This document shows, piece by piece, positions 1 through 64,000 of a DNA stretch of 64,000 nucleotides. The notes beneath the pieces are model-generated. The model saw nothing but the letters and a program-made list of their open reading frames with translations, ran no database searches and was not told the origin of the DNA. Position numbers and translations under genes: made by a program. Every line of letters starts with the position of its first letter. The stretch's first letter is position 1. Origin of the DNA: Streptomyces sp. NBC_01216 (GTDB lineage: Bacteria; Actinomycetota; Actinomycetes; Streptomycetales; Streptomycetaceae); NCBI RefSeq assembly GCF_035994945.1, contig NZ_CP108677.1, positions 3,348,001 through 3,412,000 on the forward strand, given 5' to 3'.

Positions 1-130
1 CGACGTGGGCGCCGAGGCCGCGACCGCCGTCGCCGAGGAGGCGGCACGACTCTCCTCCTGGGTCGGTGAGGTCCGCGTGACACCCCGCTTCCGGACGCCC
101 CTGGAAAGGGAGTTGACGGCCGGGCCGTGA
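1..130 (+). CDS. C-terminal end of a winged-helix DNA-binding protein (AlkZ/YcaQ-like), partial
   Basis: Only the last 42 codons are present; the reading frame enters from the left edge and stops with TGA at 128-130. The visible tail reads EEAARLSSWVGEVRV then TPRFRTPLEREL. That is how I remember the C-terminus of actinobacterial HTH_42 winged-helix proteins related to the AlkZ/YcaQ crosslink glycosylases ending. The N-terminus and any catalytic motif lie outside the window, so the family call rests on this short tail and is tentative. Confidence 0.45.
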   Translation, partial: DVGAEAATAVAEEAARLSSWVGEVRVTPRFRTPLERELTAGP

Positions 131-238
131 GCGTCGGGAGCGCCCGCGGGGGCGGCGGCGCGGTCCGGGGCCGGTCCGGCCGCCCGCCCCCGAGCCCCTA
201 GGCTGGAGGCCCGGACCGTGCAGACGGGGGAGCGGACA

Positions 239-2014
239 GTGCGTATAGAGCGGCACCGGGTCAGCGCGGCCAAGATCGCCGCGGCCCGCGAGGACTTCGT
301 CGGCAGGATCAACCGGCGGGTCCGTTCGATGTCGAGGGCCGGCCGGATGACCACGTACGAATGGTGGCTGCTCTCCGAGGAGTTCCTCGACTACCTCGCG
401 GCCCTGTCCGTCGAGGCACCCGACCTGCACACGCCGGAGGCCGAGACCGTCCTCAACGACGCCACCGAGGCCGCCGCCGGCGCCGTGGCGTTCGCCGCGT
501 ACTTCCCGCACGGCTCCTTCCAGGTGTTCCTCAACTACGTCGACTTCGGCATGGGTTACGAGCCGACGTCCGGCGCGAGCCCGGAATCCGTCACCGCCCA
601 GGACTGGCTCGACGCCTTCTGCCTGGCCGTCCTCGCGGGCAAGGCCGAATGGCACGGCGAGGCATTCCACTTCGCCCGCCGAAATCCCCAGCGGGGCCGC
701 ACCGGCGAGCCGTCAGCGGAACTCATCAGCGGCCTGATGGCGTACGTCATCGGAGACCTCGGCGACGAAGGCCAGAACTTCCCGCCCTCGGCGGAGGAGC
801 GACTCGCCGCCCTCGACGCCGCGCTCGCCCGTGTCCGGCACCGGGACGCCCACGCCGGCGCGGAGCCCGCCGACCACCCGCACCGTGTCGCGCTCCGCGC
901 GCTGCGGGGCCTGGCCGACGGAGACCGGGACGCCTTTCACACCGGACTGGCCGCGCTGCTCGTGCCGTACGGCGCGCGCTCCGGGCCCGCCGCCGAGCCG
1001 CGCAGTCTGCTGCCGCTCCTGCCGCTGGCGCTGGCCGCTCTCGCCTACCGCCGCGAGGGCTGGCAGCCCCGCGTCGACACCCCTTACCTGCCGCGGGCGC
1101 TGGTCACCGGTTTCGAGGACGCGGGGCCGCGGGTGGAGGAGTTCGGACGCAACCGGCGCGCGGACGCCGTCGCCGCGCTGGCGGCGGGGACCCTGACCGT
1201 CGACCGGCCCACGAGCCCGGCGCCCCACACCGCCGAGGGAGAAGCGTGGTTCGAACACCGCACACGGGAGCGGCTCACCCCGCACCAGGAGCCGCTCGGG
1301 CTCGGGCACCTCTCCGAGGCCCTGGACCACCAGGGCCTCCTCTTCCGCCGGCGGGCCCGGCGCGCCGCTGACGCGACGGACCTCCAGCTCGGGAACCTGC
1401 GGCTGGCCTCCCGGCTGGGCGCCGCCGTCTTCCGTACGGCGCTCGCCGCCCCCGGCACCGACGTGGAGGTCGTCGTCGACGGTGTCACCCTCACCTGCCA
1501 CGTCGCCTCCCCCGGCACGGACGCCGGCGCGAACGCCGGCCCCCACATCTGGCACACCGCGACCAACTTCGCCCTGATCACCGGCGCCCGCGAGGACCTC
1601 GCGCCGCTCGTCGTGGCGGGACCCGGCCGGCACGGAAGAGACTGCTCCGCCTTCGCGTCCTACCGCGCCGCCCTGCACGACTACCTGCGCGGCGCCGAAC
1701 CGGAGGCCGGCGCGGAGCGCGCCGTGCACGACAGCGGGAGGGCGAAGTCCTGGGGCTTCTTCCCGCCCCCGGCCGTCCTCTTCTCCCAGCTGGTCGAGGG
1801 CGACGAGGAGAGTTTCAACCTGGCCCTCCTGGACGCGCTGGAAGCGCACCGCGACCACTACGCGGTCGCCGACCGCGCCGACGACCCGGACGCCGCCGTC
1901 AACCTCGACATCCTGGCCCTGACCTGCCACGCCCGTCGGCGGGGCTGGTCGATCCGGGTCGCCTCCCCCTACCTGCCGCCCCGGCTGCTCGCCGCCGCCG
2001 TGCCGTTCGCCTGA
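239..2014 (+). CDS. Imm49-family immunity protein (orphan)
   Basis: A 591-residue soluble protein. The N-terminal block (RIERHRV, the stretch through TTYEWWLL, then FPHGSFQVFLNYV and KAEWHGEAFHFAR around residues 5-150) matches my memory of Streptomyces proteins annotated as immunity protein 49, which are predicted to neutralise polymorphic toxins. The second half repeats the same layout (two YRREGW/RRRGW...PYLP motifs near residues 275 and 575), suggesting an internal duplication. The GTG at 239 is preferred over the in-frame GTG at 218 because GGGGGAG at 226-232 sits 6 bases upstream. No toxin gene is visible beside it, so its partner is unknown. The stop codon is part of the insertion duplication of the hairpin element that follows. 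Confidence 0.65.
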   Translation: MRIERHRVSAAKIAAAREDFVGRINRRVRSMSRAGRMTTYEWWLLSEEFLDYLAALSVEAPDLHTPEAETVLNDATEAAAGAVAFAAYFPHGSFQVFLNYVDFGMGYEPTSGASPESVTAQDWLDAFCLAVLAGKAEWHGEAFHFARRNPQRGRTGEPSAELISGLMAYVIGDLGDEGQNFPPSAEERLAALDAALARVRHRDAHAGAEPADHPHRVALRALRGLADGDRDAFHTGLAALLVPYGARSGPAAEPRSLLPLLPLALAALAYRREGWQPRVDTPYLPRALVTGFEDAGPRVEEFGRNRRADAVAALAAGTLTVDRPTSPAPHTAEGEAWFEHRTRERLTPHQEPLGLGHLSEALDHQGLLFRRRARRAADATDLQLGNLRLASRLGAAVFRTALAAPGTDVEVVVDGVTLTCHVASPGTDAGANAGPHIWHTATNFALITGAREDLAPLVVAGPGRHGRDCSAFASYRAALHDYLRGAEPEAGAERAVHDSGRAKSWGFFPPPAVLFSQLVEGDEESFNLALLDALEAHRDHYAVADRADDPDAAVNLDILALTCHARRRGWSIRVASPYLPPRLLAAAVPFA

Positions 2015-2091
2015 GAGCCTGTCGGGTGGCCTCTGACCGGGCGGTCACGCCTGGCACGCACGCTGCCGGCCGAAGGCCACCCGACAGGCTC
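2015..2091. mobile_element. MITE-like 77-bp inverted-repeat element abutting a stop codon
   Basis: Perfect inverted arms GAGCCTGTCGGGTGGCCT (2015-2032) and its complement (2074-2091) enclose 41 bases. The unit is flanked by TGA at 2012-2014 and TGA at 2092-2094, i.e. a possible 3-bp target duplication in which the left copy is the stop codon of the preceding gene. It encodes nothing. It could equally act as a transcription terminator; the long loop and lack of a T-tract make a non-autonomous transposon relic at least as likely. Confidence 0.5.
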
Positions 2092-2266
2092 TGACGCGCC
2101 TCGCGCTCCCACCCCGCGCTCCCCCGCTCCCGTCCTCGCGGGCGTGGTTCCCGCGGGTGGATTCCCGGGGGAATTCACGCGTGTCCCGCGGGGTGCCGGG
2201 CATTCCGGCCCGGCTCCGGCGTCCCCTGGGAGGGCAGACCCCTCAGGACGACCGAAGGAGCAGCGC

Positions 2267-2677
2267 GTGAAGTACCTCGTCATGGTGCAGGGAGCCCAGG
2301 CCGACTACACGGCGATGACCGGCCAGGGCTCCGACACGAGCCCGGCGTGGAGCGAGCAGGAGCTGCGGGCGATGTTCGCGTTCATGCAGTCGGTCAACGA
2401 CGACCTCGCCGAGTCCGGCGAGCTGGTCGACGCCCAGGGACTCCTGGAGCCCGCCCGGACCCGCTTCGTGACCGCCGACCAGGACGGCCGTCCGGTGGTC
2501 GAGGACGCGCCTTACGGGGACGACGAGGAGGTGATCGCCGGGTACTGGGTGCTCGACTGCGAGAGCCTGGAGCGGGTCACCGAGATCGCCGCACGGGTGG
2601 CACAGTGCCCGCAGCCCGCCGCCGCGAGGATCCGCCCGGTGGTGATCCGGCCGATCGACAGCGGCGGCGAGGAGTGA
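2267..2677 (+). CDS. YciI/YCII-related (DGPF) domain protein
   Basis: A 136-residue protein starting MKYLVMVQGAQADY, the typical beta-strand opening of the YCII/DGPF family of small dimeric ferredoxin-like proteins often found beside sigma factors. Later features are a stretch around YGDDEEVIAGYWVLDCES and a C-terminal strand RIRPVVIRPI, as in that family. The start GTG at 2267 has GAAGGAG at 2254-2260. It stands alone between the hairpin element and a membrane protein gene, with no sigma factor beside it. Biochemical role of the family is poorly defined. Confidence 0.75.
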   Translation: MKYLVMVQGAQADYTAMTGQGSDTSPAWSEQELRAMFAFMQSVNDDLAESGELVDAQGLLEPARTRFVTADQDGRPVVEDAPYGDDEEVIAGYWVLDCESLERVTEIAARVAQCPQPAAARIRPVVIRPIDSGGEE

Positions 2678-2925
2678 CGGCCCGGAGGAGGGACCTGACG
2701 GTCGGGGGGGCCGCCGGTCCCGCGCGGCCTGCCGACGTGACGCGTCCCGCGCCGCCGCGCGTGCGTCATCCGTCCGCTGTCCAGGCAGATTTGATGCCGG
2801 CGACCGCTGACGGCCCGGTCCGGCCCACCCGTCAGGGAGCGAAATCCGGGGGAAGGCCCACGGCTCCGTGTGAAAGGCTCCGTTGGCTCTGTCGACCCTG
2901 ACGGGGCAAGGGGAGGGAACAGCAA

Positions 2926-3846
2926 GTGGAACCCACGGAGTACGTCGCTCGGCTGCGCGCGCAGGCGAGCGATCCGGGTATCGAGGAGGCGCTGCGCCGC
3001 GACCGGACCGTACGGCGCCGCACGTTCGCGCTGGCGGCCGGTGCGGGCGTACTGCTCCTGGCCGGATTCGGCTTCTGGCTGAGCGATGTGACGGGGGAGC
3101 GGCCGCCGTACGAGCCGTACGCCCCGCGGGCGCTCCGCGAGGAGCTCTGGCCCCCGGAGTGGCCGTATTCGGTCGACATGCCGTTCCGGGGCTCGCCCGC
3201 GGGCGGCTGGGCGGACGGGGCCGACGGGATCTACGTCCCCGCGGCCATGCCGTCCGGCGGGCTCACCGCCGAGAACGTGACCGCCGTGTTGGAGGATGTG
3301 AGGACGCTGCTCGCCGAGACCAACGTCTCGGAGCGGACCCTCGTCGGCGCTGAGCCCGCGACGGCGCTCGCGCTGCTCGATCCGAGCGGGATCGACGACG
3401 CCGTACGCGAGGACATGGTCACCCGCTTCGATCCCGAAGAGGTGTATCCGCACGAGACCGGAGTCAGGACACGGGGCATGATGACCTACGAGGTCTCGTC
3501 GGCGGGCGAGCTGGTGGTGCACGCCGACTACACCTTCGTCTACCCGCTGGTGCGGGCCGGACAGGGCCACGAGGTGCTCCCGGGCGTCCCCGAGGTGGCA
3601 CGGATCGCCGTACGGCGCCGGATGACGTTGACGTCGAGGGACGGGAAGCTCGTCCTGGGTGACTACGCGAGCGAGGTAGGCAACCACGACTGCTCGGCGC
3701 CGAAGGACGGATACCTCCATCCGCTCTTCGCCGAGGGACGGTGGAAGGCAGCCCAGGCGGCCAAGGGGAACCTCGTCGACCCGTACGACGAGAAGCGGGT
3801 CCTCCCGGCCGGCCCCGGGCACTGCGTCACCCCGGCCTGGACCTGA
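2926..3846 (+). CDS. single-pass membrane-anchored protein of unknown function
   Basis: A 306-residue protein. Residues 1-28 are charged and cytoplasmic in character, residues about 30-47 (RTFALAAGAGVLLLAGFGFWL) form one membrane segment, and the remaining 255 residues would be extracellular. The exposed part has two cysteines (in HDCSAP and GHCVTP near the C-terminus) that could form a disulfide. The GTG start at 2926 follows a purine-rich GGGGAGGGAAC tract. The 248 bases upstream hold no gene. I do not recognise a functional domain; conserved Streptomyces proteins of this shape exist but are uncharacterised. Confidence 0.6.
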   Translation: MEPTEYVARLRAQASDPGIEEALRRDRTVRRRTFALAAGAGVLLLAGFGFWLSDVTGERPPYEPYAPRALREELWPPEWPYSVDMPFRGSPAGGWADGADGIYVPAAMPSGGLTAENVTAVLEDVRTLLAETNVSERTLVGAEPATALALLDPSGIDDAVREDMVTRFDPEEVYPHETGVRTRGMMTYEVSSAGELVVHADYTFVYPLVRAGQGHEVLPGVPEVARIAVRRRMTLTSRDGKLVLGDYASEVGNHDCSAPKDGYLHPLFAEGRWKAAQAAKGNLVDPYDEKRVLPAGPGHCVTPAWT

Positions 3847-3971
3847 CACCCTCGCCGTGGAAGGCCGGGCCGCTCCGTGTGACGGCCGAGAACGTCACCG
3901 CGGCTGACGGATCAGCTGTCGGTGCGGACGGCTGAGGGGGAGCCGCCCGCACCTGATGCAATTCACGGCAC

Positions 3972-3999
3972 TTGGAACCGGATAGCGCTCCGTTATGCT
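3972..3999 (+). promoter_or_regulatory. likely vegetative promoter of the TetR gene
   Basis: TTGGAA at 3972-3977 and TATGCT at 3994-3999 are separated by 16 bases, a good fit to the HrdB-type consensus. Transcription would begin near 4006, which excludes the upstream in-frame ATG at 3995 as the start and supports ATG 4049. Confidence 0.5.
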
Positions 4000-4048
4000 C
4001 GGTTCAGAGGCGCGCCGAGCAGGCGGGAACGAAGGGCCGGCGGACACG

Positions 4049-4744
4049 ATGAACGCGAGGGACGTCCGGGAGAGCGGTACGGGCCGCGCGCGGGGACGAC
4101 CCGCGCCGCCTGCCGGACCGGCCCCGCCCGGCCCCGCCCCCGGTGTCCCGGTGCTGGGCCTGCTGCCCGCCGAGGGCACTCCGGGTCCCGAGCGGGCCGA
4201 CGCCGCGCGCAACCGGCGCAGGATCCTCGACGCCGCCGCCCGGCTCGTCGCCGAGGTCGGCCCCGACGCCGTCACCATGAACCAGGTCGCCCAGGCCGGC
4301 GGCATCGGAGTCGGCACGGTCTACCGCCGGTTCGGCGACGTGTCCCAGCTCCTGTGGGCGCTCCTGGACGACCGGGAGCGGCAGTTCCAGGAGGCGTACC
4401 TGAGCGGGCCGCCGCCGCTCGGCCCCGGCGCCCCCGCCGTCGAACGGCTGTCCGCCTTCGTCGACGCGCTCGTCGACCGCGTCCTCGAACAGCGCGAACT
4501 CCTGCTCGCCGCGCAGACGGCGGCTCCGAGCGCCCGCTACACGAGCGGCGCGTACCTGGCGATGCACACGCATGTGTCGCTGCTGATCGCCCAGGTCCGC
4601 CCGGGGGCGAACGGCGCGCTCCTCGGGCACCTGCTCCTCGCTCCGTTCTCACCGAGCCTGATGCACCACCTGTCGACGGAGCGGGACCTGTCCTCGGAGG
4701 ATCTCAAGGCGGGCATGCGGGACCTGCTGGGCTTCGAGGACTGA
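4049..4744 (+). CDS. TetR-family transcriptional regulator
   Basis: A 231-residue regulator. After a Pro/Gly-rich N-terminal extension of about 45 residues comes the helix-turn-helix: RRRILDAAARLVAEVG, then VTMNQVAQAGGIGVGTVYRRFGD. This is the TetR DNA-binding pattern. The remaining helical region (ERLSAFVDALVDRVLEQRELL) is the ligand/dimer domain. The start was placed at ATG 4049 because a promoter -10 box covers the upstream ATG at 3995. No divergent target gene is adjacent; the hydrolase gene 164 bases downstream on the same strand is one possible target. Ligand unknown. Confidence 0.85.
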   Translation: MNARDVRESGTGRARGRPAPPAGPAPPGPAPGVPVLGLLPAEGTPGPERADAARNRRRILDAAARLVAEVGPDAVTMNQVAQAGGIGVGTVYRRFGDVSQLLWALLDDRERQFQEAYLSGPPPLGPGAPAVERLSAFVDALVDRVLEQRELLLAAQTAAPSARYTSGAYLAMHTHVSLLIAQVRPGANGALLGHLLLAPFSPSLMHHLSTERDLSSEDLKAGMRDLLGFED

Positions 4745-4907
4745 GTCCGGGGGCCGGGCATCGGGGGCCGGGCCACGCCGGAAGGGCTCCGTCGCCCCGT
4801 CCGGGCCCGCTCCCGCCAGGCCGTCGGTGCGGCGCCTTGTCCGGGTGCACCGTCCACCCGCTGGAACCGCCCTGGACCGGACCGGTGTCCGGGCGCACGA
4901 TCACGCC

Positions 4908-5483
4908 ATGAACACGTACCTGATCCTGCACGGCTACCAGAACCACCGGCCCGCGGGGCACTGGCAGCACTGGCTCGCCGGGCAGCTCGCCGAGCGCGGC
5001 CACGAGGTCCGCTATCCACAGCTGCCCGAGCCCGACGCGCCCGTCCTCGAAGAGTGGCTGGCGGCGCTCCGGGAGCATCTCGGCCGCTCCGCGGGCGGCG
5101 GCCGGCCCGTCGTCCTGGCACACAGCCTCTCCGTCCTGCTCTGGCTGCGCGCCGCCGCGCTCGCCCCGGACGCCGTCGACGTCGAACGGGTGCTGCTGGT
5201 CGCCCCGCCCTCCCCCGCCGTCACCGCCTCGATCCCGGAGATCGCCGCCTTCGCCGACGGGCTCGACCTCGGCGTCCGGCTGAAGGCCCCCACCCGGCTC
5301 GTCTACGGGGACGGCGACCCGTACTGCCCCGAGGGAGCCGACGGGCACTACGGCGTCCCGCTCGGGCTGGACAGCGACCGCGTCCCCGCCGGTGCCCATC
5401 TGAATCCGGACTCCGGCTACGGCCCGTGGCCCGCGGTGCTGGAGTGGTGCGAGGACCCGGCGGTACGGCTGAGCGCCCGCTGA
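4908..5483 (+). CDS. RBBP9/YdeN-family alpha/beta hydrolase
   Basis: A 191-residue serine hydrolase of the small RBBP9/YdeN family. The opening MNTYLILHGYQNH contains the oxyanion-side HGY. The nucleophile elbow is VVLAHSLSVLLWL (Ser in AHSLS near residue 68). An Asp in VYGDGDPYCP and a late His in AGAHLNPDSGYGPWP complete the expected triad; GxxNxxSGxGxWP is characteristic of this family. Substrate is unknown. It follows the TetR gene in the same direction but with a long gap, so a shared transcript is uncertain. Confidence 0.85.
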   Translation: MNTYLILHGYQNHRPAGHWQHWLAGQLAERGHEVRYPQLPEPDAPVLEEWLAALREHLGRSAGGGRPVVLAHSLSVLLWLRAAALAPDAVDVERVLLVAPPSPAVTASIPEIAAFADGLDLGVRLKAPTRLVYGDGDPYCPEGADGHYGVPLGLDSDRVPAGAHLNPDSGYGPWPAVLEWCEDPAVRLSAR

Positions 5484-5557
5484 GCCTCCGGGCAGGGCGC
5501 CGCTCCCGGGGACCTCCAGCCCGTGCGAGGGGCGGCCGGGCGCGGGATGATCGGAGG

Positions 5558-6148
5558 ATGACCGAGATCCATCTGGCGCAGCAGGCCGAGGCGGACGAAC
5601 TCCTCGGCCGCAGTCCGCTTGCCGCGCTGGTCGGCATGCTGCTCGACCAGCAGGTTCCCATGGAGTGGGCGTTCTCCGGGCCGTACACCATCGCCCAGCG
5701 GCTAGGGGGTGACGACCTCGACGCGCACGAGATCGCCGCGCACGATCCGGACGCCTTCGCCGCGTTGCTGTCGGCGAAGCCGGCGGTGCACCGCTACCCC
5801 GGTTCCATGGCGAAACGGATCCAGCAGCTCTGCCGGTTCCTGGTGGACGAGTACGGCGGCGAGGCGGAGGCCGTCTGGGCGGACGCGGCCTCCGGCGAGG
5901 ACCTGCTGGAGCGGCTGCTCGCCCTGCCCGGCTTCGGGAAGCAGAAGGCGCAGATCTTCCTCGCCCTGCTCGGGAAGCAGTACGGCGTGCGGCCCCGGGG
6001 CTGGCGGGAGGCGGCCGGCTCCTACGGCGACTCCGGGGCGTACCGCTCCGCCGCCGACATCACGGGCCCGGAGTCGCTGGCGAAGGTCCGTGCTTTCAAG
6101 CAGGAGGCGAAGCGGGCCACAAAAGCAGCCAAATCTGCAGGGAATTGA
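5558..6148 (+). CDS. HhH-GPD-type base-excision DNA repair protein
   Basis: A 196-residue member of the helix-hairpin-helix/GPD glycosylase group that removes damaged bases. The signature helix-hairpin-helix is LLERLLALPGFGKQKAQIFL (residues about 110-130). The N-terminal MTEIHLAQQAEADELLGRSP and LVGMLLDQQVPMEWAF are characteristic of the actinobacterial short subfamily. The catalytic Asp normally found after the hairpin is not obvious in the GWREAAGSYG segment, so activity on a given lesion cannot be claimed. The sequence CGGAGG directly abuts the ATG at 5558, which is unusually close for a ribosome-binding site. Confidence 0.85.
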   Translation: MTEIHLAQQAEADELLGRSPLAALVGMLLDQQVPMEWAFSGPYTIAQRLGGDDLDAHEIAAHDPDAFAALLSAKPAVHRYPGSMAKRIQQLCRFLVDEYGGEAEAVWADAASGEDLLERLLALPGFGKQKAQIFLALLGKQYGVRPRGWREAAGSYGDSGAYRSAADITGPESLAKVRAFKQEAKRATKAAKSAGN

Positions 6149-6262
6149 TCGCTCCGCATGCCAATCCTGCTAAATGTGACATGAATTGTGGCGGATCTGT
6201 TCACAGGAGGCCCCAGAGATCGCTAACTTCCCTTCAACCTCGTTCGCCCGGGAAGGACCTCT

Positions 6263-7822
6263 GTGAACGCATCCCATCGCAGAGCCGCGGCCACTCTGGC
6301 CGCAGCCGCACTCGCGACCCCGCTCCTGCTGGCCGCCGCTTCCCCTGCCACCGCCAAGGCCGACCCAGCGGCCGCACCGGCCAGGGACGCCGCGAAACTG
6401 GCCAAGAAGCTGGTACGCAAGACGTCCGCCGAGGACGCCTACAAGCACCTCCAGAAGTTCCAGGCGATAGCCGACTCGGCCGGCGGCCATCGCGCGGCCG
6501 GCTCCCTGGGACACGACGCCTCCGCGGCGTACGTGTACCAGCAGCTCAAGAAGGCCGGCTACAACGTCGAGTACCAGAAGTTCGACTTCATGTACACGGA
6601 GACGCAGGCCGAGAAGCTCTCCGTGGTCTCGCCCGAACCGCGCGCCATCGAGATCAAGGCGATGACGTACACCAAGTCGACGCCGGTCGGCGGCATCAAG
6701 GCCGACCTCGCCGCCGTCCCGGTGGACGCCGACGGCACGACCGGCTGTGAGCCCGGCGACTTCACGTCCGGGACCTTCACCGGCAAGGTCGCGCTCATCA
6801 AGCGCGGTGGCTGTACCTTCGCCGCCAAGCAGCAGAACGCCGCCGCGGCGGGCGCCGTCGGCGCGATCATCTACAACAACACGGAGGGCGCGCTCTCCGG
6901 CACCCTCGGCGACCCGGCCTCCGGCAAGATACCGACCGGCGGTGTCACCCTGGCCGAGGGCGAGAAGCTCGCCGCCTCGCTGGCCGGCGGCCCGGTGAAC
7001 GTCTCCCTCGAGATCCGCCAGATCCAGGAGAAGCGTTCCACCAACAACGTCATCGCGGAGACCAAGGCCGGCAACGCGGCCAACACCGTGATGCTCGGCT
7101 CCCACCTCGACTCCGTGACAGCCGGTCCCGGCATCAACGACAACGGCTCCGGCTCGGCGGGGCTGCTCCAGACCGCCCTGGAGCTCGCCAAGTCGAAGGC
7201 CAAGGTCCGCAACAAGGTCCGCTTCGCCTGGTGGTCCGCCGAGGAGAACGGCCTGCTCGGCTCCGAGCACTACGTGGCCGAGATGAGCGAGCTCGACAAG
7301 AAGGAAGTCAAGCTCTACCTCAACTTCGACATGATCGCCTCGCCGAACTACGGCCTGTTCGTCTACGACGGCGACGACTCGGACGCGACCGGCGCGGGCC
7401 CCGGCCCGCAGGGTTCGGCGCAACTCGAGCGTGACATCACCGACTTCATGGACAAGCAGGGCCACCCGCACGAGGGCACGGACTTCACCGGTCGCTCGGA
7501 CTACGGCCCGTTCATCGAGGTCGGCATCCCGTCGGGCGGCACGTTCACCGGCGCCGAGGGCATCAAGACCCCGGCCCAGGCGGCCAAGTTCGGCGGCACC
7601 GCGGGCGTCGCCTACGACGTGAACTACCACGCGGCCGGCGACGACCTGTCGAACATCGACATGACGGCCTTCGACGTCAACATCGACGTCATCGCCAACG
7701 CCGTGGGCACCTACGCCCACGACATCAGCTCCCTGCGCAAGCCGGTCGTCTCCACCCCGACCACCGGCGACGCGGGCAGCGGCGGCGGCCTGCACGACGA
7801 CCACCACGAGGTCACCGAGTAG
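6263..7822 (+). CDS. secreted M28-family zinc aminopeptidase with PA domain
   Basis: A 519-residue exported metallopeptidase. Residues 1-33 form a signal peptide (twin Arg after MNASH, hydrophobic Ala-rich core, ATAKA cleavage region). A protease-associated (PA) domain spans about 135-250 (GKVALIKRGGCTFAAKQ). The catalytic M28 domain follows, with zinc and catalytic residues His281 and Asp283 (GSHLDS), Asp293 (NDNGSG), Glu327-Glu328 (AEENGLLGS), Asp356 (NFDMIAS) and His456 (NYHAAGDD). This resembles the Streptomyces griseus aminopeptidase family plus PA. The tail ends in a His/Asp-rich HDDHHEVTE. The GTG start at 6263 has GGAAGGA upstream, and a strong hairpin terminator follows. Confidence 0.92.
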   Translation: MNASHRRAAATLAAAALATPLLLAAASPATAKADPAAAPARDAAKLAKKLVRKTSAEDAYKHLQKFQAIADSAGGHRAAGSLGHDASAAYVYQQLKKAGYNVEYQKFDFMYTETQAEKLSVVSPEPRAIEIKAMTYTKSTPVGGIKADLAAVPVDADGTTGCEPGDFTSGTFTGKVALIKRGGCTFAAKQQNAAAAGAVGAIIYNNTEGALSGTLGDPASGKIPTGGVTLAEGEKLAASLAGGPVNVSLEIRQIQEKRSTNNVIAETKAGNAANTVMLGSHLDSVTAGPGINDNGSGSAGLLQTALELAKSKAKVRNKVRFAWWSAEENGLLGSEHYVAEMSELDKKEVKLYLNFDMIASPNYGLFVYDGDDSDATGAGPGPQGSAQLERDITDFMDKQGHPHEGTDFTGRSDYGPFIEVGIPSGGTFTGAEGIKTPAQAAKFGGTAGVAYDVNYHAAGDDLSNIDMTAFDVNIDVIANAVGTYAHDISSLRKPVVSTPTTGDAGSGGGLHDDHHEVTE

Positions 7823-7846
7823 ACGGCGGCCCGCACCACGGTCTCA

Positions 7847-7876
7847 GGTGGGCCCCGGGGCGACCCGGGGCCCACC
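7847..7876 (+). terminator. intrinsic terminator after the M28 peptidase
   Basis: A perfect 13-bp stem (7847-7859 with 7864-7876) closed by a GCGA tetraloop, 24 bases after the stop codon. There is no T-tract, as is usual in Streptomyces. Confidence 0.8.
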
Positions 7877-8106
7877 CGCGTGGTCGGGACCCGTCCCCCG
7901 CCTCACGGCAGCGCCCCCGGATCGAGTGCCGGACCGGTGAACGCGCGGCCGGCGGCGATCTCCCCGACGGCCCCTCCGGAGGGCCTCCCGGAGCGGCCGG
8001 AGGCCGCTCGCCCACACTCATCGCAGGACCCCGATTCCGGATCTGGGACAGTTTGCCCCGGCATCGCACCGCGCCCGCTTGGCTGCGCCGGGAGCCACTC
8101 GCCCGG

Positions 8107-8112
8107 TAGGCT
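8107..8112 (+). promoter_or_regulatory. -10 element consistent with a leaderless transcript
   Basis: TAGGCT lies 6 bases before the GTG at 8119, so transcription would start at or near the initiation codon. No convincing -35 box is seen at the usual distance (TTGGCT at 8079 is 22 bases away), so this is only a candidate. Confidence 0.35.
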
Positions 8113-8118
8113 CTCCGT

Positions 8119-8415
8119 GTGATCTTCAAGCGCATCGGAAACGGCCGGCCGTATCCCGACCACGGCCGGGAAAGCACCCGGCAGTGGGCGGACGTGGCAC
8201 CGCGCCCGGTCCGCCTCGATCAGCTGGTGACCACCAAGGGCCAGCTGGACCTGGAGACGCTGCTCGCCGAGGACTCGACCTTCTACGGCGACCTCTTCGC
8301 GCACGTCGTGAAGTGGCGCGGCGACCTCTACCTCGAGGACGGACTGCACCGCGCCGTGCGCGCGGCCCTCCAGCAGCGCCAGGTGCTGCACGCCCGCGTG
8401 CTCGAAATGGACTGA
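8119..8415 (+). CDS. VapB-like small protein without a toxin neighbour
   Basis: A 98-residue protein, highly conserved in Streptomyces as I recall it (MIFKRIGNGRPYPDHGREST, then RPVRLDQLVTTKGQLDLETL, ending LHRAVRAALQQRQVLHARVLEMD). Automated annotation often calls it a VapB-family antitoxin. There is no PIN-domain VapC or other toxin gene next to it on either strand, so a toxin-antitoxin role is not supported here. The start is fixed by the frame, because GTG at 8117 reads straight into a stop. A -10-like TAGGCT just upstream suggests leaderless translation. Confidence 0.7.
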   Translation: MIFKRIGNGRPYPDHGRESTRQWADVAPRPVRLDQLVTTKGQLDLETLLAEDSTFYGDLFAHVVKWRGDLYLEDGLHRAVRAALQQRQVLHARVLEMD

Positions 8416-8508
8416 CAGCCTCCGCCGTTCTGACCCTTTCGGGGTTTCTGCCCGTCCATCCGGACGCGATCACATGATCGTCAAGTATCCAACGCCGACG
8501 GGCGGCAT

Positions 8509-8514
8509 TACGCT
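8509..8514 (+). promoter_or_regulatory. -10 element of the LytR-C gene, likely leaderless
   Basis: TACGCT ends 6 bases before ATG 8521, putting the transcription start at about the A of the ATG. No strong -35 box is present, so support is modest. Confidence 0.35.
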
Positions 8515-8520
8515 GCGTTC

Positions 8521-9150
8521 ATGAGCATGCTCACTCCCCCCGGCATGGGCGGAAAGTACCGCATCACAGGGGACACGTACCCGCGTATGCGCCGCCCCCG
8601 GCGTCGACGCAGGATCGTTCTCTCGACCGTGGCCGCCGCGGTCGCGCTCGGCGCGGCGGGGTGGGGGACCCTTCAGCTCGTCGACGTCTTCTCCGGCGGC
8701 GGGACGAAGGCGACGGCGGGCACCGCACCCGACTGCAAGCCCGTCGTCAATGCCTCCGCGGCGCCCGCGCCCTCCCCGCTGCCCAAACCCGCGCAGATCA
8801 CCGTGAACGTCTACAACGCGACCCCGCGCAGCGGCCTCGCCAAGACGACGGCCGACGAACTCGAGAAGCGCGGTTTCGCCATCGGCGAGATCGGCAACGC
8901 GCCGGCCGCGTACGACAAGAAGGTTCCGGGGGCCGGCATCCTGCTGGCCGCGCCCGGGGCCGGCAACGGCGCCTTCTCGGTCCTCGGCACCCAGTTGAAG
9001 GGAGCCACGACCAAGACGGACGCCCGGACGACCGCGGACGTGGACCTGATCCTGGGCACGGCCTTCAAGTCCCTGGACGCCCGGACGACGGCCGACGCGG
9101 CCCTGGTCGCCCTGAACAACCCGAAACCCGCGCCCGCGCCGTCCTGCTGA
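8521..9150 (+). CDS. LytR C-terminal-domain membrane protein
   Basis: A 209-residue protein with a basic cytoplasmic segment (RMRRPRRRRR near residue 25), one membrane helix (about residues 33-52) and an extracellular LytR_C domain of about 90 residues (QITVNVYNATPRSGLAKTTADEL, then GFAIGEIGNAP and later ARTTADVDLILG). LytR_C domains accompany cell-wall polymer ligases but have no catalytic residues themselves. A Cys at the extreme C-terminus and one at DCKP could pair. It converges on upp, with a perfect palindromic terminator between them. Confidence 0.8.
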   Translation: MSMLTPPGMGGKYRITGDTYPRMRRPRRRRRIVLSTVAAAVALGAAGWGTLQLVDVFSGGGTKATAGTAPDCKPVVNASAAPAPSPLPKPAQITVNVYNATPRSGLAKTTADELEKRGFAIGEIGNAPAAYDKKVPGAGILLAAPGAGNGAFSVLGTQLKGATTKTDARTTADVDLILGTAFKSLDARTTADAALVALNNPKPAPAPSC

Positions 9151-9167
9151 CACCGGGTCCGCCGCGG

Positions 9168-9205
9168 CGTCCCTCCCGGGTCCGGTACCGGACCCGGGAG
9201 GGACG
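9168..9205. terminator. bidirectional terminator between convergent genes
   Basis: A perfect 38-bp palindrome centred on GGTACC at 9184-9189, placed between the LytR-C gene (plus strand) and upp (minus strand). It can fold identically in either transcript. Confidence 0.85.
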
Positions 9206-9228
9206 GACGAAGACCCCCGGGAGGTCGC

Positions 9229-9864
9229 TCAGTCCACCGAGCCGTACATGCGGTCGCCCGCGTCGCCCAGACCGGGAACGATGTAGCCGTGCTCGTTGAG
9301 ACGCTCGTCGACCGAGGCCGTCACGACCGTCACCGGGGTGCCCGCCAGCTCGCGCTCCATGACCTCGACGCCCTCCGGGGCGGCGAGCAGCACGACGGCG
9401 GTCACGTCGTCCGCGCCGCGCTTGATCAACTCGTGGATGGCGGCGACGAGCGTGCCGCCGGTCGCCAGCATCGGGTCGAGGACGTACACCTGGCGCCCGG
9501 AGAGGTCCTCCGGCATCCGTGTCGCGTAGGTCGACGCCTCCAGCGTCTCCTCGTTGCGGATCATGCCGAGAAAGCCGACCTCGGCGGTCGGGAGCAGCCG
9601 CACCATGCCGTCGAGCATGCCCAGCCCGGCCCGCAGGATCGGGACCACCAGGGGACGCGGGTACGACAGCTTCACGCCCGTCGTGGGCGTCACGGGGGTC
9701 TCGACGTCGACCTGCTCGGTCCGCACGTCCCTGGTGGCCTCGTAGGCGAGCAGGGTGACCAGTTCGTCGGCGAGCCGGCGGAAGGTCGGGGAGTCGGTGC
9801 GCTTGTCGCGCAGCGTGGTGAGCTTGTGGGCGACCAGCGGGTGATCGACGACGTGGAGACGCAT
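9229..9864 (-). CDS. upp: uracil phosphoribosyltransferase
   Basis: A 211-residue cytoplasmic pyrimidine salvage enzyme that makes UMP from uracil and PRPP. Family marks: [20 protein letters not shown] at the start, a central strand [16 protein letters not shown], the PRPP-binding loop [12 protein letters not shown], and the uracil-binding end [19 protein letters not shown]. The length is as expected for the family. ATG 9864 is used. It stands alone on the minus strand between convergent LytR-C and a small divergent gene. Confidence 0.97.
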
Positions 9865-9941
9865 GGTCCAACAGTAGCCCGCACTGGCGTCGACCCACGC
9901 CCGGGAGGGAAGGTGGTGACAACAGGGATTCATGGTGTGGG

Positions 9942-10157
9942 GTGGTGTGGCTGATGCCGGACCCGAAGGAACCGTCCGGGGCCGCCGCGGGCGGTGGCGA
10001 CGAGCGGCCGGAGACGGACGCGGAGCGCCGTCGGCGGCGCGCCCAGTTCCTGCGCGAACTCCACGAGGCGAAAGCACTGCGCGACCGTGTGCAGCCGCGG
10101 CGCGCGCGGGCGGCCCGCATGCGTCAGGCGATGCGGATGCGCACCTTCCGTTGGTGA
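9942..10157 (+). CDS. small basic protein of unknown function
   Basis: A 71-residue protein (or 67 residues from the in-frame ATG at 9954). It consists of an acidic/Gly-rich N-terminus and a strongly basic helical C-terminal half ([20 protein letters not shown], then [19 protein letters not shown]). It lies divergent from upp, 77 bases away. I recall conserved Streptomyces proteins with this C-terminus, but no function is known. Which start is used cannot be decided; neither has a clear ribosome-binding site. Confidence 0.5.
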
Positions 10158-10415
10158 ACCGGTGCCGGCCCGGGTCGGCCCGGACCGCCGGACCGGCGGC
10201 CCTCTCGCGTTCGCGCCCCCTTCACGCCCCGGCCGTACGCCGGGCACCGCGCGCGGCCGGGACCCGGCCCGCCCGCCGGCCCGAACCAGACTGATGCACG
10301 ACGCAACAACCGAAGACCTCTCCTCTGGCCGCTCTTTCTGCCACGATGCCGACTGGGCGGGGCATCAGGAGCCCACCGCCGGATCGTCACACCTCTGATC
10401 AGTGGGAGAGTCACG

Positions 10416-10940
10416 GTGTACTTCGCCGCACTGCTCGCGCGCACCGAAGACGGGTGGGAAGCGAGCGACACAGAGCTCGACGACGTGGAGACCCTGTCGG
10501 ATCTGACCGACCTGGCCCGTGAGGCCGGGGCGGACGACGACACAGTGATCGTCTTCATCGAACAGGAGGACGCCTGGTTCGGCCTCCTCCGGATCGAAGG
10601 GGAGGAGGACCCGCGCATCTACGTGTCGGACGGGGCGGCCGCCGCCCGGTCCTCGTACGGAGAGATCCTCACCAGGGAGCTGCTCGGCCACGACCGGGAC
10701 GCCGACGACCTGGACGCCCTGGACCTCGACGGCACGGAGGACGGAGAGCCCCCGCACCACGAGGACGACGAGGACCCCCTCGCGGACACGGACGCCGTAC
10801 CGGCCGCCCCGGTGGGCGACCGGCTCATCCTGGCGGACCTCGGCCTGTCCGAGCCGGACCTGCTGGCGCTCACCACCGACGTGCTGGCCGAGATCGCGGA
10901 CGCGCTGGGCGCCGCGGAGGTACTGGAGACCGTGCGCTAG
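10416..10940 (+). CDS. tRNA adenosine deaminase-associated protein
   Basis: A 174-residue acidic protein of the actinobacterial family always found next to tadA. The N-terminal half (MYFAALLARTEDGWEASD and IVFIEQEDAWFGLLRIEG) and the C-terminal half (GDRLILADLGLSEPDLLAL) are the conserved parts. An Asp/Glu-rich low-complexity linker of about 35 residues joins them. The GTG at 10416 has GTGGGAGAG upstream. Its TAG stop overlaps the GTG of tadA by one base, so the two are translationally coupled. The function beside the deaminase is unproven. Confidence 0.88.
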   Translation: MYFAALLARTEDGWEASDTELDDVETLSDLTDLAREAGADDDTVIVFIEQEDAWFGLLRIEGEEDPRIYVSDGAAAARSSYGEILTRELLGHDRDADDLDALDLDGTEDGEPPHHEDDEDPLADTDAVPAAPVGDRLILADLGLSEPDLLALTTDVLAEIADALGAAEVLETVR

Positions 10941-11503
10941 TGACGGAAGCAGGACGGCCGGCACCGGGCCCCGCACCGGGCCCGGGTGCCGTACCGCGTA
11001 CGGGCACCGGAAGCGGGGCGGAACACCGCTCCGGCGCCGTGTCCGACCCGGTGCGCGACCCCTGGCGTGACGCCATGCTGCTCGCCCTCGCGGAGGCCGG
11101 CCGGGCCGTGCCGGCGGGTGACGTGCCGGTCGGCGCGGTCGTGCTGTCCGCGGACGGCACGGTCCTCGCCACCGGCTTCAACGAACGCGAGGCGAGCGGC
11201 GATCCGACCGCCCACGCCGAGGTCCTGGCCCTGCGCCGGGCCGCCGCGCGGACCGGGGAGTGGCGCCTGACCGGGTGCACGCTCGTGGTGACCCTGGAAC
11301 CGTGCGTGATGTGCGCGGGGGCGCTCGTGCAGTCCCGGGTCGAACGGGTCGTCTTCGGCGCGTGGGACGACAAGGCCGGCGCCGCCGGTTCGCTCTGGGA
11401 CCTCGTCCGGGACCGCCGGCTCAACCACCGGCCCGAGGTGGTCCCGGGGGTGCTCGGCGAGGTGTGCGCGGACCGGCTCAGCGCCTTCTTCCGGGCGCGC
11501 TGA
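10940..11503 (+). CDS. tadA: tRNA(adenine-34) deaminase
   Basis: A 187-residue zinc deaminase that converts A34 of tRNA-Arg(ACG) to inosine. Zinc ligands and catalytic Glu are His92-Ala-Glu94 (PTAHAEVLAL) and Cys122/Cys125 (EPCVMCAGAL). The core is preceded by a Gly/Pro-rich extension of about 40 residues, so an internal GTG at 11040 could also serve as the start. Its predicted substrate tRNA-Arg(ACG) is itself in this window at 47,734-47,806. It is coupled to the preceding gene by the TAGTG overlap. Confidence 0.93.
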   Translation: MTEAGRPAPGPAPGPGAVPRTGTGSGAEHRSGAVSDPVRDPWRDAMLLALAEAGRAVPAGDVPVGAVVLSADGTVLATGFNEREASGDPTAHAEVLALRRAAARTGEWRLTGCTLVVTLEPCVMCAGALVQSRVERVVFGAWDDKAGAAGSLWDLVRDRRLNHRPEVVPGVLGEVCADRLSAFFRAR

Positions 11504-11570
11504 TCCCCCCGCGACCTGCGCGGGGATACGGATTTCATCGCAGGGGCACCTTTGGGCTAAGCTCTCTCTC

Positions 11571-11661
11571 GGTAGCGTGTCCGAGCGGCCGAAGGAGCTC
11601 GCCTCGAAAGCGAGTGTGGCGTAACCCGTCACCGTGGGTTCAAATCCCACCGCTACCGCCA
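11571..11661 (+). tRNA. tRNA-Ser (anticodon CGA)
   Basis: A 91-base gene with acceptor GGTAGCG paired to CGCTACC at 11651-11657, discriminator G and an encoded CCA at 11659-11661. The anticodon loop in CTCGCCTCGAAAGCGAG gives CGA (reads UCG). The long variable arm expected for a class II tRNA-Ser is present. Confidence 0.96.
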
Positions 11662-11663
11662 GA

Positions 11664-11700
11664 AAGCCCCTCCGACGTGCAAAACACGACGGAGGGGCTT
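11664..11700 (+). terminator. terminator of tRNA-Ser
   Basis: AAGCCCCTCCG (11664-11674) pairs perfectly with CGGAGGGGCTT (11690-11700). A short inner CGTG/CACG stem and CTTC after the stem complete a classic intrinsic terminator 3 bases after the tRNA. Confidence 0.88.
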
Positions 11701-11802
11701 CTTCGCGCTCGCGGACCCGGCGGCACCGACCCCGTGCGGGCCCCGAGTCCGGCGGGCGCACCAGCCCTCAGGGTGACGACCACGAAGGAAGAAGGGGACG
11801 GG

Positions 11803-12219
11803 ATGAACGGCGACCCGCTGTATCACTGGCTACTACCGGCCCTGTCCACGGTCCTCGTCCTGCCGGTTCCGGTGGCGGTCCTCGCCGGGTGGACACCGCC
11901 GTGGATGCGGCACCGGAGGGCCGGCCTGCGACTGCGCGCCTACGCCGTTCTGAACATCTACGCCTTCCTGCTCCTCAGCGGCGTCCCCCGGATCACCGAC
12001 GCGTCGTTCCGGACGGTCATGAGCTGCGCGACCGTCGGCTTCGGCTTCCTCGCCGCCGCCGTGGTCCTGTTCCTGCTCGCCGACCGAAGGGACACGAGGG
12101 CCCGGACGTTCGCCCTGTCACGCCCTGGGAGGACGGAGGAACCGACGCCTCCGCCCGGCCCTCCGAGGGCCGGCGAAGGGCCTGGATCACCGGGTCCTTG
12201 GTCCGCGAAGACCCGGTGA
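11803..12219 (+). CDS. small integral membrane protein, unknown function
   Basis: A 138-residue protein. Three hydrophobic segments are visible: about residues 9-28 (LLPALSTVLVLPVPVAVLAG), 46-62 (AYAVLNIYAFLLLSGV) and 72-93 (TVMSCATVGFGFLAAAVVLF). A Pro/Gly-rich cytoplasmic tail of about 40 residues follows. ATG 11803 is preceded by an A/G-rich GGAAGAAGGGGACGGG tract. I do not recognise a family with a known role. Confidence 0.6.
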   Translation: MNGDPLYHWLLPALSTVLVLPVPVAVLAGWTPPWMRHRRAGLRLRAYAVLNIYAFLLLSGVPRITDASFRTVMSCATVGFGFLAAAVVLFLLADRRDTRARTFALSRPGRTEEPTPPPGPPRAGEGPGSPGPWSAKTR

Positions 12220-12278
12220 GACGGCTCGGCTAGACTCACGCGACGCTCAGCGGAGACGGACAGGGGAGGGCGCGACAG

Positions 12279-12443
12279 ATGGCGCAGGCGAAGAAGATCG
12301 CGCTCTATGCGGTCGTGGTCTTTGTGCTGTACACGATCATCAATTCCCCCAGCCGGGCCGCCGATCTCGTCCAGGTAGGGTTCGAGGGCATATCGAGCGC
12401 CGCGCAGGGTGTCGGCGAGTTCATGACCGAGCTCATCAACTAG
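12279..12443 (+). CDS. 54-residue small membrane protein
   Basis: A short gene: MAQAKKIALYAVVVFVLYTI begins it, giving a basic start and one N-terminal membrane helix (residues about 7-21). An amphipathic helix (AADLVQVGFEGISSAAQGVG) follows and the product ends TELIN. CAGGGGAGGG ends 8 bases before ATG 12279, a strong ribosome-binding site. The stop at 12441-12443 is immediately followed by the next gene, with which it is probably co-transcribed. Codon use is normal for Streptomyces (third positions mostly G or C), supporting a real gene. Confidence 0.65.
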   Translation: MAQAKKIALYAVVVFVLYTIINSPSRAADLVQVGFEGISSAAQGVGEFMTELIN

Positions 12444-12451
12444 GAGTGCCC

Positions 12452-12745
12452 GTGATCCGCCATCTGGTCCTCTTCAAGCTCAACGACGGCGTGCGGCGCG
12501 ACGAGCCCCGCGTGGTCGCCGGGGTGGAGGCATTCCGGGCGCTCGGCGGGACCATCCCGGAGCTGACGTTCTGGGAGTGCGACTGGAACATCACCGACCG
12601 GCCGATCGCGTACGACTTCGCCATCAACTCCGCCGTCGAGGACACCGACGCCCTGCGGCGCTACCTGGACCACCCCGCTCACCAGGCAGGTGTGGCGCAG
12701 TGGCGCGAATTCGCCACCTGGGTGATCGCGGACTACGAGTTCTGA
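12452..12745 (+). CDS. Dabb-family stress-responsive A/B-barrel protein
   Basis: A 97-residue single Dabb (stress-responsive alpha/beta barrel) domain: MIRHLVLFKL at the start, the centre DFAINSAVEDTDALRRYLDH and the end WREFATWVIADYEF are the hallmark strands and helix of these ferredoxin-like dimers. GTG 12452 is chosen because GGAG at 12443-12446 lies just upstream; an in-frame GTG at 12446 overlaps that site. It follows the 54-residue gene by 8 bases. The precise activity is unknown. Confidence 0.85.
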   Translation: MIRHLVLFKLNDGVRRDEPRVVAGVEAFRALGGTIPELTFWECDWNITDRPIAYDFAINSAVEDTDALRRYLDHPAHQAGVAQWREFATWVIADYEF

Positions 12746-12764
12746 CCCGTCCGAGCTCATTCCC

Positions 12765-12798
12765 GAAGGCCCTCCGCCCTCCTCGGCGGGGGGCCTTC
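12765..12798 (+). terminator. terminator after the Dabb gene
   Basis: A 14-bp stem (12765-12778 with 12785-12798, one G-T wobble) around a 6-base loop, 20 bases after the stop codon. Confidence 0.8.
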
Positions 12799-12856
12799 CG
12801 GCGTCCTGACCTCCCCTTTCCGTTCAACTTGCCCTCAACACGTGGTTATACGGTGC

Positions 12857-12886
12857 TTGCACACAGTGGACATGTCTTGTGATGCT
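12857..12886 (+). promoter_or_regulatory. candidate promoter upstream of sigF
   Basis: TTGCAC (12857-12862) and GATGCT (12881-12886) are 18 bases apart in an unusually AT-rich stretch 63 bases before the sigF start. This is a vegetative-type promoter candidate and has not been distinguished from developmental promoters. Confidence 0.35.
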
Positions 12887-12948
12887 ATGACCGCTTTTGA
12901 CGGATGAGTTGACCGTAGTTGACCAGCTAGACCAGCCGAAGGGGTGGC

Positions 12949-13800
12949 GTGAACGTGCCGGCCAGTGCAGCGCCTCAGGTCCCGCCCCAGAACGAGGCCG
13001 GCGGCCCGGACACCCCGCGCCCCCGCGCGCAGAGCAGCCGCGGGGCGGACACCCGGGCACTCACCCAGGTGCTCTTCGGCCAGCTCAAGGGGCTGGAACC
13101 GGGCAGCCCTGAGCACAACCGGGTCCGCGGGGCCCTGATCGAAGCCAACCTGCCGCTGGTGCGGTACGCGGCGGCCCGCTTCCGCTCCCGCAACGAGCCG
13201 ATGGAGGACGTCGTCCAGGTCGGCACCATCGGCCTCATCAACGCCATCGACCGCTTCGACCCCGACCGGGGCGTGCAGTTCCCGACGTTCGCGATGCCCA
13301 CGGTCGTCGGCGAGATCAAGCGCTACTTCCGCGACAACGTCCGGACCGTGCACGTGCCACGCCGGCTGCACGAGCTCTGGGTCCAGGTCAACGGCGCCAC
13401 CGAGGACCTGACGACCGCTCACGGACGCTCCCCGACCACCGCCGAGATCGCCGAGCGGCTGCGGATCGGCGAGGACGAGGTGCTGGCCTGCATCGAGGCC
13501 GGACGTTCCTACCACGCGACCTCCCTGGAGGCGGCCCAGGAAGGCGACGGTCTGCCGGGCCTGCTCGACCGCCTCGGCTACGAGGACCCCGCGCTCGCCG
13601 GGGTCGAACACCGCGACCTGGTACGCCATCTCCTCGTCCAGCTGCCCGAGCGGGAGCAGCGGATTCTGATGCTCCGTTACTACAGCAACCTGACGCAGTC
13701 GCAGATCAGTCAGGAGCTGGGAGTCTCCCAGATGCACGTGTCAAGACTCCTCGCCCGGAGCTTCGCCCGTTTGAGGTCCGCAAACACGATCGAAGCGTAA
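12949..13800 (+). CDS. sigF: SigB/SigF-subfamily RNA polymerase sigma factor
   Basis: A 283-residue sigma factor of the SigB/SigF/SigG group. Region 2 contains [20 protein letters not shown] and [19 protein letters not shown] (core binding and -10 recognition). Region 3 follows [12 protein letters not shown], and region 4 has [20 protein letters not shown] then [17 protein letters not shown] (-35 recognition helix-turn-helix). Position directly before a second homologous sigma gene and downstream of upp/tadA matches the S. coelicolor sigF-sigN arrangement as I recall it, where SigF acts in spore maturation. Such factors are normally held by an anti-sigma factor, but none is encoded nearby. 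Confidence 0.82.
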
Positions 13801-13941
13801 CCAGGACGGGTAGACCGGTTCGGAGGAGTCGCGCGCCGCCCCACATGCCGTACACCCCTTGTTTCCTGCGGATTTCCGCCGTTACGTTGTCGACAAGTCA
13901 CTACAGCGTGTTGCCGACATGTGACATTCTGCTGGAACCGC

Positions 13942-13967
13942 GTTTGCCGCAGCTCCGCCTCCGGTAT
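13942..13967 (+). promoter_or_regulatory. candidate SigF/SigN-type promoter of sigN
   Basis: GTTTGC (13942-13947) and CGGTAT (13962-13967) are separated by 14 bases, close to the SigB-class consensus GTTT...N12-15...GGGTAT. It lies 69 bases before the sigN ATG, which fits autoregulation by a SigF/SigN-class factor. Confidence 0.5.
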
Positions 13968-14035
13968 TCAGGTGGAGGCTGCGTTCCTCCGATGGTCGTG
14001 GCCGCCGCGACCGTCCGCGACCTCAAGGGGGTGGC

Positions 14036-14968
14036 ATGTCCGCAGAACAGGGCAGCTCGAAGGTGCTCACGCTCACGCCCGTGCTCGCGCACACGCCGGA
14101 AGAGACCCGTGTGCCGGAACGGGAGCAGGTGCGCGTCCCCGCGCCCGGCCCGGCCGAAGAGCCCGCCGCACCACCGGCCGTCTCCCCGGAAACCCTCGAC
14201 ACCCGCACCCTCTCCCGTTCCCTGTTCCTGCGGCTGCGCGCCCTGGACGACGAGGGCGTCGCGGCGGACAGCCCCGAACGCACCTATGTCCGGGACACGT
14301 TGATCCAGCTGAACCTGCCGCTCGTGCGGTACGCGGCGGCCCGCTTCCGCTCCCGCAACGAGCCGATGGAGGACATCGTCCAGGTCGGCACCATCGGCCT
14401 GATCAAGGCGATCGACCGCTTCGACTGCGAACGCGGCGTGGAGTTCCCGACGTTCGCGATGCCCACGGTCGTCGGCGAGATCAAGCGCTTCTTCCGCGAC
14501 ACCTCCTGGTCGGTGCGGGTGCCGCGCCGGCTCCAGGAGCTGCGGCTCGCGCTCACCAAGGCCAGCGACGAACTCGCGCAGAAGCTGGACCGCTCACCGA
14601 CCGTCCCCGAACTCGCCGCCGCGTTGGGGGTGTCGGAGGAGGACGTCGTCGACGGCCTCGCCGTCGGCAACGCGTACACCGCCTCCTCCCTCGACTCGCC
14701 CTCTCCCGAGGACGACGGAGGGGAGGGCTCGCTCGCCGACCGGCTGGGCTACGAGGACACGGCACTGGAGGGCGTCGAGTACCGCGAGTCGCTCAAGCCG
14801 CTGCTCGCCAAACTCCCGCCCCGGGAACGGCAGATCATCATGCTACGGTTCTTCGCCAACATGACCCAGTCGCAGATCGGCGAAGAGGTCGGCATCTCCC
14901 AGATGCACGTCTCGCGCCTGCTGACACGCACCCTGGCGCAGCTTCGCCAGGGCCTGATCGCGGACTGA
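14036..14968 (+). CDS. sigN: SigB/SigF-subfamily RNA polymerase sigma factor (second copy)
   Basis: A 310-residue paralogue of the preceding sigma factor. Regions 2 are nearly identical ([39 protein letters not shown]), while the N-terminal 60 residues and region 3 differ. Region 4 is ERQIIMLRFFANMTQSQIGE then [17 protein letters not shown]. The ATG at 14036 follows AAGGGGGTGG. The SigB-class promoter upstream suggests it is read by itself or its neighbour. Order and similarity point to sigN, known in S. coelicolor to act in aerial hyphae; the assignment rests on gene order rather than diagnostic residues. A 15-bp tandem repeat overlaps the stop codon. Confidence 0.78.
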   Translation: MSAEQGSSKVLTLTPVLAHTPEETRVPEREQVRVPAPGPAEEPAAPPAVSPETLDTRTLSRSLFLRLRALDDEGVAADSPERTYVRDTLIQLNLPLVRYAAARFRSRNEPMEDIVQVGTIGLIKAIDRFDCERGVEFPTFAMPTVVGEIKRFFRDTSWSVRVPRRLQELRLALTKASDELAQKLDRSPTVPELAAALGVSEEDVVDGLAVGNAYTASSLDSPSPEDDGGEGSLADRLGYEDTALEGVEYRESLKPLLAKLPPRERQIIMLRFFANMTQSQIGEEVGISQMHVSRLLTRTLAQLRQGLIAD

Positions 14969-15009
14969 AGCCGAGTCCGCTGAAGCCGAGTCCGCTGAAG
15001 CCGAGCTCC
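14965..15009. repeat. three tandem 15-bp repeats over the sigN stop codon
   Basis: The unit CTGAAGCCGAGTCCG starts at 14965 and 14980 (exact) and 14995 (three changes). The first copy contains the TGA stop of sigN. Slippage here would not alter the protein. Confidence 0.85.
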
Positions 15010-15077
15010 TACAGTCGGGACCCTGAAGTGAGCACGTAGCCTTCCTTGCTGATGGTTCGTCAGTCACACTGGCGTCC

Positions 15078-15848
15078 ATGCGGCGGCAGAGGTCACTTCT
15101 GGCGGTGGTCGCGCTCTGCCTCGGCGGGGCGGTGACCGCCTGCGGCGGAGGCGGCGGGGAGGGCTACGCGGCGGTCGGCGCGGGCGCTTACCCGAAGGGC
15201 ACGGTCCCACCGTCGGGCACGGTCACCCTGGTCCCGCTGGACGGTCCGTCGGCCGGCGGGACCGCCTCCGGAGCCTCGCCCACGGGCCCACGACCGCCGG
15301 GGGCCTCCACCGCCCCGGACTCGGACGCCCCCGGACGAGGCCGGGGCGCGGGGTCACGGTCGGACACGGACTCCGGGCCGCGACCGGGTGGATCCACATC
15401 GACCTCCGGCGGCCGGGAGACCACCACCCGCCCGGGAGAGGGGACTTCAGCGCCGTCCGCTCCGTCCCGCCCCGGCACCAGCCCGCCCGGGGCGACCGCC
15501 CCGCCGAGTCCCGGCACCACGTCACCGGCGCCGCCTCCCGTCCCGGCCGCGCTCACGGTCTCGGCGCCCATCCGCACGGCCGCGGACAAGCGGTGGTGCG
15601 AGCGCGTCACGGTCGCCTTCCACAACACCGGCGGCTCCTCGGCGGCCTCGGGCACGGTCACCTTCGCCACGCACGTCATCGGATCGCTCGGAATCGACTG
15701 GGCGACGGTCACCTCCTCGCAGCCCCTGCCCGCCCCGATCGCGGCGGGCGCCACACGTACCCGGACGTACACCGTCTGCCTGGACTCCTGGCGGGTGCCG
15801 TTGGGGATGCACGTCGACACCCGCGGGGTCACGGCGACCTGGCGGTGA
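15078..15848 (+). CDS. secreted lipoprotein with Ser/Pro/Gly-rich stalk
   Basis: A 256-residue exported protein. The signal peptide ends in a lipobox GGAVTAC with Cys22 as the likely lipidated residue. Residues about 60-160 are low-complexity Ser/Thr/Pro/Gly and would form a cell-wall-spanning stalk. The C-terminal 95 residues form a compact beta-rich domain with two cysteines (RWCERVTVAF and YTVCLDSW), probably disulfide-bonded. No enzyme motif is visible; it could be a surface binding domain. It converges on the gene at 15,860 with only 11 bases between them. Confidence 0.7.
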   Translation: MRRQRSLLAVVALCLGGAVTACGGGGGEGYAAVGAGAYPKGTVPPSGTVTLVPLDGPSAGGTASGASPTGPRPPGASTAPDSDAPGRGRGAGSRSDTDSGPRPGGSTSTSGGRETTTRPGEGTSAPSAPSRPGTSPPGATAPPSPGTTSPAPPPVPAALTVSAPIRTAADKRWCERVTVAFHNTGGSSAASGTVTFATHVIGSLGIDWATVTSSQPLPAPIAAGATRTRTYTVCLDSWRVPLGMHVDTRGVTATWR

Positions 15849-15859
15849 CCCGTGCCGCG

Positions 15860-16240
15860 TCAGCCGAGGCCCGCTCCCGGGTGCGCGCCCGCCAGATGCC
15901 GGCGCAGCAGCACGTTCGCGTCCGTCTCCGCACTCCAGTCACACCGCGACCGGGCGGCGGCCCGCTCCTCGACCAGCCCCGCGCACTCCGTACAGCCGGG
16001 CGCGGGAACGGGCGGCCGGCTCAGGTCGTACGCGACACCGGCCCGCGCGTTGGCGGCGCGCACCCCGGCGCTCAGCCGCTCGGCCGGAGTGGCAGGCCGC
16101 ACCCGACCCGGGTCGGCCTGCCACTCCCGCCCACCACCGACCGGCCGCAGCATGGCGTACGGCCCGGCCGGCCCCCGGTACTCGCCGACCCTGCGGGCGA
16201 CGGGGTCGTAGACCAGCCCCCCGCGCTCCATCCCTGACAT
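15860..16240 (-). CDS. conserved actinomycete protein of unknown function
   Basis: A 126-residue protein containing RVGEYRGPAGPYAMLRPVGG and GREWQADPGRVRPATPAERL near the N-terminus, then two CxxC-free cysteines in GCTECAG and SRCDW. The GGREW block is the same motif seen in the small mobile-element protein at 38,508. It is divergent from the XRE regulator at 16,358, with which such proteins commonly travel. ATG 16240 has GAGGAG 7 bases upstream. Function unknown. Confidence 0.6.
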   Translation of the reverse strand: MSGMERGGLVYDPVARRVGEYRGPAGPYAMLRPVGGGREWQADPGRVRPATPAERLSAGVRAANARAGVAYDLSRPPVPAPGCTECAGLVEERAAARSRCDWSAETDANVLLRRHLAGAHPGAGLG

Positions 16241-16357
16241 TCCTCAGCTCCTCACCCGATCGGGCGACTACTCCGTGTGGCTCAAGCGTTGCTCAATGGA
16301 ACGAGCGGTCACAACGCCGACGGCGTGCCAAGGGCCCACTGTCACGAGGGAGACGGA

Positions 16358-17302
16358 GTGAGCCGACGAAACGCCCAGACGGGCCCGGCCGCCACGACGG
16401 CGGGTGTCTTCGGGGAGCTGCTCAAGCACTTCCGGGAGGCCGCCGGGCTGACGCAGGACGGCCTCGCGCGCCAGATCCCCTGCGACCGCTCGCAGGTGGC
16501 CCGGGTGGAGGCGGGGACACGGGTGCCGCAGGACGCGTTCGCCCAGACCTGCGACGAACTGCTACGGACGGGCGGGGTGTTGCTGCGCCTGTGGGGCCGG
16601 ATCGACTGGTACCCGGAGGTGGAGCACCCGGACTGGTTCCGGCGACGCGCGGAGATGGACGCGCAGGCCGTCGCCCTGCGGGAGTACCAGGTGCAGGTGA
16701 TCCCGGGGCTTCTGCAGACGGAGGAGTACGCGCGTGCGCTGTTCTCCCGCGCGGCCACCGGAAACGAGCTGGAGGAACGCGTCCGGGCCCGGCTCAGCCG
16801 CCAGCAACGGTTCCTCGCGGAGGACGGGCCGCTGTACCTGGCGGTGCTGGACGAGAGCTGCCTGCGGAACGTGGTGAGTGATGCGGCCCTGATGCATGCG
16901 CAGTGCGGACATCTCCTGAGAGTCGGCAGGCTGCCCAACATCCGTATTCACGTGGCCCCGACGGGTCTCGGCGAGCTCATCCGCCCCAAGACGTCGATGT
17001 CGCTGATCACGCTCCCCGACGGGGCGTTCTGGGTGTACTCGGAGTCCCTTGACCGAGGGCATTTCAGCGATGCTCCGGCCACCCTCGCACGACACAGCCA
17101 GACCTATGATGTGTTGAGAGCGGACGCTCTGTCAGCCCTGGAGTCCGCTGCTCTGATCCGCGACGTGATGGAAGGATACGGGCAGCATGCAGTTGCACGA
17201 ACCGAGCGCCGCAACCTGGATCAAGAGCAGCTACAGCGACAGCGACGGTGGCAACTGCCTCGAAGTCGCCCCCGGGTTCCCCGGCCTCGTCCCCGTACGT
17301 GA
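16358..17302 (+). CDS. XRE-family regulator with DUF5753 (Scr1-type) domain
   Basis: A 314-residue regulator. The N-terminal helix-turn-helix is VFGELLKHFREAAGLTQDGL through CDRSQVARVEAGTRVP. The large C-terminal domain (WGRIDWYPEVEHPDWFRRRA, VQVIPGLLQTEEYARALFS, RLSRQQRFL) is the sensor domain of the abundant Streptomyces XRE/DUF397 pairs. The GTG at 16358 is preferred over an upstream ATG because GAGGGAGACGG precedes it. Unusually, the frame does not stop near the end of the domain (MEGYGQHAV) but runs 116 bases into the next gene, adding a basic Arg-rich tail. Confidence 0.82.
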   Translation: MSRRNAQTGPAATTAGVFGELLKHFREAAGLTQDGLARQIPCDRSQVARVEAGTRVPQDAFAQTCDELLRTGGVLLRLWGRIDWYPEVEHPDWFRRRAEMDAQAVALREYQVQVIPGLLQTEEYARALFSRAATGNELEERVRARLSRQQRFLAEDGPLYLAVLDESCLRNVVSDAALMHAQCGHLLRVGRLPNIRIHVAPTGLGELIRPKTSMSLITLPDGAFWVYSESLDRGHFSDAPATLARHSQTYDVLRADALSALESAALIRDVMEGYGQHAVARTERRNLDQEQLQRQRRWQLPRSRPRVPRPRPRT

Positions 17303-17381
17303 CAGCAAGGCCCCCGAGCGCCCCGCCCTGCTCATCCCCGGCCCGGCCTGGGCGGTCTTCGTCGCCGGGCTCCAGGACTGA
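17187..17381 (+). CDS. DUF397 protein partner of the XRE regulator
   Basis: A 64-residue DUF397 domain: AATWIKSSYSDSDGGNCLEV, then VPVRDSKAPERPALLIPGPA and WAVFVAGLQD are the family marks. Such proteins are believed to work as the partner of the adjacent XRE regulator, in a toxin-antitoxin-like or signalling pair. Its ATG lies inside the 3' end of the regulator gene, overlapping by 116 bases in another frame. A UUCG-capped terminator follows immediately. Confidence 0.88.
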   Translation: MQLHEPSAATWIKSSYSDSDGGNCLEVAPGFPGLVPVRDSKAPERPALLIPGPAWAVFVAGLQD

Positions 17382-17399
17382 ACGGCCCTTCGGGGCCGT
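17382..17399 (+). terminator. UUCG-tetraloop hairpin after DUF397 gene
   Basis: ACGGCCC (17382-17388), loop TTCG and GGGCCGT (17393-17399) begin one base after the stop codon. The stable UUCG loop favours a real RNA hairpin. Confidence 0.75.
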
Positions 17400-17519
17400 G
17401 CGTCTTCGGCCGGACGTCTCGGGGTCGCGTATTTCGGGCCGCACGCCCCCGGCACTCCGGTCCGCGGGAGGAGCCCGCGGGTGCCGGCGGCGCTCCTCCC
17501 GGTCGTCCGGGGGAATCCG

Positions 17520-17735
17520 TCAGCCCAGCGCCAGCCAGGCCACGCCCGCCAGGACGGCGATCACGGCGATCACGCCCACGATGAGTCCGACCCGTGGGCC
17601 GGTCGAGGGGGCCGCCTGCCGACCGGGCTGCGGGGCACCCTCATCGACGAAGGCGCGGAACATCTGGGTGTTGCCGGAGGGGTCGTAGTTGCCTTCGGGG
17701 CCCTGACCCTGCGGTGCGTGGGGATTGTGTGCCAT
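17520..17735 (-). CDS. small C-terminally anchored membrane protein
   Basis: A 71-residue protein: a polar N-terminus of about 45 residues (MAHNPHAPQGQGPEGNYDPS), then one C-terminal membrane helix (VGLIVGVIAVIAVLAGVAWL). The fold suggests a tail-anchored protein. Similar proteins are common in Streptomyces, with no known role. It is convergent with the DUF397 gene. Confidence 0.65.
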   Translation of the reverse strand: MAHNPHAPQGQGPEGNYDPSGNTQMFRAFVDEGAPQPGRQAAPSTGPRVGLIVGVIAVIAVLAGVAWLALG

Positions 17736-17874
17736 GGGGCAGGACCCTAGCGAACCGGGGGTTCCGCCCCCAACCCCCGCCCACCCCCGGGTCCGTTCCA
17801 GGGATTCTTCCCCTGCCGGGAGCCTCGCCTCGGTCGTGCTTTGCCGATTCTTTAGCGGCGTTTGACCGATTTAG

Positions 17875-17918
17875 TTTGCCTGAAGCAACCATCCATCTCT
17901 ATGGTTGCCCTAAGCAAC
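17875..17918 (+). promoter_or_regulatory. two MarR-type operator palindromes
   Basis: GTTGC-N5-GCAAC at 17904-17918 is perfect, and TTTGC-N5-GCAAC at 17875-17889 differs by one base. Their centres are 29 bp apart, close to three helical turns. The downstream copy ends 8 bases before the MarR ATG, so the regulator probably represses its own operon by binding both. Confidence 0.65.
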
Positions 17919-17925
17919 AACATGC

Positions 17926-18381
17926 ATGGGGTGCCCGTTGGAGACGCAGAACCGGTACGAGAACCTCGCCCGCCAGGTGAGCGCCATCGGCGCCGTGAAA
18001 CGCGGTGTCGCGCGCGTCCTGCCCGCCGAGTGCCAGGGCGCGTCCGCCGCCGTGCTGGCGCTCCTCCACCATCACGGAGACATGCGCATGAGCCGGCTCG
18101 CCGAGCTCATGGCGGTCGACCTGTCGGTGTGCAGCCGTCATGCGGCCCACACCGTGGAGCACGGCTGGGTGGAGCGCCTGCCGGACCCGGGAGACCGGCG
18201 CTCCCGGATCCTGCGGCTCACGGCCTCCGGCCGGGACATGCTCGACGAACTCAACGAGCGGGTGACACAGACATTCGCCCGCACCCTCGCCGAGTGGTCC
18301 GACGACGACGTCGAACTGCTCACCACACTGCTGGCCCGCCTCCGCGACTCCTTCGGGGACTGCCGGGCCCCCCACGCTTGA
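17926..18381 (+). CDS. MarR-family transcriptional regulator
   Basis: A 151-residue winged-helix regulator. The DNA-binding core is LALLHHHGDMRMSRLAELMA, VDLSVCSRHAAHTVEHGWVE, and the wing LPDPGDRRSRILRLTASGRD. It lies 22 bases before an MFS exporter on the same strand, behind two matching operators, so it most likely represses the exporter until a drug-like ligand binds. The start is uncertain: ATG 17926 is listed, but a TTG at 17938 (giving METQNRYENLARQ) matches the usual N-terminus better. Neither has a strong ribosome-binding site. Confidence 0.85.
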   Translation: MGCPLETQNRYENLARQVSAIGAVKRGVARVLPAECQGASAAVLALLHHHGDMRMSRLAELMAVDLSVCSRHAAHTVEHGWVERLPDPGDRRSRILRLTASGRDMLDELNERVTQTFARTLAEWSDDDVELLTTLLARLRDSFGDCRAPHA

Positions 18382-18403
18382 AACTCCGGAACAAAGGAAC
18401 TCC

Positions 18404-19993
18404 ATGGCTACGACCACGTCCGACGTCGGCGTGCGGGACGGCGACACCGGTCACGGGGCCGGCGCCCCCATGACGCACCGGCAGATCATGGAGGCGCTGT
18501 CCGGGCTGCTGCTCGGCATGTTCGTCGCCATCCTGTCCTCGACGATCGTCTCCAACGCCCTCCCGCAGATCATCACCGACCTCGGCGGCGGCCAGTCCGC
18601 CTACACCTGGGTCGTCACCGCGGCGCTGCTCTCGATGACCGCGACGACGCCGCTGTGGGGCAAGCTCGCGGACCTCGTCTCCAAGAAGCTGCTCGTCCAG
18701 ATAGCCCTGATCATCTACGTCTCGGGCTCGGTCGTCGCCGGTCTTTCCCAGAGCACCGGCATGCTCATCGCCTGCCGCGTCGTCCAGGGCATCGGCGTCG
18801 GCGGCCTGACCGCCCTCTCCCAGATCATCCTGGCCGCCATGATCGCTCCGCGGGAGCGCGGCCGGTACAGCGGCTACCTCGGCGCGACCTTCGCCGTGGC
18901 CACCGTGGGCGGCCCGCTGCTCGGTGGTGTCATCACCGACACCGACTGGCTCGGCTGGCGCTGGTGCTTCTACGTCGGCGTGCCCTTCGCGCTGATCGCC
19001 CTGCTGGTGCTCCAGAAGACCCTGAAGCTCCCCGTGGTGAAGCGTCGGGTCAGGGTCGACTGGACGGGCGCCTTCGTCATCAGTGCCGCGGTGTCGCTCC
19101 TGCTCATCTGGGTGACCTTCGCGGGTGACAAGTACGACTGGATGTCCTGGCAGACGGTCGTCATGGTCGGCGGCTCGGTCCTCCTCGGCGCCCTCTTCGT
19201 GCTCGTCGAGTCGCGGGCGTCCGAGCCGATCATCCCGCTGCGGCTCTTCCGCAACCGCACCATCACCCTCGCCTCGCTCGCCTCCCTCTTCGTGGGTGTG
19301 GCGATGTTCGCCGGCACGGTCTTCTTCAGCCAGTACTTCCAGCTGGCCCGGAACGAGTCGCCGACGATGTCCGGCGTCCTGACCATCCCCATGATCGGTG
19401 GCCTGTTCGTCTCCTCCACCGTCTCGGGCCTGGTCATCACGAAGACCGGACGCTGGAAGGCGTGGCTGGTCGCGGGCGGCGCGCTGGTGACCGGCGGCCT
19501 CGGCCTGCTCGGCACGATCCGCTACGACACGGCGTACTGGCACATCGCCGTCTTCATGGGCGTCATGGGCCTGGGCCTGGGCATGATGATGCAGAACCTC
19601 GTGCTCTGCACGCAGAACCAGGTCGCCCCGTCCGACCTCGGCTCGGCCTCGTCCGTCGTCACCTTCTTCCGCTCGCTGGGCGGCGCGGTCGGTGTCTCGG
19701 CGCTCGGCGCGGTCATGGCCCACCGGGTCACGCACTACGCCCAGGAGGGCCTGGCCGCACTCGGCCCCAAGGCCGGGTCCGCACTCGGCCAGGGCGGCGG
19801 CGGCATCCCGGACATGGACAAGCTGCCGGCCCCGATCCGCACGGTCATGGAGAGCGCGTACGGACACGGTGTCGCCGACGTCTTCCTGTACTCGGCGCCC
19901 TTCGCACTGCTCGCCTTCCTCGTGACCCTGTTCATCAAGGAGGTCGCCCTCAAGGGCGGCGGCAGCACGGCGAGCGCCTCGCGGGAGGACTGA
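18404..19993 (+). CDS. MFS multidrug exporter of the DHA2 (14-helix) family
   Basis: A 529-residue proton-driven exporter. It shows the drug:H+ antiporter motifs: SSTIVSNALPQI in helix 1, the loop GKLADLVSKKLL, then CRVVQGIGVGGLTALSQIIL, and motif C-like GATFAVATVGGPLLGG in helix 5. About 14 hydrophobic helices can be counted, as in the EmrB/QacA group. The long loop before the last helix is Gly-rich (GPKAGSALGQGGGGIP). It is co-transcribed with the MarR regulator and followed by a strong terminator. Substrate unknown. Confidence 0.92.
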   Translation: MATTTSDVGVRDGDTGHGAGAPMTHRQIMEALSGLLLGMFVAILSSTIVSNALPQIITDLGGGQSAYTWVVTAALLSMTATTPLWGKLADLVSKKLLVQIALIIYVSGSVVAGLSQSTGMLIACRVVQGIGVGGLTALSQIILAAMIAPRERGRYSGYLGATFAVATVGGPLLGGVITDTDWLGWRWCFYVGVPFALIALLVLQKTLKLPVVKRRVRVDWTGAFVISAAVSLLLIWVTFAGDKYDWMSWQTVVMVGGSVLLGALFVLVESRASEPIIPLRLFRNRTITLASLASLFVGVAMFAGTVFFSQYFQLARNESPTMSGVLTIPMIGGLFVSSTVSGLVITKTGRWKAWLVAGGALVTGGLGLLGTIRYDTAYWHIAVFMGVMGLGLGMMMQNLVLCTQNQVAPSDLGSASSVVTFFRSLGGAVGVSALGAVMAHRVTHYAQEGLAALGPKAGSALGQGGGGIPDMDKLPAPIRTVMESAYGHGVADVFLYSAPFALLAFLVTLFIKEVALKGGGSTASASRED

Positions 19994-20043
19994 CACACAG
20001 GGCTCCCGGCCACGCTTCGAGCGGAGGCGCGGCCGGGTCGGGT

Positions 20044-20079
20044 ACGGAGCGGCGGGCAGGGGACGGCCCGCCGCTCCGT
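20044..20079. terminator. terminator between convergent MFS and GT39 operons
   Basis: A perfect 14-bp stem (20044-20057 with 20066-20079) with an 8-base loop. An imperfect GC-rich hairpin precedes it. It could serve either direction. Confidence 0.8.
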
Positions 20080-20241
20080 CGTGTCACGCCCCGATGTGCC
20101 GTATCCCGTCGTGTCGTTCCCGGCGGTGGCACGGTACCGGTGGCCGGCGCCGACAGGGCTCACCCCCGGCACGGCGTACGGGACAGGGTCGCGCACACCG
20201 CACCAGGGGCCTCCGATGCCGTACGGGAATGCTCGCCCGGG

Positions 20242-22449
20242 CTACTTCTTCCGCGTCAGGTCGTAGAAGGTGGTGCCGTCCAGCGTGACCTGCTCGAAGG
20301 TGTCGGAGACCCACGTGGAGATCTCCGCGCTCGTCCCGCCGCCGGGCCCCCTGCCACCGCCACCACCACCGGCGACGAAGTAGTGGATCTTCCCCTGAGC
20401 CACGTACTGCTTGAACTGGGCGAGCGTCGGGGAGGGGTCGCTGCCGTTGAAGCCACCGATCGCCATCACCGGCTTCTCGGTGGAGAGCTGGTATCCGGCG
20501 GCGTTCTGGGCGCCGATCGCGGCGGCGACCCAGGTGTAGTCGTCGGCGCCTTCGAGGAGCGCGGCCCTGGCCTCGGAACCGACCTTCGCGCTGTTGAGCA
20601 GCCCGCCGGCGCCGCCGGGACCGCGACCGCCGTCCTGCCCCTGGCCACCGGGCAGCTGACCACCGGGGCCCTGGCCGTTCGGACCACCGGGCAGCTGACC
20701 GCCAGGGCCCTGGCCGTTCGGACCACCGGGCAGCTGACCGCCCGGCAACTGACCACCGTTCTGGCCGTTCCCGCCGTTCCGGCCACCCGGGAACCCACCG
20801 CCGGGACCGCGCCCGTCCTGACCGCCCTGACCGCCCTGGCGGCCCTGACCGTCCTGGCCGGCGCCGCCGGCGATCGGCATCCGGCCACCGCCACCCGGCC
20901 CCCGGCCGCCCATCGCGCCGCCCGCCGGGCCCGCCGTCACGATCGAGCCCTGATGGCCCTCGTCGAGCGTCGCCAGCGTGTACGCAAACGGCCCCGCGAG
21001 ACCGGCCGCGAGACCGAGACCGGCGACCCCGAGCCCCAGACGACGGTCCACCCGTCCGGCGAGCAGCAGCCCGAGCGCCGCGACCGCCCCCGCGATCAGC
21101 ACCGTCCAGCGCAGCCACGGCAGCCACTCCGGCGTCCGGCCGAGCAGCACCCAGCCCCACACCACCGTGACCGCGACCGTCACCGCGAGCGCCGCCGAGG
21201 CGGCGAACCGGGTGCGCTCCTCCCACAGCACGCCCACACCCATGCCGACCAGCGCCGCGATGTACGGGGCCAGGGCCACCGTGTAGTACTCGTGGAAGAT
21301 GCCGGCCATGAAGCTGAACACCGCCAGCGTCATCAGCAGCGCACCACCCCAGGCCAGGAACGCGGAACGGGCCGTGTCCGTGCGCGACGCCCGCCGGGTG
21401 ACCAGCAGACCGGCGACCAACAGGATCAACGCGGCCGGCAGGAGCCAGGAGATCTGTCCGCCGATGGAGTCGTTGAACATCCGCCCCACGCCGGTCTCGC
21501 CCCAGCCACCGCCACCACGTCCCGGCATACCGGCCCCACCGGCCGTCTCGGCACCGCCGGGCACACCGCCGCCGCGCGCCCCGCCGCCCACACTCCCGGT
21601 CTCCTCACCGTTCAGCCGACCGAGGCCGTTGTAGCCGAAGGTGAGCTCGAGGAAACTGTTGTTCTGCGAGCCGCCGACGTACGGCCGGGAGGACGCCGGC
21701 CACAGCTCGACCAGAGCCACCCACCAACCGGCCGACACGACCATCGCGCCCCCCGCGAGAGCCAGCCGGCCCAAACGCCGGCCCAGCCCGGCCGGCCCGC
21801 ACACCGCGTACACCAGGGCCAGCGGCGGCAGGATCAGGAACGCCTGGAGAGTCTTGGCGAGGAACGCCAGACCGAACGCGACCCCCGCGCCCACCAGCCA
21901 CGCCTTCCCGTCCTTCTCCAGCGCGCGCAGGACGCAGTAGACGGCGACCGTCATCAGCAGCGCGAGCAGCGCGTCCGGGTTGTTGAAGCGGAACATCAAC
22001 GCGGCCACCGGCGTGAGCGCGAGCACCGTGCCCGCGATCAGGCCGGCCCCCGCACCGAACCTGCGCCGGACCGCCGCGTACAGGACGGCGACGGTCGCCA
22101 CGCCCATCAGCACCTCGGGCACCAGGATCTGCCAGGACCCGAGTCCGAAGAAACGGACCGACAGCGCCATCGGCCAGAGCGCGGCCGGCGGCTTGTCGAC
22201 GGTGATGGCGTTGGCCGCGTCGAGCGAACCGAAGAAGAACGCCTTCCAGCTCTCGCTGCCGGCCTGGACGGCCGCCGAGTAGTAGGAGTTGGCGTAGCCG
22301 GAGGCGCTCAGGTTCCACAGGTACAGCGCGGCGGTGACCAGCAGCAGGCCGAGGAACGCGGGCCGCGCCCAGGGGGCGTCGTCGGGCCGCCCGCGCCAGA
22401 GCCGCGCGGGCCACGGCCGGACGGGCCGGGTGGAAGTCGTCGAGGTCAT
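20242..22449 (-). CDS. GT39/ArnT-like polyprenyl-phosphate-sugar glycosyltransferase
   Basis: A 735-residue polytopic membrane enzyme. After a short cytoplasmic start comes helix 1 and the external catalytic loop with YYSAAVQAGSESWKAFFFGS and ITVDKPPAALWPMAL, where the Asp before KPP is the catalytic position in GT-C enzymes. FRFNNPDALLALLMTVAVY is a further GT39 mark. About 12 membrane helices can be counted up to residue 510. A Gly/Gln/Pro-rich repeat region (repeats of GGQLPGGPNGQGPG, residues about 555-620) links to an extracellular domain that ends YDLTRKK. Its ATG overlaps the upstream stop as ATGA, so it is translated after the GT2-GtrA gene, which probably supplies its lipid-linked sugar. 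Confidence 0.88.
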   Translation of the reverse strand: MTSTTSTRPVRPWPARLWRGRPDDAPWARPAFLGLLLVTAALYLWNLSASGYANSYYSAAVQAGSESWKAFFFGSLDAANAITVDKPPAALWPMALSVRFFGLGSWQILVPEVLMGVATVAVLYAAVRRRFGAGAGLIAGTVLALTPVAALMFRFNNPDALLALLMTVAVYCVLRALEKDGKAWLVGAGVAFGLAFLAKTLQAFLILPPLALVYAVCGPAGLGRRLGRLALAGGAMVVSAGWWVALVELWPASSRPYVGGSQNNSFLELTFGYNGLGRLNGEETGSVGGGARGGGVPGGAETAGGAGMPGRGGGGWGETGVGRMFNDSIGGQISWLLPAALILLVAGLLVTRRASRTDTARSAFLAWGGALLMTLAVFSFMAGIFHEYYTVALAPYIAALVGMGVGVLWEERTRFAASAALAVTVAVTVVWGWVLLGRTPEWLPWLRWTVLIAGAVAALGLLLAGRVDRRLGLGVAGLGLAAGLAGPFAYTLATLDEGHQGSIVTAGPAGGAMGGRGPGGGGRMPIAGGAGQDGQGRQGGQGGQDGRGPGGGFPGGRNGGNGQNGGQLPGGQLPGGPNGQGPGGQLPGGPNGQGPGGQLPGGQGQDGGRGPGGAGGLLNSAKVGSEARAALLEGADDYTWVAAAIGAQNAAGYQLSTEKPVMAIGGFNGSDPSPTLAQFKQYVAQGKIHYFVAGGGGGGRGPGGGTSAEISTWVSDTFEQVTLDGTTFYDLTRKK

Positions 22450-23750
22450 CGGGAGGTCCTTGCCGTGGAGTCGGAGTCCGGGAAGACCCAGAGGCGGAAG
22501 AGGAGGAAGCGCAGCACGGTCGCGGCGAGGTTGGCGGTGATCAGGACCGCCAGCTCGGTGGAGTGCGCCGGATCGCCGGTGGCCGCGCCCAGGGCGGCCA
22601 GCGAGCCACTGGTCAGGGCGAGTCCGATACCGAACACGACCAGCCCCTGCGCCTGGTGGCGGACCGCGCGGTCCGGGCCCCGCACGCCGAACGTCAGGCG
22701 CCGGTTGGCCGCGGTGTTCACGACCGCGGAGACCAGCAGGGCGGCGGCGTTGGCGAGCTGAGGACCGGCGGCCGTACGGAACAGCGAGTAGAGCGCCAGG
22801 TAGAACAGGGTGGACAGCGCGCCCACCACACAGAAGCCGACCAGCTGGCGGGCCAGACCACGCGGCACCCCGGCCAGCCCCCGGTCCCGGGGGTCGTCCC
22901 CGAAGGGGCGTGCGAGGCGGTCCAGCGGCAGCGAGCCGGTCGCGAGCGCCCGGCCCACCCGCCAGACACCCTTCAGGTCCTCGCTCGCCGTCCGCACGAT
23001 GTGGACACTGGACTCGGGGTCGTCGACCCAGTCGACGGGAACCTCGTGGATCCGCAGCCCGGCCCGCTCGGCGAGCACCAGCATCTCCGTGTCGAAGAAC
23101 CAGCCGGAGTCCTCGACCATCGGCAGCAGCCGCTCCGCCACCTCCCGCCGGATCGCCTTGAACCCGCACTGCGCGTCGGAGAACCGGGCGGCCAGCGAGC
23201 CGCGCAGGATCAGGTTGTACGCCCGGGAGACGAACTCCCGCTTCGGCCCCCGCACGACCCGTGAGGACCGCGCCAGCCTGGACCCGATCGCCAGGTCGGA
23301 GTGACCCGAGATCAGCGGCGCCACCAGCGGCAGCAGCGCGTTGAGGTCCGTCGACAGGTCCACGTCCATGTAGGCGAGGACCGGCGCGTCCGAATGGGAC
23401 CAGACCGTGCGCAACGCCCGGCCGCGCCCCTTCTGCTCCAGGCGGACGGACCGCACCTCGGGCAGCTCGCCGGCGAGGCCCGCCGCGACCACCGGCGTGC
23501 TGTCGGTGGAGGCGTTGTCCGCGACCGTGATGCGGAAGCCGTAAGGGAAGGTGCGGGAGAGGTGCTCGTGGAGCCGCAGGACGCACGGCTCCAGGTCCTT
23601 CTCCTCGTTGTAAACGGGAATCACCACGTCGAGGACGGGCCGCCCGGCCGCGCCCACCGGCAGGTGTTCCCGGGCGGGAAGTGTGCCGGGCGTGGGTCCC
23701 GTTGTCGATTGGGTTCGCATGACACAGACACTCGCCGCAGCCGCTGTCAC
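22446..23750 (-). CDS. GT2-GtrA fusion glycosyltransferase
   Basis: A 434-residue fusion. The N-terminal half (about 35-290) is a DPM1-like GT2 enzyme: VLDVVIPVYNEEKDLEP, TVADNASTDSTP, YMDVDLSTDLNALLP (the metal-binding DxD) and DAQCGFKAIRREV. The C-terminal half is a four-helix GtrA domain (GFCVVGALSTLFYLALYSLF and ANRRLTFGVRGPD) thought to flip or retain polyprenyl-phosphate sugars. The GTG at 23750 overlaps the kinase stop as GTGA, which favours it over the in-frame ATG at 23720. It likely makes polyprenyl-phosphate hexose for the following GT39 enzyme. Confidence 0.88.
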   Translation of the reverse strand: MTAAAASVCVMRTQSTTGPTPGTLPAREHLPVGAAGRPVLDVVIPVYNEEKDLEPCVLRLHEHLSRTFPYGFRITVADNASTDSTPVVAAGLAGELPEVRSVRLEQKGRGRALRTVWSHSDAPVLAYMDVDLSTDLNALLPLVAPLISGHSDLAIGSRLARSSRVVRGPKREFVSRAYNLILRGSLAARFSDAQCGFKAIRREVAERLLPMVEDSGWFFDTEMLVLAERAGLRIHEVPVDWVDDPESSVHIVRTASEDLKGVWRVGRALATGSLPLDRLARPFGDDPRDRGLAGVPRGLARQLVGFCVVGALSTLFYLALYSLFRTAAGPQLANAAALLVSAVVNTAANRRLTFGVRGPDRAVRHQAQGLVVFGIGLALTSGSLAALGAATGDPAHSTELAVLITANLAATVLRFLLFRLWVFPDSDSTARTSR

Positions 23751-25423
23751 GGCCGTGTGATGAGCCTGTGCCCCGCCTGTGAGTCGGCCGGCGCGGCGGA
23801 TTCCGCGCCGGGGCCGCCCGGCCCGCGGACGGGCAGGGTCACCGCGAACACGGTCGCGCCCGGCCGGCTGCGGACGTCCACCTCACCGCCGTGCGCGAGG
23901 GCGACCGCCCGGACGATGGCCAGGCCCAGCCCCGTGCTCCCGCCGCCCGCCTGCCGGGCGCGGGACGCGTCACCGCGGGCGAAACGCTCGAAGACGTGGG
24001 GCAGCAGACCCTCGGGAATGCCGGGCCCGTCGTCCTCGACCTCCAGCACCGCACGGTCACCGTCCCCGCGGACCCGGGCCGTCACGGTGGTGCCGGGCGG
24101 CGTGTGAGTGCGGGCGTTGCCGAGGAGATTGACCAGCACCTGGTGCAGGCGGGCCTCGTCGGCCTCCACGGACACGGCGGCGTCCGGGAGTTCGAGCCGC
24201 CAGCGGTGACCGGGCCCGGCGGCGCGCGCGTCGGAGAGCGCGTCCACCAGCAGCGGCGCCAGATCGGTTCCCCGGTACGACAAGGGGCGCCCCGCATCCA
24301 GCCGGGCGAGCAGCAGCAGATCCTCCACCAGCCCCGTCATCCGGGTGGCCTCGGACTCGATCCGGCCCAGCGCGTGCCGGGTGTCGGGCCCGCACTCCTC
24401 CCCGCCGCGCCGCGTCAGCTCCGCGTAGCCGCGGATCGAGGCCAGCGGCGTGCGCAGTTCGTGGCTGGCGTCCGCGACGAACCGGCGGACCCGGGTCTCG
24501 CTCTGCTGGCGGGCGTCCAAGGCGGAGTGGACGTGGTCGAGCATCCGGTTGATAGCCGCGCCGACCTGACCGACCTCGGTACGCGGATCGGCCTCCGGCA
24601 CCCGTTGGTCGAGCGCCACCTCGCCGCTGTGCAGGGGGATTTCGGCGACCTGGGTGGCGGTCGTGGCGACCCGGCGCAGCGGCCGTAGCGCGATCCCGAC
24701 GAGGGCCCCGCCCGCGAGGGAGGCGGCGACGAGACCGGCACCGGTGACGCTCACCTCGACGAGGATCAGGGTCGAGAGGGAGTCCTGGACCTCCATGAGG
24801 GGTATTCCGGTCAGGAAGTCCCCGCGCCCGCCGGAGGCGTACTCCACCCGGTAGTCGCCGAGACCGCCCGGCAGTTCGACCGTGTGGGGCTCGCCGTCAC
24901 GCGGAACCGCGGCGAGGGCGGCGCGCTGCGCCTCGTCCAGGGACGTGGCCTCGCCCAGCGGTCCGTCGATCGTCTCCTGGGTGCGGTTGAAGACCACGGC
25001 ACCCCTCAGTTCACCGTCCACGACCTCCGCCCCGAGGGTTCCGAGCGGGGTGGCGGGACCGACGACGAAGCCGAGCGGGGTGCGCGGGTCCTTCGGGCCC
25101 TGCGGCCCGCCGAGTGCCGCGGGCGGACCGGCGGCCCGGTCCGAGACGCTCTGCAGCTGCCGGTCGGCCTGGTCGTACAGGTAGGAACGGAAGGCGAGTG
25201 TGGTGACCGTCCCGATGACGGCGGCGACGACCGCGATGAGCGCGACGGCCGACACCACGAGCCGGGTCCGCAGCGACCACGGCCGGCCGCGCGGCAGCCA
25301 CCGCCGGGCCGCGCCGGACGGAACCCCGCGGGCGGGGACCGCGGCGGAGGGGAGCGGCGGGGAGGCGGTGGTCTCCGGAGCCGGGTGCCGTGGGGACGAG
25401 GAGCTCGGGGACGGGGAGGCCAT
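23747..25423 (-). CDS. membrane sensor histidine kinase
   Basis: A 558-residue sensor kinase. It has a Pro/Ser-rich start, helix 1 at about 54-77 (LVVSAVALIAVVAAVIGTVT) and an extracellular sensor of about 135 residues. Helix 2 lies at about 217-245, followed by HAMP. The phosphorylated His321 is in VADASHELRTPLASIRGYAE. ATP-binding boxes are Asn436 (VNLLGNARTH), DDGPGIP and GSTGLGLAIVRAVA. All key residues are present. The gene sits between its response regulator and two glycosyltransferase genes, overlapping the next by GTGA, so sensing is physically tied to glycan synthesis. The signal is unknown. Confidence 0.93.
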   Translation of the reverse strand: MASPSPSSSSPRHPAPETTASPPLPSAAVPARGVPSGAARRWLPRGRPWSLRTRLVVSAVALIAVVAAVIGTVTTLAFRSYLYDQADRQLQSVSDRAAGPPAALGGPQGPKDPRTPLGFVVGPATPLGTLGAEVVDGELRGAVVFNRTQETIDGPLGEATSLDEAQRAALAAVPRDGEPHTVELPGGLGDYRVEYASGGRGDFLTGIPLMEVQDSLSTLILVEVSVTGAGLVAASLAGGALVGIALRPLRRVATTATQVAEIPLHSGEVALDQRVPEADPRTEVGQVGAAINRMLDHVHSALDARQQSETRVRRFVADASHELRTPLASIRGYAELTRRGGEECGPDTRHALGRIESEATRMTGLVEDLLLLARLDAGRPLSYRGTDLAPLLVDALSDARAAGPGHRWRLELPDAAVSVEADEARLHQVLVNLLGNARTHTPPGTTVTARVRGDGDRAVLEVEDDGPGIPEGLLPHVFERFARGDASRARQAGGGSTGLGLAIVRAVALAHGGEVDVRSRPGATVFAVTLPVRGPGGPGAESAAPADSQAGHRLITRP

Positions 25424-25428
25424 CGGGG

Positions 25429-26166
25429 CTACTCCCCCGGCTTGATGAGGTACCCGGCGCCACGCCTGGTGTGGATCATGGGCGGGCGTCCCGCGTCGAT
25501 CTTCCGGCGCAGGTAGGAGATGTACAGCTCGACGACGTTGGCCTGACCTCCGAAGTCGTAGGACCACACCCGGTCGAGGATCTGCGCCTTGCTGAGCACC
25601 CGGCGCGGATTGCGCATGAGATACCGCAGCAGTTCGAACTCGGTGGCCGTGAGGTGGATCGACGCGCCGCCGCGGGTGACCTCGTGGCTGTCCTCGTCCA
25701 GGGTCAGGTCGCCCACCGCGAGCAGCGACTCGCTGCGTGCCTGCGCGGCACCGGAACGCCGGATCAGACCGCGCAGCCGCGCCACGACCTCCTCCAGGCT
25801 GAACGGCTTGGTGACGTAGTCGTCGCCCCCCGCCGTGAGCCCCGCGATCCGGTCCTCCACGGCGTCCTTCGCGGTCAGGAACAGCACCGGCACCTCGGGC
25901 AGCTCCCGCCGCAGCCCGGCGAGCACGGCCAGGCCGTCCATGTCGGGCAGCATCATGTCGAGGATCACCGCGTCGGGGCGGAACTCCCGCGCCGTCCGCA
26001 GGGCGCCGGCGCCGTCGCCGGCACTGTGGACCTGCCAGCCCTCGTAGCGCAGGGCCATGGAAAGGAGTTCGGCGAGCGACGCCTCGTCGTCCACGACGAG
26101 GACGCGGACAGCGGAACCGTCGGGCCGGAGCATGTCGGTGCGGCGGTGCGGCGTGGTGGCGGTCAT
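25429..26166 (-). CDS. OmpR/PhoB-family response regulator
   Basis: A 245-residue regulator paired with the kinase 5 bases downstream. The receiver has the acidic pair Asp26/Asp27, phosphoacceptor Asp70 (VILDMMLPDMDG), Thr98 and Lys120 (DDYVTKPFS). The C-terminal winged helix carries IHLTATEFELLRYLMRNPRR and ANVVELYISYLRRKID, the OmpR recognition pattern. ATG 26166 gives the usual short lead-in, but ATG 26133 is also possible. An inverted repeat GAAAG-GGCG-CTTTC (26196-26209 region, minus strand) just upstream may be part of an autoregulatory site. Confidence 0.93.
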   Translation of the reverse strand: MTATTPHRRTDMLRPDGSAVRVLVVDDEASLAELLSMALRYEGWQVHSAGDGAGALRTAREFRPDAVILDMMLPDMDGLAVLAGLRRELPEVPVLFLTAKDAVEDRIAGLTAGGDDYVTKPFSLEEVVARLRGLIRRSGAAQARSESLLAVGDLTLDEDSHEVTRGGASIHLTATEFELLRYLMRNPRRVLSKAQILDRVWSYDFGGQANVVELYISYLRRKIDAGRPPMIHTRRGAGYLIKPGE

Positions 26167-26344
26167 GGTGCCACGCTGTCCGGCGGCACTGAAAGCGCCC
26201 TTTCGCTTTCCTGTGAATTCCCTGAGAACGCCCCGGCGCCCCCGTATCTCCACCCGGCACCGAAGGGCCGGCACCGAACGGCCGGCGGTCGGCAGTCCGG
26301 CGGTCGGCAGGAATCGGCCGGTGGGTGGCGGCGGCGGGCGGCCC

Positions 26345-27229
26345 CTATCGGCCGGTGGCCGGCGAGAACAGCTCCGCCGCGTTCCCGTGGAGGACCGCCC
26401 GCAGCCAGTCGTCCCCGAGCCCGAGCCGCTCCAGACCGTGCAGCTGGTGCACGTAGGGGTAAGGGAGGTTCGGGAAGTCCGACCCCAGCAGAATCCGGTC
26501 GCCGAGCGCCCGCAGCCGCGGGAGCTCGGCGACCGGGAAGGGCGCGAGCCGTTCGCTGAAGTCCGTGAAGGCCATCGTGGTGTCGAGCCGGACACCCTCG
26601 TACCGCTCGGCGAGGTCGAGGAAGTCGGTGTACTCGGGCATCCCCATGTGCGCGACGATCAGCCGCAGCCGGGGATGGCGAGCCAGCAGCCGCGCCACGG
26701 GCCCCGGACCAGTGAACTTGCCCGGCGCGGGCCCGGAACCGCAATGGATGACGACCGGCACCCCCGCGTCGGCGATCGTCCCCCAGCAGGTGTCGAGCAG
26801 CGCGTCGTTGGGGTCGAAGGCCCCGACCTGGAGGTGCACCTTGAAGACCCGGGCCCCGTCGTCCAGCGCCCGGCCGACGTACGCGGTCGCCTCCGGCTCC
26901 GGATAGAGCGTGGCCGTGTGCAGGCAGTCGGGGGTGCGGGCGGCGAAGTCGGCGGCCCAGCCGTTCAGCCACCGCGCCATCCCGGCCTTGTGCGGATAGA
27001 GCATCGAGGTGAAGGCGAGGACCCCGAACTCCCGCAGCAGGGCGACCCGGCGTTCCTCCTCCTCGCGGTAGACGATGGGCCACTCGAGTCCGGTCAGCGG
27101 TCCGACGACGTCGAAGTAGGCCCAGACCTTGTCGAGGACGTTCTGCGGCATGAAGTGGGTGTGGACGTCGATCAGTCCGGGGAGGCCGAGGCGCTCCACG
27201 ACGTCCCGGGGCTGCTCATCCCTCGTCAT
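26345..27229 (-). CDS. amidohydrolase-family (ACMSD-like) metal hydrolase
   Basis: A 294-residue TIM-barrel hydrolase of the amidohydrolase_2 type. The metal-binding HTH appears in GLIDVHTHFMP, a further His in VVIHCGSGPAPGKF and another in LIVAHMGMPEYTDFL. The catalytic Asp is in ILLGSDFPNLPYPY. The family includes decarboxylases and lactonases, so the reaction cannot be named. The start is ambiguous: ATG 27229 is chosen, but the frame stays open through a tandem repeat to ATG 27289, which would add a Thr-Ala-Val repeat. It overlaps the small upstream gene by 14 bases. Confidence 0.82.
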   Translation of the reverse strand: MTRDEQPRDVVERLGLPGLIDVHTHFMPQNVLDKVWAYFDVVGPLTGLEWPIVYREEEERRVALLREFGVLAFTSMLYPHKAGMARWLNGWAADFAARTPDCLHTATLYPEPEATAYVGRALDDGARVFKVHLQVGAFDPNDALLDTCWGTIADAGVPVVIHCGSGPAPGKFTGPGPVARLLARHPRLRLIVAHMGMPEYTDFLDLAERYEGVRLDTTMAFTDFSERLAPFPVAELPRLRALGDRILLGSDFPNLPYPYVHQLHGLERLGLGDDWLRAVLHGNAAELFSPATGR

Positions 27230-27395
27230 GACTGTCACCGTCCCGGCTGTCCCTGTCACGGCTGTCACGGCTGTCACGGCTGTCACCATCCCGACCGGAG
27301 GCCCCGGCCGCTCCCTCCAGGGCGTCGGGCCGGAAGGACGCGAAGACGGCGGTGCGGCGGGGCGGTTCCGGGACCGCCGGTGGTCTCGGGGGCAT
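27216..27395 (-). CDS. small protein with an Arg/Asp/Ser repeat tail
   Basis: A 59-residue protein. The N-terminal part MPPRPPAVPEPPRRTAVFAS is Pro-rich, then FRPDALEG, then a repetitive Ser-Arg-Asp tail produced by a 9-bp tandem repeat. ATG 27395 has AAGGTGA upstream. The last 14 bases overlap the start of the amidohydrolase, suggesting coupling. Function unknown; the tail length should vary between strains because it is made of repeats. Confidence 0.45.
   Translation of the reverse strand: MPPRPPAVPEPPRRTAVFASFRPDALEGAAGASGRDGDSRDSRDSRDRDSRDGDSHDEG
27232..27290. repeat. GGCTGTCAC tandem repeat
   Basis: The 9-bp unit GGCTGTCAC (plus strand) occurs about four times in a row with two degenerate units. 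It is read as Ser-Arg-Asp in the small gene and as Thr-Ala-Val in the amidohydrolase frame if translation began upstream. Because the unit is a multiple of three, changes in copy number keep both frames. Confidence 0.75.
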
Positions 27396-27479
27396 GTGGA
27401 TCACCTTGGGCCGCGGCGGGCGGGCCTGTCCACGGGTCCGCCGAAAGGCTTCCAAGTCTTTACGGTCACCCCGTCGCCG

Positions 27480-28337
27480 TCAGAAGAGCCCGTCCTGGCG
27501 CTGCGCCGCGCACCCGAGCACCGGCACGGACACGGCCTCGCCGGGAGCGGCGGAGACGAGTCCCCAGCCGTTCATCAGCCGGGTGTCCAGGGCCAGCACG
27601 CGCCCTTCGCCGTCGAGAAGGTGCAGGTCGGGACCGGCGGCGGCGAGCAGGCGCCCGGTGACGGCGCCGCCGTCGGCCAGTTCGACGACGGTGCCGGACA
27701 GCGGCGGCAGCCCGTCGAGCCGGAACGCCTCGCCGTGGTCGAACACCCGGATCTCCGACGGCTCCAGGGTCTCGGCCCATCCGGCGAGACCGACGGCCCG
27801 ACAGTGCAGGTCCTCGATCTCGCGGGCACGTACGGGCGGAGGCGGAAGCTCGTGCCGGACGGCGCGCTTGCGCGCGTAGGGGATGCGGTCGGGGACCTTC
27901 AGCGCGTGTCGCAGCAGTTCCTCGGTCCGTCGCGCGGCCATGAGCGGCCCACGGCCGAGCCAGCAGAAGGCGACGGCCCCCTGTTCCAGCAGCCGGGCGT
28001 CACCGCGCGCCTCCGCGGTGATCCCTACCTTGACCATCCCGGGCCCGAACCAGGCGAGATAGACGCGGTACGGCCGCGGGTCGTCCACGGCGGTGTCCGC
28101 GGCCACCGAACGCAGCCGGTCCAGCCGCCCGCACTCGGGACACGTGCCGCCCGTGGCACGCGCGGGCACGGTCGCGGCGAGCGGGCAGGGATTGCCGCGG
28201 GCGCCGGGGCAACGGCGCGACCCGACGGCCCGGAACCCGAGCGGTCGCCCGTACCCGAGCCGGGACACCCGCCCGCCCTCCCACCTCAGTCCGGGAGCAC
28301 CGCCTTCCCACCGCAACCCGGCACACCGCCACACCAC
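27480..28337 (-). CDS. DUF2797 domain protein
   Basis: A 285-residue protein of the DUF2797 family. It has a likely zinc site: CPGARGNPCP and later TCPECGRLDR. The highly conserved block RPYRVYLAWFGPGMVKVGIT is followed by LLEQGAVAFCWLGRGPLMAA and RRTEELLRHALKVPDRIPYA. The GIY-YIG-like spacing of VYLAW...KVGIT has been noted for this family, but an enzymatic activity is not established. The start was set at GTG 28337 (MVWRCAGLRW), where GGGAG lies about 7 bases upstream. Confidence 0.82.
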   Translation of the reverse strand: MVWRCAGLRWEGGAPGLRWEGGRVSRLGYGRPLGFRAVGSRRCPGARGNPCPLAATVPARATGGTCPECGRLDRLRSVAADTAVDDPRPYRVYLAWFGPGMVKVGITAEARGDARLLEQGAVAFCWLGRGPLMAARRTEELLRHALKVPDRIPYARKRAVRHELPPPPVRAREIEDLHCRAVGLAGWAETLEPSEIRVFDHGEAFRLDGLPPLSGTVVELADGGAVTGRLLAAAGPDLHLLDGEGRVLALDTRLMNGWGLVSAAPGEAVSVPVLGCAAQRQDGLF

Positions 28338-28490
28338 GCGCACGCTCCCGCCCGACGACTCCCGGCACCTCCCGGGACGCCCAGTCTGCGCCACCCGCGC
28401 GGGCCCCGGCCCACCGCATACTCCGGCCGACGGCCTGCCCCGACAGACCGCATCCGCCGATCTCCGCCCCCTGGCCCGAGCGCACGTCCC

Positions 28491-28943
28491 TCAGGGGCCG
28501 GCCGAGGCATCCTCGGCGGGGCACACCATCCGGTGGTCGGGAAACACCGGACCGCCGCGCAGTGCATCGGCCCCCCGGGGCCGGACGGCGACGAGTCCCC
28601 CCGCCGTCCACACCAGCCGCCAACGGAAGCGCGGGGGAACGTCGTCGACGGGCAGCTCAGTGGCCGACAGGCCGATCCAGCGGTCGTAGTCCGTCGGCAC
28701 CACCCGAAGCGCGCCACCACACCTCCGGCAGGTGGCCGGCTCGATCCACCTCATGTCCTCGGCGTCCGGATCGGGCCACGGGGCCGCGGTGGCCCCCTCG
28801 TCCTCGGCCAGGGCGTTCGCCATCCGGTTCCAGCAGGCGTCGCAGAGCGGGGCCCCGGGCCGGACCCGCCACCGCGCCCGCGCACCATCGCCCGTACCGC
28901 AACCCCGGCAGACCGACCCCGGAACGTCCCCTGTCGCCCCCAT
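28491..28943 (-). CDS. DUF6083-like zinc-ribbon protein
   Basis: A 150-residue protein with three CxxC pairs (CRGCG, CDACW, CRRCGG), consistent with zinc binding. The C-terminal block YDRWIGLSATELPVDDVPPR then FRWRLVW resembles what I recall as DUF6083. It lies 153 bases upstream of the DUF2797 gene on the same strand. No function is known. The gene ends the ordinary chromosome before the integrated element; 28,944-29,195 shows no gene. Confidence 0.6.
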   Translation of the reverse strand: MGATGDVPGSVCRGCGTGDGARARWRVRPGAPLCDACWNRMANALAEDEGATAAPWPDPDAEDMRWIEPATCRRCGGALRVVPTDYDRWIGLSATELPVDDVPPRFRWRLVWTAGGLVAVRPRGADALRGGPVFPDHRMVCPAEDASAGP

Positions 28944-29195
28944 ACGCCCGAGTGTGAGCGCCGGTGCACGGTTCTGACAGACCGCGATTCGGCCGCATTG
29001 GCTCAGTCAGGCCGGTGCCGCCCCCCAGCGGTACGCCCCGAGCTCGCCGGCGACGGCCGGTACCGCGCGCACCCCCGGACCGGTGGGGGCAGCCATGAAC
29101 TCGACGACGTCGACCCGGACGGGGGACAGCGGTCCGAGGAGAATCCCGCCGCGTGATCGGTTCGGCCGGGGACGTTGATAGCACCCGCTGATGTC

Positions 29196-29228
29196 AGAGG
29201 CCCCCTGGACGATGTCCAGGGGGCCTCT
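29196..29228 (-). terminator. chromosomal terminator once downstream of tRNA-Arg
   Basis: A perfect 15-bp stem (29196-29210 with 29214-29228) and a 3-base loop, 6 bases outside the left attachment repeat. Before integration it would have stood just after the 3' end of tRNA-Arg(ACG), whose intact copy is now at 47,734-47,806. Confidence 0.75.
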
Positions 29229-29234
29229 CATCTG

Positions 29235-29278
29235 TGTGCACTCGGCAGGATTCGAACCTGCAACCTTCTGATCCGTAG
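29235..29278. repeat. left attachment site (displaced 3' end of tRNA-Arg)
   Basis: A 44-bp segment identical to 47,732-47,775. It contains the T-arm, the 3' half of the anticodon arm and the anticodon, and lacks the 5' half, so it is not a functional tRNA. The match ends abruptly on both sides, defining the recombination core. Confidence 0.95.
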
Positions 29279-29714
29279 GATCGGGCAGCTTGCCGTGAGG
29301 GCTGCCAACGGCCTCCTAATCCGATCGCCCAAGCCAGCGATCATGTGCGTCCGTGTGACGTCGTTGCCGTCAGCACTGCCGTCAACTCCAACCGGTCGCG
29401 CCGTCGCCATGACGGTCTGCCATCCGACCCTTCACAGCTCTATCAACACCGACTCTGGCAACCGCATGTCCAGCAGTCAGCCCCGGCAAATCACCCGCAG
29501 ATCAGCTGAGCTACAACTTTCTTTACTGGTTCAAGGCGGCTCGCTTCGCTCCCCGCGCGGCCCGACCCCGCCGGGCCGGCGCTCCTGCCTCCGTCCAGCT
29601 CCAGCCCGGCCGGCACCCATTCCCACGCGCATAGCATGCAGGCGCCTACAGCAGTCTGAGTGGATACCTCGACTGGAACGGTCGGTGTTGCAGCGAATTA
29701 CCGGCCGTAAAATT
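29279..29714. other. gene-poor left end of the element
   Basis: No convincing gene is found in these 436 bases. The stretch near 29,370-29,470 is AT-richer with scattered stops on both strands. The segment 29,518-29,540 is one copy of the inverted motif shared with 40,905-40,927. GC-rich dyads follow it around 29,548-29,585. This would be the attP-distal arm of the circular form. Confidence 0.6.
29518..29540 (+). repeat. copy 1 of a 23-bp motif repeated in inverse orientation
   Basis: TTTCTTTACTGG then TTCAAGGCGGC. The complement of 40,905-40,927 matches it at 22 of 23 positions. Read in one frame both copies give FLYW(F/I)KAAR, and both are followed by a GC-rich dyad. The role is unknown. 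Confidence 0.7.
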
Positions 29715-32597
29715 CTAACCTTCATACGAATCTGGAGTTGATAGCGAAAACTCGCCCTTACACCATCTGCAAACGAAATCAAAGAACTCGGGAGTAAACA
29801 TCGCACGATACTTATCCAATCCGGAGTCGTATACGCCCCTCCGGTGAGCCTTTGCAACGCGTGCGAATAGCTCATGGGCGCCGAAGTCCGCGAGAATCTC
29901 ACCGTCCCGGTCTTCCTCAGAACTATTTCTTTCGTCCGCTTCGAGCTCCATCCCAAGCATCCAACCCAAGAGCTGACATGCGGTGTTGTTCGGATCAAGA
30001 GGAAGGCGCGAAGAGTAGGTGATAAAACTCTGCCTGCCCTCCATCCATGGCGTTTGCTCAGGGAGCAGTGCACTGACTACTTCGCCTGCAATGCGGCCAC
30101 TTTCCTCATGATTCCACCGCAATCCGGGATAGCCAAGCTCATGCAGGACATTTTCAGGTCCTCCCGTACCATGCGGAGCCAATTTCTGTTCGGTCATGAC
30201 GGATGCCCCATGCCAGCTCACCGCTTGCGCGGCCTCCACCAAACCAAATAGCACTGCGACCGCTGCGGCTCGAATATCTCGCCGTGCTAGGTCGACGAGT
30301 GGGATCTGACTAGCATTCTTCCTATCTTGATCAGCCCAGAATCTCCGGACTTCCAAACTCGCGTGGCGAGGCACAAAGTCTGCCATTGAAATCGCAAGCC
30401 TCAGCTCATCGAATCCATGATCACCGGATGCCAGCGACTTCATCAGCTCGTCATTGACCACAGTCCGCGTTTCGGGAGCGCACAAGCAAACCCCAGCCCA
30501 TGCAGCATTAAGTACTTTTAGGTCGCGTCTATGAGAGGCCGGTACTGCACCCTGGTCTTCGGATAGGCCTTGATAGCTCTGTATGGTCAGGCGCAACAGG
30601 GCAGAAACAACCTCACGCACCACAGAGGGGCGGAGCGTGATGAACTCTAGAAGTCGTGCACAGAAGGAGATCAACGCGGACTTCTTCCTCCTCTCAGAAG
30701 TGCACTCCGACTCGCTGAGCGCCATGCTGACGAAGTCATTGGCCGCGTCGCCCAATCGCTCGTCCAAGAACTGCACGGCCAACTGGGAAGTAACGTCCCA
30801 TGACTCGTTCACCAGATGGGCGTGTAGCTCCTGATACAGGGAATCAACATTTCCACTATTACGAACCAACTGCCTGGCAGAGAAGTATTCCAGAAAAGTT
30901 CGGTGAGTGAACGAATAGATGCGCTCTCCGTTTGGGTTCGTACCGACATCTGTCAGCACCCAGGCCCGCCCTCTGCAATACTTCACAAAAGCCTCTGCTG
31001 CAGCGTCAGAGGTGTCACGGTCCTCATACTGCTGGCCCAGTAGATAATCAGAGGTGTAGCGGACAAGTTCCCTCTCCGTCATTCCACCACCCTCGCCCTG
31101 ATTGCGGAGCATACTCAACGCCAAACTAAACATTGCGAACTGGATACCGCGTTCAAATGGCTTCGGGATTGTTATCCCGCGAGAGGCGTCCCAACGCTCG
31201 AACAAGAATTCCGAGCATCTGCGGTACAGATCTGGGCGATTTCGAGGAATATACCCCTCTCCCCGGTACAGAGCACACATGAGGCCCAACATCAGGGGGT
31301 TCGAAGTCAGATCCCTTGCATGCGAGGATTCAGAAAGAAATCTGTCAGCCATCCCCTCTTCCTGCGCCGACCCCCTGACGTTCAGAAACCACTTCTTCAC
31401 ATATTGCTTCTGCTGCGCGCCATTGAAAGGAGAAAGATGCGTTACGAAGAAAAGGCTCTCATCAAGCGGGGCCATTTCGTAACCTACTTTGCGAGAGGTT
31501 ACCAGGATCGGGGCCGTGGGGTACGCGTGAGTGAAAGCCTCTACGGCATCAACGATTGCTGCACGCAGGCTAGTGTCAGTCAGTTCGTCCAAGCCGTCAA
31601 AAATTACCACGGCCCTACCATTTAGCAAGAGGTAATCTATTGCCCCCTCTGGGGCTGGGGTAGAGTAATCGGCCTTACACTGCTTTTCGAGGAAGTCAAT
31701 GATTGACTCCTGGTTGGACTTGTAATGGCTCGCATATTCTCGAAGAACGATTCGCAGCGGCGTTTGTAGCGCCGCCCCCGTTCCCAAACCTCTCGCGACA
31801 TCGATGGTTAGTTTCAGCGCGAGAGTGGTCTTCCCGCCCCCAGGGTCCCCTAGAACAACAAGTCTGCCAGTCTCCCGGAGCAGAGTTCGAGCATCAGAGA
31901 ATCCTTCATCCCCTGGATCCTCATCGCCGACTGCCAAGGTTGGCGGCACGTACAGATCCTCGAACTTTACCCGAGCACCCGATTCTGTTTGGGCAGGCCT
32001 GATTCGACCATGAATTCTGGCGCACTGCTGGGAAAGCCGAGTCGAGAATCTGTCAATATCGACTAGGCTAGCGATTCTCCGATGCAGTTCCGCATTCCTT
32101 GCTGCCGAAGCGATGTGAGATGCAACGATTTCTGGAGTAAGGCTACGCTTCGAAATTCCGCTATCTTTTTGGTGGCGATTCACCTCACTCCATGAGATAG
32201 CAGCCACTTCAGAAAAGAGGGTCTCTGCGATCAAGCGAGTCTTTCCATCCTCCACTCCACTATATCTACGGAGCGAGGTCTCCATGGTGTTCTTCAGAAC
32301 CTCCAAATGCGCTTCTGGATTGCCTGGCATGCAAGCAGCAACAGCCACCTCGAAGCACAGGTTCTCGAACTCGGCAGACTTCATAAACCCGAGAATTTTT
32401 TCCCGGTCTACAGCCGAAAGCCCTACTAGCGCTTTGCTAATATCGTCTGCACCGTGAAGTTCTACAGTAGCCGCTCGCTTTCTGATTGCCCGTCGCTCAA
32501 GACGCGATCGAGCACCTCCGAGTAGGAGCGGGCCTACAGCGCGCCCAGCAGCGGAACCTGCAGTGGATACGAGGCCAGTCGTGATCGGATCAGGCAT
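29715..32597 (-). CDS. NACHT-domain STAND NTPase, candidate anti-phage defence protein
   Basis: A 960-residue protein. The N-terminal 230 residues are helical with no recognised enzyme motif. The NACHT NTPase follows: Walker A GDPGGGKTT (250-258), Walker B IFDGLDEL (332-339), sensor VTSRK (366-370), then the FNGAQQKQYVKKWF and LTSNPLMLGLMC blocks typical of bacterial NACHTs. The last 400 residues are helical and probably sense the invader. Bacterial NACHT proteins are established phage-defence ATPases related to animal NLRs. The DNA is clearly foreign: mid-50s percent G+C on lines I counted, with rare codons ATA, CTA and AGG (e.g. 31,611-31,646). AGGGGGAG precedes ATG 32597. A composite transposon begins 12 bases upstream, cutting the gene off from its ancestral promoter. 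Confidence 0.88.
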   Translation of the reverse strand: MPDPITTGLVSTAGSAAGRAVGPLLLGGARSRLERRAIRKRAATVELHGADDISKALVGLSAVDREKILGFMKSAEFENLCFEVAVAACMPGNPEAHLEVLKNTMETSLRRYSGVEDGKTRLIAETLFSEVAAISWSEVNRHQKDSGISKRSLTPEIVASHIASAARNAELHRRIASLVDIDRFSTRLSQQCARIHGRIRPAQTESGARVKFEDLYVPPTLAVGDEDPGDEGFSDARTLLRETGRLVVLGDPGGGKTTLALKLTIDVARGLGTGAALQTPLRIVLREYASHYKSNQESIIDFLEKQCKADYSTPAPEGAIDYLLLNGRAVVIFDGLDELTDTSLRAAIVDAVEAFTHAYPTAPILVTSRKVGYEMAPLDESLFFVTHLSPFNGAQQKQYVKKWFLNVRGSAQEEGMADRFLSESSHARDLTSNPLMLGLMCALYRGEGYIPRNRPDLYRRCSEFLFERWDASRGITIPKPFERGIQFAMFSLALSMLRNQGEGGGMTERELVRYTSDYLLGQQYEDRDTSDAAAEAFVKYCRGRAWVLTDVGTNPNGERIYSFTHRTFLEYFSARQLVRNSGNVDSLYQELHAHLVNESWDVTSQLAVQFLDERLGDAANDFVSMALSESECTSERRKKSALISFCARLLEFITLRPSVVREVVSALLRLTIQSYQGLSEDQGAVPASHRRDLKVLNAAWAGVCLCAPETRTVVNDELMKSLASGDHGFDELRLAISMADFVPRHASLEVRRFWADQDRKNASQIPLVDLARRDIRAAAVAVLFGLVEAAQAVSWHGASVMTEQKLAPHGTGGPENVLHELGYPGLRWNHEESGRIAGEVVSALLPEQTPWMEGRQSFITYSSRLPLDPNNTACQLLGWMLGMELEADERNSSEEDRDGEILADFGAHELFARVAKAHRRGVYDSGLDKYRAMFTPEFFDFVCRWCKGEFSLSTPDSYEG

Positions 32598-32633
32598 TGC
32601 TCCCCCTAGTACTCCAGTTGTAGATCGCGATCT

Positions 32634-33947
32634 TCATGTCTGGGCGGCTTGTCGCTGATAGTGGCTGGCCTGGGATCGGGCCTGGTGGCGGCGTCGCCAG
32701 TGGGACCAGTCGAGCCGGTGAGCCGCGTCGTGGACGGGCCGGACGACGAGCGCGGTGAACAGGTGCTGGATCTCGTTGCAGGTGAGCGGTATCAGCCCGT
32801 CCGGCTTCGAGTGGCGGGCATGTTCGTCGGCGCGGACGACGGTGAGGAAGGCGTGGGCGAGCATCGCGAGGGTGACCCAGCGGTGCCAGGACGTCCAGCG
32901 TCTGACCTGGTGCTCGTCCAGTCCGGCCAGGCCCTTGCCGGACTGGAAGGTCTCCTCGACCGTCCATCTGCGCCCGGCGACCCGCACCAGAGTGGACAGC
33001 GGAACCCGGATTGCCGAGTAGCAGCGGTAGAAGGCAAGTTCACGGGTGCGCCGGTTGCGGCGGACGAGCAGCTGACGGTGGCCCGGCCGGTCGTCGGCGA
33101 TGTCGGCCAGGGCCCAGTCGTAGAAGCGGTGCCCCTTGGCGCCGGCACCAGCGGAGAGTTTCTGCCAGGCCCGCTTCGGCAGCATCTTGACCAGGGCGTC
33201 GGCGCGGAGCTTGCCCGCTCGGGTGGCGATCTGGTGGTCACAGGCTACGGCGAGCACGTAGCCGGTCTCGCGTCTCTCCAGCTCGGTCCGCAGATGCGGG
33301 TTGCCTCCGTAGACCTCATCGCCCGCCACCCAGGATGCGGCAACGCCGGCATCCAGGGCGCGGCCGATCATGCGGGCGGCGAGGGCGGGTTTCGTGGTAA
33401 AGCCGACGGCGTCGGGTATCCCGGCGGCCCGGCAGCGGGCCGGGTCCTCGGTCCAGGAGCGCGGAACATACAGCTCCCGGTCGATCGCCGCGTGCCCGAG
33501 CGGGGTTGAGTAGGCGAGGTAGACGGCGACCTGGCTGTTCTCGATGCGGCCTGCGGTGCCGGTGTACTGGCGCTGCACGCCCACCGTGCCGGTGCCCTTC
33601 TTCAGGTCGCCGGTCTCGTCCACGACCAGCACCGCGTCCTCGTGGTGCAGGTACTCAACGACGAAGCCGCGGATGTCATCGCGTACCGCGTCGGCGTCCC
33701 ACCTGGCCCTCGACAGCAGGTGCTGCAGACCGTACGGGGCCGCGTCCCCAGCATGCTCGGCGAGCGTCCAGCAGTTCTTGCGCGGCAGGCCCGACAACAA
33801 CCCGAGCACGAACGCCCGTGCCCGGCGCCGGGGTTCCACCCGGACGAACCGTCCCGCAATACGGCCCATCAGGGCCTCGAACGCCTCCTGCCAACGGGCA
33901 GGATCTATACTGTGACCCGCGGCCACCGTCTGATCTTCTGTCTTCAC
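32634..33947 (-). CDS. IS701-family transposase
   Basis: A 437-residue DDE transposase. The catalytic core includes AVLVVDETGDLKKGTGTVGV (first Asp), the segment ASWVAGDEVYGGNPHLR (second Asp) and RRWTVEETFQSGKGLAGLDE (Glu), followed by WHRWVTLAMLAHAFLTV. The frame is intact from GTG 33947 to the stop. The 3' side retains the terminal repeat and CTAG; the 5' terminal repeat could not be found, so the copy may be unable to move alone, although it could act on the composite ends. Confidence 0.9.
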   Translation of the reverse strand: MKTEDQTVAAGHSIDPARWQEAFEALMGRIAGRFVRVEPRRRARAFVLGLLSGLPRKNCWTLAEHAGDAAPYGLQHLLSRARWDADAVRDDIRGFVVEYLHHEDAVLVVDETGDLKKGTGTVGVQRQYTGTAGRIENSQVAVYLAYSTPLGHAAIDRELYVPRSWTEDPARCRAAGIPDAVGFTTKPALAARMIGRALDAGVAASWVAGDEVYGGNPHLRTELERRETGYVLAVACDHQIATRAGKLRADALVKMLPKRAWQKLSAGAGAKGHRFYDWALADIADDRPGHRQLLVRRNRRTRELAFYRCYSAIRVPLSTLVRVAGRRWTVEETFQSGKGLAGLDEHQVRRWTSWHRWVTLAMLAHAFLTVVRADEHARHSKPDGLIPLTCNEIQHLFTALVVRPVHDAAHRLDWSHWRRRHQARSQASHYQRQAAQT

Positions 33948-34247
33948 ACACCGATGATCACCGGTAATTGTCGAAAACGATCAAATTCGTGGGCCAGGTG
34001 GCCACGCGCGCGGCGACAAGCTCTGCCTTGTACATCGCAACAGGCCCAGACTCGTTCACGACCATGAGCCCCGCCGGAAGGTACTTACCTCCGCTAACGA
34101 CGATCACGGGCTTGCTGTCGCGGTACTCGATCGACAGTGTGCCCACGTCTTCGGGCTTGACCTCGTCAGCCGAGATCGGCGCCGGAACCGCTGTTTCAGG
34201 TGTGAGCTGAACCGGGGCCGGTCCTTTTGCGTCGGGCGTGGTCTCAG

Positions 34248-35909
34248 CCCGGATCCACCGGCTCGTTTCGTGAGTGATCGTTTTCGGTGATCGAGGCGAT
34301 GCGTCTGGCGGCGGGCATGGGGTGGCCGCTGGTCTGCCCAGCTTTTCCACATGTCCACAGCTCTCGGGCCCTGGCGGGCGGGTCAGATACGGGCAGGTCA
34401 GGTCGGTTGGGGCGGGGTGTGCAAGGTGTTGAAGAGGGCTTCGAAGGCGTCGTGCCAGGGCCAGCGTTCGGGCAGGTGCAGGGTGAGCCGGCGGGCCGAA
34501 CGGGCCAGACGGGCGGGCACGTTGACCAGGTGATCACGGATGGTCGCGCACGTCGCGCGGGCGTGAAAGGTGCCGGCGAGCGTTCCGCAGGCGCGGGTCA
34601 GGTTGAAGGCGAGGGCGGCCAGCGCGAGCCAGGCGGCGTTCGCCTGGAAGCTGCCCGAGGGGGCGTGTGCGAACGGGCCGTTCTTCAGCTCGGAGATCAC
34701 CTGTTCCACGATCGCGTGGCGCCGGTGGTCACGCTCGGCGTCGATGAGCGGCAGCGTGCTGTCGGTGAACGCGGCGTGGTAGCGCCAGGCGGTGAACAGC
34801 TCGCCCTGGCCCCCGGGCACGGTCGCGGGGTTCAGGCGCTTGACGCGTCGCACGATGAGACGGGCGGTGACCTGCTGCTTCTTCGGTTTCGAGGTGAAGG
34901 CGGTGTACTCGATCTCGGCGATCTCGGCGTCCGATATCCAGCGTTCCTCCTCGCTGTCCCACACCGCCTTGGGGTACTTGATCGGCGTCCAGGCCGTCTC
35001 GTCGATAGCGGCGATGGCCTGCTTGACGGAGGCGTTCATCCGCACCGTGACGGAGAAGCGGGCGCCGAGCGCGCGGCAGGCGGCGATCACCTCGGCGGCG
35101 TAGTAGGCCGCATCCGCCCGCACGGTCAGCATCCCGGTCGCACCGGACGCGCGGGCGGTGCGGACCGCCTCGGCGGCGAACGAACCGGCTCCGCGCACCG
35201 AGTTCACGCTGCCCTTGCGCAGCCTGGTTGCGGCGATCACCGGGGCGGCCAGCGGCGTGGACAGCGTCGCGATCAGCGCGTTCAGGCCCTTGACCTTGTT
35301 GTATCCGTAACCGGTGCCCTGTTTGGCATAGCCGTGGACCGGCTTGATGGTGTCGTCCAGATCGAGGTAGGCGACCGTGTCGGCGCCGGGCAGCAGCGGG
35401 GTGTGCGCGGCCAGGCGAGGCAGGAACCGGCGGGCGACGGCGTGCAGTTGCTTCACGTGCCCGTGGGTGAAGGACCGCAGGAAGCTGCCGAGGGTCGACG
35501 GGGCGCGGACCCCGGTGAACAGGCGCCGCATCGCGCCGTGCCGCAGCCGGTCCATGTCGTCGATACTGTCCGCGCCCGCGGCCATGCCCGCGATGAGCGC
35601 CATCGACTTGGCGGCCGGGAAGGAACCGGTGCCGTTCTTCGAGGCCGGCAGCCGCATCATCTCGCCGACCAGGCCGGGCAGGCCGCACCGCTCGGCCAGG
35701 CGCACCAGCGGCGCGAGCCCGCCGTACGCGATCAGATTCGGATCATCGAACCGTGCGGAGACCTTCGCCGCGGCATGGGAAGATTGCATCTCAGAAGTGC
35801 CCTGTTGGTCGTGCGTGCTGGAAGCGTGAGAACTCCCATCATCGCAGGTCACAGGGCACTTCCTCGTTCCCGGCAACGTCACCGCCGCACATCAACCGGT
35901 GGATCCGGG
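34248..35909 (-). mobile_element. IS1380-family insertion sequence
   Basis: A 1662-bp element with terminal inverted repeats CCCGGATCCACCGG (34248-34261 and the complement ending at 35909), flanked by the direct repeat CTCAG (34243-34247 and 35910-35914). It carries one intact transposase gene and is the most recent insertion in the nest. Confidence 0.88.
34398..35789 (-). CDS. IS1380-family transposase
   Basis: A 463-residue DDE transposase. Typical parts: DDPNLIAYGGLAPLVRLAER at the start, TVAYLDLDDTIKPVHGYAKQ with the first catalytic Asp, MLTVRADAAYYAAEVIAACR with the second, and HAIVEQVISELKNGPFAHAP with the Glu. GTGYGYNKVKGLNALIATLS is the family's central motif. ATG 35789 gives the usual N-terminus. 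The frame is undamaged, so the element should be active. Confidence 0.95.
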   Translation of the reverse strand: MQSSHAAAKVSARFDDPNLIAYGGLAPLVRLAERCGLPGLVGEMMRLPASKNGTGSFPAAKSMALIAGMAAGADSIDDMDRLRHGAMRRLFTGVRAPSTLGSFLRSFTHGHVKQLHAVARRFLPRLAAHTPLLPGADTVAYLDLDDTIKPVHGYAKQGTGYGYNKVKGLNALIATLSTPLAAPVIAATRLRKGSVNSVRGAGSFAAEAVRTARASGATGMLTVRADAAYYAAEVIAACRALGARFSVTVRMNASVKQAIAAIDETAWTPIKYPKAVWDSEEERWISDAEIAEIEYTAFTSKPKKQQVTARLIVRRVKRLNPATVPGGQGELFTAWRYHAAFTDSTLPLIDAERDHRRHAIVEQVISELKNGPFAHAPSGSFQANAAWLALAALAFNLTRACGTLAGTFHARATCATIRDHLVNVPARLARSARRLTLHLPERWPWHDAFEALFNTLHTPPQPT

Positions 35910-36149
35910 CTCAGTCATGGCCTCTCCTTGCTTGCCGGCGCAATACCGACCCGGCCAGAGCGTCGCATCACGGAGCGGCACCAGTCCATCACTCTCGAGA
36001 AGAGGGCCGGAAGTCAGCTTGGTGGCGCGAATTGACCCCTGTACTCGGAGGTGTACCCCCATGCCCTGTCAAAGTAGGTCAGGCCAGGCATGGTGGATGA
36101 CTCATGGAGTCGAAGGCGGGTAGGGAGAAGCGCCCACAGTGGCCGGCCC

Positions 36150-36341
36150 CACCGACCTGATCCCGCAGTCCTGCAACGAAATCCAGCGGTATTCATGACC
36201 ATCATCGTCCAGTCCGTCCATGACGCGGCCCACCGTTTCGTCTGGTCCCGCTGGCGATGCCGCCACCAGGCCAGATCTCAGGCCAGCCACTATCAATGCT
36301 AAGTCGACCGGACATGAAGATCGCGATCTACAACTGGAGTA
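36150..36341 (+). pseudogene. 3' remnant of a second IS701-type transposase
   Basis: The last 45 or so codons of a relative of the transposase at 32,634-33,947, in opposite orientation: DLIPQSCNEIQ, then after a one-base deletion near 36,190 the frame continues as IIVQSVHDAAHRFVWSRW and RSQASHYQC before a stop. The outer 31 bp are identical to the other copy's end, while the coding part is visibly diverged, so these are two different elements of one group. Confidence 0.8.
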
Positions 36342-36345
36342 CTAG

Positions 36346-37171
36346 CTGTGCAATCGATGAGTCCAAGGTTAGGGCAACAACACGCTTCGTATGCCGATTT
36401 CTCACTGATCGAGTGCCGTACCGGTCCGAACTCAACGGTCTCACTCCTACTGTGTGGTCGCAGCCCCAGGGCTTCTCAGCTGAGGGCTCCGCCGACGTCA
36501 CGGGCTGGCCATACCACTTGCTCTGGTCGACGACACACTTTGCGTGGCTGAGGTCGTTTAGGGGGCGAATCGCACGCTGGCCTCATTGGTCGGCCCACCC
36601 GCCCTCGTGGCTGGCGTCGTCAGCCCAGACGGAGAGCATCAAGGGTTCCAGTCGTCGGCCGAGAGCAGCGGAGCTGGACCATCCCTAAGCCGTCCGACGC
36701 CGCTCGAGTGGCTACTGACGACCAACGACGATCATCAAACGCAGATGGGGAACTGTGGGGAAGCACGGCGAAAGCAGCCGAGGCCGACACGGCAGCTGCC
36801 AAGCTGTTCGCCCAGGTCAGCGCCCAAGCAAAGCCAACATGCTCGCAGATTCCCAGGCTGAGGACTCTGGCCACCACAACCTATGGTTATGTTGCCGCGA
36901 TGCCGACCGGGTCCGTACCGACTTGCCCCGAGTACGACGGCCGGTACAGCAGTCAGGTACGGCAACCCTGGTAGCCGCTCCCGCACGGTAGCGACCCTCC
37001 GGGCTCGCCCAACGACCGGTATGCCCCCGCTAACCGTATCCCGCTAGAGCTACGGTTCAGAAGCCCCGTATTCCCCCCTCGTCTTCAATCGAGCGGGGAA
37101 CGCAGGCGCTCCAAGGCCGCGCTCAACGCGAAGTCCCCCTAGCCGATCTACGTGATCCTGGCACGCCGAAA
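36346..37171. other. no confident gene; ancestral upstream region of the NACHT gene
   Basis: These 826 bases have lower G+C than the chromosome and only short open frames on either strand, none with recognisable homology or a good start. The best candidate is a GTG-initiated frame at 36,708-36,974 (plus; 88 residues), which I do not trust. Because the composite transposon starts 12 bases before the NACHT ATG, this region must have been directly upstream of the NACHT gene before that insertion and may hold its original promoter. Confidence 0.55.
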
Positions 37172-37642
37172 TTAACCGAGATAGGGCCGCTCACGTTGCT
37201 CCAGAAAGTGCCGGATTCGTAGCCGCTGCGTATGGTGCATGGAAAGTTGATCAATCTCCTCGGGCTGAACGAAAGTCAGCTCCGTGGACTCGTCCGAGAT
37301 AGCAAGCCGCCCGCCGACCACGCGGGCGACAAAACAGACGTTGAACTGTCGACGCACCTCGCCGTCCGAGTAGGCGATGACGTGGCGAGGGTCGGTGTAC
37401 GTCCCCACGAGCCCGGTGATCTCCACGTCCAGCCCCGTTTCCTCCTTCACCTCGCGGACGGCCGTACCCGGCAGCGAGTCGGTCATCTCCATGCCGCCGC
37501 CGGGCAGCGCCCAGAGATCGTTGTCCCGCCGGCGCTGCAGGAGGATGCGTCCCTCGTCGTCCGTGACCACCGCGGACGCGGCGACGACCAGACTGTTGGG
37601 CTTCGGGGCGTCTGGGTCGTCGTAGTACTCGGTGCGTGCCAT
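37172..37642 (-). CDS. Nudix hydrolase of the AICE
   Basis: A 156-residue Nudix enzyme. The Nudix box is GGGMEMTDSLPGTAVREVKE followed by ETGLDVE, with the usual REVKEETG core; the Glu expected eight residues in is replaced by Asp/Ser, a mild deviation. It starts at ATG 37642, two bases after the stop of the XRE gene, so both form one operon. Nudix proteins next to an XRE regulator are common in AICEs (e.g. the pra-associated nud gene of pSAM2), where they are thought to influence transfer or maintenance. Substrate unknown. Confidence 0.88.
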   Translation of the reverse strand: MARTEYYDDPDAPKPNSLVVAASAVVTDDEGRILLQRRRDNDLWALPGGGMEMTDSLPGTAVREVKEETGLDVEITGLVGTYTDPRHVIAYSDGEVRRQFNVCFVARVVGGRLAISDESTELTFVQPEEIDQLSMHHTQRLRIRHFLEQRERPYLG

Positions 37643-37644
37643 GA

Positions 37645-38388
37645 TCACTTCTCTCGTACTGGCGTCGCGGTTGCCCACACCGCGTCGAAGCTGTCGGCGT
37701 AGGTGTCGAACATGCCGTCTTCCCCGTTTCGGCGCAGGTGCCACACGGGGGCCTTGTAGGCGTTCACGCCCCAGACGTGGGCGTTGACCAGTGCCTGATC
37801 ATCGGCCCGGTAGATCGAGTTGTAGAGCGTCGTGGCGTGAGTCCGGACCTCGATGCTCGGTACCCCGATGAGGGGGCGGTAGTGCATCAGCGCGAGACGG
37901 CACCGGGACTGAATGCCGTGCCCGAACTTCTCCTCGTCGCCGCGCTGTTGGACGTTGGGGCTGTCTGCGTCACCGACTGCGATGCGGACTGCACAGCCCT
38001 CGGCCGCCCGCTCCTTCAAGAGCTCGTTGAGCCGCGGGTACGCCTCGTGCAGGAACACGGCGGCATACACCAGCACGTCGATCTGCTCGCGTGCCTGGGT
38101 CAGCATGTCCACGAAGGTGGAGACGGGGATGTCCGCCCGCTGGTCGTAGAGGGCCACAAGTTCCGGACTGACTGCGCGGGCGGGGCGTGCCTGCCTGAGC
38201 GATGGCCATAGAGCGTGCACGTCTTCTCCTAGCGTCTCTGCTGCCACCATGGCCGTGGCACGACGTGGCGTACGCCCCAGATTGACCCATCTTTCAACGG
38301 ACTTGGGATCGACTTCGACCTTGTCCGCGAGGGCGTTGTACGTCCAGCCGCCGGCCGCCATGGCCGCACGTAACCTCTCGTTTGCCAT
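37645..38388 (-). CDS. XRE-type regulator with a phospholipase-D-like C-terminal domain
   Basis: A 247-residue protein. The N-terminal helix-turn-helix is RAAMAAGGWTYNALADKVEV then DPKSVERWVNLGRTP. The C-terminal 170 residues (IDVLVYAAVFLHEAYPRLNE, CAVRIAVGDADSPNV, HGIQSRCRLALMHY) resemble the phospholipase-D-like fold seen in regulators annotated with DUF5919, but no complete HxK motif is visible, so it is probably not an active PLD. ATG 38388 has AGGAGAG upstream. It is divergent from the small plus-strand genes across a region with repeated GGGACGT motifs. Confidence 0.78.
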   Translation of the reverse strand: MANERLRAAMAAGGWTYNALADKVEVDPKSVERWVNLGRTPRRATAMVAAETLGEDVHALWPSLRQARPARAVSPELVALYDQRADIPVSTFVDMLTQAREQIDVLVYAAVFLHEAYPRLNELLKERAAEGCAVRIAVGDADSPNVQQRGDEEKFGHGIQSRCRLALMHYRPLIGVPSIEVRTHATTLYNSIYRADDQALVNAHVWGVNAYKAPVWHLRRNGEDGMFDTYADSFDAVWATATPVREK

Positions 38389-38421
38389 TTCAATCTCTCC
38401 TAACAACCGGGGACGGCACTA

Positions 38422-38450
38422 GGGACGTTCTACCGGACGCGGGACGTCCC
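38422..38450. promoter_or_regulatory. candidate operator between divergent AICE genes
   Basis: GGGACGTTC at 38422-38430 and the palindrome GGGACGTCCC at 38441-38450 are 19 bases apart start to start, close to two helical turns. They lie 34 bases from the XRE start and 58 from the opposite gene, so the XRE protein is the likely binder. Confidence 0.4.
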
Positions 38451-38507
38451 GAAGTGGTGTTTGTCGGTGGTTCCGTCGTCCTGCCGGTCGGCAGGAAGCT
38501 CGTCGGC

Positions 38508-38738
38508 ATGGCGAGCAACCAGCAGACCAGACCAGCCATCGGTGAGCTGGCGAAAGACAGCGGCACCGGACGTATCGGCGTCGTCATGGGTGAGATCGGT
38601 GGCCGCGTACAGATGCGGCCGGTCCGTGGCGGCAAGGAGTGGGATGCCCTGCCGAACGACGTGGTGGCACCCAGTGCGCGGGAGGAACTGAGCGCACGTC
38701 TGGCCGTGCGGAACGGCAACAGCCGGGTCCCGCTGTGA
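38508..38738 (+). CDS. small AICE protein with GGREW-like motif
   Basis: A 76-residue protein: RPAIGELAKDSGTGRIGVVM, GEIGGRVQMRPVRGGKEWDA then LPNDVVAPS. The GG(K/R)EW block and overall layout recur in the chromosomal protein at 15,860. Such proteins are frequent on AICEs and near XRE/DUF397 loci. CAGGAAG precedes ATG 38508 by about 10 bases. The TGA stop shares a base with the next ATG (TGATG). Function unknown. Confidence 0.6.
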   Translation: MASNQQTRPAIGELAKDSGTGRIGVVMGEIGGRVQMRPVRGGKEWDALPNDVVAPSAREELSARLAVRNGNSRVPL

Positions 38739-38836
38739 TGCGCGCCGTCGGCCGGTATGCCGGGGTCCTGTTCATCATCTGCATCAGCGGTTCGTGCGGT
38801 CTGGTGATCGGCATGGCCCTCGGGACCGGCCAGTAG
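38738..38836 (+). CDS. 32-residue membrane peptide
   Basis: A very short gene coupled to the previous one by TGATG. It encodes MRAVGRYAGVLFIICISGSC and then GLVIGMALGTGQ: a basic start followed by one hydrophobic helix. Coupling and codon use support it; size makes it easy to miss. It may be a transfer- or spread-related membrane peptide, but this is only inference. Confidence 0.5.
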   Translation: MRAVGRYAGVLFIICISGSCGLVIGMALGTGQ

Positions 38837-38987
38837 ACCGGCCGCCCCGGACGGGTGCCGACCGCCCGGCTCCCCGTCCCCGTCCGGGGCCGGCCACCAA
38901 GCCCGCATCCCGATCGTCTCTGAGCCGAGCTCGGCGATCAGGACGGGTCGTACGTGCCACGCACCACCTCACATCAGGAGACTGCAC

Positions 38988-39431
38988 ATGACGGCAACAG
39001 CGAACGATCAGAAGACCGGTCGCGCGGTGGCTGGTGAAGAGCTGTTCGAGAGCCTGGCCCGCTTCGTGGTCATCCACAACGGGCAGTCCCCCGAGCATGC
39101 CGAGCGGATCGCGGACCAGGCGGTGGCGTTCCTGGTCACGGCGGCCACCGCCACCGTCCCCATGGTCCCGTCCGACGACGTCGACCTCGGCCTACACGCG
39201 CTCATCCTGCACACGAAGGAATACGCCGTGCTGTGCGAGCAGTACGCCGGCCGCTTCCTGCACCACAACCCGATGCCCGGTGGCGGAACCCGCGACCGGG
39301 CGAAGGTCGCCGCCTCAGCTCGCGCCATGAAGGCGGCCGGGTTCGTGGTCTTCGACGGCCTGTGGACCGTGGACGGCACGAACCTCGCACAGTGCGACTC
39401 CGACTGCGGCCGTCCGTACGGTCAGGCGTAG
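38988..39431 (+). CDS. GRDP-like (glycine-rich domain) protein
   Basis: A 147-residue protein. The motif DVDLGLHALILHTKEYAVLC then GRFLHHNPMP is characteristic of the glycine-rich-domain-containing protein family (the LxxHxxxxHTxxY pattern and a HH pair), which also occurs with kinase-like genes in actinobacteria. The C-terminus has CDSDCGRPYG. ATG 38988 follows AGGAG. It is probably co-transcribed with the kinase-like gene 70 bases downstream. The function is not known; the conserved His residues suggest metal binding. Confidence 0.65.
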   Translation: MTATANDQKTGRAVAGEELFESLARFVVIHNGQSPEHAERIADQAVAFLVTAATATVPMVPSDDVDLGLHALILHTKEYAVLCEQYAGRFLHHNPMPGGGTRDRAKVAASARAMKAAGFVVFDGLWTVDGTNLAQCDSDCGRPYGQA

Positions 39432-39501
39432 CACACGACAACAGCGACGCGGCCGGCCTCGTCTCGTGGTCGGCCGCGCTCGCCGGAAGGAGAAAGAGAC
39501 C

Positions 39502-40338
39502 TTGTCCGGCTCGACCCCTGAACTCCCGATCGTGGTGCTCGACGCGCTCATGCCCACGACGCAGCGCCTGGTTCTCAACCGCCGGGGCTCCACCGTCTGG
39601 GAGATGGACGGCCCTCGGGGCCACTACGCCGTGAAGCTCGGCCATCCGATCGAGGCCACGGCCGAGTGGCCCGCCCAGCCCTGGACCGCTCTCGCCCCCG
39701 CACGCGAGGGCGCCGTCCTGCATCGCCTCGGGCTCCACGGGATCGCCTACGGCGAATGGGAGCACGGCACTTGGAACTTCCAGCCGTGGCACGAAGGGCC
39801 AGACCTCTACACGCTGTGGGAGCCCTGCCGTAAGCAGGGCTCGTCCATCAAACCCCACATCAGTGTGGCGCGGGGATGTGCCGAAGCACTGGCTGATCTC
39901 CACGTGCGGGGCTGGGCTCACGGTGATGTACAGCCTGCCCACTTCATCATCGGGCCGGAACGCACGCATCTCATCGACCTCGCCCTGGCCCGGGGCGGGC
40001 AGGTACCCGAGGGATACGACTTCCCGTTCCGCGGCTGCCTCGTCCACTACGAGGCACCGGAGATCGCGCGCAGCGTGCTCGACACCGGAGAAGCCGAGCC
40101 GACCCAGGAAGCCGACATCTACGCGCTCGGGGCCTCTCTCCTCATCTCCGCAACCGGCTGGCGGGCGGTCGAATACCCGGACGACGCACCTCGTCCCGTG
40201 CAGCGAGAAGCAGTGGCCAGCGGCCGGCGTCGGCCCGTGAAGGTGCCCGGTGAGCTGGGCGAACTGGTCGACGCGATGCTCAGCCATGCCCCGCAGGATC
40301 GGCCCACCATCTACGAGGTGGTCAAAGCCCTGATCTGA
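39502..40338 (+). CDS. protein-kinase-like protein with altered catalytic loop
   Basis: A 278-residue kinase-fold protein. Lys45 (YAVKLG) and Glu69 (AREGAVLHRL) fit the ATP-site pair. The catalytic loop is HGDVQPAHF (Asp142), in which the usual Asn is His147, and the DFG motif is DLA (Asp159). The C-lobe has VHYEAPEIARS and EADIYALGASLLISATGWRA, like the APE and DxWxLG motifs of eukaryote-like kinases. Activity is possible but unproven. TTG 39502 is selected as start because AAGGAGA lies 8 bases upstream. It pairs with the GRDP-like gene before it. Confidence 0.75.
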   Translation: MSGSTPELPIVVLDALMPTTQRLVLNRRGSTVWEMDGPRGHYAVKLGHPIEATAEWPAQPWTALAPAREGAVLHRLGLHGIAYGEWEHGTWNFQPWHEGPDLYTLWEPCRKQGSSIKPHISVARGCAEALADLHVRGWAHGDVQPAHFIIGPERTHLIDLALARGGQVPEGYDFPFRGCLVHYEAPEIARSVLDTGEAEPTQEADIYALGASLLISATGWRAVEYPDDAPRPVQREAVASGRRRPVKVPGELGELVDAMLSHAPQDRPTIYEVVKALI

Positions 40339-40392
40339 ACCCGACGCCCCGACTCGTCTCGCGTCACCCGTGCGCGGACGCCAACAGCAAAA

Positions 40393-40438
40393 GACCGGAC
40401 CACCCCTCAGCCTGGACAGCATTCCGGGTGGTCCGGTC
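40393..40438 (+). terminator. terminator after the kinase-like gene
   Basis: A perfect 13-bp stem (40393-40405 with 40426-40438) with a 20-base loop, 55 bases after the stop codon. Confidence 0.75.
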
Positions 40439-40904
40439 GTGGAAGCCCTGATCAGGACCCCGGTGCCGATGGTACCGGGGCGGTCGGCGTGCGCGGATTC
40501 GGGTGCGGCTACAACCCCTGCTGACTGTTGCCGAGTTAGAGAGTAGGCCTGTTGAAGTTCGGTCATTGGAAGCACAGTTCGGACCTGAGCCACCGAAAGT
40601 CAGCCACGACGGCGGGAGCGCCGAACGAGCACCCGTCACGTGTGTCTCCAGCAACCCCGTTCCGGCCTCAGCCACGCTTCCCGGTTGTGAAACGTCGGCC
40701 ATCCGGACGGCGCGGTCACGCTTGGTCCGGCTCGGCCTGGTCCTGGTCTTGGTCCTGGTGCTCGGGCCGGGCGAGTTGCTTCCTGGCCTGGCTGTCTGCC
40801 TTGGCGGTGCTGCGCGCTGAGTGGCCGGGGGCCGGCGCAGCGGTGGCGGAGACAGGGAGCGGCGGCGGCCCGTGGCCGCCCGCGCGCGCGGCCCGCCGCA
40901 GGCG

Positions 40905-40927
40905 GGCCGCCTTGATCCAGTAAAGAA
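40905..40927 (-). repeat. copy 2 of the 23-bp inverted motif
   Basis: The complement matches 29,518-29,540 at 22 of 23 positions. It ends 29 bases before the SOS box. Confidence 0.7.
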
Positions 40928-40956
40928 ACTCTGACCAGCGTGCAGCCCGGGGAATT

Positions 40957-40980
40957 TCTATCGAACAGAAGTTCGATAGA
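40957..40980 (+). promoter_or_regulatory. perfect LexA (SOS) box
   Basis: A 24-bp perfect palindrome (10-bp arms, AGAA centre) that contains TCGAAC-AGAA-GTTCGA at 40961-40976, an exact match to the actinobacterial LexA consensus TCGAAC-N4-GTTCGA. It lies 32 bases before ATG 41013, in position to repress that promoter. Confidence 0.8.
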
Positions 40981-41012
40981 GCGTGGCACGGCACAGCGGC
41001 AAGCAGGGAGCG

Positions 41013-41240
41013 ATGACCGAGCACATACCGGACAACGAAATGGGGTCGACCAGCATTCACGTCGGGGACACGGATCAGGTAGTCGCGCTGATCGAGGAGA
41101 TGCGGGCCATGGTCGGCCGCCTCAGCAGGGAGACCAGGGAGTTGCGAGAGGAAGTGGCCCAGCTCAGGACTACGGCTTCGGCTGCTGAGCTGCCTTCAAC
41201 TCCTCGACCTCACGGCGCAGTTCCTGATGATCGGCGCTGA
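41013..41240 (+). CDS. small coiled-coil protein under an SOS box
   Basis: A 75-residue protein: MTEHIPDNEMGSTSIHVGD, then a heptad-like coiled coil (VVALIEEMRAMVGRLSRETR then ELREEVAQLR), then a short Pro-rich tail. AGGGAG is 2 bases before ATG 41013. The last 71 bases overlap the 3' end of the KorSA-like gene on the other strand. The LexA box suggests induction on DNA damage. Function unknown; the coiled coil echoes the C-terminal coiled coil of the facing GntR protein, so the two could interact. Confidence 0.55.
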   Translation: MTEHIPDNEMGSTSIHVGDTDQVVALIEEMRAMVGRLSRETRELREEVAQLRTTASAAELPSTPRPHGAVPDDRR

Positions 41241-41661
41241 GGGCACGGATCTCGTCACGTAGTGCGGTGAGTACTTCAGCAAGGGTGGTCCCGACGTCTT
41301 CGGCCGCTTCGGTGTCGTCGGGCCCGCCCGCCCCCTGCCCTGCCGGGCCGACCTTCTCGCCCTTGTTCGCCAAGTACCAAGCTGGAGCGGTGTAGTTCGC
41401 CGAGAGCTCCCCGTCAGGGTTGTGGTCCGCGACGAAGCTGCCCCGACCATGGATCGTGTAGATCAAGCCCTCATCGCGCAGCACGTTGAGCGCGGATCTC
41501 ATGGTCATGTTGGCCACGCCGAAGCGTTCCTGTAGCTCGCGAATGGCCGGCATCTGCTCGCCCGGCTTGATCCGCCCCTGCAAGATGTCGCGCCGAAGCT
41601 CGTCGGCAGCGTGCTGATACGGCGGCCGACGATCCTGCTTGCTCTCTGGCGCGGGGCTCAT
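41170..41661 (-). CDS. KorSA-like GntR-family transfer repressor
   Basis: A 163-residue regulator. The winged helix is YQHAADELRRDILQGRIKPG, QMPAIRELQERFGVANMTMR and DEGLIYTIHGRGSFVAD, the GntR pattern. The C-terminal 70 residues end in a coiled coil (LTALRDEIRALSADHQELRR) instead of a ligand domain. Position, orientation and a perfect 23-bp palindrome just upstream match KorSA of pSAM2, which represses the activator and transfer genes. ATG 41661 is the start. Confidence 0.85.
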   Translation of the reverse strand: MSPAPESKQDRRPPYQHAADELRRDILQGRIKPGEQMPAIRELQERFGVANMTMRSALNVLRDEGLIYTIHGRGSFVADHNPDGELSANYTAPAWYLANKGEKVGPAGQGAGGPDDTEAAEDVGTTLAEVLTALRDEIRALSADHQELRREVEELKAAQQPKP

Positions 41662-41702
41662 GGCCCAAGAGTAGCGATTCCTAGCACCCCTAGCACACCC
41701 CA

Positions 41703-41725
41703 CTGACATAGGTGGCCTATGTCAG
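41703..41725. promoter_or_regulatory. operator of the KorSA-like repressor
   Basis: A perfect palindrome CTGACATAGG-TGG-CCTATGTCAG, 41 bases from the repressor start. Related half-sites GACACCTAG (41,727-41,736 region) and CTAGGTCAG (41,760-41,768) follow, the last overlapping a TTGACT -35-like box at 41751. Binding here would control both divergent transcripts. Confidence 0.7.
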
Positions 41726-41832
41726 CTGACACCTAGCTCACCCGATTCACTTGACTCTGCTAGGTCAGCTATGTTCAATAGTGATCACGCCCCACCGCCC
41801 CGGTGGAGCGCAACCGAAAGGAACCAACTCCC

Positions 41833-42183
41833 ATGGCACGCATCCGTGTTGGCCTGCTCCCCACCTCGTCGTTCATGGTCGGCACCCTGCCGGTGCCGAA
41901 GTACGCGGACCAGGAGAAGACGCAGTTCGCCACCGACCGTGAGACCGGCGCGAAGCTCTACACGATCACCCTCTTCTTCATGGAGGAGGACCGTGCCGAA
42001 GCTCTGAAGATCACCGTTCCGGAGACCGGTCTGCCCAACGGACTCCGACCGGGTGTCCCGGTCATGCCGGTGGAGCTGTTCGCCACTCCGTGGGCGCGGA
42101 TCTTCAACGGCTCGCTCTCGGACGGCATCGCCTACCGCGCGGCTCGGCTGGACCTGGTGGCCCCGGCCGCTGAGGCGGCGTGA
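41833..42183 (+). CDS. SCO3933-family AICE regulatory protein
   Basis: A 116-residue protein (MARIRVGLLPTSSFMVGTLP, then FATDRETGAKLYTITLFFME and ending YRAARLDLVAPAA) that matches what I recall as the SCO3933 family, found at this place in many AICEs between the KorSA-like repressor and the translocase. It is read from the divergent, operator-controlled promoter. Its stop overlaps the GTG of the next gene (GTGA). The molecular role is not established. Confidence 0.75.
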   Translation: MARIRVGLLPTSSFMVGTLPVPKYADQEKTQFATDRETGAKLYTITLFFMEEDRAEALKITVPETGLPNGLRPGVPVMPVELFATPWARIFNGSLSDGIAYRAARLDLVAPAAEAA

Positions 42184-42392
42184 GCAACAACGATCGCCGG
42201 TCCGGCGCTGAGCGCAGCTACCCGCTGCCTCACGCCGGGCAGGGGGCGCACTTCACCGAATCACTCGTGAACTCGGTCGCGGCCGTGCTCGTTGCCTACG
42301 GCTATCCCCGCCTCGACGCGTCGGCGGATCGGGCGGCCCTCGAATCGGCCCTCGCGGCCTTCCTCTACAACCCAATGGAGAGCTACAGATGA
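42180..42392 (+). CDS. small AICE transfer-operon protein
   Basis: A 70-residue protein coupled on both sides (GTGA at its start, ATGA at its end). The middle, TESLVNSVAAVLVAYGYPRL, is helical and moderately hydrophobic; the N-terminus is polar. It sits in the place of small spread or transfer accessory genes. No recognised domain. Confidence 0.6.
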   Translation: MSNNDRRSGAERSYPLPHAGQGAHFTESLVNSVAAVLVAYGYPRLDASADRAALESALAAFLYNPMESYR

Positions 42393-43795
42393 AGGATCCG
42401 AACGCCCCGGCGGAAGGCACCCTCGGGCACGTCCCGCTCATCGTCGCCCTGCCGCTCGCCGTGCTCATCGGATGGGCGCTCTGGTGGATCGTCCGCTACG
42501 TTCGCGCTGACGCCATGACCCGGCAGTCCATACAGCAGGCCATACGCGTGCGGTGGGGCTGGAGGCGGCTCGCACCGATGCTCAAGTTGTCGGCCACGGA
42601 CAAGACCCCGACCGCACTGGCGTCACTGGCGAACACGAACGGCAAGCCCACCAAGCCGCGCGTCCTCATCCCCTCCCTCAAGGTGAAGCACGACGCGTAC
42701 GGAGTGATCGCGCGGGCCCAGTGCCTGCCTGGCGTTGGACTCCAGCAATTCCAGAAGGCGGGCCCGCATCTGGCGGACGCCTGGCGGTGCACACGGGTGG
42801 CGGTCACCCAGGACAAGCCTGGGCAGGTCCTCATCAGGGGCGTGCGACTGGACCCGCTGAAGTTCCCCACCGAGCACCACCCCACGGGTGAGCCACCGGA
42901 GGAGACAGCCCAGTGGGACCTGGGCCTCGACGAGTACGCGCAACCCGTGTCTGTGAACCTCACACAGGTGCCCGGCGTGACCGTGGCCGGCCTCCCCGGC
43001 TTCGGCAAGACCAGCCTGATCAACCGGCTCCTCTCCGACTGGGCACCCTCGCCCGCAGTGCAGTTCGCCTGCGCGGACGGCAAAGTGTCGGCTGCCTACG
43101 AGGGCGACTACGCCGATTGGGTGCAACGCATGTTCGCCTTCGTGGGCGATGACCTGGAAGAGGCCAACAAGCTGTTCCGGCACCTGGTGGAGCTCCGCCG
43201 CGCCCGGTCGGCTTCGGTGCGCCAAGTGCTCGGGGTGAAGTCCATGTGGATCGTCGGCCCGTCCGAGAACTGGCCGCTGGTCGTGCTGATCGTCGACGAA
43301 GCCCACACGTACTTCCGCGACCACAAGGGCAGCGACCAGCAGACGAAGAAGCTGGCCTCGCTCGCCGCCGAGAACGCCCGGCTCGTGGAAGACCTGGTGA
43401 AGAAGGGCCGGTCCGTCGGGCTGCTCGTCATCCTCACCACTCAGAAGTCCACCGGCGACGCGATCCCCACCTTCATCCGCGACGTGTGCCCCGTCGGCCT
43501 GAGCTTCGCCCAAAAGACCGCCGAAGCCGCCGTGGCCGCGCTCGGCGACGAGATCCGGGAATGGCCCGACGCCAACCCGATCAACCTCCAGGACCCCACC
43601 TACGTCGGCGTCGCGTCCATGAACCACCAGTCGCAACCCGGCTTCACCCGCATCCGCACGCCCTACGTGCCGGACGCGGAAGCAGCTCGCGTCGCCGAAC
43701 AGACGGCAAACCTCACCGCCGACCCACACGCCCTCCTGGAAGCCTTCCTCGGCCCGCGCATGGCGGACGTGGACCTCACCAAGCTCGACGCCTGA
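42389..43795 (+). CDS. FtsK/SpoIIIE-type conjugative DNA translocase (Tra)
   Basis: A 468-residue membrane-tethered ATPase that moves double-stranded DNA between mycelia. One N-terminal membrane helix (about 15-36, VPLIVALPLAVLIGWALWWI) is followed by the motor: Walker A GLPGFGKTS (201-209), Walker B VVLIVDEAH (298-306), then GRSVGLLVILTTQKSTGDAI and RDVCPVGLSFAQKT as in TraSA-type proteins. The C-terminus probably carries DNA recognition. The start overlaps the previous stop as ATGA. This single protein replaces a secretion apparatus in AICE transfer. Confidence 0.9.
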   Translation: MKDPNAPAEGTLGHVPLIVALPLAVLIGWALWWIVRYVRADAMTRQSIQQAIRVRWGWRRLAPMLKLSATDKTPTALASLANTNGKPTKPRVLIPSLKVKHDAYGVIARAQCLPGVGLQQFQKAGPHLADAWRCTRVAVTQDKPGQVLIRGVRLDPLKFPTEHHPTGEPPEETAQWDLGLDEYAQPVSVNLTQVPGVTVAGLPGFGKTSLINRLLSDWAPSPAVQFACADGKVSAAYEGDYADWVQRMFAFVGDDLEEANKLFRHLVELRRARSASVRQVLGVKSMWIVGPSENWPLVVLIVDEAHTYFRDHKGSDQQTKKLASLAAENARLVEDLVKKGRSVGLLVILTTQKSTGDAIPTFIRDVCPVGLSFAQKTAEAAVAALGDEIREWPDANPINLQDPTYVGVASMNHQSQPGFTRIRTPYVPDAEAARVAEQTANLTADPHALLEAFLGPRMADVDLTKLDA

Positions 43796-43857
43796 GCAGC
43801 CTGACCTCCTGCATCGCCCGCCCGTTCCCAACACCCCTGGAGAGGAGGTGAACACCC

Positions 43858-44562
43858 ATGACAGAGGACCGGATCACTCAGCGCACCATCACCGCCGTCA
43901 TGATCGTCATTGCCGCGCTGGCGTTCGTCTTCTCCTTCGGCAACGTCTGGTCCCTCGCCCTGCGCCTGGGCGTCCCCGGCCCGATCGCACCGCTCATCGC
44001 TCCGATGGTGGACCTCTCCGTGGTCGGCCTCCTGGTCGCCCTGCGCTACCTCTCCCTGCGCGGCCTGCCCGCCGACGAGATGACGGCGGCCACCCGTCTG
44101 ATGCACTTCTCCGGACTGCTGACCTTGGCCCTCAACGTCGCAGAACCGGTCGTCGCCGGACACTACGGCCGCGCCGCCGTCGACGCGGTGGCCCCGCTGC
44201 TCCTCCTCGGCTGGGGCTCCGTCGGCCCCCAGCTCCTGCGCGCCTTCCACACCGTTGCGCGCCCCGCCATACCGGCTTCCCTGCCGGACGAGATCGAGTC
44301 GGTCCCCGAGACCGCCTCAGACACATCCCGCCCTGCCGTGCCGCTCTCGATTCCGGCCCCGGCTGCGGCTCCCGTCGCTCCTCGCGTCGCCCCAGCTCCC
44401 GCTTCGCCTGCGGTCAAGATTCCTGAGCCGCTGCTGACCGAAGCCCGCTCCATCGCGACGTCCCACCACGCCGAGCACGGCGAACCGATCACGGCGGCCC
44501 AGCTCAAGACGCGGCTGGCGATCGGCCTGCCCATGGCCACCGCGCTGCACGCCGCTCTGTAG
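43858..44562 (+). CDS. SpdB-like DUF2637 membrane protein
   Basis: A 234-residue protein. Four membrane helices cover about residues 10-130 (TAVMIVIAALAFVFSFGNVW; GPIAPLIAPMVDLSVVGLLV; RLMHFSGLLTLALNVAEPV; AAVDAVAPLLLLGWGSVGPQ), the DUF2637 pattern. A Pro/Ala-rich cytoplasmic part and a small helical end (ITAAQLKTRLAIGLPMATAL) follow. Such Spd proteins promote spread of the element within recipient mycelium. It lies 62 bases after the translocase gene. Confidence 0.85.
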   Translation: MTEDRITQRTITAVMIVIAALAFVFSFGNVWSLALRLGVPGPIAPLIAPMVDLSVVGLLVALRYLSLRGLPADEMTAATRLMHFSGLLTLALNVAEPVVAGHYGRAAVDAVAPLLLLGWGSVGPQLLRAFHTVARPAIPASLPDEIESVPETASDTSRPAVPLSIPAPAAAPVAPRVAPAPASPAVKIPEPLLTEARSIATSHHAEHGEPITAAQLKTRLAIGLPMATALHAAL

Positions 44563-44716
44563 AGCCGCACCCTTCCGCCGGCCTCCCCGGCACTTCCCAC
44601 CGCCGCCCACCCCTGGGCCCGCCTTGCCATGCCTGCGGGCAGCAGCCCAAGCGCACTGAATCGCTGCTGCTCGCAGGTCACCCCACCCTCGCGCCAGAAA
44701 GGACACCTCGCCACCC

Positions 44717-46180
44717 ATGCGCCGCCACCTCGACCTGCGCCACATCATCAGCCCCGGCCTGCGGGACCTGGTCGAACTGGCCAACACCGACGACTTCGAC
44801 CGCGTGACGGAACAGGTCCGCAACCTTCGTGGCTGCACCAGTCCCGTCAACCTGCACGGCTGGACGGTCACCACCGACCAGACCACCAAGCAAGTGGTCC
44901 GCTCCTACCGCTCCGAGGACGAACCCTCCGGCCGCCTCCTCACCACCTGCGGCAACCGCCGCGCCTCCCGCTGCCCGGCCTGCTCCCGCCTCTACGCCGC
45001 CGACACCTACCACCTGATCAAGGCCGGACTGTCCGGCGGCAAGAACGTCGCTGAAGCCGTCCGCGACCACCCGCGCGCCTTCGTCACCCTTACCGCCCCG
45101 TCCTTCGGCCCCGTCCACAATCGCCCGACCACCGACGCAGGCAAGCCCCGCCCCTGCTCGTGCGGCGAGAGCCACCCGGAAGGGGCTCCCGAACTCGGCA
45201 CTCCACTCCACCCGGCAAGCTACGACTACACCGGCGCCGTTCTGTGGAACGCCCACGCCGGAGCTCTGTGGGCGCGCTTCACCACCTACCTGCGCCGCGC
45301 CCTTGCCGAGCACCTCGGCATGACACAGAAGGCGCTCAACTCGGCCCTCCGCGTCTCCTTCGCCAAGGTCGCCGAGTACCAGCAACGCGGCCTGGTCCAC
45401 TTCCACGCGGTCGTCCGCTTCGACGGTCCCGACGGCCACACCACCTCGCCCCCGGCCTGGGCCACCTTCGACGCCCTCCACGCTGCCGTCGGCCTAGCGG
45501 TCGAGCGCGCCCGGCTCCTCGTCGAGTCGGACGCCGTCGGCGAGCGCGTCATCCGCTGGGGCGACCGGTTCAAGGTGGATCAGATCTCCGCCCTGGGGGA
45601 CGGCGAACTCACGGACGCCAAAGTCGCCGGATACGTCGCCAAGTACGCCACCAAGAACGCCGAGGGCGCGGGCACCGTAGACCGCACCCTCGTATGCCGC
45701 CCCTGCTCCGGACGCGGCCACGTACGCGGCCCGGACGGCTTCCGCGACCTCTGCGCCGACTGCGACGGCACCGGCCAAGCCGAATCCCTCACCAGCCTCC
45801 CCGTCCAGCAGCACGCCCGGCAGATGATCCGCACCGCATGGGCCCTTGGCCACCTCCCCGAGTTCGCCCACCTCAAGCTCTGGAAGTGGGCCCACATGCT
45901 CGGCTTCCGCGGCCACTTCTCCAGCAAATCGCGCGCCTACTCGACCACCCTCGGCGCACTCCGCGACGTACGCCGCGCCTGGCGCACCGCCCAAGCCGAA
46001 GCCGCCCGCATCCGCGCCGGCCTGCCCGTCGACGACGAGAACACCACCCTCGTCACCGCCTCCTCATGGACCTACCTCAGCAGCGGCTACCGCCCCGGCG
46101 AAGAGCTCCTCGCCGCACAGGTCCGCCACGACATCACCCACGCCCAACGCGCCAAACAGGAAGGGCTGCTGCCTGCATGA
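44717..46180 (+). CDS. RepSA-like replication initiator
   Basis: A 487-residue initiator. A zinc-binding start (TTCGNRRASRCPACSRLYAA) precedes the HUH nuclease motif GLVHFHAVVRFDG (His228, His230). KVAGYVAKYATKN (about 309-321) contains the tyrosine expected to nick DNA. A DnaJ-like pair CRPCSGRGH and CADCDGTGQ gives a second zinc site. This is the AICE rolling-circle replication protein. The 154 bases upstream contain no gene and may include the origin. Its stop overlaps the excisionase ATG as ATGA. Confidence 0.9.
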   Translation: MRRHLDLRHIISPGLRDLVELANTDDFDRVTEQVRNLRGCTSPVNLHGWTVTTDQTTKQVVRSYRSEDEPSGRLLTTCGNRRASRCPACSRLYAADTYHLIKAGLSGGKNVAEAVRDHPRAFVTLTAPSFGPVHNRPTTDAGKPRPCSCGESHPEGAPELGTPLHPASYDYTGAVLWNAHAGALWARFTTYLRRALAEHLGMTQKALNSALRVSFAKVAEYQQRGLVHFHAVVRFDGPDGHTTSPPAWATFDALHAAVGLAVERARLLVESDAVGERVIRWGDRFKVDQISALGDGELTDAKVAGYVAKYATKNAEGAGTVDRTLVCRPCSGRGHVRGPDGFRDLCADCDGTGQAESLTSLPVQQHARQMIRTAWALGHLPEFAHLKLWKWAHMLGFRGHFSSKSRAYSTTLGALRDVRRAWRTAQAEAARIRAGLPVDDENTTLVTASSWTYLSSGYRPGEELLAAQVRHDITHAQRAKQEGLLPA

Positions 46181-46359
46181 CGACGGCCGTACTCACCGTG
46201 GACCAGGTCGCCGAACGTCTCGGCATCAGCCGCTGGAAGGTCCACGACCTCATCCGCTCCCGCGAACTCGCCTCCTTCAAGATCGGCCGCTGCCGACGCA
46301 TCAGCGCAGCCGCCGTCGACACCTACATATCCCTCCGCACGGAACAGGAAGCCGCCTGA
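46177..46359 (+). CDS. xis: excisionase (Xis)
   Basis: A 60-residue MerR-like DNA-binding protein: VLTVDQVAERLGISRWKVHD, LIRSRELASFKIGRCRRISA, AAVDTYI. This is the standard AICE Xis that directs the integrase to excision. Overlaps of ATGA with rep and TGATG with int make rep-xis-int one translationally coupled unit. Confidence 0.92.
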   Translation: MTTAVLTVDQVAERLGISRWKVHDLIRSRELASFKIGRCRRISAAAVDTYISLRTEQEAA

Positions 46360-47642
46360 TGGCCAAGCCGAAGAAGAATCCCAACAACGAGGGCACCATC
46401 TACCTTCGCAGCGACGGCCGTTGGGAAGGCAGCGCGTACGTCCTCACCACAGACGGCACGTACAAGCGGCGCAGCGTCTACGGCAAGACCTGGGAGGAGG
46501 CGCACGAGAAGCTCACCAAGCTCAAGGCCGATTCCCTCAACGGTCTCCCGGTCGCCACCAACAAGATGACGATCGCCGAGTACCTGACGTACTGGCTGAC
46601 GAACATCGCCCAAGGCAAGGTCCGCCGGACGACCTACGTCAACTACGAGTCCCTCGTCCGCAACTACGTCACCCCGGAGTTCGGCCGCAAGAAGCTGGTC
46701 CGGCTGACCGCCCGCGACATACGCGCCTTCCTCGCGAAGACGGCCGTCACCTGCCAGTGCTGCGCGCAGGGCAAGGACAAGAAGCGGCCGGAGCACAAGC
46801 GGCGCTGCTGCGCCCTCGGCACGTGCTGCAAGAAGCTCCCGTCTGACCGGACCGTGCGCTTCCTGCTGGTGATCATGCGTGCCGCTCTCCAGCACGCCGT
46901 GCGTGAGGACGAGCTGCCCCGCAACGTGGCCAGGAACGTGGAGCTGAGCATGGGAACGAAGCGCGAGATCGAACCGCTCACGGTCAAGGAAGGACGTCAG
47001 CTCCTGACGGCGGCCAGGGAAAACCGGCTGTGGGCCGCGTACGAGCTGGCGGTCCGCATCGGCCTACGGCGCGGGGAGCTGCTCGGGCTGCGCTGGTCGG
47101 ACGTCGACCTCCTTGACGGCGTCCTCACCGTGCGGCAGGCCCTTCAGCGAGTCGGCGGAGAACTGCTGATCGTCGCCCCGAAGACGCAGCGCTCGGCCCG
47201 TCGCGTGGCTCTACCGGCCGAGTGCGTGACCGCGCTCCGTGCTCAGCGCGCCCAGCAGATCGCCGACCGAAAGGGAGCGGGCAACAACTGGAAGGGGACA
47301 GGGCAGGGTCTCGTCTTCACCACCAGGAACGGAACCCCCATCGAGCCGCGCAACCTGAACCGCTCCTTCGAGGCGCTCTCCATCCGGGCCGGCGTCCGCA
47401 AGGTCCGCTTTCACGACCTGCGGCACACCTGCGCGTCCCTCCTCCACGAACAGGGCGCGGACGCCCGCATGATCATGGAAGTCCTCGGCCACAGCTCGAT
47501 CCGCGTGACCATGGACATCTACACCTTCGTCCGGCTCGACTCACAGCGCTCGGCGTTCGACCGAGTGGGGGACGCCCTGAGGGGTGACGGCAACGATCCG
47601 GACGATGACGATGGCGCGGCCGGTGTCCCGGTAGCCGTCTGA
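46359..47642 (+). CDS. int: tyrosine site-specific integrase
   Basis: A 427-residue tyrosine recombinase. Catalytic residues are Arg237 (RIGLRRGELLGL), His352 and Arg355 (FHDLRHTCAS), His378 (LGHSS) and Tyr388 (MDIYTF). Between the N-terminal arm-binding part and the catalytic domain is a Cys-rich insert (CQCCAQGKD and RRCCALGTCCKK), usual in the AICE integrases. It is followed by a terminator and the attachment site in tRNA-Arg, its target. Confidence 0.96.
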   Translation: MAKPKKNPNNEGTIYLRSDGRWEGSAYVLTTDGTYKRRSVYGKTWEEAHEKLTKLKADSLNGLPVATNKMTIAEYLTYWLTNIAQGKVRRTTYVNYESLVRNYVTPEFGRKKLVRLTARDIRAFLAKTAVTCQCCAQGKDKKRPEHKRRCCALGTCCKKLPSDRTVRFLLVIMRAALQHAVREDELPRNVARNVELSMGTKREIEPLTVKEGRQLLTAARENRLWAAYELAVRIGLRRGELLGLRWSDVDLLDGVLTVRQALQRVGGELLIVAPKTQRSARRVALPAECVTALRAQRAQQIADRKGAGNNWKGTGQGLVFTTRNGTPIEPRNLNRSFEALSIRAGVRKVRFHDLRHTCASLLHEQGADARMIMEVLGHSSIRVTMDIYTFVRLDSQRSAFDRVGDALRGDGNDPDDDDGAAGVPVAV

Positions 47643-47690
47643 TTCCCTCCCGAAGGCGGTTGCCGTCAAACGCTGCCGTCAACGCAAAAG

Positions 47691-47726
47691 CCAGAGGCCC
47701 TAAGGAGTGATCCTTAGGGCCTCTGG
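47691..47726 (+). terminator. terminator of the integrase operon
   Basis: A perfect 16-bp stem (47691-47706 with 47711-47726) with a GTGA tetraloop, 5 bases before the attachment repeat. Its complement could also end tRNA-Arg transcription in the integrated state. Confidence 0.88.
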
Positions 47727-47731
47727 TCAGC

Positions 47732-47775
47732 TGTGCACTCGGCAGGATTCGAACCTGCAACCTTCTGATCCGTAG
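47732..47775. repeat. right attachment site in tRNA-Arg
   Basis: The 44-bp copy matching 29,235-29,278. It supplies the 3' part of the functional tRNA, so integration leaves the tRNA intact. Confidence 0.95.
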
Positions 47776-47806
47776 TCAGATGCTCTATCCGTTAAGCTAC
47801 GAGTGC
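47734..47806 (-). tRNA. tRNA-Arg (anticodon ACG)
   Basis: A 73-base gene read on the minus strand: acceptor GCACTCG with CGAGTGC, anticodon loop CTACGGA (anticodon ACG), T-arm GGTTCGAATCC. No CCA is encoded. A34 is the substrate of TadA. Its 3' 43 bases overlap the AICE attachment core. Confidence 0.96.
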
Positions 47807-48055
47807 TTGTGCTTCCCGGCTTTCTTCTTGCCGGTCGGCGTTGCGTGGACAACATTACATGACCTGCGCCGTGACGCGAAATCCATTGGCCAAACCCATC
47901 CTGACCTGCGAAAACGCCTTCCAGGAGAGTGTTTCACGTCCGCCGGACGGGTGATGGGGGCTCGTACGCACGGGCGAAGTGGGCAGGTGATGCCAGGGCG
48001 GCGGACGCCCTCGGCTCGCGGCTCCGCGTGGGGTACGGGGAGGCGCCGTGAACGA

Positions 48056-48088
48056 CCGAAGCCCCGGCTGTGTGGGCCGGGGCTTCGG
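48056..48088 (-). terminator. terminator of tRNA-Ser(GCT)
   Basis: A perfect 13-bp stem (48056-48068 with 48076-48088) and a 7-base loop, just after the tRNA 3' end on the minus strand. The 249 bases between it and tRNA-Arg hold no gene. Confidence 0.85.
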
Positions 48089-48094
48089 TAGGGG

Positions 48095-48185
48095 CGGAGG
48101 CGGAGGGATTTGAACCCTCGATGGGCTTTAAGACCCAAACCGCATTAGCAGTGCGGCGCCATAGACCGGACTAGGCGACGCCTCC
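48095..48185 (-). tRNA. tRNA-Ser (anticodon GCT)
   Basis: A 91-base class II tRNA on the minus strand. Acceptor GGAGGCG pairs with CGCCTCC, the anticodon loop in CGCACTGCTAATGCG gives GCT (reads AGC/AGU), and it has a long variable arm. CCA is not encoded. Confidence 0.96.
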
Positions 48186-48385
48186 ATGCACCCCGCGCGG
48201 GCGCGGAAGGTGCGTGCAGATGATGACACAGGCGAGCCGCGCGTCACCAATCGGTTCTCACCGTACTAGCCCTCCCGGGCCGAGGGCAAAGCCCCGCGGG
48301 CCACTCCGCTTGCGCAACGTACGGCGGTACGGCGCGTTAGAGGGGTGGGGCATCACCGCCTGCCACCCGCGTCCCTGGAGTTCGT

Positions 48386-48847
48386 ATGCTGCGTCGCCTC
48401 CTCCTCACGACCGTCGCGACCCTCGCCACCGCCACGGTCGCCGCCACCGCGACGGCCGGTGCCGTGGAGGCGCCCGTGCTCGGGCCTCTCCCGCCGCTGC
48501 CGTTGCTGGCGCCCGCCGACTCGCTCACCGTGACCATCACCAAGAGCGGGCACCCGAAGGCCGACGGGACCTTCCGGCTCGAATGCGGCGGGCAGCCCGG
48601 CGGAACCCACCCCGCCGCGGCCGACGCCTGCCGTCGGCTCTCGCAGATCGCGAGGGAGGGAACGGACCCCTTCCAGCCCGTCGGCAAGGACCGGATCTGC
48701 ACGCAGCAGTACGGCGGCCCCGCGCTCGCCCACGTCACCGGTAAGTGGCAGGGCCGCAGCGTGGACGCCCGTTTCTCCCGCGCCGACGGCTGCGAGATCG
48801 ACCGCTGGGAGAACCTCGAGCCGGTCCTGCCCATCGTGCGCCGGTGA
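48386..48847 (+). CDS. secreted subtilisin-inhibitor-like (SSI) protein
   Basis: A 153-residue exported protease inhibitor. The signal peptide covers about residues 1-28 (ATATAGAVEA region). The inhibitor domain has the SSI layout: SLTVTITKSGHPKADGTFRL, ECGGQPGGTHPAAADACRRL, KDRICTQQYGGPALAHVTGK, WQGRSVDARFSRADGCEIDR. The four cysteines are positioned for two disulfides. The reactive-site Met/Lys position lies in the GKDRIC region. It may control secreted proteases. Confidence 0.88.
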   Translation: MLRRLLLTTVATLATATVAATATAGAVEAPVLGPLPPLPLLAPADSLTVTITKSGHPKADGTFRLECGGQPGGTHPAAADACRRLSQIAREGTDPFQPVGKDRICTQQYGGPALAHVTGKWQGRSVDARFSRADGCEIDRWENLEPVLPIVRR

Positions 48848-48996
48848 CGTGGGGATCTTGCCGGAGGCACGCGACCGTGCCCCACGCCGGCCGGGCCTGC
48901 CCTTAGACTCCCTCCCAGTGACAGGCTGCGGCCCGAGGGGCAAGATGGGGCGCCAGCCGTCGGGCAAGGTGTAGTGGGTCAGGGAGGAAGCGTCTC

Positions 48997-51900
48997 GTGA
49001 GCAGCAGGCCATCCCGAGGCGCTGCTCGCCTCGCGGCGATACTCGACGCCCTGCCGGACGGGCTCGTGCTCGTCAACTGCAACGGCACGGTCGTCAACGC
49101 CAACACCATCGCCCTCGGCATGTTCGAGACCCCCGGCACCGCACTGGTCGGCCGCGGGCTGCTCGACCTGCTGCCCTCGTTCGACTCCCGGCTGATCCCT
49201 GGGTCGATGCGCATGCCCGAGGGTGCCGACGAGCGGGGCCGCACCAAGCCGGCCCGGATGATCGCGCGCCGCACCGACGGCAGTGAGTTCGCCGTCGAGG
49301 TGACCAGCGCCAGCCTGGAAGACGGGCGCGAGGCCTACGACTCGTACAGCGGCTACACCGGTGACGAGCTGCTGATGCTCGTCGTCCGCGACCTCACCGG
49401 AACACTGGACACCGAGGCCGAACTCGCCCGCTCGCAGCGCCAGACCGAGATGATCCTGCGCGCCGCGGCCGAGGGCGTCGTGGGCACGGACACCGACGGG
49501 CGGGTCGTCCTCGTCAACCCCGCCGCCGCACAGATCCTCGGATTCCGCGCCAGTGACCTCGGGGGGAAGGAGCTCCATCCGCTGATCCTCCACTCCCGCC
49601 CGGACGGCGAGCCGTTCGCGTACGAGGAGTCCCCGCTCGCCGACACCCTCAAATCCGGGCGGAAGCACCGGGTCCGCGGACAGGTGCTGTGGGCGAAGAG
49701 CGGTGACCAGGTGCCGGTCGATCTGACGACCGCCCCGGTACGGGACGGGGACCAGCTCGTCGGAGCGGTGATGACCTTCACCGACCGTCGCCCTTACGAA
49801 CAGCTCGCCGAGAAGCACGCCGCCGAGATCGCCGACCTCACGGAGCGGCACGCGTCCGAGGAGGAGCGGCAGAAGGAGCGGTTCGAGACGCTGACCGCCC
49901 GGCACGAGCAGCTGACGGCCGTCCTCGGCGCGTCGCTGCGCGGGCCGCTGGAGGAGCTGCGCACCGAGCTGTCCTCCCTCGCCGCCGACGACGCCGGCCA
50001 GCTGTGGCCCGAGGCGAACCAGCTCCTGCACCACCTGGCCGCCGGGTACGCCCGGATGACCACGCTGGTCGACAACGTGCTGGGCTTCCAGCGCCTGGAC
50101 GCCGGCGCGGAGAAGCTGGTCAAGAGCGTGGCCCTGCTCGACGGGATCGTGACCGCGGGTGTCGACGGCGCCGTGGAACTCATCGGTCCCGGACGGGTCC
50201 AGTTCGCCGTGCACGCGCCGCCGATCGAGGCCGAGGTCGACGCTGGCCGGCTCGCGACGGCGCTGGCCCACCTCGTCGCGGACGTGGCCGGGGTCGACTC
50301 GACCGGCAAGGCCAAGATCGTCGCGGGCGCGGCCCCCACCGACTCGACGATCGTGGTGGCGGCCGCGCAGCGCGGTGACGTCGTGCGGATCGAGGTGCGC
50401 GGGCCGTACGCCGGCGGCGACCCGGTCCACCAGCCCATCGTGCGGGGGATCGTGGCCGCGCACGGCGGTGTGGTCCAGACGCACGAGGTGCCGGGGACGG
50501 GCGGCGGCAGCGCGTACGTCCTGGAGGTGCCGCTCGGCAACGGCAGGGGAACGGTCGCCGTGCCCCCCGCTCCCGAGCCTCGGTCGGCGCCGGAAGGCGG
50601 TGCGGGACCCGCCGACGGAGGCCGGCTCGCGCTGCCCGCACAGGCTTCGGAGACGCACGGTGGCGGCAGGCGGCGGGCCCGGCGGGCGTCCACCGACGCC
50701 TTCCTGGAAAGCGCGGTACCGGCCGGGGGCGGCGACGCGGAGCCGACCGGGCGGCGTCGCGGGCGTACGGAGACGGCCGCCGCGCCCGCCGAGCTGATCC
50801 CTGCCCAGAGCGCGGGCACGGGCTCGCCCGGTGGCGAGGGCCCGCCGGCACCGGTGCCGGTGCCCGTACCGGGGGCCGGTACGGTCCCGGGCACGGGTCC
50901 GGCGGGCGGTTCCGGTCCGGTTCCGGTGGGAGGGGCGGGCACGGTCCCGGCCGAGCCCACCGGGCGCCGTCGTGGCCGTCCCGCGGAGGGTTCCGTGGTG
51001 ACCGCGGCCGAGGGGGCCCAGGGGCGCGCCGCGCTCGGAAACACGGTCCCCCCACAGGGGGTCCCGGTGGAGGCGACCGCCCTGGCCCGCGCGCTGCCCG
51101 CCGTGGCCGGCGGCGCGGAGCCGACCGGGGAAGAGCGGCCCACCGGCCGCAGACGGCGCGCGCTCGCCGCGGCGCAGGAGCGGGCGGCGGCGGCCGAGTC
51201 CGGACCACGGACGCCGTTCGCACTGCCTCCGGCCGGTTCCGACCGGTCCGCCCCGGCCCCCGAGGCGGTGTCCCCGGCCGGGCAGCTCCGGACCGACGCC
51301 GGGACACCCGCCCCGGTGCCGGGGGCCGACGCCTCGCCGATGCCCGTGCCGATGCCTGCGCCCATGCCGATGCCTGCGCCCATGCCGATGCCTATGCCCA
51401 CGCCGCTGCTCCCGCCGACGGCCGGGGGCGACGAAGGGCGGCACGACGCCGCGCGGTCGACTCCGGAGACCGATCACACGCCGCCGCGAGCGCACCCGTT
51501 GCCCGGAGCGACCGGCCGGCGACGAGCCGTCCGGGAGGAGGCACCCGCGGAGACACCCGCGCTCACCGAGGACGTTCCGGGCGCCGTCGTACCGGAACTC
51601 CCGACCCCGGCGGGTACGACCACCGGCACCGGCTCGGTCCCCCTGCCGCCGGCGCTGCCGAGCCCGGCGCAGCCCCTGCCCGCCGAGGCTCCGGCCGACG
51701 CGACGACCACCCAGGGCGGCCGGGCCTTCAACGTGCGCACCCTCGGGCAGGGCGTCCCCTTCGCTCAGCAGATCGCCGCTCAGCAGAACGGCCGGAGCAC
51801 GCAGAACGGCGCGCAGTCCGGCCAGGGCGCGCAGACCGGCCAGGGCACGCCAGGAGAGCAGAGCAGCGTCTCCAACGGCTCCGGGTCCAACGGCTCCGGG

Positions 51901-52887
51901 CGGCGGCGCAGACTCGCCACCCCGCCCGAGGGCGACCGTCCCACCGCCCCGGCCACCGCCGCGACGGCCACGGAGCCGGATGCCCGTCCGCACCCGCAGC
52001 CGGGTTCCGCGCCCAGGCTCGCCCCCGCCGTCCCCGAAGGCCGTTCGTACGCCATAGGAGCGCCCGCGGAGGGCTCGGCCGAGGGCCCCGAACCGCTGGA
52101 CGGTCCGGGCGGCGCGGTCGAGGTGGCCAACAAGCCGCTGCCCCAGCCGGTCGACGACGAACTGCCTCCGGAGCCACTGGACAATCCTCGACGTCTCCTG
52201 GTCTGGCCGGCACCGGACGTCCAGACCCAGCAGGCACTGAGCGACCGTGGCTACCGCCCGGTGATCGTGCACTCCCGCGAGGAGGTCGACGCGCAGATCG
52301 CCGCCTTCCCCGCCGCGCTCTTCGTCGACCCGCTGACCGGTCCCATCACCCGCACCGCGCTCCAGTCACTGCGCCAGGCCGCCGTCGCCGCCGAGGTGCC
52401 GGTACTGCTCGCGGCCGGGCTCGGACAGGCGACCCGGGAAGCCGCGTACGGCGCCGATCCCGCGGTGCTGCTCAAGGCGCTCGCGCCGCGCGACAGCGAG
52501 CAGCACCCGTCCCGTGTACTGCTCATCGAGGAGCACGACGAGATCGCGACCGCCCTCGCGGCGGCCCTGGAGCGGCGGGGCATGCAGGTCGCCCGGGCCT
52601 CGACGGACTCGGAGGCGGTCACGCTGGCCACGCAGACACGGCCGAACCTGGTCGTGATGGACCTGATGCAGGTGCGCCGCCGCCGGGCGGGGATCATCGA
52701 CTGGCTGCGCGCGAACGGGCAGTTGAACCACACGCCGCTCGTCGTCTACACCTCGTCCGGGCTCGACGGGGCCGAGCTGCCGGCGCTGGCCTCCGGCGAG
52801 ACGGTCCTCTTCCTCGCGGAACGCTCCACCAGCACCGAGGTCCAGGCCCGGATCGTGGACCTGCTCGCGAAGATCGGCACGAACTAG
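48997..52887 (+). CDS. large PAS / degenerate histidine-kinase / receiver protein
   Basis: A 1296-residue protein. PAS 1 (about 10-135) and PAS 2 (145-265, AAAEGVVGTDTDGRVVLVNP) lead through a coiled coil to a HisKA-like region in which the phosphorylated His is missing (LGASLRGPLEELRTEL where SHELRTPL is expected). The ATPase-like part (400-525) lacks clear N and G boxes except HGGVVQTHEV. A 500-residue Pro/Ala/Gly linker follows, with TGRRRGR repeats and a PMPMPAP run. A receiver-like domain (1060-1160) then precedes a receiver domain (1171-1290) with Asp1222 (VVMDLMQV) but no conserved Lys. It is probably a scaffold or pseudokinase. GTG 48997 has GGGAGGAAG upstream. Confidence 0.8.
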   Translation: MSSRPSRGAARLAAILDALPDGLVLVNCNGTVVNANTIALGMFETPGTALVGRGLLDLLPSFDSRLIPGSMRMPEGADERGRTKPARMIARRTDGSEFAVEVTSASLEDGREAYDSYSGYTGDELLMLVVRDLTGTLDTEAELARSQRQTEMILRAAAEGVVGTDTDGRVVLVNPAAAQILGFRASDLGGKELHPLILHSRPDGEPFAYEESPLADTLKSGRKHRVRGQVLWAKSGDQVPVDLTTAPVRDGDQLVGAVMTFTDRRPYEQLAEKHAAEIADLTERHASEEERQKERFETLTARHEQLTAVLGASLRGPLEELRTELSSLAADDAGQLWPEANQLLHHLAAGYARMTTLVDNVLGFQRLDAGAEKLVKSVALLDGIVTAGVDGAVELIGPGRVQFAVHAPPIEAEVDAGRLATALAHLVADVAGVDSTGKAKIVAGAAPTDSTIVVAAAQRGDVVRIEVRGPYAGGDPVHQPIVRGIVAAHGGVVQTHEVPGTGGGSAYVLEVPLGNGRGTVAVPPAPEPRSAPEGGAGPADGGRLALPAQASETHGGGRRRARRASTDAFLESAVPAGGGDAEPTGRRRGRTETAAAPAELIPAQSAGTGSPGGEGPPAPVPVPVPGAGTVPGTGPAGGSGPVPVGGAGTVPAEPTGRRRGRPAEGSVVTAAEGAQGRAALGNTVPPQGVPVEATALARALPAVAGGAEPTGEERPTGRRRRALAAAQERAAAAESGPRTPFALPPAGSDRSAPAPEAVSPAGQLRTDAGTPAPVPGADASPMPVPMPAPMPMPAPMPMPMPTPLLPPTAGGDEGRHDAARSTPETDHTPPRAHPLPGATGRRRAVREEAPAETPALTEDVPGAVVPELPTPAGTTTGTGSVPLPPALPSPAQPLPAEAPADATTTQGGRAFNVRTLGQGVPFAQQIAAQQNGRSTQNGAQSGQGAQTGQGTPGEQSSVSNGSGSNGSGRRRRLATPPEGDRPTAPATAATATEPDARPHPQPGSAPRLAPAVPEGRSYAIGAPAEGSAEGPEPLDGPGGAVEVANKPLPQPVDDELPPEPLDNPRRLLVWPAPDVQTQQALSDRGYRPVIVHSREEVDAQIAAFPAALFVDPLTGPITRTALQSLRQAAVAAEVPVLLAAGLGQATREAAYGADPAVLLKALAPRDSEQHPSRVLLIEEHDEIATALAAALERRGMQVARASTDSEAVTLATQTRPNLVVMDLMQVRRRRAGIIDWLRANGQLNHTPLVVYTSSGLDGAELPALASGETVLFLAERSTSTEVQARIVDLLAKIGTN

Positions 52888-52931
52888 GACGCGATCGAGG
52901 GGCCCGAGGGCCGAGGACACCCGCGAACGGC

Positions 52932-52972
52932 CGAGGACGGCCGGCGCCGGTGCTCGGCGTCGGCCGTCCTCG
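52932..52972. terminator. bidirectional terminator
   Basis: A perfect 12-bp stem (52932-52943 with 52961-52972) between the convergent PAS protein and acyl-CoA ligase genes. Confidence 0.75.
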
Positions 52973-53082
52973 CGCACCGCGGTGGAAGGGCGGCGTGCCC
53001 CTTCCACGCGGCTGCCCGCTCGGTTTCCCTCCGAGCCCACCGGTCCCCTGGCCGGTCCCACCGGGTCCCCGGCCGGGGCGGA

Positions 53083-54729
<1,647 letters not shown>

Positions 54730-54781
54730 GGCGTCCTCCCGGTGGGCGCTACGTGGCAGTAAGGGTGTGGAGATTCTGCGC

Positions 54782-54799
54782 ACATACCACTTGGTATGT
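54782..54799 (-). promoter_or_regulatory. palindromic operator upstream of acyl-CoA ligase
   Basis: ACATACC-ACTT-GGTATGT is a perfect 18-bp palindrome in an AT-rich patch 53 bases from the GTG start. Its size and symmetry suit a TetR-family fatty-acid regulator; no such gene is adjacent. Confidence 0.6.
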
Positions 54800-54907
54800 C
54801 ACTACCCGGGAGTATGGAAATTGCCAGTGAACACTGGCGAAGGTATCGCGTCCGGACCCGGCCCGCCCTCCGGCCGACGTCGCGACCTGCGGGAACTGCC
54901 GTGAGCG

Positions 54908-55498
54908 CTAACGGACGGGTGCCAGCTCGGGGTCCTCGCGGAGCTTGCGGAGAGCCCGCGACACCGCGCTCTTGACCGTACCGATCGACACCCCGAGGAT
55001 CTCGGCCGTCTGCGCCTCGCTCAGGTCCTCGTAGTAGCGAAGGACGACCATCGCCCGCTGGCGGTCGGGGAGCTTCATCACGGCGCTCCACATGGCGTCG
55101 TGCAGCACCTGCTGTTCGGCCGGGTCCGCCTGCGGCCGACCCGCGGGCTCCGGCAGCTCCTCGCAGACGAACTCGTCGACCTTGCGCTTGCGCCACTGGG
55201 ACGTCCGGGTGTTCAGCAGCGCCCGGCGGACGTAGCCGTCCAGCGCCCGATGGTCCTCGATCCGTTCCCAGGCCACGAAGGTCTTGGCCAGCGCGGTCTG
55301 GAGCAGGTCCTCGGCGTCCGACGCGTTCGCTGTCAGCGAGCGGGCGGTACGCAGCAGCACGGGCCCTCGGGCCCGGACGTACGAGGAGAAGGAGGGGTAG
55401 CCGGCCGTCACGGCAGTGTGGCCGGCACGTTCCGTGGTCACGCCGGTGGCGGCCGTGGAGGCGCCGGCGCAGACGGGGCCGGAGGAGGGCGGAGTCAT
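54908..55498 (-). CDS. ECF sigma factor of the SigE (actinobacterial) family
   Basis: A 196-residue ECF sigma factor. Region 2 is RTARSLTANASDAEDLLQTA then LAKTFVAWERIEDHRALDGY; region 4 is KLPDRQRAMVVLRYYEDLSE, AQTAEILGVSIGTVKSAVSR. It has a 40-residue N-terminal extension. A TAGCGT box (55505-55510 complement) ends 6 bases before ATG 55498, so the transcript may be leaderless. No anti-sigma gene is adjacent. Confidence 0.88.
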   Translation of the reverse strand: MTPPSSGPVCAGASTAATGVTTERAGHTAVTAGYPSFSSYVRARGPVLLRTARSLTANASDAEDLLQTALAKTFVAWERIEDHRALDGYVRRALLNTRTSQWRKRKVDEFVCEELPEPAGRPQADPAEQQVLHDAMWSAVMKLPDRQRAMVVLRYYEDLSEAQTAEILGVSIGTVKSAVSRALRKLREDPELAPVR

Positions 55499-55709
55499 GG
55501 TTCCACGCTAGGAGCGGCCGGGTGCCCGGGGATCGGCCCCAGGTCCCGAACCGCCCTCCGCCTCAGGTTGTAGGGGTGGGGGGGACCAGACCTCCTGAAG
55601 GTGGAGAGCGACTCAGGGTCGGGGCGGGGGCGAGGCCGGGCCGCGGCCGGAGGTGAGGGCCCCTCGGAGCGGGCATGTCAGGGCCGGGGAAGCCAGGCCG
55701 CCGGGAAGG

Positions 55710-56708
55710 TCAGGGTGCGAGGAGGGTGGGTGTGGCGACGGCGGCGACCGGGCCGTCGACGGCGTTGCGGTCGATCGTCAGCGTCCGGCCCCCGTGGGAC
55801 TCCCGGACGTTGCCCGCGTACTGGTGGACCCGGCCGTGCTCCAGCCACGCCGGCAGCGGCAGGGCGCTCTCCGAGTACAGCGCGGGCGCGCCCAGCCAGC
55901 GCGCGAACCAGATCACCGAGGGCAGGTCCACGACCCCGGCCTTCCGGGCCTCCTCCATGTGCCGCACTCCGCTGTCGGCGCTGCTGTAGAAGCCGGGCAG
56001 GTAGCCCTGACGGCGCACCTCACGGTTCCAGGCACGCACGAAGAGCAGGGTGGTGTCGGCACAGGCGCGGTCGGTGAGCGCGTAAGCCTCCATGTCGAGG
56101 TAGAGCGCGCTGGCCGGACCGATGCCGATCGCTCCCGCCGCCCGGACCGCCTCCACGCCCTCCTCGGTGCCCTGGGTCCACGGGTCGTCTCCGATCGGGA
56201 CGTGCTTCTTGTGCGCGGCGAACACGCACGGCGCCTGGGAGCCCACGAAGACCGGCAGCAGCCGCCAGCCCTGGGCGTGCACCGAGGCGACCCAGTGCGC
56301 GGTCAGGTTCGGCTGCACCGGGCAGCCCCGGCCGCGCCCCCCGAAGTACACCCCGACGGCCCGGTACGGCGACTCGAGCCAGGCTTCCATCACCGCCTGC
56401 GACGGCGCCTCGCAGGTGTCGAAGCCGTTCCCCGTGAAGTACTGGTACCCGAAGCCGTCTCCGCCCTGCGCGGCGGCGGGCCCCCGAGCGGCCTCGGACC
56501 GGGCGGCGGGCCCCGGGGCGGCACGGGCTTCGGAGGCGGGTCCGGGACCGGGACCCGGTTCCGGCGGGGCCGGGAGACCGGGCAGGTGGGCGGCGGGGGC
56601 GGCGGCCGTCGCGGGGGCTATGAGCAGAGCGGCGGCGAGCGCGGCCCAGAGGAGCCGCGCCCGTGGGGACGGATCGCGAGGTCGCGTCGCGTCCAGGGAG
56701 TCGTTCAT
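55710..56708 (-). CDS. secreted DUF1906 (glycoside-hydrolase-like) protein
   Basis: A 332-residue exported protein. The signal peptide (about 20-48, LLWAALAAALLIAPATAAAP) is followed by a Pro/Ala-rich linker. The DUF1906 domain (about 95-325) follows: YFTGNGFDTCEAPSQAVMEA, VGVYFGGRGRGCPVQPNLTA, PVFVGSQAP, ASALYLDMEAYALTD, GYLPGFYSSADSGVRH, VIWFARWLG. The acidic residues in YLDMEAY fit a TIM-barrel glycosidase-like site, as in Rv2525c. Likely acts on the cell wall. ATG 56708 is the start. Confidence 0.88.
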   Translation of the reverse strand: MNDSLDATRPRDPSPRARLLWAALAAALLIAPATAAAPAAHLPGLPAPPEPGPGPGPASEARAAPGPAARSEAARGPAAAQGGDGFGYQYFTGNGFDTCEAPSQAVMEAWLESPYRAVGVYFGGRGRGCPVQPNLTAHWVASVHAQGWRLLPVFVGSQAPCVFAAHKKHVPIGDDPWTQGTEEGVEAVRAAGAIGIGPASALYLDMEAYALTDRACADTTLLFVRAWNREVRRQGYLPGFYSSADSGVRHMEEARKAGVVDLPSVIWFARWLGAPALYSESALPLPAWLEHGRVHQYAGNVRESHGGRTLTIDRNAVDGPVAAVATPTLLAP

Positions 56709-56760
56709 GGGGCGAGTGAAGAACGGCGTGCCCCGCCCGGCCACCGCTCGGGCCGTCGTC

Positions 56761-57930
56761 TCAGCCGTCCGTGCCCAGGATCAACCCGGATGTGGGAACC
56801 CCGGCGCCCGCCGTGACCAGCACCCGCGCCGCCCCGGGTACCTGGTTCACGGACGTCCCCCGCACCTGCCGCACCGCCTCCGCGATGCCGTTCATCCCGT
56901 GCAGGTACGCCTCACCCAGCTGGCCGCCGTGGGTGTTCAGCGGCAGCCCGTCCGCCGCGACGAAGTCGGCCGCTTCCCCGCGGGCGCAGAAACCGAACTC
57001 CTCCAGCTGCATCAGGACGAACGGGGTGAAGTGGTCGTAGAGGATGCCCACGTCGATGTCGCCGGCTCTCAGCCCGGAGGTCCGCCACAGCCGACGGGCC
57101 ACCACACCCGTCTCGGGCAGGCCGCTCAGATCGTCCCGGTAGTAGCTGGTCATCGCCTCCTGGCTGCGCCCCGCGCCCTGCGCCGCGGCGGTGATCACCG
57201 CGGGCGGGTGGCGCAGGTCCCGGGCCCGTTCGGCCGAGGTGACGACCAGCGCCTGGCCGCCGTCGGTCTCCTGGCAGCAGTCGAGGAGCCGCAGCGGCTC
57301 GGCGATCCAGCGCGAGGCGGCGTGGTCGGCGAGGGTGATCGGCCTGCCGTGGAAGTAGGCGGCGGGGTTGCGGGCCGCGTGGCGGCGGTCGGTCACGGCC
57401 ACATGGCCGAACGCCTCGGGGGTCAGGCCGTGGGTGTGCAGATAGCGCTGGGCGATCATGGCCACCCAGGAGGCCGGGGTGAGCAGGCCGGAGGGAAGCT
57501 GCCAGCCGAGTGCGGCACCCTCGGCGGAGGGCTCCCGCCGCTGCACCCCGGAGCCGAAGCGCCGGCCCGAGCGTTCGTTGAACGCCCGGTAGCAGACGAC
57601 GACTTCGGCGACCCCGGCGGCCACGGCGAGGGCGGCCTGCTGGACGGTGGCGCAGGCGGCACCGCCGCCGTAGTGGATGCGGGAGAAGAAGGCCAGTTCC
57701 CCGACGCCGACCGCCTGGGCGACCGTGATCTCGGGGCTGGTGTCCATCGTGAAGGTGACCATGCCGTCGACGTCGGCGGGGGTCAGTCCGGCGTCGTCGA
57801 GGGCCGCGTGCACCGCCTCGACGGCCAGTTTGAGTTCGCTGCGGCCGGAGTCCTTGGAGAACTCGGTCGCGCCGATACCGGCGAGGGCGGCCCTGCCTCC
57901 GAGCAGGTCGGTCGCACCGCGCATGCTCAT
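56761..57930 (-). CDS. Ltp2-like thiolase-fold lipid-transfer protein (retro-aldolase type)
   Basis: A 389-residue SCP-x/Ltp2-type protein: ALAGIGATEFSKDSGRSELK at the start, YGGGAACATVQQAALAVAAG, YHTHGLTPEAFGHVAV-like centre, DCCQETDGGQALVVTSAERA, and the end LPLNTHGGQLGEAYLHGMNG. In mycobacteria Ltp2 cleaves the last carbons of the sterol side chain together with the DUF35 subunit of ChsH2. The ATG at 57930 overlaps the upstream MaoC stop (ATGA). It is the last gene of the five-gene operon. Confidence 0.82.
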   Translation of the reverse strand: MSMRGATDLLGGRAALAGIGATEFSKDSGRSELKLAVEAVHAALDDAGLTPADVDGMVTFTMDTSPEITVAQAVGVGELAFFSRIHYGGGAACATVQQAALAVAAGVAEVVVCYRAFNERSGRRFGSGVQRREPSAEGAALGWQLPSGLLTPASWVAMIAQRYLHTHGLTPEAFGHVAVTDRRHAARNPAAYFHGRPITLADHAASRWIAEPLRLLDCCQETDGGQALVVTSAERARDLRHPPAVITAAAQGAGRSQEAMTSYYRDDLSGLPETGVVARRLWRTSGLRAGDIDVGILYDHFTPFVLMQLEEFGFCARGEAADFVAADGLPLNTHGGQLGEAYLHGMNGIAEAVRQVRGTSVNQVPGAARVLVTAGAGVPTSGLILGTDG

Positions 57931-58337
57931 CGCTCGCCCTCCCGTCCGGCGGGCGGCCATGTCACCGTCACCGTCACCGTGCCCGTGACGTGACGGCCGA
58001 TCCCGTTGACCCCGACCACGCTGACCCGCGCGGTGTCGCCGTCGACTTCGGCGACGGTACCGGTCAAGGTCAGCGTGTCTCCGGGGTAGTTGGGTGCGCC
58101 GAGTCGTATCGCCACCTTGCGGAGCACGGCGCCGGGGCCGAAATGACCGGTGATGTAGCGGCCCACCAGACCGTTGGTCGTGAGGATGTTCATGAAGATG
58201 TCCGGGGAGCCCTTCTCCCGGGCGAGTTCCGCGTCGTGGTGGACGTCCTGGTAGTCCCGTGAGGCGACGGCCCCGGCGACGATCAGGGTCCGCGTGACCG
58301 GGATCTCCAGCGGGGGCAGTACGTCTCCGGGGTTCAC
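57927..58337 (-). CDS. MaoC-type hydratase subunit (ChsH1-like)
   Basis: A 136-residue hotdog-fold hydratase: VTRTLIVAGAVASRDYQDVH then HDAELAREKGSPDIFMNI carries the hydratase motif with Asp and His, and NTTNGLVGRY-like text follows (ILTTNGLVGRYITGHFGPGA). The GTG start overlaps the upstream dehydrogenase stop as GTGA. In the igr system ChsH1 pairs with ChsH2 to hydrate the C3 side-chain enoyl-CoA; the same pairing is likely here. Confidence 0.82.
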   Translation of the reverse strand: MNPGDVLPPLEIPVTRTLIVAGAVASRDYQDVHHDAELAREKGSPDIFMNILTTNGLVGRYITGHFGPGAVLRKVAIRLGAPNYPGDTLTLTGTVAEVDGDTARVSVVGVNGIGRHVTGTVTVTVTWPPAGREGER

Positions 58338-59470
58338 GACCCGCCTCCCCTCGCGAGCAGGTCGCCCAGTGCGGCCAGCACCTCGGTGCCGCACCCGAGG
58401 TGGGCGTCGAGCTGCCTGCCCCAGAGGAAGTGCCGATGGACGGGATGGCCGAGGTCGGCTCCCATGCCACCGTGCAGATGCTGGCCGGCGTGGACGACCC
58501 GCTTTCCCGCCTCCGACGCCCACCAGGCGGCGGTCAGCGCGTGCTCCTCGGCCGGCAGCGCCCGGTCGTGCCGCCAGGCCGCTTCGTAGGCCGTGACCCG
58601 GATCGCCTCGATGTCCATGTACGCGTCGGCCGCGCGCAGTTGGACCGCCTGCCGGGTCGCGAGCGGGCGGCCGAACTGCTCCCGCCCGGAGGTGTGGGTG
58701 ACGGCACGTGCCAGGGAACCGGCGCAGACCCCGGCCTGGAGCCCGGCGAACGCGATCCGCGCCGACGCCCGCACGGAGGCACAGGCCGCCGCACCGTCCG
58801 CCTCGCCCCCGGCACCCCGCTGCCCACCCCCGATCCGCTCGCCGCGGGCGCCGTCGAGCACGAGTCGCCCGGCGGCCCAGGGAGCGGTCAGCTCGACGGG
58901 CGTGACGGTCACCCCGGGCCCGGCGCCACCGGGCCGGGGCTCCTCGGGTCCGGCGCCCCCGAGAGGCACGAGCCACAGAGTGTCGTGCCGGTCCGGTACG
59001 AGGACGTGTGTGGCGTCCCGGAGCCACGGCACCCGGTCCACCGTCCCGGTGAGCCTGCCCCACCCGCCCTCCCCGTCAGACCCGCCCTCCCCGTCGCGCT
59101 CCGAACGGATCCGCCCGGGGTCGTCGAGCGCCCCGGCCACCACCGTCGTACCGTCCCGCAGCCCCGGCAGCAGCCGGGCGCGCTGCTCGTCCGTACCGTG
59201 GCGGGCGACGGCGAGCAGCCCGTACACACAGCTCGCCGTGAAGGGCACCTGGGCCGTCACCCGTCCCTGCTCCTCGGCGAGCAGCACGAGACCGAGCAGG
59301 CCGGTCGCCTCCACGGCTTCCGGCAGCCCGGCCGCGCACAGGGCCTTCCACAGTTCGGGGTCGGTGCCCGTTCCGGCGGCCTTCAGCCTTTCGTGCGTGG
59401 CCAGATCGCCGAAGACGCGTGCCGCGAGCTCCCGGGCCGCGGCCTGCTCCTGCGTGGGTGTGAAATCCAT
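58334..59470 (-). CDS. acyl-CoA dehydrogenase (FadE29/ChsE-like subunit)
   Basis: A 378-residue flavoprotein: MDFTPTQEQAAARELAARVF, ASCVYGLLAVARHGTDEQRA, then HTSGREQFGRPLATRQAVQL and YEAAWRHDRALPAEEHALTA, QHLHGGMGADLGHPVHRHFL. The central part carries a Gly/Pro-rich insertion compared with the family. It probably forms a heterotetramer with the dehydrogenase at 60,668, as FadE28-FadE29 do. It starts 2 bases after the previous stop. Confidence 0.82.
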   Translation of the reverse strand: MDFTPTQEQAAARELAARVFGDLATHERLKAAGTGTDPELWKALCAAGLPEAVEATGLLGLVLLAEEQGRVTAQVPFTASCVYGLLAVARHGTDEQRARLLPGLRDGTTVVAGALDDPGRIRSERDGEGGSDGEGGWGRLTGTVDRVPWLRDATHVLVPDRHDTLWLVPLGGAGPEEPRPGGAGPGVTVTPVELTAPWAAGRLVLDGARGERIGGGQRGAGGEADGAAACASVRASARIAFAGLQAGVCAGSLARAVTHTSGREQFGRPLATRQAVQLRAADAYMDIEAIRVTAYEAAWRHDRALPAEEHALTAAWWASEAGKRVVHAGQHLHGGMGADLGHPVHRHFLWGRQLDAHLGCGTEVLAALGDLLARGGGS

Positions 59471-59471
59471 G

Positions 59472-60671
59472 TCAGTCCTCACCTCCCGGCAGCCCCCGGA
59501 AGACGGGGAGCTCCAGTTCCTCGTCCACGCGCAGGAACTCCAGCCGCACCGGCATCCCGATACGGACCTTGTCGTACGGCACGCCGACCACGTTGGCGAC
59601 CATCCGTACGCCTTCGGCCAGTTCGATCAGCCCGACGGCGTAGGGCGGGTCGAAGGCGGGGAACGGCGGATGGTGCATCACCACGTACGAGAAGACCGTC
59701 CCGGAGCCGCCCGCCTCGACCGTGTCCCACTCCTGAGAGCCACAGGCATTGCAGCCGGGCAGCCAGGGGAAGCGGGGTGTCGCACAGTCCTCGCACCGTT
59801 GGATGAGGAGCCGGCGGCGGGACACGCCCTCCCAGAAGCCCGCGTTGTCCCGGTTGACGACGGGCCTGGGCCGCCGGACCGCGGTCCCCCGGACCGCCCC
59901 CTTCGCTCCGGCGCCGCTCGCCGCCGGCCGACCACCGGCCGCCCCGCTCCCATCCCTCACGGGGGTGGCACCGGCCGTCTCCAGCGCCTCGTCCTGCCGG
60001 GCAACCGGGTTCGTGGCGGCTCCCCCGGGACCCCGGGTCCGGGGCGGCTTCGCGGCGGCCGGAGCGTACTTGAGGACCCGGAAGCGGTGCGTGCCCGCGA
60101 GCTCGCCGTCGGCATGGACGTCCATCCGGGTGGTGACGAAGTACCCCGAGCCGAGACGGGTGTTCTTGCGCACCGAGACGGACTCGATGACCGCGTCGAA
60201 GGTGATCGTGGCACCCGGACGCAGGGGCCGCAGGTACTCCTGCTCGCAGTCGGTGGCGACCACCGAGGTGCAACCGGCCTCGTCGAGGAGTGCCGACAGC
60301 TCGTCGTACGGTCCGTCGCGGTCGGGGTGCCCCGACAGGCCGCCCATCGTCCATGCCTGGAGCATCGTGGGCGGGGCGACGGCGTCCGGCCCCTGGTAGG
60401 CGGGATGGGCGTCGCCCATGGCCTCGCACCAGTGCCTGATCATCACCGCGTTGACCGGGTCCTTGCCGATGCCCGCGGCGACGGCGACCCGCCCCTCGTA
60501 CCCCTTAAGCCGCCACTCGAAGGCACGGACAGCCGCCTCGCCCGCAGCGCCCGCCTTTCTCGCGTCGCTCCCGTCTCGTCTCCCGCCCGCCTCGCCCGCA
60601 GCGCCCGCAGCGCCCGCCGCAGGCTTGCCACCCGCCTTGGGGGACCCGCCCGCCTCGCCGTCACCGTTCAC
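59472..60671 (-). CDS. MaoC / DUF35 OB-fold fusion (ChsH2-like)
   Basis: A 399-residue two-domain protein. A Gly/Ala-rich start of about 45 residues precedes a MaoC-like hotdog domain (residues about 50-230, IRHWCEAMGDAHPAYQGPDA). An Ala/Gly/Pro-rich linker leads to a DUF35 domain (about 280-395) with a rubredoxin-like zinc site CEDC...CNAC (QRCEDCATPRFPWLPGCNAC) and an OB fold. This is the ChsH2 architecture, in which the DUF35 part partners Ltp2. GTGA overlap at the start. Confidence 0.85.
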   Translation of the reverse strand: MNGDGEAGGSPKAGGKPAAGAAGAAGEAGGRRDGSDARKAGAAGEAAVRAFEWRLKGYEGRVAVAAGIGKDPVNAVMIRHWCEAMGDAHPAYQGPDAVAPPTMLQAWTMGGLSGHPDRDGPYDELSALLDEAGCTSVVATDCEQEYLRPLRPGATITFDAVIESVSVRKNTRLGSGYFVTTRMDVHADGELAGTHRFRVLKYAPAAAKPPRTRGPGGAATNPVARQDEALETAGATPVRDGSGAAGGRPAASGAGAKGAVRGTAVRRPRPVVNRDNAGFWEGVSRRRLLIQRCEDCATPRFPWLPGCNACGSQEWDTVEAGGSGTVFSYVVMHHPPFPAFDPPYAVGLIELAEGVRMVANVVGVPYDKVRIGMPVRLEFLRVDEELELPVFRGLPGGED

Positions 60672-61846
60672 CGTTCACCGCCTTCCCGCCTCATGCCGGC
60701 CATCCCGAGCCGCGTCCTCGCGACGATCTCGCGCTGTACCTCGCTCACCCCTCCCCCGAAGGTGTTGATCTGCGCGGCTCGGTTCATCCGCTCGAGCTCG
60801 CCGCCCTCGAACGTCCCCGGCGACCCCGCCCGCACGAGGGCCGCCCCGCCCGCGATCTCCTGGCAGATGCGGTACACCTCGACCGCCGACTCGGTTCCCG
60901 CGAACTTCACGCCGCTGGCGTCACCGGGGGCCAGTCGGCCCGCCCCCACATCCCCCACCAGACGCCAGTTGAGCAGGCGCGTCGCCGCCAGCCGGGCGTG
61001 CGCCTCGGCCGCTCGCATCCGGATCCACGGCTCGTCGATCCGGCGCCGCCCGGTCGCGGGGTCGGCGGTCCGGGCCGCGGTGAGCGCCGCCGCGTAGAAG
61101 TCCTCGGCCTGCATTCCGATGGCGGCGAGCGCGACCCGCTCGTGGTTCAGCTGTTCTGTGATCAACTCCCAGCCGCCGTCCTGCCGGCCCACGAGGTTTC
61201 CGGCCGGGACGCGGATACCGTCGTAGTACGTCGACGTGGTCGTCAGGCCGCCGACCGTCTCGATCGGCGTCCAGGAGAACCCGGGCGCGTCCGTGGGGAC
61301 CAGGACGATCGAGATGCCCCGGTGTCTGGGTGCCTCGGAGTCGGTACGGCAGGCGAGCCAGATCCAGTCGGCGTTCTGGGCGTTGGAGGTGAAGACCTTC
61401 TGCCCGTCGATCCGCCAGGAGTCCCCGTCCCGGACCGCCCTCGTGCGCAGGGCAGCGAGGTCGGTACCGGCCTCCGGCTCGCTGTACCCGATCGCGAAGA
61501 CGGTCTCGCCGCGCAGGATCCGGGGCAGGAAATACGCCTTCTGCTCCTCGGTGCCTTGTCGCATCAGGGTCGGGCCGACAGTGTTGAGCGTGACCATGGA
61601 GACGGGGGCGCCGGCCCGGTACGCCTCGTCGAAGAAGACGAACTGCTCCGCGGGGCCGCGGCCCTGTCCGCCGTACTCCTCGGGCCAGCCCAGTCCGAGC
61701 ATGCCGTCGTCTCCGATGCGGCGGAGCAGACGTCGCTGCGCGGCTCCGTCGGCCGACGGCGGTGGGCCGTCGGGCATCACTTCGCGAAAGTAGGAACGCA
61801 GTTCGGCGCGCAGCCGCAGCTGTTGCTCGGTGGGGGCGAGGTGCAC
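60668..61846 (-). CDS. acyl-CoA dehydrogenase (FadE28/ChsE-like subunit)
   Basis: A 392-residue flavoprotein, first gene of the igr-like operon. Family marks: WPEEYGGQGRGPAEQFVFFD, FAIGYSEPEAGTDLAALRTR, IDGQKVFTSNAQNADWIWLA, and GTESAVEVYRICQEIAGGAA near the end. GTG 61846 has GGGAGG 8 bases upstream. A TTGACA box with a palindrome at the -10 region lies just before it. The operon is 60668-57927 with every junction overlapping or within 2 bases. Confidence 0.87.
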   Translation of the reverse strand: MHLAPTEQQLRLRAELRSYFREVMPDGPPPSADGAAQRRLLRRIGDDGMLGLGWPEEYGGQGRGPAEQFVFFDEAYRAGAPVSMVTLNTVGPTLMRQGTEEQKAYFLPRILRGETVFAIGYSEPEAGTDLAALRTRAVRDGDSWRIDGQKVFTSNAQNADWIWLACRTDSEAPRHRGISIVLVPTDAPGFSWTPIETVGGLTTTSTYYDGIRVPAGNLVGRQDGGWELITEQLNHERVALAAIGMQAEDFYAAALTAARTADPATGRRRIDEPWIRMRAAEAHARLAATRLLNWRLVGDVGAGRLAPGDASGVKFAGTESAVEVYRICQEIAGGAALVRAGSPGTFEGGELERMNRAAQINTFGGGVSEVQREIVARTRLGMAGMRREGGER

Positions 61847-61881
61847 GACGACGACCTCCCGGACGGGAACGACTCAGGTTT

Positions 61882-61914
61882 CTGACTGTCCGTCAGCTAC
61901 CTTCGTCGTGTCAA
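61882..61914 (-). promoter_or_regulatory. promoter and operator of the igr-like operon
   Basis: On the minus strand TTGACA (61914-61909) is followed after 17 bases by a -10 site (61891-61886, GGACAG) that lies inside the palindrome CTGAC-GGACA-GTCAG (61896-61882). A repressor bound there would block the promoter. Confidence 0.5.
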
Positions 61915-62074
61915 GGTCACGGACCGCTGTGGGCGTCCCCGGCGCTTCGGCGCGACTCCCCGGACACGCCGGCACGGCCTGCGCGCCGGCACCGAAGTAC
62001 CGCCGCACAGACCGCCGCCGGCCGGACGCCCCCCTCCACCGTCAGCCCCCCTCGGGCCGGTCCCCCGTGCCCGC

Positions 62075-62383
62075 TCAGAGCCACCACGGGGAGAAATTCA
62101 CCACTGTGTTCGACTGGCCGATGCTGGTGAAGCCCGAACCGTTCACACTCGCGGTGCTGTTCTGGTTCGAGGCGCCGGAGCCGGTCGCCACCTGCTGGGT
62201 GGTGGTCGAGTTTCCGTAGTTGTCGCCGCCCACGCCGCTGCCGATGACCGTGGCGACGCCGGCGTTCGATCCGCCGTCCGCGAACCCGGCGTTGTCGGCC
62301 TGCGCCACTCCGGTGAAGAGTGCGGCGGCCAGAGGCAGCGCGGCGGCGACGGCGAGGACGCGGGCGGTACGGATGCTTGCCAT
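62075..62383 (-). CDS. small secreted Asn/Ser/Gly-rich protein
   Basis: A 102-residue protein. The signal peptide (residues 1-29) ends GVAQA-D. The mature 73 residues are rich in Asn, Ser, Gly, Thr, with no Cys or Lys: NAGFADGGSNAGVATVIGSG, NSTTTQQVATGSGASNQNST, ending VVNFSPWWL. The composition suggests a beta-rich, possibly self-assembling surface protein. It differs from chaplins and rodlins. GGAGGAAG precedes ATG 62383. Related proteins occur in Streptomyces, without known function. Confidence 0.75.
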   Translation of the reverse strand: MASIRTARVLAVAAALPLAAALFTGVAQADNAGFADGGSNAGVATVIGSGVGGDNYGNSTTTQQVATGSGASNQNSTASVNGSGFTSIGQSNTVVNFSPWWL

Positions 62384-62724
62384 GTGTTCTTCCTCCAGGG
62401 ACGAAACTGCGCTGAACCGAAGTGGGTTGATTTCCGAAGCAGTTGGCCGACCGCCCCGGTCTGTGTACTCGACGTCGCGAGTCCAGAGTTGCCCACCGAA
62501 TCCCCGGCGAACCACCCCGGAGCGGCTGATTCCCTCTGAAGCGTGAGGACAAGTCGATAAACCCCCATGGCCACATGAAAACCGCAGCTCACACGCACGG
62601 ATGACCCACGGAAGGTCCACGGAAGGCCCACGGGGAGCGATCACCCCAGGCGCCGCCGGAGGGAAACCGTTTCGACAAACCGGCCCGACCGACCTTCCCG
62701 CACACCCCCGCACCCTTCCCTGGG

Positions 62725-62740
62725 TCGAACATTCGTACGA
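62725..62740 (+). promoter_or_regulatory. near-perfect LexA (SOS) box before the Prim-Pol gene
   Basis: TCGAAC-ATTC-GTACGA matches the actinobacterial LexA consensus at 11 of 12 conserved positions. It overlaps a GATACT -10-like sequence (62739-62744) 6 bases before ATG 62751, where LexA would block transcription. Confidence 0.6.
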
Positions 62741-62750
62741 TACTGAAGTC

Positions 62751-63608
62751 ATGGCTCCTTCCGCGAGGCACACCACCGCCCCGGCCCTCGCCCACGCCCT
62801 CTCCGCGGCGGAGCGCGGGTTTCCCGTCATCCCCCTGTCCCCGACGAAGCTCCCGGCCCTGCGCTCACCCCACCGGCATGAGGACCGACAGGTCGTCTGC
62901 CACGGGGAATGCGGCCGGCCTGGACACGGCGTGCACGACGCGACCACCGACCCGGCGGCCGTACGGGCACTCTTCGGCGCCGCGCCATGGGCCACCGGCT
63001 ACGGCATCGCATGCGGACGGCCGCCGCATCGCCTCATCGGCGTCGATCTGGACGTTCGGTCACCCGACGACGACGCGGTGGAACTCCGGCACCTGGCACT
63101 CCGGCACCTCTTCGGCCTGCCGCGGACCGTCACGGTGCTGACCCCCTCGGGCGGTATGCACCTGTGGCTCACCGGACCTCCGAACGTCGTCGTCCCCAAC
63201 TCCGCGAGCCGTCTCGCACCGGGAATCGACATCCGAGGCGCGGGCGGCTACCTGGTCGGACCGGGCTCTGTCAGCGCCCGGGGCATGTACCGGCTCGCAC
63301 CCGGCACCGCGGACCTCAGCCCCGCCCCCTGCCCGCGCCCCCTGCTCGGCCTGATCGCGCCACCGCCCCGCCCCCATCCCACGACCACCCGCCCGCACCG
63401 CCAGGGCCACGGCCTGATCCACTTCGTCCTGACGGCCCAGGAGGGGCAACGCAACACCCGCCTTTTCTGGGCGGCCTGTCGCGCCTACGAGCACGGCCTC
63501 GGCGACGCGCTCACCGAGGCCCTCGTCACGGCCTCGGTCCGCACGGGCCTGCCGGAGCACGAGGCACGCGCCACCGTCCAGTCGGCCTCCCGCCTGACGG
63601 CCGGCTGA
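62751..63608 (+). CDS. bifunctional DNA primase/polymerase (Prim-Pol, AEP superfamily)
   Basis: A 285-residue archaeo-eukaryotic-type primase/polymerase. The N-terminal Prim-Pol domain has ALSAAERGFPVIPLSPTKLP, the cysteine-containing VVCHGECGRPGHGVHDATTD, then GYGIACGRPPHRLIGVDLDV where the Asp-x-Asp forms the metal site. TPSGGMHLWLTG and GIDIRGAGGYLVGPGS, with further conserved residues, follow. The last 80 residues are helical. No helicase domain is attached. Stand-alone chromosomal copies are usual in Streptomyces; a repair role is supported by the SOS-like box. Confidence 0.9.
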   Translation: MAPSARHTTAPALAHALSAAERGFPVIPLSPTKLPALRSPHRHEDRQVVCHGECGRPGHGVHDATTDPAAVRALFGAAPWATGYGIACGRPPHRLIGVDLDVRSPDDDAVELRHLALRHLFGLPRTVTVLTPSGGMHLWLTGPPNVVVPNSASRLAPGIDIRGAGGYLVGPGSVSARGMYRLAPGTADLSPAPCPRPLLGLIAPPPRPHPTTTRPHRQGHGLIHFVLTAQEGQRNTRLFWAACRAYEHGLGDALTEALVTASVRTGLPEHEARATVQSASRLTAG

Positions 63609-63688
63609 ACCCTGCCCCGCCCCGCCTCCACCGGATCACCCCGGGTCGAAGTGAGGACCACGGCATCAAGCGCGACCACACCCCTCGT

Positions 63689-63716
63689 TTGACAGACCCT
63701 CACCGCGATGTGAATT
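63689..63716 (+). promoter_or_regulatory. candidate promoter of the truncated Nudix gene
   Basis: TTGACA (63689-63694) and TGAATT (63711-63716) are 16 bases apart, 69 bases before ATG 63785. Confidence 0.45.
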
Positions 63717-63784
63717 GGCAGGAAGCTGGCCGCAGTTCAGCCCATCTCTGCGATGTCGAAGATCGGTCGGGAGGGGAAGCGGCA

Positions 63785-63988
63785 ATGCGGTGGAAGATCC
63801 ACGGGGAACGTCCGATCTACGAAAACGAGTGGTTGAACCCAGGTCCACCGACCGAGAAGAACGAGTCGGACCGAGTCGAGTGGATCCCGCTGGCGAACAT
63901 CCGCGGCATGATCGACCGCCGCGAGATCGTCAGCAGCGGCTCCCTCGTCGGCCTCCTCTACGTCCTGATGGACGAAGGGGTCCGCTGA
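63785..63988 (+). pseudogene. Nudix hydrolase with the catalytic core deleted in frame
   Basis: A 67-residue product. The start MRWKIHGERPIYENEWLN equals the N-terminus of a widespread Streptomyces Nudix hydrolase, and PPTEKNESDRVEWIPLANI through GMIDRREIVSSGSLVGLLY is the C-terminus of the same protein, as I recall it. The roughly 110 residues between them, which contain the Nudix box, are missing, and the junction near 63,837 keeps the frame. Promoter and ribosome-binding sequence (GGGAGGGGAAG) remain, so it is probably expressed but cannot hydrolyse nucleotides. Confidence 0.75.
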
Positions 63989-64000
63989 CCCGATCAAGGG

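Follow-up and report, generated by a model that had tools for sequence, protein, structure and literature searches.

The question raised by this locus was what a large NACHT NTPase, encoded at one end of a mobile element, does for the streptomycete that carries it. The window analysed was a stretch of 64,000 nucleotides from Streptomyces sp. NBC_01216, and the gene in question (29715..32597, minus strand) was a complete, uninterrupted open reading frame of 960 amino acids. From the open reading frame, Pfam, a homologue search, an AF2 model and a fold match, we read its product as an NLR-like immune receptor that acts as a single protein and travels as cargo on conjugative elements, at a probability of about 0.6. 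Its role is probably in phage defence or exclusion. The NACHT domain was detected by Pfam (PF05729, residues 246-404, E = 1.9e-14, 54.3 bits against a cut-off of 26.7), and the other Pfam matches of the protein were to P-loop families only. In a search of 5.8 billion proteins, 7998 candidates were scored and 508 homologues were found at E<=1e-3. Among the best 120 of these 508, 17 sequences (P0002-P0018) were 51-80% identical to the window protein, P0017 with a coverage of 57%, and the 13 of the 17 with a named organism were all Streptomyces. Walker A (G250, P252, G253, G255, K256, T258), Walker B/DE (D334, G335, D337, E338, L339), T367/R369 and the winged-helix motif (F563, H565, T567, F568, E570) were invariant in 119 aligned sequences. 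The clear Walker A/B and downstream NACHT motifs reported by the initial annotation were thereby borne out, and the NACHT domain, Walker A, Walker B and DE motif of bacterial NLR-related proteins were all present. No study of this protein family was among the papers listed in searches of the open PMC library.

The protein was divided into three parts. The N-terminal domain (residues 1-234, 31896..32597, minus strand), helical in the AF2 models, is a putative effector. The NACHT module (residues 235-660, 30618..31895, minus strand) covered NBD, HD1, WHD and the start of HD2 according to Pfam, motifs and fold, with borders that are our own reading. The C-terminal region (residues 661-960, 29715..30617, minus strand) was variable, of low identity and all-helical in the model, and is a putative sensor. 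The predicted structure contained the NBD-HD1-WHD fold of NLRs, and the nearest solved folds in the fold search were NLR modules, although the whole-chain Foldseek TM-scores to NLRs were low (0.18-0.37, normalised by query length). A sequence search of solved structures with P0001 alone gave a single chance match, and a profile search gave P-loop proteins for the most part, together with the winged-helix motif of NLRP3, with E values from 0.018 upwards. In the VIA rows, residues past 717 were hardly tested. By its domain and predicted fold, the protein is of the bacterial NLR/NACHT kind. The predicted NBD-HD1-WHD-HD2 fold, in an open arrangement, resembled mammalian NLRC4, NLRP3 and NOD2, and the FTHRTF winged-helix motif aligned weakly to NLRP3. 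However, no LRR, CARD or PYD was found in the window protein, and its N- and C-terminal parts were unrelated to those of the mammalian proteins by the searches made.

Conservation differed along the chain. Mean pairwise identity among 16 close sequences was 72% for residues 1-40, 59% for residues 41-230, 71% for the NACHT core, 87% for HD/WHD and 39% for residues 666-960. Between the window and Streptomyces sp. yr375, dN/dS was 0.075 (residues 1-230), 0.037 (231-575) and 0.165 (576-960), small-number values resting on 2, 2 and 8 nonsynonymous changes. The fast-changing C-terminus fits a sensor role. Homologues were also borne on plasmids (103 records matched), and seven of these were scanned. 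SIR2_2 was found in two of the seven, one of which had been chosen for its SIR2 label, and an N-terminal NNH2 in one; the N-terminus of four had no named domain. The NNH2 match in the distant Gloeocapsa homologue was at 1.6e-64. These varied N-termini fit an effector slot. Architecture and conservation were consistent with a tripartite layout of N-terminal effector and C-terminal sensor, in which both roles are putative.

As the initial annotation had stated, the N- and C-terminal parts matched no nameable family: Pfam scans of the whole protein and of cut pieces gave no family over either part, and no known effector or regulator in the N-terminus. The best matches of the cut pieces (DUF2114, 0.21; Baculo_Ac102, 0.081; DUF1327, 0.24; Gly-zipper_Omp, 0.68) were taken as chance. 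Pfam on 26 close and 38 spread members gave chiefly NACHT and P-loop families (for the spread set, in the 25 of 43 families listed). A few weak matches of individual relatives, for example HEPN_SAV2148 (0.065, two members), were also put down to chance. N-terminal matches in NCBIfam (0.0081 and 0.016, for profiles with cut-offs of at least 455 bits) were at chance level. No NNH profile matched the N-terminus at E<=10, in a search whose program filters drop most weak matches. The initial annotation had proposed structure prediction and a fold search for this region, and had named a match to a non-defence regulator as evidence against its reading. The model was helical, Foldseek against PDB folds gave no match at E<=0.001 and nothing convincing, and no such regulator was found by Pfam or NCBIfam. 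STAND regulators such as AfsR are present in Streptomyces, which counts for a STAND-type regulator of signalling or transcription that serves the host or element transfer and is unrelated to defence. This was considered very unlikely, because Pfam found no DNA-binding domain in the window protein, the closest solved folds were NLR modules and carriage was sporadic. At E<=1e-100, the genus draw of 392 genomes contained 8 with a family member and the order draw of 391 contained 5, the own genome being counted in both. Phage records gave one distant match in 50,697.

We focused on the N-terminus, where a distinctive pattern was observed. Helix 1 (residues 4-24, 32526..32588, minus strand) was of low charge and carried G14xxxG18xxxG22; it was delimited from sequence and AF2, and the domain-only model placed it with little confidence (pLDDT <50 for residues 1-23). 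It was followed by a basic segment (residues 27-45, 32463..32519, minus strand) with a net charge of +6 by charge count. In the 87 of 119 rows reaching helix 1, the other 32 being dropped beforehand, the charged fraction was 0.119 in helix 1 against 0.244 elsewhere, and the G/A/S fraction was 0.51 against 0.22. The charged fraction of helix 1 was at most 0.10 in only 40 of these 87 rows. The segment aligned to residues 27-45 had a mean net charge of +4.3, compared with -0.33, and reached at least +3 in 72 of 87. Of the 119 members, 28 had GxxxGxxxG within their first 45 residues, against 3.8 in shuffles. Some homologue starts lacked helix 1, at least one of them due to the start call (P0004 against L004). 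These results suggested that an N-terminus of helix and basic segment is a family-wide trait. A classical transmembrane helix at this position was ruled out, since the hydrophobicity was too low: the best 19-residue window of helix 1 had a Kyte-Doolittle mean of 1.09, the value exceeded 1.6 in only 4 of 119 members, and the N-terminal window was the most hydrophobic one in only 7 of 97 longer members. The helix was rich in small residues, low in charge and adjoined by a basic segment, but it stayed below transmembrane hydrophobicity. By analogy, it may be the front end of a NACHT protein acting on a membrane. The analogy is to the HeLo/MLKL/RPW8/BELL effectors (PMC7889193, PMC9815663), as helical bundles whose N-terminal helix could be released to the membrane. 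They differed from the window protein in that no sequence or fold match was found and helix 1 was less hydrophobic than a membrane-spanning helix. Membership of the HeLo/MLKL/RPW8 group was unsupported, with no HeLo, SesA or Helo_like_N match in Pfam for the protein or its N-terminal piece and none of these families listed in PDB fold searches with the N-terminal model, in which a shared fold could have been missed.

The gene stood without companion effectors, in agreement with the initial annotation. No partner gene was seen between the NACHT gene and the att repeat next to it. Across 22 loci there was no conserved partner gene: nine neighbour clusters reached 3 of 22 loci, GntR-type genes being the largest group (7), FtsK-like genes occurring in 4 and others in 3 or fewer. 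This bears on whether the N-terminal bundle, instead of being the effector, serves as an adaptor for one that is encoded separately and that it would recruit. Helical death-like adaptors are common in NLRs, the conserved N-terminal columns held no obvious catalytic set in our reading, and no effector family was matched; but no effector-like neighbour recurred in the 22 loci, and we regard the adaptor as possible but doubtful. A small protein of 100-126 aa with an LLPW..G.PCY motif near its start was observed upstream of the family gene in L009, L013 and L032.

Defence-type neighbours were found in three of nine plasmid regions (an N-6 DNA methylase; a Swt1-HEPN protein; a HEPN-nucleotidyltransferase with McrC), and no clear one was seen in the other six. 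On an Agrobacterium plasmid (L064), the region that encodes a SIR2-NACHT protein was observed to include mcrC and a gene for a HEPN-nucleotidyltransferase. PADLOC matched the window protein at the P-loop level only, and no model named Avs was among its matches at E<=1. The likely anti-phage defence of the initial annotation was upheld in part: NLR-type architecture, sporadic carriage (8/392), SIR2 in 2/7 homologues and restriction or HEPN genes beside 3/9 plasmid homologues make defence plausible. Element exclusion is a live rival to phages as the target. To call it an undescribed defence system went too far: the bacterial NLR/NACHT kind to which the protein belongs is known already, and its homologues are numerous.

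The position of the gene at the cargo end of a mobile element was then supported by the element genes, the att repeats and an empty site in one relative. Two exact 44-bp repeats derived from tRNA-Arg(ACG) were found at 29235..29278 and 47732..47775 (both minus strand), the second at the 3' part of the tRNA gene (47733-47806) and the first, distal copy 436 bp from the NACHT gene. In one of 11 relatives' loci compared (G019, L050), the left flank of the window (about 70% identical) adjoined the right flank at the tRNA. Between the repeats lay an integrase (45846..47642, plus strand, start codon uncertain, PF00589 5.8e-28), the replication initiator RepSA (44717..46180, plus strand, PF20199 1.8e-148), a DUF2637 protein (43858..44562, plus strand, PF10935 1e-06) and an FtsK/SpoIIIE-like transfer protein (42389..43795, plus strand, PF01580 3e-4, under the Pfam cut-off). 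A GntR regulator (41170..41709, minus strand, PF00392 7.2e-20), which we take to be KorSA-like, and a NUDIX protein (37172..37744, minus strand, PF00293 5.6e-20) completed the set. On these genes the element was confirmed as a pSAM2-type AICE, with integrase, Rep, Tra (under the Pfam cut-off) and tRNA-derived att all present. A 25-bp sequence occurred twice in the AICE in inverted orientation (29518-29542 and 40904-40928, 2 mismatches); in L005 about 100 bp matched 29516-29613 at 83%, and L003 retained the stretch. The foreign base composition noted by the initial annotation was also observed, with a GC of 54.3% in the gene against 71.6% for the window outside 29001-37000. Of the 22 loci for which flank GC was available, 15 had a family gene at least 10 GC points under its own flanks, a count that omits one duplicate and two flankless loci and includes G209, whose flank was measured over less than 1 kb. 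Low GC is a common trait of the family. In an Actinacidiphila paucisporea relative (L022 10001-11625), the match was split over two overlapping frames, and this copy looks broken.

A link between the family and AICEs was apparent from tRNA genes. TRNA-bounded elements were found at 6 of 22 distinct loci, with flanks of about 10 kb, in which larger islands would be missed. Besides the window, these were yr375 (an att copy only, on a contig without the tRNA), WELS2 (tRNA-Arg TCT, 42 nt at 90%), G209 (tRNA-Arg CCT, 43 nt at 95%), AA1529 (tRNA-Arg CCG, 46/46) and Actinomycetospora L014 (tRNA-Val, 44/44). Close members thus sat at tRNA-Arg genes of four anticodons, ACG, TCT, CCT and CCG (L032, L033-L036, window). 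The other two of the seven close members were S. olivaceus, with no tRNA in the 44 kb read and just a 19-bp piece in common with att, and S. niveus, in which an ORF 1.0-2.5 kb upstream clustered with the ORFs of AA1529 and WELS2 that we read as integrase-like. Of 24 other genomes of the genus, at least 8 (G002, G004, G006, G009, G012, G016, G023 and G024, by our reading among the matches listed) had a second att-end copy that shared a contig with tRNA-Arg(ACG) and lay no more than about 20 kb from it; the copy in G009 was 33 bp, and those of two other genomes were 90-94% identical. This tRNA gene seems to be a hotspot for integration within the genus. The hotspot and the tRNA-Arg-derived att repeats in 5 of 7 close members (window, yr375, WELS2, G209 and AA1529) favour an exclusion or incompatibility function, in which the protein would target competing AICEs or plasmids entering the hypha and not phages. 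Such a function has a precedent in Pif, the dedicated NUDIX immunity protein described for pSAM2 (PMC3218068). However, a Pif-type NUDIX gene is already part of the window element, no tRNA-bounded element lay within the flanks at 16 of 22 loci, and in yr375 the NACHT gene, att and another Int followed in a row, so that tandem co-residence may not be blocked. Exclusion was considered unlikely.

The yr375 copy was informative in other respects. Its gene order was Rep, Int, att, NACHT, and its Rep and Int had only 45.5% and 44% protein identity to the window counterparts, which indicated near-identical cargo on a different backbone, as a circular form or tandem array. On a 13.4-kb contig of this strain (L031 8042-12659), Int, att and NACHT were consecutive, as expected of either an excised circle or two elements in tandem; a terminal overlap marking a closed circle was looked for and none was found. 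The yr375 contig L003 matched the window cargo at 97.7% DNA identity over 29220-32609 and at 96.4% over 36342-36812, and the intervening stretch was absent. This stretch was an IS unit (32606..36345), presumably IS701-like, supported by the uninterrupted site and by genome copies. CTAG was present once at the L003 site and at both IS edges in the window (32606-32609 and 36342-36345). The DDE_5 transposase (32634..33947, minus strand, the same as the NACHT gene, by Pfam) ended 36 bp from the NACHT ATG. A second IS, with a DDE_Tnp_1_4 transposase by Pfam (34398..35882, minus strand), which we assume to be IS1380-like and whose edge had further copies in the genome, was nested inside and accounts for the extra length. 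The first 1642 bp of the IS were found at 100% in three further places of the genome, each followed by an inverted 83% end that gave a 2.07-kb element; four copies identical over this length suggest that the IS transposed recently in the strain.

The IS was inserted 12 bp 5' of the ATG (8 bp plus CTAG). The native leader of the gene (36346..36812, minus strand) was now 3.7 kb away, 96.4% identical to the sequence directly upstream in L003. With the leader split off, expression in the source strain is uncertain. The insertion at 12 bp and the frequent pseudogenisation of AICE cargo described in PMC9513070 point to a decaying passenger, an intact gene whose expression was lost when the IS cut off the leader. 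We hold this to be improbable, as the frame was intact, purifying selection was seen in the gene's history, and a Shine-Dalgarno-like GGGGGAG (32600..32606, minus strand, read from the sequence) was kept after insertion. A simple scan gave no terminator-like site between the transposase stop and the NACHT gene, so read-through transcription from the same-strand transposase is possible. A promoter scan of 29200-37200 gave no sigma-70-like site, which has little evidential weight in Streptomyces. The IS between the gene and its native leader, the uninterrupted yr375 copy and the family-wide helix and basic segment go beyond the initial annotation.

If the protein is an immune receptor, its action could be as follows. 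The variable helical C-terminal region would detect a phage- or element-derived cue. The NACHT-HD1-WHD-HD2 module, whose fold was predicted and matched, would exchange nucleotide and oligomerise into a ring as in NLRC4, by the known behaviour of NLRs. The ring would gather the N-terminal helical domains, and the infected compartment would no longer support the invader. The effector step that best fits the anatomy would be non-enzymatic, with the Gly/Ala-rich helix and its basic collar inserting into or clustering at the membrane; this is the weakest step. The gain for the element would be a host protected from phages or competing elements. A more specific form is tentative and rather unlikely: a one-protein bacterial resistosome, in which the NACHT ring, once infection is sensed, would free a helix with a glycine zipper and a basic collar from the N-terminal bundle, itself of unsolved fold, and perforate the membrane, as a bacterial counterpart of CC-NLR/HeLo pores spread among actinomycetes on tRNA-Arg conjugative elements.

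The bNACHT anti-phage proteins described in PMC12169576, tested in E. coli, share the central NACHT, the N-terminal effector slot, the C-terminal sensor slot and the single-protein form. Compared by description only, their members have nuclease N-termini with NCH1 (clade 6) or SNaCT (clade 14) C-termini, whereas Pfam found no nuclease or NCH domain in the window protein. The best NCBIfam match, in the NACHT region, was EruA (NF058535, a NACHT antiphage protein, 3e-11), with 42 bits against a cut-off of 1000 for a profile of 1318 positions. In PADLOC, PDC-S60 matched the NACHT/P-loop region of relatives (P0065, 2.3e-9; P0041, 9.6e-8), and PDC-S73 matched the window protein at the P-loop only (0.0013). 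A Frankia AICE cargo gene described as 'NTPase with Nacht domain' (PMC3218068) is, likened by description only, also a NACHT NTPase carried by an AICE. The words NACHT, NLR and AVAST were absent from PMC10482375.

With an N-terminal domain absent from every family library searched, the protein represents a variant of the bacterial NLR/NACHT kind, in a sizeable and mostly actinomycete family. A pair for comparison is ready, a 99% identical gene with and without the upstream IS. How the helical N-terminus acts is the most interesting step, and the family is a direct test case for the question whether a bacterial NLR can kill through a helical N-terminus that is not an enzyme. It is also a test case for AICE cargo protecting hosts from phages or from rival elements.
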